Source: Pardosa pseudoannulata (lineage: Eukaryota; Arthropoda; Arachnida; Araneae; Lycosidae). Taken from it: a stretch of 64,000 nucleotides of DNA. The notes under the pieces are model-generated. The model worked only from the letters and a program-made list of their open reading frames with translations. It searched no databases and was not told where the DNA came from. Location of the stretch: positions 91,444,190 through 91,508,189 of the forward strand of contig CM063508.1 in NCBI GenBank assembly GCA_032207245.1, read 5' to 3'. The translations under genes were made by a program, and so were the position numbers. Shown here piece after piece: positions 1 through 64,000 of this stretch (the stretch's first letter is position 1; each line of letters starts with the position of its first letter).

Positions 1-1784
1 GAGGCTATTAAAAGTGATAAATGGGGTTTATGACAAAGCTGGGTAAACGATGGCCCCAGATGAAATTCTCGAAATTTAGAACTGAAACAAAAATCGCATT
101 TATTATAATAAATATTGTAATATTTAATTGATTGATTGATTATTACCGGAAATATTTTTAAATGCTAAATTGTTATATGTCGATCTAGGAATAATAACAC
201 CCTCCATAGTAATCACCTTTGGTTTTAATTTTCACCTCAAAATGTGTTTGATGCGACCCTAGTGTTTTAGGCAAGCTAGAATCGGTTTATAATATATATG
301 CCTAGATCAACGATTTTCAGTTAACAGTACTTATAACTTAGGGGGTAAGAGAAAAAACGGTTAAAGGGATCTCCTAGCTTAATAAAAGGAAAAAATATTT
401 TAAAAGATTGAAAGATAAAAGAGTGGTGAAAAGGAAATCAATAATTTGGAGACACTAAAAAATTTTTCAGCAGAAAAACTTGACAGTATACTCACCCCTT
501 TTTATGGTTCGACTTTTTTAGAGTAGTTTTAATGCTTTTAGAAAAATATTCTTATTAATGTATGCATTTGCCAAGGCTGATAATTAGTGCAATGCGAGAC
601 ATAGAATTAATCTGGTACATTCCTGATTTAAGTACAATGAATATACTTGTCATGTTTATGACTAACTGTCATGAGTAATACTCGGTAAAATTAAAATTTA
701 GTAAATCAACCAGCGTCTACTTGGGTACATTTTTTATAAATTCGACATCAAGTATATATAGTTTATTTTTTATAATTTCAATTTCTTCTCTATCTTTTAT
801 GATATAAAAACTTTTAAAAATCTAAGTATGAGTAATTTACAAAGCCTTATTGGGATAGTGTCTGACCACTTTAGACCATAAAATATTTTCGTTGTGAGAA
901 AGCAAATGAAAATCGTACTTGATACTTTTTATGACCTTATTAACGTTATTAATAGGTAGGGTGATTCGAACATGGGTATGGATCTCGTCAATAGTGGAAA
1001 ATTTCCTATAAGGAGAATATAGGAGGTATAATAAAATAACAGCAAACATTTTAAGTTAAATGTTATTGCTTTAGGTTTTAAATGGCTGATCTTCATCTAA
1101 AAAAGAGACGAGAGATAGTCGAATGGTTACGGTACTAGAGTTTGTGGGTTCGAATCCTACAATGGCATGGATGTTCGTAGCTGTTGAAAATAAACTTTAA
1201 GTAGTAGGTCCCGGTCTCTTTAACCCTCATGTTGCAAAAAAGTAGACCGTAGTACTCCAAACCGGATTAAGCCATCCACTTAAAATATGGAACAAGTTAG
1301 TATGTTTCTCACTCTGAACTTGAGAGTTCAATAGCTCTGTACAGCGTTTACTTGTTAAAATCAATCTGCATTTCAAGTACATTCAGTGAAAAATGATGGA
1401 ATAAAATTACATTGGTTAAAACTGCTTTGTTTTGTCCAGCATACATGTATAATAATAGTAATTGTATGTAGTCAGTTACATGCTAATTCCCATTTTATTT
1501 TGCTAGTTTGTACTAGTACTATAAGTATATATGTAAATATTTTTTTACGTGTTTCATCCTGAAAACAGATGAAAAAATGTTATGTATATAGTTAGAAGAT
1601 AATAAAGATTTCAGAACATTTTATAAATCCAAGAAATAGTAAAAGATCAGGAGAAACACAATGTAAAAAAGGAATGTTACCTGTGATTTTATGAACATTT
1701 CCTTATAATTTCATAACAAAGCTACTAGTTTAAAATACAGAATTTTCCGCCAAAACTTACGAAAAATATATTTAATTCACTTAC
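1..1784 (-). other. Intron after first LRR (continues off left edge)
   Basis: AT-rich, with one SINE copy (1104-1266). A 70-codon minus-strand reading frame at 837-1049 matches nothing I recognise, and no LRR-like exon could be found. Otherwise featureless. Confidence 0.5.
1104..1266 (+). mobile_element. tRNA-derived SINE (family A copy)
   Basis: A-box-like segment, B box gggttcgaatcc, then the shared body (ggatgttcgtagc, taggtcccggtctc, gtagaccgtagtactccaaacc). The same family recurs at about 13775, 18851, 23073, 29283, 30946, 41005, 46264 and 60391. Moderately decayed; no clear target duplication. Confidence 0.75.
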
Positions 1785-1853
1785 AATTCACCAAGATTCC
1801 AGTAATTTGAAAAATCCGCTTTTTGCAAATCCAAACGGTTGACGCTAAAATCC
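1785..1853 (-). CDS. Exon 27: first leucine-rich repeat
   Basis: Acceptor ccatttttag|G (phase 2), donor GAATT|gtaagt (phase 2), 69 nt, one 23-residue repeat. It reads [20 protein letters not shown] then LGEL, matching L-x-x-S-x-N-x-L-x-x-L with a closing F-x-x-x-x-x-L. One-repeat, phase 2-2 exons are typical of LGR genes. No further LRR exon is visible in 1-1784, so the next lies off the left edge. Confidence 0.83.
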
Positions 1854-4800
1854 CTAAAAATGGAAAAGAATAATGCAAAATGACCATTACTGATTAAATT
1901 TGAAAACCATAAAAAGTTTTCTGTACAAAATGCTTCAAATCTCATTTAGGGCACTCACAGTTTTCTAACTTCCTGGGGCAAATCAACAGGCAGCATTGAA
2001 GCATTCTTTCGGATGCATGCTACGAACAAACCTACACATGTGCAGCTTTTTGGACAAACAAGGTCTAAAAAAGGAAAAGGAAAAGATTTAAACCAACATT
2101 AACAAAATTGGTGTTTTTTACTTTCTATATTTTTTTCTGGTTATCTTTTACTAATATACATATTTTAGATTCAAATCTTTTTGCTCTTTTATAATAATTA
2201 TACTATATTTAAAATAATCTTATATATTACTTGTTATATAATCGTTTTTATCGCCTCCCCTTTTATGATTCTTCCATGCTTATTTTACTTTTTCTTTTAA
2301 TTAATCATGGAAAATTCATTGCATATTTTTTAGTTCTTTTCATCATTTGCTTTGGGCAGAATGTCTTCTTTAGGACTTTGCGGCATTAAAACTGACAGTC
2401 ATTCACTCACTCGTATGTTTCGATTTTGTGTGGATTTTGGAATAGGATCATCCATGCGACATGAAGAAGCAGAAGGCTAAAATTAACGAAGAAAATGAAA
2501 CTGACTAAATATATTTCATCAAATGTAGTTGGCGTTTCAGATAGAGTCAATGTTATTTGCTGTAACACCTTAAACCTATCTTAATTTACATCATTATTTT
2601 TTATTTGATAAAAATGTAATGATCTGTATCAAAGTAATGATCCCCAGAATGTTCTCTTTAGGACTTTGCGCAAATAAAACTGACAGTCATTCACTCGCTT
2701 GTAAGTTTGGATTTGTTTGGATTTTGGAATTGGATCATCCATGTGGCATAAAAAATCAGAAAGCTAAAATTAGCAAAACAAATGAAACTGACTAAAAATA
2801 TTTCATCAGATGAGTGGACGTTTTATAGAATACCAATGTTATTTACTATTACACCTTAAAGCTATCTTAGTTTGCATCATTATTTTTTATTTGATAAAGC
2901 AGTAATGATCTGTATCAAAGTAATGATTCACAGAATGTCCTCTTTAGGACTTTGCGCGCCATTAAAACTGACAGTCATTCACTCACTTGTAAGTTTGGAT
3001 TTTGTGTGGATTTTGGAATAGGATCATCCATATGACATGAATAAGCAGAAAGCTAAAGTAAACAAAGCAAACGAAGCCGACTAAATATATATCATCAAAT
3101 GTAGTGGATGTTTTATAGAATGGCAATATGTGATTTGCTATTACACTTTAAACCTATCTTAATTTGCATCAGTATTTCTTATTTGATAAAACAGTAATGA
3201 TCTATACTTCTGCTTTGTAGCTAGTAATTTAAAATATTTAAAGTCAGATAGGAAAGTTATGTAAGCAGTTTCACCTCTTAATTATATGTGGGACTGTCTA
3301 TATCTCTATATCTAAATAAGCTAAAGTAGAACCGCAGACTTATATCGCTGTTTGCGAATTATGTAGCTTCTAAAACTGACACTAAAAAGAGGTCACTCAC
3401 CACACAGAAGTTCATCATCACCATGCGGGCAATTGCGTACTCCATCGCACAACTTATCCAAAGGCAGACACGAACTTTTGTTGTAACACTTGTACTGCCC
3501 GGGACAATTATAAGAATCTGAAGAAAAATAAGAGTTAATACGCTTTCACGTACAGTTCAGTGTCTTTTGCATTCATTTTATAGGTACGATTTTCGACTTA
3601 CCACATTCTTCCTCATCTCCGCCTCCTATGCAGTCCCATTTTCCATCACAAACGTAAATCGTAGGGATGCAGTAAGAATTGGGGCATTTCACGTAGTCCT
3701 TCGGACATTCGAAATCCTCTTTTGATATAAAAAGAATTCATCTTATTAAAACAGAAATGAGAATTTAAATGTTTTTGTTAGAACACTATAATTTATCCAT
3801 TCTGTTTACATATTATATGAGAATAAAAAAATCTGATCTGGACACCACATGATGTCTTTTTATGCTTATCCCTTTATACAATTTTTTATTTTAGTTGTAT
3901 TATGTGTCATCTGAATTTTCATTATCACATTCTTTTAAATTTAATTTCTTTAGGTTACTGGCAGCATTAATGAACTTTATATTGAGAACTTTTATTACTT
4001 AGTTATTAAGAATCGAAATTTTTCACGATTATTACATTCCTTTATTTTTTCGTTATATCGATATTATGTTATAAATTGAATTTTTTCGCGATTACTAAAC
4101 TTTCTTTATTCTGTAACAGGAAATAATAAATCAGTAAATATTCCAAGTTATTTTCTACATATAATAGATTTTTATTTTTTATTTATAAAAATAAGCTTTA
4201 AAAGAATTTTTTAACTGTTAAAACCCACAGTGTTACAATTACACTTCAATACCTCGATATATCTTTTCGTTTCTCGATATATCGTTCTACAATATATCTT
4301 TCGTCATATTGTTGTAGAGCGGTAGCGTTGATTCCGTTATATTGAGATTTTTCGTTATATACAGTGTGAATTGTAGTGTGGAATTGCAGTGTAGAATAGA
4401 AGATACTATAAAATTTGGTAGGTTGTTTATAGGATTGCCATATATCTTAAATTAAAAGGACACTGCTTATAATTAGACATAAAAATTCGACAGTCTACTT
4501 TTAACTATCCCTTAAAAAGAAATGCAAGTCATAAACGGGTAAACACATTATAATATCATTTGTATAATATGAATTGAAGCCATGCATACTATTAATTGTT
4601 CATTTATGCCAAATAACAAAAGTACTTGCTTCAGATATAGATTTTGAATACAGTTTATTCACTTTACTTACCACAGTGCCTGAGATGAGTAACATCTCGA
4701 CAGCCGAGGTGATAGCCATACTGGTCGAATTCATAGCGACAGCGGAATGTTATCGGAACGTAATGTCCTGTATTGCATCGCATATATCCAGTTGTGTTCG

Positions 4801-7800
4801 TGCAACTTTCGTTGGACTCTATAGCTGAGGGAATAAAACCAAGAGGTGTTCAAAGAAATACTTATAATAAGAAAAAATTTTTACCTAAATTTTATCATAT
4901 GATATAACTTTTCTACTCTAAAAATGTTTTCAGCCTTAACGTGATATTGTTTTATATTCTTCTAATTCTAACATTATTGATGTACATATGTATATTAGAG
5001 ACTATCTGTAACGATCCTAGTTATCCAATAACAAATAAATTTATCTAATCACTAAAAATATCTTACAAATTATTTACCAATCATATTTACCAATTAAAAT
5101 TAGGCTATCTGTTTTCAGTAGATGAAAAAAAAACATAGAAGTTTAGAAACCTATTTAAAGGAGAATGATTTTTTTTCGATTAAAACCTATAACTAAATCT
5201 AAGATGGTATTGCATATTCAAGATACCATCACTTAAGATTTCATCATTTTTTACTAGAAAACAAAATTGAAAATTTAATAAATTGCTGCGTACGCAATTA
5301 GTCTGATGAGATTTATCTCACTGCTAAATCTGGTAAATGTTGAACAAGATAGAAAATTTTATAAAGTGCTTCGTACATGATTAGATCTGGTGAGATCTAT
5401 CTGCATACTAAATTTGGTAAATGTAGAACAAAATTTAAAATTCCATAAAATGTTTCGTACGGGATTAGATCTGATGAGATCTATCTGACTGCTAAATTTG
5501 GTGAATGATGAACAAAGTAGAAAATTTAATAAAATGCTTCATACATGATTAGATCTGGTGAGATCTATCTGTCTGCTAAATTTGATAAACGTTGCACAAA
5601 ATGGAAAATCTAATAAAATGCTTCGTACATGATTAGATCTGGTGAGATCTGTCTACTAAATTTGGTGAACGTTCAACAAAATGGAAAATCTAATTATATG
5701 CTTCGTACATGATTAGTGTGATGAGGCGATTTAGATCTGATATATAAGTGTTTCATTCATAAAAGAAGTAAAATGTTCGGGATCTAAATCGGACCTCATC
5801 ACATCGTTAGAGGACCATAATTTAACGGATTATTGTAGTCTTGTACGGGGGTCTGATTCCAGTCCCAGATAAGAATCCTGTCTCCGTACTTGACATTAAA
5901 TAAGAATGTACCTTTGTGGAGTATTTATGAGTCCCTAAGGGACAGGGCCCAATTAGAGGTGATAAGGTTACTCACGTTGGTGGTCTCAGAGCGGGGTTTG
6001 CTGAGACCAATGACTTTCTGGCAACTATCCCGATTGGGAGTCAAGAAGAAGGAGGGGACTAAGTTGGATTTGGATGAGAAGGCCCCCGGAGAATTGCAGG
6101 AGAAGGCCCCCGGAGAAATGCAGGAGAAGGCCCCCGGAGAATTGCAGGAGAAGGCCCCCAGAGAATTGCAGGAGAAGGCCCCCGGAGAATTGCAGGAGAA
6201 GGCCCCCAGAGAATTGGATGAGAAGGCCCAAGGGAGTTGGATCGGAAGGCCCCACAGAATTGGATGAGAAGGCCCCGGAGAGTTTGGATAGAAGGTCCCA
6301 GAACGAGAGTTGGATGAGAAGGACCCAGAGAGTTTGGATAGAAGGTCCCAGAAGAGAAGTTCGTTTCGGAGGTCCCAAAAGGAAGTTGCTCGATACTCCA
6401 GCCAAGTCCACCAGAAAGTTTCCTGCGCAAAATAGTACGGCAGCACCACAGAGACTCAGGAGAAAGCCCCAGATCAACGGTAGATGTAAAGATTCCCTCT
6501 CATACCCTTCAACCAGAAGTGTTCCGGGCCCAACACTTTAGACCCACAATGGTACCCATTTTTTTGCATTACATTTTGAAATCGAGATTAGGTCCTCTCT
6601 CTATACTTACAAAAAATTTCCTAAGTGTATATAAAGTTTGTCAGAAGTAATTTAAATAGATTGACTAATCTTAATAATTGACTTATTAGTTTTTTTTTTG
6701 TAAATAGATCTATAAATGTTTTTTTATAATAAATCTACTTTTTTATATTAAGCTAGTCTCAGTTGCCATTATTTTAGAGGTTAGTTGATTCTTCATTTTA
6801 ATGTCTGTAGTTTCTCAGAACCTGTGGTTAAATTGTAGTAAAACAAATATTTAACACAACGCAATTTAAAATAAATCCCACTATACATTTGATCACAGGT
6901 TGATACTTAAATATTTAACGAGGACTACACGACAATTAGATCTCGTGAGATCTATCTGACTGCCAAATTTGATAAATGTAGACCATTTCTTTTTATGTGA
7001 AAAATAATTACAAACACACACATGGTCTCTTTAATTTATTAGTATAGATGGGTTGTTTAGCTAAAGACAATCAAAGAAGATTACGATGAAGAATTTTAGT
7101 AAAATTTCATACAGAAGCTCTTTACTGAGGTCAAAGCAAACAAAATGGTCTGTGGAAGTGAACTAATCAGCTAAGCACATTCTCATTTAATGGTAATATT
7201 AAGGCCAAAAGACATTGAAATATTATAAACGGGATACTTACAATTACCAAAGCATTCTAAAGCTCCAATGCGATGATAACCATATTGTCCTGTTCGGAAT
7301 GTATATCCAAATCTAACCTTAGTGAGAAAAATAAGATGTTACCACGAAGCTTTAAATAAAATTTAAATACAATTTATTAAAATTATTGCATAAACATCAA
7401 GATCACAGCAACAATTATTGGAAAAAAATATAGATAATGTAGGAGATTATAAAATCACAGTATATACAAGAGGTAGGAAACATTTTTATCGTTATACGCC
7501 AAATTTAAATTAGGCAGTAATAAAAGAGGCTGTATAATTTTATATATATATAAATGCGGCATTCAAAAATTATTATAGTTTTTATACAGTTTTATTAGTT
7601 TAGTATATTATATAGAAATAATACAAAACATTAAGTTATTTATTTATTATTTAACATAAAAAATTACAACTTAAAATATTTTTGTAGTTTTGTATAAATT
7701 GTACCTTGGTATAATTTGTTAATATTATAGTATAATTTGTAAAATAATCTTTAATAATTTTTAATAAAAAACTGCATACTTAAATACTACTTCAAATAAT

Positions 7801-9694
7801 ATTAATTAAGTATTTTTAAATAAATTTATAAAAAACACAATAGAAATATAGGGAAAAAATAAAAATAACCGCAATACAGTTCTATTAATTTTCAACCTGT
7901 TTCAGTCCATTTAATTAGATATAAATGAATACAAGTGTGACATTTTATGAAGGCAACAAAAGAAACTCAAGGAAATTTCATGCGGCTTTAAAGTACCATA
8001 TTCTTTACCAGTAGTATATCTAATTTTTAAAAGCTATTTCTAAACATTATTATAGTACAAAAGCAGTATAAACAAAATCCAACTACAAACTCAATTTTCT
8101 CCAGATAAAAACTTATTTTTTTTTTTGCATCTGGATAGTATCTTTCGGATCATATAGCCAGTATAAGTGAAGTTTATTTTTCAGTAATGCTCCTTAATAT
8201 ATATTCCCCTTCTTGTTCTTGTATATAATGGAATTTTCTGCCTTTCCTCATGTGCCTGTAAAAGTATTGGACAAAAATTCTAGTCTAAAAATTGAAAGGA
8301 AATGACCAGTTCTTTTTTTCTTTATAGCTATGTGTGGGTGTAAATAGATGCAGGAACGTGAAATATTGACCTGCAATGCTTTGGTTTATGAATCTATAAA
8401 TTTCTAACAGAAATTTCCTATTTATTTTTAATGCTTTTATTAAATATAACGTAATTTTACTATTATTATGAGATTATAATATAATTTGTATTCTAGTTGC
8501 TATGAGTGAACAATAAATACAAAAATATATTCTTATTAAAATCAAAAGAACACTTTTGTATAGATTTCTGAGAAAATGAACTAAAGTACCACCTATCCTT
8601 TTTTAAAAGTGTTATAGATGAAAAATAGGAATATTATTTGTATCAGAATAAAAAACAAAATTAGTTCTTAAGCAAAATAATTATTGAGTGAGGTGTTTGT
8701 ATATATCCTGCATTCCAACACTCATCGTGTATTTTACTTTTGTTGTAATAATTCTTAACATTACGCAAAAAATTGTGCATAAACATAATACCGATTTTTA
8801 CAGGAGCAAATGTGCTCTACCTCTTAAATTATTACACTATTCCTAATGATTAATATTCCATTAAAAACTCTTATATTAATTCATTATATCATCAAAAAAG
8901 TAGTTGAGATTACACAATGAATAAAACAAGAGTAGTTATGTATTAGGAAAGGTAAAATACAGTCATATATATGTGTGTGTGTGAGAGAGAAAGAGTGTGT
9001 ATATGTGTGTGTACATATAATACATTAAAATTTATCCTATTTACCTGACTGAATTATACGTCTTAATTTTAGTTCCCAATCGTAATGAAAACACAGCCAC
9101 TATTAAAAAATGCATTAACTAAAGTCCCCGAGACAAGAAATCACTGACTGGCATTTTCTTTCCATATTCTTACGGCACTTTCATGTAACCTCCAGACTAT
9201 GGTCAATTATGCCCCACTTCCTGATGGCGACCTTGAAAGATGGTTCATGGGTTGCATCCACACGTTGGGCCACTAAATGAGCCGAGCTCGTGGATTTGTC
9301 CGTACGGTCTACTGTGCACTTTAGTTGCGCATCTGGCTGCCTTTGATATTTGGAGAAAAGCCGCCTCCGAAGCCATCCAAATCCCGCCAAAGCTATTTTA
9401 TCGTCTACCACCCTCGACCACGATAAACCATACCCACTCCAGACGGTGGCAATGGCTTGCTGTGGACCATAGTGTGTAGGGGCCTTTACAGATTACAATT
9501 ATTTTCGAGCCTGTTATCCCCCTGCTTTCTTGCTGATTTGCGGTTTTGGCTGTTTAAAAAACGCTGATTTAATATAATTCTCATGTAATTGGATGGAATC
9601 ACTTTGATTGATAAGGATAGATGTTGGTGGCTCACCACTGACTGTATTTGATTTCAATACACAATCATTATGGATTAATATTTTGAGTGCGTCA

Positions 9695-9790
<96 letters not shown>

Positions 9791-12700
9791 ATCTATAAAT
9801 ACCTCTTTGACCGGAAGAGTCTCTTTGTCTTCTAAAAATCCTTCATCTTTTGCCCATTCAAACTTCTGCACCGCATCGCAGTTGCACGGCAGGTTTGGTT
9901 TCAGGCATTTGCGAGGCGATTCGCAGCAACCACACGTTTTATTTTTCTTCGCTCCGCCCCATATGTATTGAGGCTGACCATTCCAAGAGACCCACCAACT
10001 CCATGGTTTGTCCGAGCTGAAGTAAAATCCTGTACCCGAACACTGCCAGCTGATGTACTGGCGGCAATTCTTCGAAGCGTTCGTCAGAGCCTTTATTTTG
10101 TCCATCCCCACCGAATAAACCAGTGTCCGGCTGTAGCTTCCAGGTCCGTCTTTGCCTGATCTCACATATATTGGCTGCTCGGAATCGTGGTGGACGATGG
10201 TTATGACGTCTTCCGGACTCGGACCCATTTCGCAGTATACTTCAAATGGAGGTATGGGACCGTCAGAACCGTCCGAATCGATTATGTAGTAGCCACTAGT
10301 GCGGATGTTATCTAAGTTGTACAGATCTAGACAAGTCGTTCGATCTGTTGGATAAAATGAGTCAAAATTTGTTGATTAAAATACAGAAAAAAAACTTATT
10401 AAAATAAGTTACTATTAAAAGGATAATCCCATAGTGACACTGGAATACACAAAGGGGTGCCAGGAAAGCCCAATAATACTTTGAGTTGTTTTTGACAATG
10501 TATTTCAAAATAAAGGCGAAAATGGACTTTTAAAAACTATTCTTTTTGTTTTATTCTTGAAAATTTTATATGCTGTTAGCAATATGTTTATATAAATGTT
10601 ATCAAAACTTCAAAGTAAACTATTAGTTATTTTAAAAGTTTTTAATTGTTGTTTCAAAAATAGCTTCGTTCAAAATGCTCATTCTACTCAAATTCTAAAA
10701 AATTCTTTCTGTGCATTAGAATAAAATTTATTCGTTATCTTTATTATTGAAAAAAATATAGAAAAATATTAATTATAGAAAATTTATAAAAAATCTTAAT
10801 ATATAGATCCTAATATAGATATCTTAATTATAGAAAAATTCCCCTGCACAGAAAGTATGCAATAGTTCTTTCAAGCACAGCTAAATTCCTGCTTCGCAAC
10901 TAAGTACATTAGTTTGAGCCAAATTTTATTTTACATGCTATAAATCAAATAGTCAAAAAGTTTCAAAAGAACTTTCAATAACACACCTGGAATGACTAAA
11001 ATATTCTGAAAATCCAAACATTCTTATTTTAAAATATCCTTAAGGTTTCTTATTAGTAATAATTATATTTTGTGTACTAGTAATAAGTATTTTACTTTGC
11101 ATGATGTTGGATACTAAAAAAAAATACTATATTTTTTCGCATTCTTAGTTACATTTCTAAGAGTTCTTAATTATAATTCAGAGAGATACCAGAACAACTA
11201 CTGCCAAGAAATTAATTTCATTGGTATATCCATGAAATTAATATCTCACTTTTCCACAAACTTAGAAAAAATTAAGATATTTAAATCAAAAGGTAACAAT
11301 TATTTTAACAATGAAAACTGACATATATCAATATAATGTAGTTACAAATATGATTTTTTTTTTTTTTTTTTCAAATTGAATTACATTAAAAATTTTCAGG
11401 TAACATTGCGCAGTATACATTTGTTTTTAAAATAAACATTTTAACTAAAATTATTATTAAGAAAAATGTTTAGTTACCTCTCTCGGAACATAACTGTTTC
11501 TCTTCCCTTTTACCATCTCTATCTTCTCTTCGAGCTAACAAGAAAGAATCAAAATATTGAAATAAATTACAGGTATTTTACAGATATTTACAGATACTTT
11601 TCTGTATAAAAGAAGAGAAAAGGTAAATGCAAACATCCTGTTCAAATGACTATGAATGAAATGACTTTTTTAAGCTTATGAGTCACGGCAGCTCAGTCGG
11701 CAAAGGCAGCTGTCTTATAACTGAAAGGTTGCATGTTCCGGACTCGAGCCGCGCTAAGATCTGCAGTGCTCGTTAAAGGTGACTGGGGCACGTAAAATAT
11801 GTGACAGACCAAGCATAGGGGTCTTCTGCTTGGTCCCTGCTTCAAAATTACGAGGACCCAGCGAGGGTAATGTTACTCGTCTCCGTAGCATACCTTAAGC
11901 TCCAAGCGATCCACGGTTGGTGCTAAATGGGTAACAGCTTAGCAGCCTTGTATTGGCATAAATGCATATAGTGCCTCTATTGCCAGCTGAGTTAGGGAAA
12001 AAGATTTTAAGTGTATATAATTTTCGTATAATGATAATGGTTTCAATTCACGGAGAATTGTCCAGTTTCACACAGTCCATTGGTGCGAAAGGTATAAGAA
12101 TTATTGGATACGCCACCATATTGGGATGTTGCTATATTCCACCATTTATAGCTAAATAATAAGGAGGTATAATTTTAAATGAAGATCTTTAGCACCACTA
12201 ATAATTTAAAATACAGAGATCATACAGACGCAATAATTTTATGAACTTCTTTAACGGTAATATCAACAAACCTTTCAGCCTTGTTTCCTTTAATAAATAC
12301 TTTAAAAAAGACTTTAATAGAGCCTACTGTACCAATTGATATGTAATATGTGAATATTAAAACTGGTATATATATAGAGTTTAAATTTTGGAAATTTACT
12401 ACAGTGATAGTTAAAATATACAATCTTAACTTTGCTTCTTTCATTTACTGAGCATTAAAATATGGATAAGAAATGTATATAATATAATGACGAATAGATG
12501 CAAGAAGTGAATTTATTATGGATTGTTTATTGGCAATCTCCTGTGAAGATTATTAAGATATTTGCTTAAAGATACATACAGTTAGCAACATGGAAAATAG
12601 AATATTTTTGGTAAAATTCTTAGGAAAAAAAAATCGAGGAACTATTTTCAATGGTATTTAGCTTGTCATATCTCCCAAAATGTACAATTAATAAGTGCGT

Positions 12701-15700
12701 TAAAATAATTTCTTACGTTTTAAAATTGCTATCCAATTCACAACAAATTCAAAGAAATTAGTGAAATATAATGAAATTCGATATCAGATTTTAAAGTTAA
12801 AATTCAAAATATGTAATTGATTGCATCTTTATTACAATCTCTAAAAGTAGAACATGCCATGTAACATATATTTTAAATTATTAACATTAGATTGAATTTA
12901 AAATATGTCATATTATTATTTTTGATGTAATTAAAAAAATAGATGGTTAATACTATAATAAAATAATAGATAAATTACGTTTGCGATAAATGAATTGAAA
13001 GGGATTTTTTTTCATCATTTTCAGTGAATCAGTTGATAATTATTTGGTTGTAAAACCTTAAATTGCAGGAATTAATTTTGAGCGCAGTTTCTTAACTGTA
13101 CAAAACTAGCTATTATGACATATGTATTTTTACTGAAAAATAGATGTTTTGAGAAGTTAAAGGTGGTGTAACCCCTTAACAAACTGAAAAGAATTTCTCA
13201 AATTCAAGAATATTCTGATCATTTACACGAGAAAAAACTATGTTTTAGGTATTACATCTTATCAGAAGAAAAAGAAGAGTATAAATATCTTACAGCAACC
13301 AATTTGTTCATCTTCATGATACTTCCCAGGACAATCTCGATGGCCGTCACACAAAGTATATCGTGGAATACAAGTACCGTCATAGCATTGAAAAGTACTA
13401 TTGGGATTGCAGAAACCTAAAACAAATGTTCTATAAGCACATGTTTTGTAACTCATAAAGTCCTAAAACTTTTTTTACTTAAATAGGGAAGATCAAAGAA
13501 ACAAAGAATCAATAAATTAATCAAATGTTATCCCGTTGATGTTAGGGAAACAGATGAGACACACAGATAGCGGGAACTCGAAGTTATTTATTTAGTACAC
13601 AACAGAGGGATATCAAACTGAGCTACTAGCTCTTTTATACCAACGTAGAATATTCTGGAAAACCATTCCAGTAATTTAAAGAATATTCTAGTCCTTTCTA
13701 GATATAACAGAAAGTAAATTAAATTAAAAACATCTTCAAAGTCCCTGCCGGTTGTCAATCCGGGGACCTCCTGATTTGGTTTGGTTTGGTTTGGAGAGCT
13801 ACGATCTACTGTTTTGCCCACGAGAGCTAATGAGACCATGATCTACAGCTTAAAGCCGAACGGCTACGAACATCCATGCCATAGTGGGATTCGAACCCAC
13901 GAACTCTGGTATCGATGATCAGCACCCTAACCAATCGACTAGCGTTCGGCGGGGGCCTCCTGAACCGCAGTCTGACGCCATGATCACTCGGCCACAAAGA
14001 CTTTAAAGACAAACGTTATATGCGATAATATTATTATAAAAGTACATATGGGGTCAGTAAAACAATATATACTAATCCGTTTACAGCAAAAATAATAAAA
14101 GCATTGCCCGCAATTTCCAATTGGATATTTTTAGACAGTTACCTTGTTTAGTAATTCATGAAGTATTAAAACGCTTTTTACATAAAGATGAAAGCTCTGA
14201 AAGACATAGGGTCAATGATAAAAAATATTATAAGAGGAAAATTAGGACCCATTTAAACAATATGGGAGAGTTTCACAACCTGAATCCCAATGAATTTTTT
14301 TTTTACTAAATGGAATCATTTTACCAGGGTTAATTTATTATTTCATATATATATATGTAGGTATGGTGGAACTTTATGTTATTAAGTGTTTTATAACATT
14401 AATTTGAATTTACAAACTTAATTATGAACCAAAAACTTTAGGACTCAATTTCTGTACACTTTACGAATGAACATGGTTGTAAACCCCTCATATATATTAT
14501 ACATTTTTTTAGTGATCTCTTTCCTGCCCTAGGCCACACAGAAAGATTACTAAACATAGTGGCAACAATTCTCTACGAAGTAAGTAAATAAAACCCGATA
14601 GAGCAAACTCAAATAAAACTTATCCGACTAGACAGTCTTGGCTAAATCTTGCAAGCAATAATACGAGTAACTAAATTTCCTAAGCTTTTGAATCAGGACT
14701 ACATGGGTAAATGATAAATTAATACATTTCACAACTTAGAAACGAAAACAAGTTACAAGAAATATTTGCATGTTATAAAAGGATGCAACTAAAAGCAAAA
14801 TAAATAGAGAGAGAAAGACTCCCCAAGAATAACGCAAGGTTGTTACGCAAATTACAAATTCTCATATCCATACATAATTGTCATAAATCTTCTTGTAATG
14901 ATCATCAAAATTTTTCCAGTAGTAACTTGCTTAAAATTATTCGGAAAAACTCTTCCCTCAGATCATCAAAAAGGCTGCAATCATATACATGGTGTTCCAC
15001 TGAATCCTAGTTGAAATCTTACCATCAGGAAGCAGTTCTTGGAAATAATCGAGCCCGATGACTACTACCCTGAATATTAAATGCTTAACTGCAAAATTAG
15101 TAAATGTACTACTCCGGTTTGCAATAGCTTTTATGACTTCCGATAATTTCTTAAACGGCTCAAAGTAACTGTACAGAGATATTTTATGAAACCCAGTTCT
15201 GAAGATTCTTACATCTTTCTACATTCTTTTCCTTGAAAATTTGACCAAAAGCTTACTGTGTCAAGTCATTCTAGTGATAATAAATGTCAAACTTAAATAA
15301 GATATTATATGCTCTGAATAGAGAATTAGAGTCACGGAAAATAATGAATAGGGGATGAATAGAAAACCGAAATGCAATGATAACAGACGTGATAGGTTTG
15401 TTTACCTTTACAATCATGTTCATCTGATTTATCGTAACAGTTTGGTAACAAATCACATTGCTGCTCTTCGGGAATACACTGACCGTTTCTGCACTGAAAT
15501 TCTCCTGGTTCACATTCTCTGTGCTCTAAAAAAGTTAGAAACAAAAAATTAAATTTTACACAAGTAACTTTTAGATGAAAAATATTTACTACTGTAATAT
15601 CTTTGAAAGACTCTGATGTTTAAAATTTCTTATTTTTGAAACAAAATGGAGATATAAATTTTAGAGTTTGTTTAGTTTAAATAATTCATATTTACTACAA

Positions 15701-18214
15701 ACTTCAGTATTTAAATGACATGTTTTTACTTTTACCCTTTCAGTCATTCCAACATTCAGGCACCTCTGTTAGGAGCAACATTATTTTAGGATTTAAAATT
15801 TAATATGCTACGGGTGTACGTTTGCATGCAAAAGTACACCCGTATGCAGTTTACTTATATAACAGAAAAACCCCAAACAAATTAAACATAATTACATATT
15901 TTATTGGTTTCTAACTTAAATCAACTAAATTAAATTAAGATAAGCACACAGTAGTAAATTATAAAGGGTAACTTATAATTTATGGGTACTACTTAAGAAT
16001 AGGCTTCATCTTGCCAAATTTGGTGAAATTATTGGCGATGTTTACTAAAGCTTAAAGGTAATCCATCCAAACGTTGTATTTCTTGCATTTTATGGCAACT
16101 TTAATTATCGCACAGTAAGACATCTTAATAGAATTATATACTCTTACTTAATTAAACAAAATGACTTGGAAACCGGACATTTATATTTATGAGCAATTAA
16201 CAGTTTACAATGGCAACAGCTCCATATTATTAAAAATTAGCCATAGTGAACCATTAATGGTTTGTTATATCTACTTTTTTTAAGCATTGAATGCTTTTAA
16301 TATTTAAGAAAATTTAATAATTTAAGAAAAGAGTTACACAAGTAGAGCTAAATGCAAATATAATTTGAATTATAATAGAGATACAGATTGTTTGGACATC
16401 AGAGAAATCAGAAGAAAATGTTAGGCGACCATACTTTAAGCCATTGTCGCCAAGTTGGCGAGGGTACCATGCTCTTTAGTCAAGCCAGTTTATGTATTTT
16501 TCTTGTAGCACATTAATCCTGATTAAAATATTTACATTTTTCTGTCATCAGGGATTCTAGAGCTTGTCTACTCAAATTTGATCTAAATTCAGTTTGATTT
16601 TTCCGCACAGTACTGGAAACTCTATAACATGCCGCATTACTGTGAGGAAAGAGTAATATTAAGCATTTTTTTAAAGACTTTGTATTTGATTACTAAATTG
16701 AGATCTTTCAGTTCTTCAAAAGTGTCTTATTTTTTGGAGCAATCTGAAGAGTTTCTGGAATTATCAAATTCACCCATTTCTCTGGAGTAGTTAGCATGTC
16801 TACCCTTTAATCTATTTTGGTTTTAGTTTGTAGTAATGCATGCAATAGTGCATTGAATATAGAAATGATAATACTAGAAAAATATATGTAAAAATGATAG
16901 AATAAAAAGAAAACTAAAGAAAGGCGATGTAATTCCATTCTTTTGAGTAACTAAACACTGAACACGTTCACTTTATGAAACACATTGAAAAGTCTACAAA
17001 TGAATATATGTAAATGTTATTGTTCTGAATACCAATTTTTTATTGAAATACTTTATTATAGCCCATATATTTTAACATTAACCTATAGATACTGTTTATA
17101 CTAAATAATATATTAAATGAAATATTTTCTATGGAAAAGGGATTTATAGTATAAGTAATATGTTATCATTAATTTCTATTTTAATATCCTCTCTAAAAGT
17201 TCAACTGTAACTTTTAAGAATAAAATAAATTACATTACCACAGCGAAATTCATCTGATAAATCTCCACAATCGTCTTTATAATCGCAGTAAGCCGCCACA
17301 GATACACATTTCGTGTTATGACATCGAAAACTGCTGTGCAGACATTCAAGTGGTGCTGAAAAAAAATATAGCATTTTAATTATACGAGTACATGATCTCT
17401 CAGATATAGAGAGTGTGATAAATCTAAAAGATCCCTCTCTCAGAGGTGGTGATCTATAGCCATGTTACCCAGAGAAACAACAGTACAGATTTTACATTTT
17501 TATATTTTACAATGTACAAGGAGAAATAAGAAAAGAACTTCTGAAATCGATGGAGTACCGACTAGAGATTAGTCGCAAGTTAACACAACAAACTGCTATT
17601 TATCTGTTTTTGCTTTGCTCATTAATCGCCGAGCTACAGATGCTGACGTGAGCAAAATCACAAGATTTTCTTCATTTAATTACAACAGAGCTTATAGGTA
17701 AACATGTGTGTGTGAATGAGAAATTTTAATGTAAATTTTGCAAAACTTGTACTTCAATTGCTTTTTTAAACTTATCTCGTCTACATGCAGACACAACTGC
17801 GAGATTATGTATGTACAATATTGTAAACACCATATATGTATACGTTCCACCCCAATTTTTAAATACAGAAACAACTACAAAGAGGAAAGCGTGGTACAAA
17901 TAGCAGTTTGAAAACACCATTTTATTTTAGAAGATGATCATCTTGTAGGTTCATTACACAGATAGAGACACAAAAATGATGATGTGACACATGCCTTTTT
18001 TAGTGTTACACCACGCATAGTATGAAGTCTAAGGGCGATAACCGTGACACGTGTAGCTAAGATTATAAGGAAATTTAATTTTCTGTTCAGTGAAAAATGA
18101 GTTTCAAATTTAATAATTGAGCTCACATTAATTTCCGGATTTATATACATTCATGCTATCTCTCTCTCACACACATACACACACACACATATATATATAT
18201 ATGTATATATATAT

Positions 18215-18259
<45 letters not shown>

Positions 18260-18267
18260 ATATGTAT

Positions 18268-18332
<65 letters not shown>

Positions 18333-21300
18333 TATATATAATAATAAAATTCTATTAAAGTAAAACCCTAATTTAAATGTTTTTTGTTTTCTATTGAAAA
18401 TGTTGATTCCCTACTGACAAATTATAAAGACCCTTTTTCATAATAAGGGTGGCGAACCCTCATTTCCTGGCACCTTTAATTTAGAAACGCAGCCCCGTTG
18501 ATTCATTTTTCCCATGCATTGTAGGGGTATATATCGTCTAGAATAAAATAGAAGTAATTAAAGAGACGTGATTGGTTACCGGAATGACATCATTCCGGGA
18601 ACCACACCCCTTTCAGTAGGTAATAAAAGGGCTGGTACACATGTTTCGGGGCCTTTTTTCCTTTAAGATCACGACGTAAACAAGGTATGTATGTATGTAT
18701 GTATATATAATGTTTTAAAAGAAATAATTTATACAAAATAAATTATCATTAACGAAATTTAATTGAAATTAAGCAAAAATGAAATGCGAATTTTAATAGT
18801 CTCTTTTATCATTTATTATTAAAACTGCTTTCGCTTACATACATTTGAGGGCCGAACTATGACCGAGTGGTTAGGGTGCTGGCTTTCTGTACCAGACCGT
18901 GCCACAGTGGGATTCGAATCCCACTGTGGCACGGATGTTCGTATCCGTTTGGAATCAACTTTATGTAGTAGGTCCCGGTCTCATTATTCCTCGCATTGAA
19001 AAAAAAAAAAAAAGCGTTCTAAACCACACATATACTTTAGTATTTGAAATACTTACGGCAGTTTTCTTCATCGCTTTTGTCCCTGCAATCTTCTGCTCTG
19101 TTGCATACGAATTGCGTGGATATGATTTCTTTATTTCTGCACAAGAAATATTTCTCCAGTATGAGATTAGAAGGCGTAGTTCCGGTAGCTTCAATTTGAG
19201 CAGGAATCGAAGGCAGACCTTCTTGGTTACCTAAATAATACGTTGGATTTGTTGAGAATACTGATTATTTGAATACCAAATAAAAATGTTGGAAAAATAT
19301 CTAGTACTATTTTGTTTCCTTAAATTATAAGTTGATCAAAAGTTAAAAAAAAATGAGCTTTTATAAACTATATATCTGATTTACAATATTATTACAATAA
19401 ACTTAGTTCTAATTTAATTTTAAATGTGTACAAAGTTTCAAAATTTTAAGTTAATAATTTACATAAAACCTTTGTAATATCTACTGTTCATTTATGATAT
19501 TAAGCAGATGGTGAATATTACGAAGCTTTTTCTTAAATATAATTATAACTTAGAGTTATGAAACGCTGTACACATACATAATAAAGTATAAAAAAGTTAA
19601 TCATATTAAAATATTTTTAAAAATGAGGTTATAAATTTGAAAAATTCTTTTTTTATGAAATTATGTGTTAATTTTTAATTTATGATTCTTGCAGCATAAT
19701 ATATTATAGATACAGAAAAATTCTTATGAAGCACTCTTAATATATAGGAAAATATATCGGGGTATCCATTTTCAGTTTCCACTTCGTATAGATTACTAAA
19801 TTAGTATTAAAATTAGGAAAAACCGAATTTTTCGCAAATATTTGACGTATGATCATAAATATAGTTTCTGTAAATTACTATCCAGTCATTGAACAAGATA
19901 ATATTCACGTATTAAAAATGTATTTTAAAGTAATAATAAAGCAAAACTAAAAGACAAGCTTGAAAATTAATGCGGAAGTAAGCATTTTAAAAACAGTGCC
20001 AAAATTTGAAATTTTTAATAAAAGTTATCGGATATTTAAAAATATAAGTAATGGAATGATTCAGATATTGTTGCGTAATTGACGTTAGTTGTCTATAGTG
20101 CCAAGAGATGGCGCCAGATGTTCCATGAAAAAGAGGAACAGTCTATGATCTAAGGAATGTTGTTTTTTTATTTTTAGTTAGTTCTCAGTTATGTAAGTTG
20201 TTGTGAGTTCTGTTTTTGTGTGGTATATGTGTGTTCTTTGTCTAACGGGGAAAAGTGCTAAGTCCCCTGTAAAGATGTCGTGTTCTATGTGGAATAAAAT
20301 ATAAAAAGTCCTAGTTTTGAGTTATATTTAAGTTTAGGTGTAGATTAAAGGTCCCATGGCTGTCATTTTACAGTGGATCTCCTATTCCAGCATTACTACC
20401 CAGTTAAGCACGCTTACATTGTTTATTTTTCTGGTACTCATCTGTTTGATATGAGCGAAATGAGAAGCTTATATGATATGTTTTGTGTTATGGTAGATTT
20501 TTTAGAATTGAACCTGCATGTAATATCGGGTAGACATTCCTAGGTTATTTCCTTAATGTTGGAACTTTGTTTTTTCCATTAGAGATATGTATTGTTAAAG
20601 GAGCCTTTGTTCCAACAGATATATTTAATGTACATATGTGCAAAGTTGCGTAACTGTAAGACTTAAAGTTATGAAACTATGACCTATGAAACTTAGAGTT
20701 ATAAAATTATTAAATTAGAGTTTAAGTTAACTATTCCCATTAGCTCTTTGAAATGTCCTCTAAAAAGTTTATTAGTCCATTACCAACCTGTATACCAGGG
20801 ACCCACTAATGAGAAAAATTGGGGTTTTACAGTAAAAAAGGCTCTCTTGAATTTCAAGTGAAAAATATATTTATTTAAGTAAAGAATGTAATAAATATTA
20901 CACATATTTGCAAATAAGAAAAGATTTATTTTATTTGCAATTATGTATATACAAATCACATACCTATCAATTTTTGTCCATCAAAATTTTCTGATTGCAT
21001 TGGAAAATAACTTCACTAGCCTCTTTTAGATTTGGTCCTTTAAATGATATTATTAAAATTTTCAGCTTAGTTTTCTGCAGATCTATTTATAGAATTAGTT
21101 TTGATTCTCTTCATACAAATAAGCTTATTTCCGGATGTCTCCTCGGAAAAGAAAACTTGTTTCCTTTTCCTTGGATATTTTTTTTGATACGATATCCAAA
21201 ATTAGTAGTAGTTGCGTACCTCCGAAATTGTAAAACTTACCCTCTTTTTCATTTAGAGTTTTTCGGGCCTATTGGACCCGAAATTTCTCTGTAGGTGCGT

Positions 21301-22104
21301 CTCATTATTACAAATTTGCTTAAAAAACCAGATATAGAGCTTAAACGCTAACCCAGAGTATCATTTAACGCTTTAGTGGACAGTAATTTCGCAGCGAAAC
21401 TTTCTGTTAAACATTTTTTTTCTCCAATATTTGGAGAAATATGAATTTTTTTCGATTTTTTTATGTTTTTGATATTTAAAACGTATAGTAAAAAACAGTA
21501 CTACATTTAATTTATTTTTTCTTTTGAAATATATGTATATAAACTTTCTGTACCCGGAAAGTTAGTAATGCAAAGGTTTTTCACTTATGACCCAAAACAA
21601 AAGTATCTATCCAAACAACACTTATAAATAGTTAAACTATTTATTTAACTTTTTTAAGAGCACTTATTTATTGTTCTTCCAATATATTTAACTTTTTAAA
21701 AGTATTACGTTCAAGCTGTACAAGGGAATGGGTTTGTCAGTTAACACTCCTCAATTTCTCCTATAGTATCCTCTAAAGCAAACCTCTCTAAGGATTGCAA
21801 AGAAAAACTTTAATGCATTTTGCATTTATAAGGTTCATAGATAATATTTATAAGCTAATTTCATTAAATTCCAATTCATGTAAGTGACCATTAACCCTTT
21901 AACGTACAGTGGTTTCGTAGCAAAACCACCTATCAAACATCTTTTTTTTTTTAAACTTTACTTTTTGGATTACTTTACTTTATCTTTTTATAATTATTTA
22001 CGGCTCCAATCTCATACATCTGTGATATGTGGAAGCCACTGATGCAGAATCAAGAGCTTTTGCAATTAAAAAGAGAACTTTTTGGAGACATGGATGAGTT
22101 TTCG

Positions 22105-22179
<75 letters not shown>

Positions 22180-25100
22180 ATGTATATGTATATATATATA
22201 TATATATGTGTATGTATATGTATATATATATATATGTGCATGTATATGTATATATAAATATATATATACATATTATACATTTTATATATTAAAAATACAT
22301 TACATATTTTATATATTTTACATATTTTATACATTTTATATATACGTATTATACATTTTATACATATTATATTTTTGATATTTTAAATATATAACATATG
22401 ATAGTTCTACGTTTAACTTATTTATTTCTTTTTCTATTGAAATATATGTATTTAAACTTTCTGTACTTGAGAAGTCAGATTTAATATATCTTACTTATGA
22501 CCTCAAATAAAATTATCTGTACAAACAACACTTTTAAGTTGTTAAGCTATTTTATTATTATACCAGTTTAAGGATTATCATTTATTGTTCTTCCAGTATA
22601 GTTAAACTTTTAAAAAGGCATAATGTTCAAGCTGTACAAGGGTAGGGGTTAGTCAGTTAAACCACTTCTCAAACCCTAATTTGGTATCCTCTAAGGCAAA
22701 CTGTTCTAGGGAATGTAAAAAAAAAAATTATATATTTTACATATACAAGGCTTATAGATTACATTTATAAACAAATTACATTAAATTTCCATTAATTTAT
22801 TTTGGTGACCTTTAACCCTTTAAAGGTCACTCATATACATTTTTGGGGATTTAATTAAATTAGTTCATAAATGGTATCTATAAACTGCATAAATATAGAT
22901 GCATCATTTTTTTTTACATTTCTTGAGGGGGTGGGGTGGAATTTGAGAGGTGTTTAAAGTGTAAAACCCTTGTACGGAGTGAAAATACTTTTATAAAGAT
23001 TTAATTATGCTGGGAAAACGATGATTATCATAAAAAGTGTATAATAAAGAAAAAATGAAACAATTTACAGCAGAGCGATCAGCATGGTAGAGCGCTGCTT
23101 TTAGGTACCAGAATTAGTGGGTTCAAATCCCACTGCAGGCATGTATGTTCGTAGCCATTCGGAATCAGCTTTAAGGTGTAGATATCGGTCAGATTAGCCC
23201 CCGTGTTGCAAAAGAGTAGTCCAAATCAAACAAACAATTTATAATTGTTGTTTAGATAGATATTTTTTATTTGGGGTTATAAGTGGAAAAATCATATTAC
23301 TGATTTCTCCAGGTAAAGTAAGTTTAACCACGTATATTTCAAATGAAATATGGAGCTCTTGTATACTCTCTGCTGTGAGTAGAAAATGTCATAAACATAG
23401 AAGACCTAAAAAATCCATAGTATGTCTTTCAAAAGCAGAGAAAGAATTTAACAGGTGGTTTCGCTCTGAAACAACCGGCCATTAAAGGGTTAAAGGGTTA
23501 AAGATTTAAAGCCTTGTTTGTTTCACCAATGATTTCATCACTTACCAACAGGCCTGTCACTTTGCATTTTACAGATATAGCTACTTATGGACGACAAAAC
23601 TTCTCTCTCCCCACCAGGCTTCGATGGGTCATCGTCCCCCCAATCGATACCATCCCAGTTGTGGAATGCTAGTTTTCCCAGAGAACAAGGTATGTCATGC
23701 CAGTGGGCCGTCGAATGACCACTGTCGACTCGTAGCATTGTGCAGTCCTGGTAAGCACCACCGTCAGGTTGAGTTCTCAAACTACGACCAGCTGGAGCCC
23801 TAAAATCATTAAAAATTTTCATTCAAGGTAATACATAATCCTTTTTTAATTTTTGCATAACATTAATGAATAATCCTATAAGAATCTTGGAGCAAAAGCA
23901 AGTTTTTTTTGAGAATGACCAGCTGGAGCCCTAAAAAACATTTCAAGCTTTTCATTCAAGGTAATACATAATCCTTCTAATTTTTACATAACATTAATGA
24001 GTAATCCTATAAGAATCTTGGAACAAAAGCAAGTCTTTGTTGAGAATGACCAGCTGGAGCCCCAAAAAACATTTCAAGCTTTTCATTCAAGGTAATACAT
24101 AATCCTTTTTTAATTTTTGCATAACATTAATGAGTAATCCTATAAGAATCTTGGAACAAAAGCAAGTCTTTGTTGAGAACGAAAAGATTTCAACTGAAAT
24201 GAAGTGATGCTGCCCAATTGTAAAATAAAAACGAAGTAAATTATTGCTGAGTTACCCGATTATGATTTTAGGGAAACGAGAAATCACTAACGCCCAAGAG
24301 CGGCGATGATCCCGTAAATCATTTTCATCTTTTCCAAATTATTAACCTAACTTAATTTTTCTCCGCGTCAATAGATGACGCCACAATGACTCTTACTACC
24401 CCTCGACATTTTAATGTCTATCAACCTTCTCATTGCGTCTATCATATTTTCCTTTTTCCCCTTTTTTTTATTATTCTATCAAAAAATGGAAAAATCTAAA
24501 TATATAAAAAGATACAAAATAAAAATATAAAATAAAAAACTTACCAAAAAAATTATTAAAAATTTTTAAAAAATGGATGAATTTCATCCGTATAAATACT
24601 CTCTATCGCTTCTCCCCCTATTCACTTTATTATATTATATTGTTATTATTATTCAGGACAGGGCCTTAATTTTTAATTCTTAATTTTTGTTTAATTTTTA
24701 TGTAAGCTCATTTTATTATATCTATTAACTTAACGAAGCACACTGTAAACGATATTTCATTTGCTCACCACTGGGGATACAACTTTCAATTAAGGGGCCC
24801 CAAAACAACCTACTACTTGGAGACTTGGAGACAGAGAAGCAGATAGCTATTTTTTATTTACTGCAATCGTTCGTGTCGGAATAAAGAATTTTGCTACTCT
24901 TCCTTGACTCTGGCAGAATTCTTAGAAAAGCTTTTACAGTATTTTCTACAAGAGCTTTAGCAAACTGTAAGATTTTAGAATGTAAATCTTTCGGTACCTA
25001 GCATTGTAATTGGATAAATTTTTCAAATTATTTTCATTCAAATTTAAATAAATTAGTACACAAGCATTCATTTACCACCATTTACCATTGTTTATTAAAT

Positions 25101-25625
25101 TATTATTAATATTTTTTATTTACTAAGAATACTGAGCATTATTGTAATAAGAAAAGTTACATTTTTCATAAGGATTACAGTTAGGACGAATTTTTGTTAA
25201 TTTAAAGGATTATATTTAAGGAAGTAAAATAAATTTACCAGTCAGTATAAATCATAGGATTTCCGTCGCTCCATCTGTAGACACCTTCTTTTGCTTCATC
25301 GTTGAGACCTGAATAGTCAAAGAATAAGAACATTAAATGTAAATTTTGTTTATGTAATATTAATAATAGCTGTTATGGAAAACAACATCAATAATTATCT
25401 GTTTTTGAACGTGTATAACGTTATTGCATATTGTCCTAATAGACTTATCATTAATATATATTCTTATATTTACTGCTTTTAATCATTATCTGTATACAGC
25501 GGTACATGATACTATTGTTACTATAGAATATAGAATAGGATTTCTGTCATTAATGACGACCATAAGAAAGTACATTCAAATATATTTTTATGTACTATAT
25601 TTATTTTCTTACACACTTTGTATAA

Positions 25626-25691
<66 letters not shown>

Positions 25692-28600
25692 CAAGCCTAT
25701 GAGAAGTCAACGAGCCTATAATGTCTTGATAATATGGTTTAATATGGTTATTCATGATTATTAATAACATGGTTATTAATATGGTTATTCATGACTAGTA
25801 ATAATATGGTTATTAATATGGTTATTCATGACTATTAATAATATGGTTTTTAATATGGTTATTCATAACTATTGCACAGTTTCACAAACATGACGTTGAG
25901 TGGCTAGCGGTGTCCACACTTTAACAAAGAAGCTACATTTGACCAAGGTTCATACAGCAATCCTTTTTGAGGACGCTCTCTTTCAATTATTACGCGTCAA
26001 GCGCTTTTATATGGAGTTATTAGTAATTCATGCGCCTGCATTAAACAGTGAGCTGCGTTTTCTGCCTTTAAACCCCTAAATTATTAATTTTATGTTTTCA
26101 AACCTGAGATATATATTTATATACATATACACATTCATATAATGTGTTTAATTTTAGTTAAAGACTGAGATAACAATAAAAGTTTGAAAAATAAATATTT
26201 TCAAAAAGCATTACTTAAAAAAAATTAAAAACACTTCTTCCTTTATTATTTGCTCAGAGTTGAACATAATTATTTCTGAATACAAGTGTATTCTCATTTG
26301 TAATTTATTATTGAACTTGTTAATTAATTTTTAAAGTAATCCATTAAACGACGTAAACCGGGTCCAAAGTATTTTTTAATAGTGTTATAATTTATGTTAT
26401 ACTAACAACATAAATTAGTTTATCTAAAATATATCTAAATTTCTTAATAGTATATCTAAAAGAGAAATATTTTATTATTCCTTACCTATGTACAGAGATT
26501 TGTGTTTTGCATTCCAGAAATTGGTGAGAAAATAGTGGACAACAGCATTTTCTTTCTTATCAAGAATGCTGACCAAATGACCTTTTTGGTCTCCGCCAAG
26601 AGCTCTGCACCTCTTTTCTGCTTCGTACCACTGAAGAGCATCGTTTTCGTGGTAAGCATTATAACAATGACCATTATAGTACTTCCAAGGCGGAGGACAT
26701 GCAGATTCATCTAGAATAAGACGGACCAGAATTGGTACTGAAATGTATATTAAATAACTGTTATAGACTTTTACTAGATATATGCATACAATCGAAAGAT
26801 CTTAAGCGTTAAGGGATGTAATAAGGTTTTTAATTTCGGTCTTGTATTGTAACCCAGTTGCTTTTCTTGAGTACTAAGGTGCATAGTTCGAAGGCGAACC
26901 ACAATATATGGATGATCAAATTAGAATTTTTGATAAATGTGATAAGGATAGAGCAATATTTACCATATGAAACACACAAGCCGTAATTATTTTGTTAGCA
27001 GGAATTCTTTCTGAGAGATAAAGGGGGTCACTGATAATAGTCCAGAATTTTTTAAATTCACGCATATATGGGTGACATTTACTGATGTATGTTTAAGGGA
27101 AATACTTTCCTTCGAACAGAATACTAGCCCTCATGGATCATGCTAAACCTCTTCATTAAAGTAAAAAATTAAAAGAAAGGTAGCTTGAGCAAAAGCAATT
27201 AGTAAATCAAATTTCAATCATGGTAAACACCATATTTTGGACCAACTGTATATCTTTTCTTTGAGTATTTTAGCTCAAAGATTAGGTTTCTATTCTGGTG
27301 CAGGTGTTTGGAAATAAATTCATGAATTCGACATATAATTCCTGTTTTATAGAAATTTCTCTTTTATAATTCTGCCGTGTTCTCTCTTGCAGACTGATTG
27401 TGGCAATTATCTTGTCGTATTTTTCTTTCTCAAGCTGAAGGTCAGATAAACAAATCCCTCAAACCATAGGGTCATGGAGGAGATATGCGAAGAAAAGTAG
27501 TGTTAAAGATATATTTTAGAATAGATACAGAGAGCACAGAACGAAGACAACGGAAAGAGGTAACGTGATGTATACGGAGAGTCAACCTGGAGTTATATTT
27601 GTTGTGGTTGGGGATGCTCTGAACCTCATTCTACAGATTAATAAATCCGTAATTAATTATGTTTAGTATATTTCTTCCTTATTAGAAATAACCCCTGCGT
27701 CTGATAACGTCGATTAAAATTAGCACAAGAGGAAAACTTTAAAAAAATTATAGAATTAAAGAAATAGCTTTTTTTTAACCACAACCGAGTTATTTCTTCA
27801 ATGTAAATGAGATGAAAATTTTGCCGAGTCACACCTAAGGTAAACTCAGAAATAGTTACGAAACTTTCTTTAACACTAAAGAAGTGACTCAATACTGGTT
27901 ATGAAACAGCTGTTTGTTCTTAATTTGTGTCTTTATTCAAGATGTCTTTGCTTGAGTTTTGCCCTATCTTCTATCACAAAGGCTTTATCATGCCACAAAC
28001 ACTTAATCAAATATTTCGATAAATAAGCAAAGTCCATTTGTTAAATCATGATATGATAAAATATTTGGTTTTTGTAAAGTACTAAAGTATTTTTTTTAAC
28101 TAATGAGAGTAATTTTCCCCATTTTTATTTTAGAAAAGAAATATGAGTAAGGAGGGTAATTAATTGCAAAAATTATACTTTATAGACGTAAATTTGAGGG
28201 ATAAAATTTGTTAAAAAAAGTACAGATCTCCTATGAATTTTCAATTCGGTTGCCTAAACACAGATTGAATAAGTAAATAATAGTAGATAAGCAAGTAATA
28301 ATGAATAAATAAATGAGCGATTTAAATAAGAATAATTTCGGAAATAATCTAAGAAATAAAATTTAATTCGAGAATAAATTAACTTTTATTAAACATCATG
28401 TGCTCATTAAACAAAGCATGGCTTATAATATTATCATTTATTCCAAGGACCATAACTTTGTTTCTTAAATTGCATGACATAAGATGAGTAGGGGAACTAT
28501 TGAATTTTTAATCAATTTAACTTTCATATATTTCCTTTATTGTAGTGAGTCAAACAAGTAAAAGACTCTCTAATTTTTAACAGTAAAACTTCTAGAATTT

Positions 28601-31600
28601 ATTTTTCAGATAGCCTGAATAAAAAAGGATATTTTATAACACACATAAACTTTTCTAAAATTCCCTCGTTCTCCTTTTAAACAGACACACATATTAGAAA
28701 TGTTCGAATCATTATAAATTAGGGATTTCTAAAAAGATCATCAGTACATGAATCCATTTATAATTAAGGTCATTACTATTTTTATGCTATTGTATTTATT
28801 GAAACAAAGAGAAGTACAGATTACCGAGTATAGATAGTTAAAGAGTGATTTATACTAATAACAACCTGAAACAAATATTGAGTCTAGTTTCTGTTCTATT
28901 ATTTTCTCATAATTAATCATTAGTCACGCTGCTCAAACGTTTAGCTAATTTGCAGCTACCGTTATTCTTGTTTTAAAATATAAAGTAATTAAATACTACA
29001 TACATTGTGAACAATTCATTATACAGAATTTTACATTAATTAACATAGCTTTAGTACTGGAATATTTCTTATATTATATTCATCTGTGAAGATGTAGTGT
29101 TATTTGCAAAATTACATTCAGAAATATAGATCATAGGTGCCAACTTCCAAAAGAGAAAAATCTGTAGTTTACTGCAGTTATTTGTAGTTTATTGTAGTAA
29201 CCCCATTTTTTTTAGTATGTAGATAAAAATATAAATTTTAAAAAGGGGAAAATAGCAATGTTTATTTAAACTATGAAAGATGGTTTGTTTTGGTTTTGGA
29301 GCGCTACGGTCTACTTTTTGCTACACGAGGGCTAATGAGACAAAAACTATTAAAGATATATTAATCTAGTATTCACAAATACTTTAAAAGTTAAAAAAAT
29401 CTGTAGTTTAGTTAAATAACATTTTTTAGTGTATATATAAAACATAATTAGAAAGTGCAAAATGGCAATGTTTCTCTAATATACATAACATACATATCAG
29501 TCTTAAGCATTTACAAATGCTGTTGTAAAGGATTTTGCTTTATCCAAAATTTGTTTGTGAAGCTCATTTTCGAAACATTTTAAACATTTACTGCATTTCA
29601 CAATTAATAACTGTTCTAATGTTTTATTACACAAAAATTGTCTAAAATCAGTTCTAATTTTTTTAGCTGAATACTCGCTCATCATTTGCGTTTCACTTCT
29701 TGCTGGTATACATAATTATGAATAGAGGGAAGAAGAAAGCGAGAATGGGATTTGTAGAGAAATTTTAGGGATTTTAGAATATATCGGTGGAAATCGGAAG
29801 AATAAGTTTTCCGATTGGAAGATCAGAAACACACTGAGAAATTGGAAAACTTCCGAGTATATCGGAAGCATTGGTACCTATGTATAGATATACAGTGGAC
29901 TCCGCTTAATGTGATCGCGCTTAATGTTATCAATCGCTTATTGTTATCGAAATCACTTGGTCCCGATTTTCTCTATTCATTTGTATGTAAAAATTATCAC
30001 TTTATTTGATCGTTACATCGGTTTCAGTTCTCGAACCTCATTGTAACTGGCAAAGGAATATTCACAGTGTATTCAGAAGGAACACATTTTTTTCTTTCCC
30101 TTCGCTGTTTGAATTTCCGAGAATTCCGCTCGTCCACCCAGGGAAATGGCGAATGAACAAAGGAGATGGAATTTTTCACGTTTCTAGAATTTTTCAGAAA
30201 TATGCACACCCTGCTGGTGGTCAATGGTTGTCAGATAAGCAGAAGTAACACATTATTATCGGAACTGAGAAGGAGAGTATTCACATTTTATGCCTTTCTC
30301 GCTTAAAATTATCGCTTGTGATCGTAACAAAGCGAATGATTAGATTGAACTTATAACTGGCAAAGATATTACAATGTATCAAAAAAATTTTATTTGTTGA
30401 ATTTAGAATTCTTTTAAATTAAATATGAACAGAGTTTTTTCATTTCCTGAATTTTCAGATACGATTGTAGGGTCAGAACGAACTACACATTTTTTATAAA
30501 TTTTTACATATATGTTTTTTTTACATGTTGTTATGGAAGCCAGAACATGATTTACATTAAAACAGATCGAAATTTTAAATATATACATTATTATTTTCAC
30601 AATTTATCAATGAGCTTTTAGAAAAAAATTTAAAGTACAATTGATCAATTTTTAATTATGTATACAATTCTTATGTTTTAAAGATAATATACAATACATG
30701 GTTATTGTTTTTATCTGAAATTTATGGTGAATAAATGAGTAATTCATCTAATTTTGCATATCGTGACTGTATCAATCGTTATTTCATCATACCAAACTGA
30801 TAACATTAACGGATCATTTTCATGTATTTTTCTGAACTATTTTCATTGTTTTAAAATATGGAAAAAAATTAGCAAAATAAGAAATTCCTAATATTTAGTC
30901 AGTTCACATTATCCTACATTTTGTCTAATGTTTCATTGCCATATTGCCGAACGATGGCCGATTGGTTAGAGTGCAGGCCTTTGGTACCGTTGTTCATAGG
31001 TTCGAATCCCACTGTGGCATGAATGTTCGTAGCAATTCGGAATCGGCTATAAGCTGTAGGTCCCAGTCTCATTAACCCTCGTGTTGCAAAATGTAGACCG
31101 TAGCACTCCAAACCAAACCAAATCAATGCCATATTAAGATGCATACTTTACGCTTCTTATTAGAGTTTAATTATTTATCATACTAATTTTTTCAAATAAA
31201 ATGCTGTATAAATATTAATTTAAACAAACATGAACTAGATCCGTAGTAATTTTAATAAATTAAAATCATACCATCTAAATCATATACATGAATATCTGCT
31301 GGCATCTGGAAACTTTTCGAGGCGTATTTTAGAGCAAATCCTCTGCCATTAACTTCAACATCGGAAGAAAATTCCAACAGCAGCGTGTTCCAGCTAGAGA
31401 CGATTTCGGCAGGGGGCATTTTAGTATTGCAAAACCTTCCAATTAAGTTGGACTTCAGATTGGTGTCACCGTCATACACTGCTAGGTAATCGTACTGGCA
31501 GTTTTCCCCTCCAATGATATCAAAGTCTTGGAAAGTAAGATTTATGAAATGAGAAGGCTGTGCGCTGAAAATAACACAGAAATAGTATTGTAAATACACA

Positions 31601-34600
31601 CACTCACACACATATATATCTAATATGGGTGAGATTCATTCAAAATCACAACACAGTTTATTTTTGGGGAGATACATGAAATCCACTTTTACAATCACTT
31701 TTACAACATCGTGCACCGAAACAATGTGATCCTGCACACCACACTTTTCAAGTAGGGATTTCTCAGGTAAAAAGACTATGAATAATCCCTAAGCACAATT
31801 GATCAAGTGATAAAAAATACCCATGTTTAAAGAGAACGCGCTAACTATTGGCTAAAGTAGTACAGAAAGAGGCTGAATTAAGTCTATAGTATGTCTGGAG
31901 GGAAAATTCAGAATTACCGTGCAACCCCCCAACGTACTTTATGAACAAAAGTTATTAAATTAATATTAAAATATGTAAATAAGGGATTTTAATATTACAT
32001 ATATATATATATACATATATATATTATGGTTAATGTGATCCATTGGTTATTATAAATAACTAGCATATAGCTCGTCATATGACGGAATTAGTAAATTTTT
32101 AATTTTCCAGAATTGTAAAATACCCTAAGAGGCAAGTAAAATAATGATTTGTTTTTTGACTGAGAATTATCTTGCAACAAAAAATAATAGATTATTAATT
32201 TAAAATTATCACATATGTACCTAATCTATTATTTAAGCCAATTATAAAAGAAAATTGTTTACGTAATATACTTGACATTAAAGATAAACACTTTAATGTA
32301 AAATCATTCAAAACAAATTACATTAGTAAAGCAATGTTAACATGTTTATGCCATTTTATTTATTTTTATATAAAGAGAGCTGTTGTACATTTAGAGCTAC
32401 ATAGGAATTATTACTTTTTACATTTGCAACGACTTGAGTTTCAATTGCAATATTGAAATACTTTACCACTTATAATGGAATTCTTTCAACTAATCTCTCT
32501 TAGTTATATAACTTCATATTATATCTAAGATAACAAATTTATATATGTTTTCATTTTGCTTAGAATTTATGACAGCTATAATATCCATCCTTACCCCTAT
32601 CTACATCTGATATACTTTTATGAGTGATTTCTCCTACATTCGCAGACAGAAATTTAGCTTCAAAAGACGTAACATTTTTTTACATTTGCATATTTATTAA
32701 ATGTTTAGCAGTTTTTTCCACAGGAGTCGTTTTTGTTCATTTTCAAACTTCCATCTCTTATCAGTTTTTTATTGCCCTTCATTTTGGCTAACACTGTTTT
32801 TTATTTATTTATTGTTTGTTTGTGTTTAGCAGTAGGACTTAATAGCATCATTCGCTAGAGTGAAAAAAACTCATCATAATTGCACAATGAGAAACAACAA
32901 ACAAATAACATCAAGATGACTACCAAAGTTATTTCTTACCAAGATGCAATTAGATGCTATTTTATTTCAAACAGAAGCTATTTTTTTATTCTGAAAACCA
33001 CAATTATATTCATACGAGCGATATATTTTATTTTATAGCATAATAGAGGATATTTTTTTTTAGATTCTCAATTTCTTACCAGTTTTATATTTACTTATTT
33101 TTTAATTTTAGTTACCTGGCATGTTTTAGGTTTGCTGAATAACAAAGATATTTACCTTCAATTTCATTTAAGAATTTAGTTTCTAATATAGATATTTAAA
33201 AATTTATCGTGGAAAAATAATTTTTTTCTCATTTGCAGCATATTTTTTTATTTTAAAATCATACTATCTGAAAGGGTAAAACTAAGATTTTTATAAAGTG
33301 AGTGATATTAAAGAATTTTTTTTTATATAAATAAACTTACCTGCAAAAGAGTTCTTGAAATTTTTTAAATTATAAACTACTTTTATATCAAATAAAATCT
33401 AACTAACTTTTATGTTTTCCTCATCTATATTAATACCAGAGATGTAGTTTAATTTATAGCCTGATAATGATATATTTTTAATTTTTAAATTCTTATAAGT
33501 TTTTAATTTTATTTTTTGGTTTTTAAAACGTCAGATAGTTTTTATTTTAGGTTTGAAGAATGATAAAGATATTTATCTTAGATTTCATTTAATAATTTAG
33601 TTTCTGTTAAGGATATTTCAATAGTTGTCTTTCGAGTAAGTGAATTTTATTTGTTTTTGCATTTGGTTTATATTTTTTGAAAATTATACCACTTGAAAGG
33701 ACAAAATTAAAAATGTTCTCAAAATGTAAAGTGTAATTTTAGTGCTTGTAAGAAATTCATCCTAAAAGGAGCAGAACATTTTATTTTATGTTGAGTAAAA
33801 AAAAGCAATTTTAATGAAAAATGTAAATTTTGAATGCAATCCCCTTGATAACATCTCAATAACATGTCAATAAATTACCAAAAGTATGTATGTGCACTAA
33901 TTTCTTATTAGGTTTTGTCAGCTTACCGTATTAACCAGCTGCATCGATGGTTGTTTTGGTATGGTAAGGGGTGACCTATAGAAACAATTTTTCCACAAGG
34001 AGATTCACACATATGCAATTCAGGGCACTGAAAGTCACCCACTCCACATCCTGGACAATCTAAAATTGAAAGAAAAAGGACAAATATAAAATTTAGATTT
34101 GGTCTACTGATCTATTTAACAAACCATTGTGGGTTTGAGCTCTTATGAAGTTCATTTTTACTTAATTTATACATTTACGCATATCCTTATAAATCACAGT
34201 TTTGATGATTGAAACTTTCTGCTTTTAACGTTTTAATAGAATTTGAAATTTTAAGACCATTATCTTCGCTTATATTAAAATATTTGGTTCTTTACTAGCT
34301 GTTTCTATTGCAAGCTCGATTTCACACGTTTCGTCGAAGTCAAGTTTACCTTCACTTAATGTATTTTGAATTTTTGATGTGTCAAACCACAAACTAACTT
34401 ATCAAGAATTGCATCATGTAAAAATTGTACAAAAGAACTCTCTTTTACTCTTTATACCTCCTATTCTACCTTCTATGCTATTGCTACCTTCATTCTCACA
34501 ATGTAAGTAGCAATATCTTCCATATTTTGTTTCCAATTATAAAATCTGATTTAAATATAGTAAAAATAATTAAGTAATTTTCACCTTAGTTTGCTAGTAA

Positions 34601-35288
34601 AATAAATATTTCATAGAATGTCCTTTTGAACCCTTTTAATTTCTTTGAATTACAGTGCAATTTAATAGTAATAGGAATTAGGAGGTAAAACGTGTAGTCG
34701 ATACTTACATGTTTATGGCACAAAATAGATATTAATATAGAATGAGATTAAATGAGATTAAAAAAACTGTATGTAAGCCTTTCTGGTTATATATATTTAC
34801 ACACTGCCGTGTTTATATAGTGGAGGGAAGAAAGCATCTGAATTGCCTCTTCTCCTAAAGCCGTCATGTTAAGTCGGGTTGACTGACTCGGAAATTAATG
34901 AAGGAATATTTGCACCTTTATAATAACAACAAAATAGAGTAAGGCATTAGAGAGTCATGTGGAGTGAATGAGTTTTTATTTTAGATCAAACATCAATCAG
35001 GCATCAATTATGTAACTTATTTTGTTAATTTCAGTTGTACGTAATTCTGGTGTTATAAATGAACAATACATAGAAAATTTTACAATTAATTTAAAAAAAA
35101 CAATAATTATTTTTTCATACATTTCTTTTTTTACTTTGATAAGGTAAGTGCCCCTTTCTTGCCCAAAAGCAATTATTTTGCCCACGGCTTTGTGGTTATA
35201 ACGCGGTTATAATGTTAATAATACGAAATAAAAAGGGGTGAATAATATCTTGACAGGTGTATCCAAATGACTAAGGTTGACCTTGCAC

Positions 35289-35375
<87 letters not shown>

Positions 35376-38300
35376 AGGATATTTTAATTAAAGTAACCAA
35401 ATAAATTACAATTATACTTTAAAATAAATTTCTAGCAATTTTACACCAAAAATGACAACCTTTGGCAAAAGTCTTTATTTCTGGTAACCTTTGGCGACAA
35501 TTAGAACACCGTCTTAACTTATGCTTAGCTTAACTAATCTTAATAACTACTTTACGTGACTTAGTTTCGGTTGTTAACATCCTCCACATGGTATACTCTT
35601 AACACATTTGACTGGCTGGCTCCTTTCACCTTCCTGACACTAGATAAGCGAATATTTAACGTTTTGGCAGCAGAATGGCGATAATAATGTGATATATGCG
35701 TTATCAAAATCGAGTAATTTGATTTTAAATAACTTTTTTTACCATACAACAAATGATATTACTGAAGGTTTTATAGCTTATTAACATTACACATTTGTGT
35801 AAGTAGTTAACTGATGATGTGCACATTCATTTGCTATCAATATCGGTATTTATAAAAGTAATCAGTTTCTAGAAAATTTTCAGTTTATTTTGTTATGGTG
35901 GTATGGTGATATATGGCGAAACACATCTTACCAACAGATTTATAAGTTGCATAAAATCCTCTGTATCTACTTCTTGAATATCTAAAACAACTTTGAAGAT
36001 GGATTTTCATCAAACCATTGGAAATTATTCTCTTTGGGAACAATCGACCGTCAGGAGATTTGATTATCGAACTGTTACCATATCCAGAGTACACTGTCAA
36101 TTCATCTCTACACCTGCCAGAATCCATGCTGTCTTCTTTCTCTGCCAAGTCGTAGACAATGAAATTTAGTTCCACGTGCTTGCCTGGTTCCGGTTCAATA
36201 GACCACCAACACGATTTATCTTCTCCGTAATACCGAGGATGATTTGGGGATGATACCACTCCTTTAGGTGTGCTCAAGATGTTTCCACAATGCACTAGAA
36301 AATAGGCAGTTAAGAAAATTTTCAATGGCAATAACTAGTAATGGCTTAAGTTTTGAATTTAGAAGGCAAAAATATTAAATTTCTCGTTTACTTTGAACTC
36401 ATAATGAATGAATGCATGAAGCTCATGTATGAACCTCATAATTTAAGTAACAAAAATAGTTTTAAATATTATATCATAAACTTTTACCTTCAGTCACACT
36501 TCTTATACATCTAGGCCTCATATGTGTTTTTAGTTTAGAATGAGCTTCGATAATAGTTGGCAGTACATAACTGAAAAGTTCATGCCGTAGATTTGTCAAA
36601 GTGAATACAGAAACAAAATACTTTTGTTTAGTTTTTGTCTTTTAACTAAAAAGTTTTTTTTTTGAAAACCGTTGATAACAATGTAAAAAAATAAGTTTAA
36701 AATAAGTAAAAAAAATCATCTAAGTGCACTGCTTGTTTTATTACTTTCTCTGTTCTATTTATTTTGTAACTTTTCTTGTAACTACCTTCGAAGCCTCATA
36801 AGAGGATTTTTGAATTTTATTTAATAGACAAGCTAAACATATATTTTTTCTTTATAAACTAAAGAATTGTATTTATTATTTTTTTCTGTAATTTTCTTAT
36901 AATATTTTAACCTTGTTCTATCGTTTTCTCGCCTCTGTCGTTGAAAATTTTCAGCTCCCGTCTTTTTGTTTCCTCAGACATGCTTGAGAAATTTGGGAAA
37001 ATGAATGTTTTTTGTGTTGTTAAGAATGTTTTTAATTTCATGTGGATAGTATCCCCGGGCTCGGCAAGGTTGACTCAGCCTTTCATTCCTTCAGTAAGTA
37101 GACAAACTGAGGACCAAGCATGCTTAAGAACTAAAAACTGGGGGTTTCGCGTAAAGTTGACCACCTAACATAAACATATGCTTCGCACACCAGAGCCCTT
37201 AGCCTCGGAAATGGATATTAGCCCCATAGGCCCTGAGTACCTTGGGGATGTTGTGCTGAGGAATTTTTTTTTTTTTTTTATAGTATAAATGATTTCTGTC
37301 TCATAAAAGAGTCTGTCATAGACCACGAAAGCAAGATTTAATTTTAAGTTATGGTAATGTTTAGGTAGTTTTAGGTAGAAATGGTCTTTCCTTCTATAGA
37401 ATACTGGAAAAAAACAATTGGACCATCTCATCCTATGGGACTATCCAAAAATGATGTGTCACTTTTCTTCAATATTTTGGACCCCCTTTCCCTCCTTTGC
37501 CCCAAAGTGTCACACTTCAACACACCCATTTCTCCCGTTGCCTCCTTTCATACAATTTTTCTTAAACATATACTTACAGTTCAGAAATAAAGCAAAACTT
37601 TATAGATCATATTCCAAAATTTTACTTTTAAATTTTAATTATTTGTTTTCATGGCGTTTGTAAATATAATGATAACAATAATTCGTGTATTTTGTTCTCA
37701 TGAAACAAGAGTAAAATAAAAGAAACATAATTAATAAAATACAATGGCAAGATGACTTGTTGTACAAATATGTATAAAACAGGATTTCAACTCTTCTTCT
37801 TATTATTATTATTATTATTTACCCTCTACTTTGTAATATTTCCGACAGGCAAAATTCCCAAAGAATAAACCCAGTTAACATGATCTCACAGGAAGATTTC
37901 TCAACAGTACTCCCTGGGCCAAGCCCTCTAGTACTGGAGTAATTATTAGTGGTACTGCATCAGACTATGAGTATGAGTTGGCATGACATACACAGAAAAG
38001 TTAAATATGGGTAAAGCAATGTTTTATGCAATAAGGGATTCTTTACTGTTAACATGACTTGAATTACTGGTCCATTTAAGGGAATCAAGACCCCCCTGTG
38101 CAGAGTCCTGGCGAATCAACTATGGAGAGGACTATAAGAACCGCCCCTCTGATCGAGTTTAAAAGACCCGTTCGAGTCCCCCCTCCCCCACATCTTTTCT
38201 CTCATTGATAGTCTCAACTGTAGCAGCGTTCTTCAAGGCTCCAAGTTTGGAGGGTCAAATCCTAAGATTATTATTGGTCCAAACCTGAACTTTTGATTGG

Positions 38301-41300
38301 TCTAGTAATTCTCATTTAGGTCGTAAATGCGTTTTTCTCCTCGTCTGTGCTTGCACACAGTCTAGATACTCCTTTCATGGGAAAAACTGAACTATTATTA
38401 ATTGCTGTTATTCCAGTTACTCTATTTGTTTGCACAGTGATCTAATCTTATTTGAACTGGAATTCATTTATTGTTGCACTATTATATGCTTTCTGCCTGC
38501 CCAAACTCAAACATCTTTTTCATATTCACCTTCCTCCTCTTATTTACACTTTCTTTCATGTTATCCCAACTTCATGTCATTTGTTTATGTGTACCATTAC
38601 CAGTAACCTATGAACTTGAGGGTTTGGCCCAGGAAGTTCAGTTGCCAACTCTTCCTGTGAGGAGTGTAAAGATGGAGGAGGACAAAGCAGTGATAGCCAG
38701 TTTCTTTGGAGGGGCTGAAGGTTAAAGGTCATTTTGATTAATCGCAGTGAAAAGGGGTCAGTGGCTGGCTGTTATTGAAATTTGGAATTTTTTGCGTTGT
38801 TGATCGATCGCTTTTTTCGAAAGCGTGTAGGCAATAGCACACATTTTCTCCAGCTCTCGTGTATGGTCATAATACATGTTGGTCGAGAGGTTGAATTTGT
38901 ACAGATATTTGTAAATAACTTTGTAGATACTCTCATTGAACAATTAATTTGTAAGGAACTATAATTTTATTTCATTGCTGTTATTTTGACTGACAAGTCA
39001 TTACCGTATCAATTACAAAATATTTTATGTTACTTATTTTAAATATAGCTAATATTTTGTACAATGATAAATACTTCCAATTAGTTGTAAATAATTAATT
39101 TATTTATAGCCACATATTTTGGTAAGCTCTACATCTATTTCCCATACTCTTCGTTTCTTTTAATTATTGAAATCGCTTAAACAAGTTAATTTAAGAATAG
39201 GATATGAAAACATTAAATAAATTAAAATTCATATTACATCTCAATGTATACAAAAATTCTCCTAAATACTCGAGAATACATGTTAACATGTAACAGGTAG
39301 TTAATGGGATGTACCTGGAAGTAAAGGAATAATTCTAATTTACCTTTGTCCCGACAACCTAATATCTCCATTCTCAAACAGGGTTGTTCATCATAATCTA
39401 AAATCTTTATTTGAACAACCCTAGCTGGTATCCCTTTTAAAAGATTGAATCTCATTGGCAGATCATTATTGTAGGCAGGAGACTGGCATTGATCGCATAC
39501 ATAAACCTAAAATTTTGAAAATAAGAAAATTATAAATGCTAAATAATAGAAATAAGTTTCTTAAAATAAAAATCATGAATAACTATTGATTCACATATGA
39601 TAGATTCGAATTTTTATTGTATAAACAATTTTCGAATAAAAATTGGATCATTAGAATAAAATTATCTCGATTCCTAATAAGCTCAAAATTAAATAAAAAT
39701 CAAAGAGGTTTAGGGGTTACCCTTCAATTTAAACCTTGAACGAAAGTTAATTCCCTCTAACATAAAACACACTTCTTCAATGAATAAATTATTAGAATAC
39801 AAGCTTAGTGAATTTGTTTTCCACGGACGCGATTTAAATTCCAAACTAATAAAGCAATTTGTCGCAACGTCATGAATTACTATAATGCCCTTCCCATTCA
39901 TTTTCAGGTTTACAACAGCCAATAGACAAACAATAAACTGCCTTTCCGTTTGAAACTAAAGCCAGAATTGTCATAAATTGAAATTTGCCCTGCTGCGTGA
40001 AATCACTTTATAGAATATAATCGCAAAAAGTGAACAAAACAAAAGTTGATCTGTCACCGAGTTATTAAACCTACAAGTTGAGTTGTCAAGACCTTTTTTA
40101 TTATAACTTTGAAACAAAAAATTGATAAATTTTGAATAAAATCTTCAATAATAATTTAGAAAAGTTATTAATCTCTTATTTTTAAATCTTTATTTTCTTT
40201 TGAATATTTTAGTAACAGCTGCAAAATGTCAGACAGTTATCAGTAGAATATTTAGTACATATAGAATTCACATAAAGTAGAATATTTATATATAATCTGT
40301 GTTGTATAGTTTTAAATCAATATAAATTTTATTAAATGCTTCTTAAATGGAAAGAAAATTAGAATGCATTGAATGTATACTTCAGTTCATTAATAGTTAT
40401 CTTCAGCTTTCTGTAATAAGCGAAATAATGAAGGCGAAAAAATTACTACAAGGAATATTCAATTGCTTTTTGATGATGGAGGAACTGTCTACTTAGTCCA
40501 TGACAAAATAGAACTATGGGGCATTGTGCCAGCTAACGTTATCTAGAGTATAGTTTCTCATTATATTCCTCGGAGTATTGATTTTCTATTTTAATGACTT
40601 TGAAACTTTTGTATTTTCAACGACTCATTTGAAAAAAATTTACTCAGACGTTGGATTATACCATTTATAATATGCCAAAAAAAATTAATATAGTTTATAA
40701 TATAAAACTAAAACTTTTTTGTCTAAATATTGCTACAAAAAAGATTGCCTACTTCTTTTAAGTATTGTTAATTTTCTAGTACAAAAATAGTTTTTTCTTG
40801 ATAAGTTTGAATTTGTACAGATATTTGCAAATAACTACTTTGGAAATACCGACTTCTGTGGAAACAGTATTTTTTAAACATCAGCGGTCTTTCTACTTTT
40901 AACTAATATAATGTTTGTAATTCATAAATAACAATGGACCACTAATAAAGTAATAAATGAAACTTTGGTACGAATTACAAACTTAGTATTGACATTTATT
41001 GGGGCTTGGTTTGGTTTGGAGCGATATGATCTACTTTTTTGCACACGAGGGTTAATGAGACCAGGACCTACTGCTTAAAGCCGATTCCAAACGGCTACGA
41101 ACACCCATGTCAACAGCGGGATCTCTGCGTACTGTGCGAACTACCCGCGAACTCTGATACCGAAGAGCAGAGCTGTACCATTCGGTCATCATTCGATTCG
41201 GTGAGTTTCACAGAATAAATGACAACGAATTTCTTAAAATATTGCAGGTAGGCAATAGTGTGATTCAAAGGCTTAAAGGTTAGAGAGTTCACCTTTGTAT

Positions 41301-44300
41301 TAAATCCCATATTAGAGATATATTTCATAGCTTATCAACTGTAATGGAATATACGCAATATACGCGATTCCAGAATACGATAAAGCAAGAATTACTTTGG
41401 AAGACACCGAAGACCATGTGTTATAAATTGAAACGGAGTGCTTTCCACTTCTAATTACTGGAATTGAACGTGTTAAAATACGGGATTCTCTACGTTGTAT
41501 GTAGATTGTACTTAGTTAGTTTTGCTCTTAAATTGATAAAAAAAAAAAAACAGCAATTACTTTCTGTTGACCAACAGGTTCTTCTTCCCACACCCATCGA
41601 GCAGAATCGTTGCTGAAGAACAAGTTAAATTCTTTGACTATAGTCTTTTTCTGGGCACCGTTCAATCCTTGAAGAATTATTCCTGTTACCACTGTCATAT
41701 TTTGAAGATCTACCTAAAAGAAATATAAAGGGAAAATAATAGCATGAGAGGTAAAATTAAAACCATTTAAATGTAAACAAATATACAGTTGCAAATACAA
41801 AGTTGGTGTTCATTTTAATAATAAAGCTTGGGGTCGTCCACAGAAGATGTCCCACTTGGTGAGGAGAGGTGGGGGTGGGTCGTGAAATTGAGACAGTTTT
41901 TGACAGGGGGAGGGAGTAACCATAAGTGTGACATCACTGGGTTAAAATCATGTGGTTAAAATAAATATGTTTAAAATTAGCAGTAAAAATTTTGAAGTTA
42001 TTTTAAAATTATCAAAATTTGAAGTTATTTTCTTAAATGGATCGAAAACACCTTTCATCTGATTTTTTATTTCACTTAGATTCCTTTCTTTCGGAAAAAA
42101 AGAATCAGACAAGTTTTGAGAATATGATAAACTGAAATTCTTTATTTTGATGAAACCGCCCCCTCCGGTAGCCACACCCTTGAGAAAGATAATTTAGATA
42201 GCACTTTATTTAAGAATTAAGATATTTAGATTTAAAGCAAAATTATTAAATTCTATTTAAAACTCCAAAGTACTACTTTTTTAATTGCTCTTTTATATTA
42301 ATATTTTATTGATACTGCATGTAATGTTTTTGTTGTGAATCGTTACTTTTATATTGTACAAAATAAGGACACAAATCATTATTGTTGTTGTATCTAGAGG
42401 TGTCATTAAAACACATAGTTAAATTTTTAAAATAAAACTTGAAATGTTATCTGTAATGGAGTACTTTGTTTCTGCACTGCAAGTATATGTTTACGCAATG
42501 CTGCCTGAAATGTGACAAAGATTAGGGGAGGAGATGAGACATATGTTGAAGTGTGTCACTTTGTGACAAAAGGGGGGGGGAGGGTAGTCCAAAATATCTA
42601 ACAAATATGTGACATCTTTTATGGACAGACCCCATTCTGATAATACAGAATTTTCCTGATTAATTAAAAAAAAGTATTTTTTTCATGTACGGTGAAGATT
42701 TTTAAATTTGAAAAATGCCATTAAAATATTTCAAAAAAATATACATTTTATTTTCAATTTTACAGTGTTATTTAATGACAAATAAAGCTGATATATAAAA
42801 AGATAAAAGTATTTGATATATAATGATAAAAGATTTTGAAATTTGTATAATAGTTTAAATCATAATTATTTCCAAATACCTGTGGCTACGCCTCCATGGG
42901 TTTTCCGATCGATTATTTTCACACTCAAAACAACTCAACTTTTTTCACGTTTTTGGTTTTATAAAAGAATAAGGTTTTTTGTTGTTTTTCGATTGCATGC
43001 GTTTCGTCAGTGAAATTGTTGTCACCATTTTAATGCTGGATTGTGGTTTTCTTCATATGTTTGTTTTCGTTATATACGTGAATTAATATTTATAAAGTTG
43101 CACAACCACTTCACACCCATTCATCATATTTTGAATTGTCTTTGATGTTGCTCATTTTTATTTGTTTAAAGTGCAGAAGTTCTCACAAAAGAACTGACAT
43201 GTTGTTTGTTTAGAAATTCTATACTGAATATACAGAAAGTTAAAATATTCACATTACCAAATAGTGTGTTTAACTTCCATATCACTACTATTTTATTTAT
43301 TTAAATAAGACATAATCTATTTAAATATTACAAAAGTTTAGACCTACAATCAGCAATGTCATAGCCTCTGGCAGTTTTTATTTTCAGTCCTTCTGAGTTC
43401 GACAGAAGAACACTTTATAGGGTGTATTGTATGGCTTCAACTGAGTAATTTGACTTATAGAGTGAAAGTCCTTAGTTTAATAGGAAATGTAAGATAACGT
43501 TTCCATCATGCAAGATCGTTTGAAATAAAGAGTAGATAAAAGTTATTCCTAATTTTTATTTCATTGACAGTTTAATACTTTTGTATTCCATTACTGATAA
43601 CTTTAAATAGTGTTTAAGTTTTTGTAATTTTATAACACTAGGAAGCCTTCACATCACAGTCTGTGTTTTGGTTTGTCCCGGAAATAGGAACAGAGGTGTG
43701 AGAAAGTCCAAGAGAACAACAAGGAGAGATAGGTGGGGGATGAGAAATAGATAAGCACCTGGAAGGTCCAGAGAGAAGTATGCTGTTAAAAAGTGTAATG
43801 TAAATATTGTACACATACCTATGTCGTATTAAATGTTATAAATTGAAAAATGCTAAGTTACAGTAGTGTATTCTTACTTGCTGCTTTTTCAAGATTTTCA
43901 TTCGTAGGCATGTGACGCATATCTGTTTTGTTTTTGAAGGTTGCTGTTATTGTTATATTAAGGAATCATTATATTTCATTGTCGACTATAAAATTTTAAA
44001 AGTATTTTTAAGAGACTTGAAATTTGTACGATACTGCCCGTGCTCCCTCTAGCCTATTCACAAATGCCTATTTTTAAATATACTCACTAAAAATTGAGCT
44101 TAGAATTGCCAAGTAGATATGCAGCTAAGCTAAGATACTATTCAAATAGTGCTTTGGATTAGATTTCTTGGCTAATATTATATTATATATCATATAAAAT
44201 TATTATAAAAAAGTGGACAAATAACAAAGAGTGACAAGCTTAGTGCAAGTTTTCAATTTTCATTACCCTTAATATTTTTTTAAATTTTTGATAACATCAC

Positions 44301-47300
44301 ATCTCTAAAATATAATGATTACTAATTTATGCTATTTATCAGCTAAGTACCAATTAGTGATTGACATCGGTATGTACTATCAAGTCTTAGAATTTTATGC
44401 ACAATAAAGTTCTACAAACTTACTTCTTGTGAAATGATATAATTTTCAGTGTATGTTTGCATATTTTTCCCTATGAAATACCTCCAGTACCTTCCAGTAA
44501 ATGGGTCACCAACGAGGACCATCTACCTTAAAATAAAGGTTTAGTGTGTTTGGTGTTTAATATTTTAATATTGCATTATAGTAAATACAGTAAAATCTCA
44601 ATGTAACACATACAAATACAAAACAGACAAAATAACACTGGTTACAAATGGTAATAATCATTTTTAAGCTAAGATGATAATAATTACAAGATAAATGCAT
44701 ATAAATAATACAAAATCGCAGTAATAGTGAAAGCTATATATTCAGAATCAGCCTTGTTACGGGGCCTGCAGATTTCTCTGAATTTTCCATACAACCGAAT
44801 TGTTTATGGATGAGATATTTTGTTACAAATTAGCGTCACCAGACACCCTTAGGTCTGGTCTTCGCTTGAAATAACCGTAGTGAGGGAGCACAAATAGGTA
44901 GTGGTCGGGCAAACCCGGCAAATGGGTTAGCAGAAATCGTCCTGTCGTCACAGTATTAAATAAAAGTTTTCGCTTTATACATTATTTTATTCGGTCTAAG
45001 ACGGCCAAATAACAAGTGCCCACAGGGGGCACAAAACATAACAGACCCTGAGGGTAACGTTTATTAAATAAAGCTGAATCTTTTGAGGTGTGTGATTCCT
45101 CTTAAAATACAAACAGTAGATAATTATTTTTATGTATATTTTCGTCTCATTACGTACCGTGAATTCTTTTAAGGAGTCGTTAAAACCAGCACACCAACCG
45201 TGGTTTGCATTTAATCGGCCATTGGTGTAATAGTAACTATCCCAATCGTCACTTGAAGACGCACTAATTTGGTCGTCGAATATTTCTTCGGATGCCATGC
45301 CAAGTGGTTGCCCACATGATTCTGAAAAGAAAAAATATTAGTTATTGTGTAAGTGATTCATACTAAATATGCATTTTTTTCAATTAAGGTAATAAAGGAA
45401 TTTTAAAATGGCAGAATTCGATTAAATATATGATTTATCACTGAAAACAAGCGAAGAGTGAACTACATAATGAAATGAAATGTTTTGAATCGCAGATATT
45501 ATATACTTATTAACCCTTTGCACTCGAGGGCTCCGGAGCAGAGCCATTTAAAATTTGTTTTCCAACTCGAGGGCTCCGCTATGGGGATAATGCAAATAAT
45601 TTTCAGTTTCTAACGTAAGAACATAAACAAACTGTAAAAACTAATTAATTTGCATTGTTACCCTAGTGGAGCTCTCGAGTTTGAAGACAAATTTTAAATG
45701 ACTCAGCTCCGGAGCCCCTGAGTGCAAAGGGCTAATAATCGTTTGTGAGCCACAGTAGCTCAGTCAGCAAATGCAAAGCTCTTGTAACTGGAGAGTTGCG
45801 GCTTCGAAGTCCGAGTCATCCTAAGATCCGCCGTGTTCGTTAAAGATGACTGGGGCACGTAAAATATGTTCGCTATCACAAGTCCTTCCAGTTCTGAATC
45901 AATACCTCTGGGGGTGGCAGGCCTAACCTGTGGGTCTTCTACGTGGTTCTTGCTTCAAAATTATGTAGGACCCATTTGAGCACAAGTCGTTCTTTCACCC
46001 TAGTGGTGCTTGTTAAAAACGAAAGGCTCAACCCATTGTCTTAATACGAGTAGCCACTGGCTCTATCTTGCTTGGTTTGACCAAGTGGCATAAGACAACA
46101 ACAATAATCATTTGTGAGAATTTGTGACATTTAATTGATTGTTTATTGTAATTTAGGATATATTAGATACTGCAAGAACGTAAGACTATAAATAACTTTA
46201 AATTATTGGATATAATAAGCTGAGTTCGGAACCTTATAATAGGTAATTAATAATAAACTAACTGAAAGATTGCCGAATAGTAGAGAGCTGCTCTATGGTA
46301 CCAGAGTTTACGGAATCGAATCCCGCTGCTTGCATGAATGTTTGTAGACATTCAGAATTGGCTACAAGCAGTAGCTCTCGGTCTCATTAACCTTTGTGAG
46401 CCTAACAGAAGACCGTAGCTCTCCAAACCAAATCTAACATTAAAATAGATAACATTTATGATTTTAATATTACTTACTTATTCCAATTACACGTATTATG
46501 CGATTATTAACGATTCTTTGAGAAAATTTATGACATTTAATTAACATTTTACAGTAGTTTATGGCATATTAAATAATTCAAGAATGTAATACTACAAATT
46601 AACTTTTGTACTCTTCATTTAGTTAAGTTCGAAATCACTTTATTGGTAAATAGCACTAAAACCAATAATATCTAATTCATTTCTTTAATATATGACAAGT
46701 CTTTAAAAATTTATTGTTAATGTGGCCATACATTTAAATATTTAAATTGGATATAGAGCTGCTGCAAGGTACTCTCATACATTTACGTCACCATTTTCAA
46801 GGTAGCAATAAATGTACAAAACAACTTTAAGAAAAGTACAATTAAAAAAATTAACACAGAACATTGATTCGCAGCTTCTGACCAGCTGTATTATCTGTTC
46901 GGTCTTGAGTTCCGTAATTAGCCGGCCACTAGATGGCGCTCTATATGCTATATTTATATTAATTCTGATGTGTTTTGTGTGTGCTCGTGAAATAAAACCT
47001 GTGTTATGGAAATCTTTAAAGTCATTTTTTTCATTTTTACTACTTTTAATACCAAAATTTAGTGCTAAATCATCTCAATGTTTACTTCAAACCAGGACAA
47101 AACGGTAAGTCATTTTTTTAATTTTATTTCCCATGGTTGATCTACATTTTCGTTTTCGGTTTTAATTGTAACCAGTCCTTGCTAGATTAGTTTGGTTTTT
47201 AAAACTAAGATAATCTTATACATTATCAATGTGAGCTAACTCTATGGATGTGATAGCAGACTAAGCTGCCTATATTATTAATTCAAGCAAAGTGGCTAAA

Positions 47301-50300
47301 AAGAGACATAACTGCTTAATCTGTTTTTTTTTCTGATACTGTGTTCATTTGGATTCATGATTCAGCTTTTCCGTTATCCTTATTTATTTATTTTTTTAAT
47401 TTCTGCCTTGATTTTGATTTGTTTCGCTTTATTTTTATACTTAAATTACAGTCACATAAAATTCTTACATGAATTCATGTATATATTAGGAAAGTTTAAT
47501 GCTAGTTTTCTCAGATATATACTTAACAGAAGAAACATGTTATACAATTACCTGTTCCATAGACTTTCATTTCGCAGAACTGAAGACTGTCAAACCTGTT
47601 GTACACTTGCACAGTGACATACTGGCCGTATATTGGTTGCGAACAGTTCACCTTCAAGACTGTGAACTCCGGGTTCGTCACGGGATAAACAGCACAAGTG
47701 TACGCATTACTGAATTTTCCGACTTCAGTGTGTGGTATTCCATAAGACAAGTCATCGTAGTAACGACTAAATGTTTCCACCAGCCCACTCTCGTCGACCG
47801 TGACTCGAAATCCTCGAAGACTTTGAGCTTAAATAGATAATATATATAAGATAAAGGATAACATATTCATAGCATAATGTTGTTTTATACTATTGGGTTG
47901 TTCGGAAAGTAATTTCGTTTTGTTTTGTGGAAATGAAAGACAGTTTTCGTATAATAAACAAATACTTTATTAAATTATATATTGGCCGTTCTGGTTCAAC
48001 ACCTTTTGCCATCTTTCTGGTAGTAGCATAATTCCACGCTCATAAAATTTTTGGTCTTTGCTGGCAAAAAACTGATCGAGGTGGTTTTTGACCTCCTCAT
48101 TTGAGGTGCAGGTTTTACCGTCTAAAAATTTTTGGAATGACCGAAACAAATAATAATCCGATGGTGCCTGGTCTGGAGAATTTGGTGGGTGTGGTATTGT
48201 ATCCCATTTAAGCTGTAAAAGCTTTTGGTGAGTGACCAAACTTGTGTGAGGTTTCGCGTTGTCTTGGTGAAACAGTACACCTTTCCTGTTGATTAGTTCT
48301 GACCTTTTCTGTTGAAGTTCATCATTCATTTTGTCCAGCTGATGACAGTAGACTTCCGAATTAATCGTTGTGTTATCCGGTAAAAGCTTAAAAACAACGA
48401 TTCCTTTAAAATCCCACCAAACAGACAGCATCACCTTTTTTTTGGTGAATATCGACTTTGGAAATGGTTTGAGCCGGTCCATCTTTTTTACTCCATGACC
48501 TCTTGCGTTTGACGTTGTTGTATATAACCCATTTTTTGTCCCCAGTGATGATGTGCTTCAAAAACGGATCATTTTCGTGACGTTTGAGAAGCGAATCGCA
48601 GACGTCAATGCGGCGACACAGATTTCTCTCTGTGAGAATATAGGGAACCCATACATCGAGCTTCGAGGATAATACCAGGCCTCAAGTGGTCATAAACTGT
48701 TGAATTTGATAAATTTAACCTCAATCTGATCTCACGTGTTGTTATTCGCCGGTTCGCATCAACTAATGCCTTTATCGCGTCTTTATCAGCTTCCACCGGA
48801 CTTCCCGAACATGGTGCAGCTTCGACATCAAAATTGCCGGATCGAAATTTAGCGAACCAGTTCTGGCACTGGCGTACTGTCAACACACCTTCTCCATACA
48901 CATCGGTCAATTTTTTTCTGGCTTGAACAGCATTTTTACCCTTTCTTTAGTAAAACAGTAAAATATGTCGAAAATTCTGCTTATCGCTCTCCATATTTAA
49001 GAGGGTACCAACCAAAAACTACTGCGTAGAATTAATTGGAATTTTTCACACACAAGCCTTGCTATATGAGCTATCAAAGCATATAAAAATTATACGGCTT
49101 AAATGTGAAGTTGGGTGAAAAAAAATACAATTAAATCCTCTGAGGGAAAAAACGAAATTACTTTCCGAACAACCCAATAAGATTTATAGTTTAAATAAAT
49201 CCAAAACTTTCATCTTTCACTCAAGTAATGAAATCTAAAAGATTATTAATATCAAAATTTAAAGCCAACCACCAAATGCTGGGTATAATTTGAGCTCAAT
49301 TTTAAAATTTCCCTTTTATTTTAAATATGTTTCTAATAATTTTACACGTTATTCTTTAACAAATAATGGTTGCGCCCAGAAACCCCGTGTTAAATTTTTT
49401 TCTCTGCTTCTTAAAGACATATGAACAAATGATTTTATTTCCAATGATTTTAACTCTTCAAACTAATAACATGCAGGAATTACACTTAGTTGTATTTTCT
49501 TTTTTGAAATATATATCTTAAACTTACTTTAGGTAGAATTCGATATTTTTACGCTCATAACCCCAAATAAAAGTGCAGAGTTAGCAAGAAATATTTTCCC
49601 CACTTCTGAGGAGTCTAAAATGCGTTTTATTGGACCAAATGAGATGTAATTGGAACTATAGATAAATCAAATGATGCGCTTGATATTTATTACATAATAA
49701 TCTGTAGTACAAAAATTCACCTAAAAGTGGCGCTGTAACACATATGGTATTTATTAAGTCTCATTAAGTTAAGTTGAGCATTATTAGTTTCTTGTCTGCA
49801 CATCATGCCTACGTTGCAAGAAAAAAGGACAAGGTTTACCGTCAAATGCTAGCGTCTGTGCTATATCTGAACGACAGCATTTGGCGCCATGTTCTTGATA
49901 TTCCGGCAAACTCATTCCGGATAACTGTGGAAAATATGGTTCTGCAATTACAGCATACTGTTGAACATGATGGGGGCAAATTGAGCATTTTAAATACTTT
50001 TTTAAATAATATTTAGCATTTATAAGCACATTAAATGTGTTTATGGTTATCACAGCGCCATCTATAGGCGGATGTTTGTATTAAATTGTTTTATGTAATA
50101 AATGTAAAGTGCATCATTTGAATTATGTGTGTTTCAATTGTATCTCATTTGGACCAATTTAAGATACTCTAGAGTCCTCAGAAGTAGGGCACTAAATTTC
50201 TTTCTAACCCTGTACTCAAGCAAATAATAGTTGTGATTTACTTACACTATTGTTTAGCAATTAATCAGGCCATTTTAATGATAAATATTCATTGATATTC

Positions 50301-53300
50301 GAAAATAAATAAAATGTAGAACTTTCCCTCCCTACAAAGGGGAGGCTTTCGGAATTAAACCAACCCTGCCCTATTCCTTCCTTTAAATAATTTTAAAAAC
50401 TTTCCATATATATTTTAAATTTATGAGGTTCATAGATAACATCTACAAAAATGGATTTAAATACCAAAGAAATTTTAATCCTGAAAGTCAAAGGTCAAAT
50501 TCCTGTTGTATTATGTAACCAAGTCAAAAGTAAATCATTTAAAAAATACTTACATATATCATAATAACAGTACGACAGAGCTATCCCTTTTTCAAATCCA
50601 CTCTTATCTACTTTAGGGTGAGGTTGCTTATATTTAGGCATACCACCTACAGTATCTTCCTTGTTCCATGGTATCACTGGGGGGACATCCTCATTGAAAT
50701 GAAAAAATTGCTCTTTTTCAAACATACCATCCACCTTCTGGCATGATTTACCGTATCTGAATAAGTAGAAAGGTGCGTCATTTGGCAACTCGATTAGATT
50801 TTCTGCACTCCCATCGTCTCTACAGCAGAAGTAAATTGTAGTAGTTTGCCGTGTATAATTGCCCCTGGGAAAATATCCCCTTACTGTGCTATCGGATAGA
50901 ATATCTTTGGTATCAATCCAAGTTATATAACCACTTTTAAATCCTGTTGGGCAGCGTTCACCGTACTGAAATATGCAGTATTCTCCTGGAGGCCATAGTT
51001 TTGTATTTTTGAAATCTACGACAGTACGCACTTTCATACAAAAATGTTGGAGGACGCCACTTCTTTGTACTGCTCCTCCTGAAGATTTTCTTTGGAGACC
51101 ACCTGTAAAAAGAAAATCTCATTAATATGTGTAATAACAAATTACAGATAGTATGAGTGATATGTATAATAAATGATTTAAGAGGGCATCCTACCTTTCG
51201 AGCTGAAAAGTATTCATTAAGTGTTTGATTGAATATAAAATAAAAAGATCTACTCAATTTAGAATATATTTTTTCTAGATTATTGATAAGGATCTAACTC
51301 TGATGACTGAATATAAAATAAAGAGATCTACTCAATTTAGAATATATTTTTTCTAGATTATTGATAAGGATCTAACTCTGATGACTGAATATAAAATAAA
51401 GAGATCTACTCAATTTAGAATATATTTTTTCTAGATTATTGATAAGGATCTAACTCTGATGACTGAATATAAAATAAAGAGATCTACTCAATTTAGAATA
51501 TATTTTTTCTAGATTATTGATAAGGATCTAACTCTGATGACTGAATATAAAATAAAGAGATCTACACAATTTAGAATATATTTTTTCTAGATTATTGATA
51601 AGGATCTAACTCTGATGACTGAATATAAAATAAAGATATCTACTCAATATAGAATATATTTTTTCTAGGTTATTGATAAGGATCTAACTCTGATGACTGA
51701 ATATAAAATAAAGAGATCTACTCAATTTAGAATATATTTTTTCTAGATTATTGATAAGGATCTAACTCTGTTGATTGAATATAAAATAAAGAGATCTACT
51801 CAATTTAGAATATATTTTTTCTAGATTATTGATAAGGATCTAACTCTGATGACTGAATATAAAATATAGAGATCTACTCAATTTAGAATATATTTTTTCT
51901 AGATTACTGATAAGGATCTAACTCTGATGATTGAATATAAAATAAAGAGATCTACTCAATTTAGTATCAATGATATGTATAATAAATGATTTAAGAGGGC
52001 ATCCTACCTTTCTAGCTGAAAAGTATTCATTAAGTGTTTGATTGAATATAAAATAAAAAGATCTACTCAATTTAGAATATATTTTTTCTAGATTATTGAT
52101 AAGGATCTAACTCTGATGACTGAATATAAAATAAAGAGATCTACTCAATTTAGAATATATTTTTTCTAGATTATTGATAAGGATCTAACTCTGATGACTG
52201 AATATAAAATAAAGAGATCTACTCAATTTAGAATATATTTTTTCTAGATTATTGATAAGGATCTAACTCTGATGACTGAATATAAAATAAAGAGATCTAC
52301 TCAATTTAGAATATATTTTTTCTAGATTATTGATAAGGATCTAACTCTGATGACTGAATATAAAATAAAGAGATCTACTCAATTTAGAATATATTTTTTC
52401 TAGATTATTGATAAGGATCTAACTCTGATGACTGAATATAAAATAAAGAGATCTACTCAATTTAGAATATATTTTTTCTAGATTATTGATAAGGATCTAA
52501 CTCTGATGACTGAATATAAAATAAAGAGATCTACTCAATTTAGAATATAATTTTTCTATATTATTGATAAGGATCTAACTCTGATGACTGAATATAAAAT
52601 AAAGAGATCTACTCAATTTAGAATATATTTTTTCTAGATTATTGACAAGGATCTAACTCTGATGATTAAATATAAAATAAAGATATCTACTCAATTTAGA
52701 ATATATTTTTCTAGATTATTGATAAGGATCTAACTCTGATGACTGAATATAAAAATAAAGAGATCTACTCAATTTAGAATATATTTTTCTATTATTGATA
52801 AGGATCTAACTCTGATGACTGAATATAAAATAAAGAGATCTACTCAATTTTAGAATATAATTTTCTAGATTGATAAGGATCTAACTATGATGATTGAATA
52901 TAAAATAAAGAGATCTACTCAATTTAGAATATATTTTTTTTCTAGATTATTGATAAGGATATAACTCTAATGACTGAATATAAAATAAAGAGATCTACTC
53001 AATTTAGAATATAGTTTTTTTCTAGATTATTGATAAGGATCTAACTCTGATGACTGAATATAAAATAAAGAGATCTACTCAGTTTAGAATATATTTTTTT
53101 CTAGATTATTGATAAGAATCTAACTCTGATGACTGAATATAAAATAAAGAGATCTACTCAATTTAGAATATATTTTTTCTAGATTATTGATAAAGATCTA
53201 AACTCTGATGACTGAATATAAAATAAAGAGATGTACTCAATTTAGAATATATTTTTTCTAGATTATTGATAAGGATCTAACTCTGATGACTGAATATAAA

Positions 53301-56300
53301 AATAAAGAGATCTACTCAATTTAGAATATATTTTTTCTAGATTATTGATAAAAGATCTAACTCTGATGACTGAATATAAAATAAAGATATCTACTCAATT
53401 TAGAATATATTTTTTCTAGCTTATTGATAAGGATCTAACTCTGATGACTGAATATAAAATAAAAGAGATCTACTCAATTTAGAATATATTTTTCTAGATT
53501 GTTGATAAGGATCTAACTCTGATGACTGAATATAAAATAAAGAGATCTACTCAATTTAGAATATATTTTTTTTCTATATTATTGATAAGGATCTAACTCT
53601 GATGACTGAATATAAAATAAAGAGATCTACTCAATTTAGAATATAATTTTTCTAGATTGATAAGGATCTAACTATGATGATTGAATATAAAATAAAGAGA
53701 TCTACTCAATTTAGAATATATTTTTTCTAGATTATTGATAAGGATATAACTCTAATGACTGAATATAAAATAAAGAGATCTACTCAATTTAGAACATATT
53801 TTTTCTAGATTATTGATAAGGATCCAACTCTGATGACTGAATATAAAATAAAGAGATCTACTCAGTTTAGAATATATTTTTTTCTAGATTATTGATAAGG
53901 ATCTAACTCTGATGATTGAATATAAAATAAAGAGATCTACTCAATTTAGAATATATATTTTCTAGATTATTGATAAGAAATCTAACTCTGATGATTAAAT
54001 ATATAAATAAAGAGATCTACTCAATTTAGAATATATTTTTTCTAGATTATTGAATAAGGATCTAACTCTGATGACTGAATATAAAATAAAGAGATCTACT
54101 CAATTTAGAATATATTTTTTCTAGATTATTGATAAGGATCTAACTCTGATGACTGAATATAAAATAAAGAGATCTACTCAATTTAGAATATATTTTTTTC
54201 TAGATTATTTATAAGGTTCTAACTCTGATGACTGAATATAAAAATAAAGAGATCTACTCAATTTAGAATATATTTTTTCTCGATTATTGATAAGGATCTA
54301 ACTCTGTTGATTGAATATAAAATAAAGAGATCTACTCAATTTAGAATATATTTTTATCTAGATTATTGATAAGGATCTAACTCTGATGACTGAATATAAA
54401 ATAAAGAGATCTACTCAATTTAGAATATATTTTTTTCTAGATTATTTATAAGGTTCTAACTCTGATGACTGAATATAAAATAAAGAGATCTACTCAATTT
54501 AGAATATATTTTTTCTAGATTATTGATAAGGATCTAACTCTGATGACTGAATATAAAATAAAAGATATCTACTCAATTTTAGATATATTTTTTCTAGATT
54601 ATTGATAAGGATCTAACTCTGATGACTGAATATAAATAAAGAGATCTACTCAATTTAGAATATATTTTTTCTATATTATTGATAAGGATCTAACTCTGAT
54701 GACTGAATATAAAATAAAGAGATCTACTCAATTTTAGAATATATTTTCTAGATTGATAAGGATCTAACTATGATGATTGAATATAAAATAAAGAGATCTA
54801 CTCAATTTAGAATATATTTTTTTCTAGATTATTGATAAGGATATAACTCTAAATGACTGAATATAAAATAAAGAGATCTACTCAATTTAGAATATAGTTT
54901 TTCTAGATTTATTGATAAGGATCTAACTCTGATGACTGAATATAAAATAAAGAGATCTACTCAGTTTAGAATATATATTTTTTCTAGATTATTGATAAGA
55001 ATCTAACTCTGATGACTGAATATAAAATAAAGAGATCTACTCAATTTAGAATATATTTTTTCTAGATTATTGATAAGATCTAACTCTGATGACTGAATAT
55101 AAAATAAAGAGATGTACTCAATTTAGAATATATTTTTTCTAGGATTATTGATAAGGATCTAACTCTGATGAGCTGAATATAAAATAAAGAGATCTACTCA
55201 ATTTAGAATATATTTTTTTCTAGATTATTGATAAAAGATCTAACTCTGATGACTGAAATAAAAATAAAGATATCTACTCAATTTAGAATATATTTTTTCT
55301 AGCTTATTGATAAGGATCTAACTCTGATGACTGAATATAAAATAAAGAGATCTACTCAATTTAGAATATATTTTTTCTAGATTGTTGATAAGGATCTAAC
55401 TCTGATGACTGAATATAAAATAAAGAGATCTACTCAATTTAGAATATATTTTTTCTATATTATTGATAAGGATCTAACTCTGATGACTGAATATAAAATA
55501 AAGAGATCTACTCAATTTAGAATATAATTTTCTAGATTGATAAGGATCTAACTATGATGATTGAATATAAAATAAAGAGATCTACTCAATTTAGAATATA
55601 TTTTTTCTAGATTATTGATAAGGATATAACTCTAATGACTGAATATAAAATAAAGAGATCTACTCAATTTAGAATATATTTTTTTCTAGATATTGATAAG
55701 GATCTAACTCTGATGACTGAATATAAAATAAAGAGATCTACTCAGTTTAGAATATATTTTTTCTAGATTATTGATAAGGATCTAACTCTGATGATTGAAT
55801 AATAAAATAAAGAGATCTACTCAATTTTAGAATATATATTTTCTAGATTATTGATAAGAATCTAACTCTGATGATTAAATATAAAATAAAGAGATCTACT
55901 CAATTTAGAATATATTTTTTTCTAGATTATTAATAAGGGTCTAAACTCTGATGACTGAATATAAAATAAAGAGATCTAGTCAATTTAGAATATATTTTTT
56001 CTAGATTATTGACAAGGATCTAACTCTGATGAACTGAATATAAAATAAGAGATCTACTCAATTTAGAATATAATTTTTTCTAGATTATTGATAAGGATCT
56101 AACTCTGATGACTGAATATAAAATAAAGAGATCTACTCAATTTAGAATATATTTTTTATTAGATTATTGATAAGGATCTAACTCTGTTGATTGAATATAA
56201 AAATAAAGAGATCTACTCAATTTAGGATATATTTTTTCTAGATTATTGATAAGGATCTAACTCTGATGACTGAATATAAAATAAAGAGATCTACTCAATT

Positions 56301-59300
56301 AAGAATATATTTTTTCTAGATTATTGATAAGGATCTAACTCTGATGACTGAATATAAAATAAAGAGATCTAGTCAATTTAGAATATATTTTTTCTAGATT
56401 ATTGATAAGGATCTAACTCTGATGACTGAATATAAAATAAAGAGATCTAGTCAATTTAGAATATATTTTTTCTAGATTATTGACAAGGATCTAACTCTGA
56501 TGATTAAATATAAAATAAAGATATCTACTCAATTTAGAATATATTTTTTCTAGATTATTGATAATGATCTAACTCCAATGACTGAATATAAAATAAAGAG
56601 ATCTATTCAATTTAGAATATATTTTTTCTAGATTATTGATAAGGATCTAACTCTGATGGATGAATATAAAATAAAGAGATCTACACAATTTAGAATATAT
56701 TTTTTCTAGATTATTGATAAGGATCTAACTCTGATGACTGAATATAAAATAAAGAGATCTACTCAATTTAGAATATATTTTTTCTAGATTATTGATAAGG
56801 ATCTAACTCTGATGATTGAATATAAAATAAAGAGATCTACTCAATTTAGGATATATTTTTTCTAGATTATTGATAAGGATCTAACTCTGATGACTGAATA
56901 TAAAATAAAGAGATCTACTCAATTTAGAATATATTTTTTCTAGATTATTGATAAGGATCTAACTCTGATGACTGAATATAAAATAAAGAGATCTACTCAA
57001 TTTAGAATATATTTTTTCTAGATTATTGATAAGGATCTAACTCTGATGACTGAATATAAAATAAAGAGATCTACTCAATTTAGAATATAATTTTTCTAGA
57101 TTATTGATAAGGATCTAACTCTGATGACTGAATATATAATAAAGAGATCTACTCAATTTAGAATATATTTTTTCTAGATTATTGATAAGGATCTAACTCT
57201 GATGACTGAATATAAAATAAAGAGATCTACTCAATTTAGAACATATTTTTTCTAGATTATTGATAAGGATCTAACTATGATGATTGAATATAAAATAAAG
57301 AGATCTACTCAATTTAGAATATATTTTTCTAGATTATTGATAAGGATTAACTCTGATGACTGAATATAAAATAAAGAGATCTACTCAATTTAGAATATAT
57401 TTTTTCTAGATTATTGATAAGGATCTAACTCTGATGACTGAATATAAAATAAAGAGATCTACTCAATTTAGAACATATTTTTTCTAGATTATTGATAAGA
57501 ATCTAACTCTGATGATATTACAGTGGACTCTGCTTAATGTGATCGCTGTTAATGTTATCAATCGCTTATTGTTATAAAAATCACTTAGTCCCGATTTTCT
57601 CTATTCATTTGTAAGCTAAAATTATCGCTTTATGTGATCAATACATCAGTTAATGGGATCAGTTTTCGAACCTCATTTTAACTGGAAAAGGAATATTTAC
57701 AATATATTCAGAAGGAACCCATTATTTTGTTTCCCTTCGCTGTTGTTTGAATTTCCAAGAATTCTCTTCTTCAACCTAGGGAAATGGGGAATGACAAAGG
57801 AGTGGAAATTTACATGTTCCTGGAATATTTCAGAAATACGCACACCCTGCTGGGAGTCAATGGTTGTCAGATAAGCAGAAGAAAACACATTATTATCGGA
57901 ACTGAGAAGGAGCGTATGCACATTTTATGCCTTGTTCGCTTACATAGAGCTTGTCGATATGGAAGCCAGAAAGCGAAACAATTTAACATTAAAACAAAAG
58001 ATCGAAGTTTTAAATAGTTATGACAGGTTGATTATGATTACGAACAATTTATCAATGAGCTTCCTAGAAAAAATTGTAGTCAGTCATCAATTGATCAATT
58101 TTTTATTATGTATACAATTCTTATGTTTTAAAGGACAATATACAATACATAAATATAAGGTGAGTGTTTTCATTTTGTTTTGAAATTTACTTCGTGGGAA
58201 TTCAAGGGGGGGAGGGGTAAATTTATCTAATTTTGCATATCGTTTTTTGTTATCCATATGTTATGATCAAAATCACGGTGTCTCAAACTGATTTCATTCA
58301 GCGGAGTACATTGTATTGAATTTTGTTAGAAAAGAAATATATTTTTTATAAAAAATAAATTATATACCTTGAAATTAAAAAAAAAACGAAAGAAAAGAAA
58401 GAAAGAAAAAAAGGAAACCTACTTAATTGTAAAACATGTTTTGTATTTGTAAATTAGAAACTAATATTTTACATCAAATACAAGTTTATTATTTTTATTC
58501 TGTGAATCTAAATTTTAGAGCAAAGTATTTAATGTTATAGCCTGGTAAAAACTGAATTTTTAAATTTTCAATTTAACAGTTTTTATTTATTTATTATTAT
58601 TTTTAATTTTTGATTGTTAGGTATCTTTAAAGTTCTGGTTTTCAGAATAAAGCAGAAATTTTGTTTCAATTGGATATAGCAATTTAGTTTCTAATAATAT
58701 GTCTCAAATTTCTTATTGCTCATAAGTAAATTTCATTTATTTTATTTGGTGTGTATCTTTTTGTTATTTTAAAATTATACTACTTGAAATAACACAGCGA
58801 ACTATTCTTTTCAAAGTGTTATTAACATGGTTTCCGCGCACCTGGAAAGTCAGGGAAAGTCATGGAAAATCATGGATTTAGACAATGCATTAATTTTGTC
58901 ATGGAAAGTCACGATTTTTCAAGTAAAATGAGTAAAGGTCATGAAAAGTCATGGATCCGCTAAACTACCGATTAAATAAAATGTTTTGAATTGTTTAATT
59001 CTATTTTTACTTGTCATTTGGCTGAAGTTTCTGAGTTTGTTATTTATGTATTATCCTATTGACCTTATTGCCAAGTAAAATTTGTTCAACAAGGAAACTC
59101 AAAGCAAGCTTAACGGGTGGGTAAATGTATATTATTTTGGTCTTTTCTTAAATTGTAGATTAAAATTTTTATTAATACAATAATAATTATTTTAGATTTT
59201 TGCACAAAATATAAGTTTATCTCTAGGGATATTGTATATAAACATTATAGGGTATTTTGGCTATTATTCATGGTCACCGGATAATACCAAAGTACCCTGA

Positions 59301-62300
59301 ATTCAAATTGGAAACATTTTGATTGATAAATTGCTATATGATTGAACTTAGGTATGTAGATCAACTATTTATTTTTATGTATGTGAGTTATAACATAAAG
59401 TAAGTTTATAGTTTTTTATGATAAAATTCCTGTAATTTTTCTAAAAGCATATATTTTATTTGTATGTACATCAGAAGTTTTATTCATATATACTTTAACG
59501 AAGGCTTTTTAAAGTCACGGAAAATGATCTGCTAAATCAGGGAAAGTCATGAAAAGTCATGGATTTGAAAAATTTTATTTTGGCTGTTACCCTGTATTAA
59601 AGAGCTTGCAAACATTCCATCTAAAGGGAGAAGAAAGTTACATTCAATTATGAATCTAAAAAATAGATTGTTAAAATGAAGATTTTATGTCTTGAAAGTT
59701 AGCATGTTCTATTGAATGTCTGGAGAAAATAATCATTAAAACTTAACCTTTCAGCAGCATTCCAGGAGACCAGTGTGCGACTTTGTTATCTTGCACAATA
59801 TCGTACTGCATGTCTTGATATCGGTAACCCGACTGCCACTGGAAGCCTCTTCCTACCGGACATCCTGACACTGGCATTGGGAGACCATACTGACCATCAG
59901 GCCATAAAATTGTGTCTTTTTGCTGTTGGGAAACACAGACATTGTAGTAGTTTATGCAAAAGTGGATGTTAAAATAAAAGTTAGTATTACCGCGTTTATC
60001 ATACAGTCAAAAAGGTATAAATCTTCAATAAGGAAATGACAAATAATTAAACAAAAGTTTTGAATTTGGATTTTTTTTCACAACAAAACTGCTTTGGTAT
60101 GCAAACATTTATGCTTTGTAAAAAATTGAATTTAAGTATTAAATTTAAATTTATTATTAATCATTGTTATAAAAGTTTTGCAAAAAAAAAATATTAAAAC
60201 CTTTTTAGGCATTTGATAATCCGATAAATAGGGCACTAATTTCAATAATGAGTCCTGAATTTGTTAAATTAGTATGGATGTATGAAAGAATTGGTTTTAA
60301 TCTGTAGATTCAAATCAAATCTCAAAGTTGGTTAATCTGTATAGATCTAAAATAGTCTAATGAGCTACAGATTTACCAACTTTGAAGTTGAGTTTGGTTT
60401 GGAGCGTTACGGCCTACTGTTTTGCTCACGATGGCTCATTAGATCGGGACCTACTGCTTAAAGTGGATTCCAAACAACTACAAACAACTATGCCAGTAGA
60501 GGGATTCGAACCCACGAACTCCGGTAACTAAGAGCAGCGCTCTACCATTCGACTATCGAAAACAACTTTGAGAAAGAAAAAAGTTGACCGCATCGCTGTA
60601 AACCGAACTTTGATACATTCCTATATTTCCTCCGCGCCCACATTTTTGTTATCCTATGGTTATTAAATTATTATTGGTGGCTCACCATAAAGGATAGAAT
60701 ACGTCCATAAAAGTACAAACTAAAGAATATCTGCTCAGTATAACTTTGTCTTCTGACAAGTTAAATGAAAGTTATGAAATGACTAATTTCAAAATTTAAC
60801 ATTGAAAAGAAATGAAAGCAAAAGTTTTTTTTTTATTTTTTTATTTCTTACAAAGTAGCAAATCCAGAGGATTTAAAAATTATATTTAAATTCAAATAAA
60901 CGCTGAACGAATTTTATTTTAATTGATATTTTTGGTAACGTTATAAATTACAGATTACAAACCTTAGGTATTTTCCATAGTTTCTTCTGTACACGAACAT
61001 GTTTTTCCCAAAACTTATAAATTGAGTATTCTTTTTACTGAATGGATAGTTAAACAGGACCACTCTTGTATATTTAGGTGTTTCGAACATCTCATTTTTA
61101 TCATCGTGAAAGATTATCCCACTTTATTCAGAGTTAATGCTCTATGCTTTTCAGGGACTGCTTAATATAGGAACAACTTAAATTGTTACAGTTAACCATA
61201 GATAACACGAAAATGTTAGAGTACAAAAGAAAAGTAGTTGATTAAAGGCAGTGACAACTTTGGTTTTTATTTCAAATATTTTTCTACTGCATATATGCAT
61301 TATATTTATAAAGAAACTTTTAATAATTAGAAATCATGAGTTTAAAAACTGTTTATTTTTGATTGTTTAGAGTGACAAATTTTAGAGACACAAATAATCG
61401 TCATTGTACAAAGCAGTGACATACTTTTTAGTGGAACATATTTTATTTCAAATATTCTTCTTCTGCATAAATACATTATATTTATAAAGAACCTGTTAAT
61501 ATTTAGAAATCATGAGTTTATAAACTGTTTACTTTTGATTATTTAGAGTGGATGAAACACAAATAATCATCATTGTAAAGGCAGTGACAGACTTTTTAGC
61601 GGAACATATTTTATTTCAAATATTCTTCTTCTGCATAAATACATTATATTTATAAAGAACCTTTTAATATTTAGAAATCATGAGTTTATAAACTGCTTAC
61701 TTTTGATTATTTAGAGTGAATTAAACACACAATCATCATTGTACAGTGACAGACATTTTAGCGGGACATATTTTATTTCTTAAGGTATAATCCTCTTTTA
61801 AATCTCACAACCTTATATTTGTTTAATCGAAAAGACTTCTTTTGAAGAATCGTATATTTATATTAAGTATTAATACCTGGGATTCACCTTTAGTGCTGTA
61901 TAATTCAAATCCATATACAAGATAACGCTTTTGAAGGTTGACTTGCCACCACGGATCTCTTTCAAATCCAGTTGCAGTACAAGTTGTGGTGCTGCCATCT
62001 AGTGCCAAAAAGGCACTCCTAGAATCCTTTGTACTCGATTGCTTTGCAGGTTTCCCTTCGGCAACGTTTGTCATAGGCGTAACAGTTGCTACAAAATAGA
62101 AAAATAATATTCAGAATATCCCAAAATCTTTCCATTTTCCCAACAACACAGAAGGAACAACAAACTAAAAAATGTGTATTTATTTGTTTATTTATGTCAT
62201 GACATTTCATTAAAAAACTTTTCAGCTCACAGCTATATTTCAAAGTTTTGATAATTTGATTAAGGACTTGATTAGCTATTAAATAGAAGTTTGAAATTAA

Positions 62301-64000: not shown

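Follow-up and report, generated by a model that had tools for sequence, protein, structure and literature searches.

What kind of protein carries a complete ApeC domain between the two halves of a lectin, and how did this arrangement arise? The window, a 64,000-nucleotide stretch of Pardosa pseudoannulata DNA, contains the four exons in question, all on the minus strand. The N-half exon of the F-type lectin fold (FTP; 61877..62088, phase 1 in and 0 out) bears the h2DGx cation motif and Cys36 (numbered as in the model), and the C-half exon (47552..47827, phase 1 in and 1 out) bears the other three FTP cysteines. Between them lie ApeC exon 1 (59748..59922, phase 0 in and 1 out; PF16977 positions 1-49) and ApeC exon 2 (50554..51102, phase 1 in and 1 out; PF16977 positions 49-208). 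The initial annotation gave these positions and phases correctly. Each exon is preceded by AG and followed by GT, and joined together they form the single open frame that had been claimed, 403 aa long. The ApeC domain is indeed complete, with a Pfam match to PF16977 at 1.7e-58 that takes in 208/208 profile positions over the two exons. The N-half by itself aligns to PF22633 positions 2-41, and with FTP-C joined to it the alignment covers positions 2-91 (4.1e-12).

The earlier observation was real but too narrow: the nest exons belong to a far larger gene. The gene spans at least 93 kb and extends past the window at both ends. Upstream of FTP-N, the 3' end of a CUB exon (63974..64000) runs beyond the window, and its phase 1 donor suits the FTP-N acceptor. 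Downstream, again on the minus strand, are an F5/8 type C (discoidin) domain (39344..45321; exons 45158-45321, 41561-41713, and 39344-39506), a CUB domain exon (35932..36294), a second CUB domain (31272..34059; exons 33927-34059 and 31272-31564), and a C-type lectin-like domain (23546..26710; exons 26486-26710, 25239-25308, and 23546-23799). Four LDLa exons follow (13294..19230; 19057-19230, 17239-17355, 15406-15525, and 13294-13416), and then a contactin-associated/fibrinogen-like segment (7243..10344; 9803-10344 and approximately 7243-7326), named from database records and without a Pfam match. Three LDLa or LDLa-like exons, two of them found by Pfam (3401..4824; 4672-4824, 3602-3718, and 3401-3517), precede an LRR N-cap-like exon (1959-2064) and the first LRR exon (1785-1853, phase 2), which together occupy 1785..2064. 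Past window position 1, the same strand carries additional LRRs and a 7TM exon. The domain order is contactin-associated-like, CUB-like, CUB, FTP with nested ApeC, F5/8C, CUB, CUB, C-type lectin, four LDLa, contactin-associated-like, three LDLa, LRRs, and 7TM.

The protein is a leucine-rich-repeat GPCR, called GRL101-like after the record of the Argiope relative, and the greater part of its ectodomain is encoded in the window. The initial annotation had missed the GPCR nature of the protein. LDLa repeats, LRRs, and a rhodopsin-family 7TM occur in one protein, as in GRL101 and arthropod LGR5; PF00001 was found by Pfam in P0012, P0018, and P0020, and the LRR and 7TM parts match the structures of relaxin receptor 1 and LGR4. 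The ectodomain differs from those of GRL101 and LGR5 in being far larger, with CUB, F5/8C, C-type lectin, FTP, and ApeC domains. Lymnaea GRL101 is described as having twelve LDLa repeats and six LRRs. Snail GRL101-like receptors (SudRes2; PMC12297450) also have a lectin-bearing LGR ectodomain, but that source describes them as CTL, LDL, LRR, and 7TM. The sea urchin GRL101-like proteins P0042 and P0045 share F5/8C, CUB, C-type lectin, and 7TM in a similar order, whereas no ApeC is listed for them and their FTP-profile scores are below 4 bits. The architecture of the P. pseudoannulata receptor, with ApeC nested in FTP, is virtually certain.

The position of ApeC corresponds to CDR4 of an F-type lectin domain. 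The comparison set comprised 38 chelicerate or chelicerate-like sequences, and residue counts were taken from 29 aligned nests. The initial annotation had placed ApeC in the lectin loop with the fucose-binding arginines, and the profile alignment, the split cysteines, the predicted fold, and conservation in relatives all agree with this. In the profile alignment the N-half stops at eel agglutinin residue 79, and the FTP cysteines are divided 1+3 between the halves. A structure prediction, suggested earlier as a check, was run on a relative; in that model the halves pack together in an F-type jelly roll and jointly match one complete F-type lectin. The h2DGx motif retains Asp in 29/29 nests and Gly in 24/29. 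Cys36, Cys356, and Cys373 are present in all 29, Cys396 is present in 28 (P0001 is cut short), and the Cys50-Cys146 and Cys108-Cys124 positions of F-type lectins are both occupied. Within ApeC, seven of the eight expected cysteines are found in every nest and the eighth in 28/29 (P0005 lacks that stretch). The nests resemble eel agglutinin (AAA, 1K12) and striped bass FBP32 (3CQO) in the modeled jelly roll, the cation motif, the two disulfide positions, and a CE motif near the end.

The two lectin halves are predicted to form a single jelly roll around ApeC. They could instead be what is left of two distinct FTPs, or ApeC could be part of a separate gene in an FTP intron, since tandem FTPs occur in other lectins (FBP32) and the evidence in this species is at the exon level. 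This is hardly credible. The N- and C-halves are complementary in 28/38 sequences, each has an odd number of cysteines, and the model fits one complete lectin domain. On transcript-sized contigs of relatives, uninterrupted ORFs run from the N-half through ApeC and the C-half to the 7TM, and in the ORFs on these contigs the halves were not seen joined to other exons. Neither of the two results named in the initial annotation as refuting the nest was thus encountered. A search for ApeC matches found no second locus besides the nest in the 2.4-Gb genome.

The lectin appears to have lost its fucose site. The initial annotation noted that the His after the CT motif is Ala, and this was verified in the P. 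pseudoannulata gene. Among the 29 aligned nests the His52 site is Ala in 14, Ser in 14, and Thr in one, and never His; the Arg86 site is Ser in 18, Lys in nine, His in one, and Gln in one. ApeC stands in place of the CDR4 that bears Arg79. The fucose triad of His52, Arg79, and Arg86 (HX24RXDX4R/K) is thus absent while the fold is kept, and therefore the domain has an F-type fold but is not a canonical fucose lectin. By its motif, the FTP is probably not fucose-binding.

The nest probably arose by exon shuffling, with the ApeC exons entering a pre-existing intron at CDR4. It is common to spiders, ticks, mites, a scorpion, and a sea spider, and the closest matches in searches were from orb-weaving spiders. 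We infer that the insertion predates the split between sea spiders and arachnids, which parted over 400 million years ago. It had been proposed that an ancestral sugar-binding loop was replaced. The placement of ApeC in that loop stands; a sugar-binding ancestor is suggested by ordinary FTPs, and no direct ancestor was found.

The frame argument against ApeC being an optional cassette is not watertight because of an alternative donor. Skipping ApeC was said to break the frame, and this holds for the main donor only. A predicted phase 1 donor, AAAG|GTGAAT (61886..61888, minus strand, exon end 61888), lies 11 nt inside the FTP-N exon and is compatible with FTP-C. The predicted join would remain in frame without ApeC (...LYSTK-A-QSLRGF...), and the joined halves are still FTP-like at the E-value given above. 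An approximate generic donor matrix scores the alternative donor at 4.6 and the main donor at 1.0. Skipping both ApeC exons would close the FTP and leave it with only a very short CDR4, so that the receptor would toggle between two heads. Such a splice form is improbable. None of the 38 sequences has a closed FTP lacking ApeC, in a database whose clustering at 90% identity could conceal such isoforms. Residues beyond the alternative donor are present in spider relatives (STKSENQ and SAKSESK), and therefore their gene models use the longer FTP-N exon.

With the fucose site gone, the FTP would now be a rigid support, stapled by disulfides, on which ApeC is displayed. Together, ApeC and the neighboring CUB, C-type lectin, and F5/8C modules would form the ligand-contacting head, and binding would be relayed via the LRR/LDLa part to the 7TM. 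The ligand would most likely be a polymeric surface glycan, e.g., peptidoglycan. This explanation as a whole, covering architecture, insertion, holder, and ligand head, has a probability of about 70%. Its parts differ in strength. The description of ApeC as a recognition domain in the initial annotation derives from ApeC proteins of other phyla. A role as ligand head is tentative, at slightly less than even odds, and a peptidoglycan-like ligand is doubtful. ApeC domains tested in other proteins bind microbial wall polymers, and other ACPs are reported to bind Lys-type peptidoglycan. A possible but somewhat less favored reading is that ApeC is a structural spacer or a dimerization or co-receptor contact, the true ligand being a peptide hormone on the LRRs. 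GRL101/LGR5 has been proposed as an IGF receptor (PMC8286064, PMC7357564), the relaxin receptor 1 and LGR4 matches point the same way, and between this spider and Argiope ApeC (68% identity) is no more variable than its neighbors (FTP halves, 65% and 84%). However, the IGF proposal concerns receptors in which LRRs and LDLa repeats are the only modules described, and the polymer binding of ApeC elsewhere argues for the ligand head. That a pycnogonid and arachnids both retain an insert of approximately 240 residues, eight of them cysteines, also suggests more than spacing.

In the nest, a whole domain appears to have taken the place of a recognition loop via an existing intron. The arrangement has the look of an ancient exon-shuffling event by which a dead lectin became the holder for a new sensor head. 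Literature searches listed no description of an ApeC domain set within an F-type lectin or a GPCR. ApeC is known in arachnids from a survey cited by PMC8361754 and PMC9585378, which may show the domain lists of these receptors. The described ApeC proteins (apextrins, amphioxus ACP1-5, and mollusc CgACP1/BgACP1) share the full-length PF16977 and the eight cysteines, but in them ApeC is described as lying in line, often C-terminal, in secreted proteins, whereas here it is nested inside another domain of a GPCR. Published accounts treat ApeC as an immune domain of mostly aquatic animals that insects and crustaceans lack; in this receptor a single copy is enclosed by another domain of a land-animal GPCR. 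It is a long shot that the GPCR directly detects a surface polymer, bacterial or other, via the grafted ApeC head, perhaps removable by splicing to give two sensor heads from one gene. If true, the receptor would be an LGR that senses cell walls, and a natural case of a whole domain grafted onto a loop of a lectin scaffold. Deleting or expressing this one domain could show whether the orphan GRL101-type receptors act as receptors for hormones, as sensors of microbes, or as both.

The minus strand of the window encodes an ApeC domain (PF16977) nested inside an F-type lectin fold (FTP) domain. The nest consists of the FTP N-half exon at 62088-61877, two ApeC exons at 59922-59748 and 51102-50554, and the FTP C-half exon at 47827-47552. 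The exon positions in the initial annotation are correct, and each exon is preceded by AG and followed by GT. As had been proposed, the four exons join in a single frame (403 codons; intron phases 0, 1 and 1), and the ApeC domain is complete, matching its whole Pfam profile (1.7e-58) across the second and third exons. The flanking exons are indeed two FTP halves: the N-half alone matches positions 2-41 of the Pfam profile PF22633 (31.7 bits), and the joined halves match positions 2-91 (47.0 bits, 4.1e-12). The intron between the second ApeC exon and the FTP C-half contains a mariner (Mos1-type) transposase remnant in overlapping frames (47970-48946, minus strand; HTH_48 5.3e-13, Transposase_1 1.5e-21).

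The nest belongs to a GRL101-like receptor gene spanning at least 93 kb of the Pardosa pseudoannulata genome. From FTP-N downstream on the minus strand, 23 exons were placed in two runs (18 exons, then 5) within which the phases match; one further exon between the runs lies at about 7243-7326. The domains, examined with Pfam, run in the order FTP/ApeC, F5/8C, two CUB, C-type lectin and four LDLa, followed by a contactin-associated-like segment, three LDLa or LDLa-like domains, a leucine-rich repeat (LRR) cap and the first LRR. In the 60 kb examined on each side of the window, the upstream flank has a contactin-associated-like segment, a CUB-like segment and a CUB whose phase 1 donor matches the FTP-N acceptor. 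The downstream flank has LRRs and a 7TM exon (window positions -8241 to -9125) that is 83% identical to Argiope. Two cytoplasmic-tail exons are also conserved (-14124 to -14351, 82% to Argiope; -15782 to -15988, 65% to Centruroides). A stretch of the tail resembles a segment of a protein kinase by eye; Pfam gave no match there. Beyond the other end of the window on C12, at 68253-68401 in window coordinates, is a second, incomplete and stop-containing version of the first CUB-like exon (67659-68036), probably a decayed duplicate.

A search based on the gene model found proteins of spiders, ticks, scorpions and mites that reach about 2,600-2,700 amino acids. ApeC and a rhodopsin-type 7TM domain occur among them, and an Argiope record is named "G-protein coupled receptor GRL101 like protein". 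When this Argiope sequence was used to search the whole genome, with 18 of 517 first-look candidates scored, 16 of 19 matches fell at the host locus and the other three cover only the 7TM at 36-38% identity. No second ApeC match was found across the 2.4-Gb genome beyond the host locus.

The distribution of the nest suggests that it dates from near the root of Chelicerata, if the record from the sea spider Nymphon is sound. The order seen in the window recurs in relatives: of 38 proteins that are chelicerate or chelicerate-like (P0001-P0028, P0033-P0041, P0047), 28 have the FTP profile split around ApeC, with an N-part at about positions 2-71 and a C-part at about 66-163. The nest is found in the ticks Ixodes, Dermacentor and Rhipicephalus, in Argiope, Caerostris, Larinioides, Parasteatoda and Centruroides, in Leptotrombidium, Blomia, Oppia and Sarcoptes, and in Nymphon, whose ApeC is without a stretch holding one of eight cysteines. 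The records are named GRL101-like, contactin-associated-like, cubilin, relaxin receptor-like or uncharacterized. None of the ten sequences without the split has a closed FTP without ApeC. One is an open reading frame with ApeC only (P0006), two end inside ApeC (P0007, P0008), two are FTP C-half fragments (P0009, P0010), and one starts downstream of the nest (P0047). The other four are Dermacentor models, in which FTP-N and early ApeC (P0021, P0035) or FTP-C and F5/8C (P0036, P0039) are unmatched. From their sequences, the unmatched stretches of P0021 and P0036 look like out-of-frame reading; the same is supposed for P0035 and P0039 from the missing matches. These losses could reflect faulty annotation or genuine aberrant splicing near the nest.

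Two long contigs carry the whole arrangement. The tick-like P0033 (2,752 amino acids on 8,568 bases, longest of three in its cluster) and the scorpion-like P0038 (2,734 on 8,534) have reading frames that fill 96% of the contig, from a leading Met through the C-terminal tail, in the order FTP-N, ApeC, FTP-C, F5/8C, CUB, CUB, C-type lectin and onward to 7TM. The simplest reading is that they are spliced mRNA. We take "lgn" to denote assemblies of public sequencing runs.

ApeC interrupts a sugar-binding loop of the lectin fold. A profile of nine joined FTPs with ApeC removed, searched against the PDB, matched FBP32 (6.9e-34), the lectinolysin lectin domain (1.9e-17) and eel agglutinin (1.5e-13), and the profile alignment places the end of the FTP N-half at agglutinin residue 79. 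Fucose is described as being bound by His52, Arg79 and Arg86; CDR4 (taken here as residues 79-86) contains Arg79 and Asp81, and Cys82-Cys83 contacts the sugar (PMC5712786). Across an alignment of 29 nests (28 relatives plus the window), no sequence has His at the His52 site; the Arg86 site is occupied by Ser in 18, Lys in nine, and His and Gln in one each. The cation motif and the Cys50-Cys146 and Cys108-Cys124 positions are retained. With one cysteine in the N-half and three in the C-half, the equivalent of Cys50-Cys146 must bridge the halves if the fold is agglutinin-like.

Intron-mediated exon shuffling is the likeliest origin of the nest, judging from exon ends. Ordinary FTP exons elsewhere in the genome (L015, C6:153.30 Mb; L016, C12:30.30 Mb) end in CDR4 at GTAAG donors, 25 codons and one base from the PWW start, in phase 1. 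The exon after L015 starts in phase 1; none was recognised after L016. Another FTP-like exon, L019, is more distant and also ends in phase 1, three codons farther on. The window FTP-N exon ends 26 codons from PWW, in phase 0, with no indel in between. ApeC thus sits at the positional counterpart of the ordinary intron, with the donor moved by 2 nt. The initial annotation held that skipping ApeC would break the frame. This is true of the main donor (phase 0 into phase 1), but not of a phase-1 donor-like site within the exon (exon end 61888), whose use could leave out ApeC, as an optional cassette, without a frameshift. Scored with a generic donor matrix, that site ranks above the main donor; however, the skipped form is seen in no relative. 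Spider relatives have residues past it (SENQ, SESK and the like), so the longer version of the FTP-N exon is the one in their models.

P0006 is a stand-alone reading frame of 232 amino acids on a 1,891-base contig, and its ApeC ends in ...YYDICK, as would the window ApeC if read through its donor. This suggests a single-exon ApeC with an identical phase-1 donor in another species. Its structural model (m7c273d4fd590) has good confidence (pTM 0.82), and comparison with the PDB gave no convincing match; the fold of the ApeC family may be undescribed.

Arachnid ApeC was already known, since PMC8361754 states that ApeC proteins are missing from major arthropod lineages, arachnids excepted. The receptors themselves are in databases. 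Literature searches, with a survey of arachnid ApeC outside their scope, found no account of ApeC within an F-type lectin or in a GPCR. Two Lytechinus proteins (P0042, P0045) are GRL101-like with F5/8C, CUB, C-type lectin, kringle and 7TM, and ApeC is not listed for them; very large lectin-bearing LGR ectodomains thus extend beyond chelicerates.

The receptor may serve in recognition or in hormone reception. In amphioxus and molluscs, short ApeC proteins are reported to bind peptidoglycan and to agglutinate bacteria (PMC9585378, PMC8361754), and a schistosome-resistance locus of a snail is reported to contain GRL101-like genes that encode a C-type lectin domain (PMC12297450). An IGF receptor role has been proposed for GRL101/LGR5 (PMC8286064, PMC7357564). 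In the most economical mechanism, the FTP, its own site lost, would hold out ApeC to make contact for a multi-lectin receptor, which would then signal via the LRR and 7TM. The main rival is a hormone receptor with ApeC as a putative spacer or docking part.
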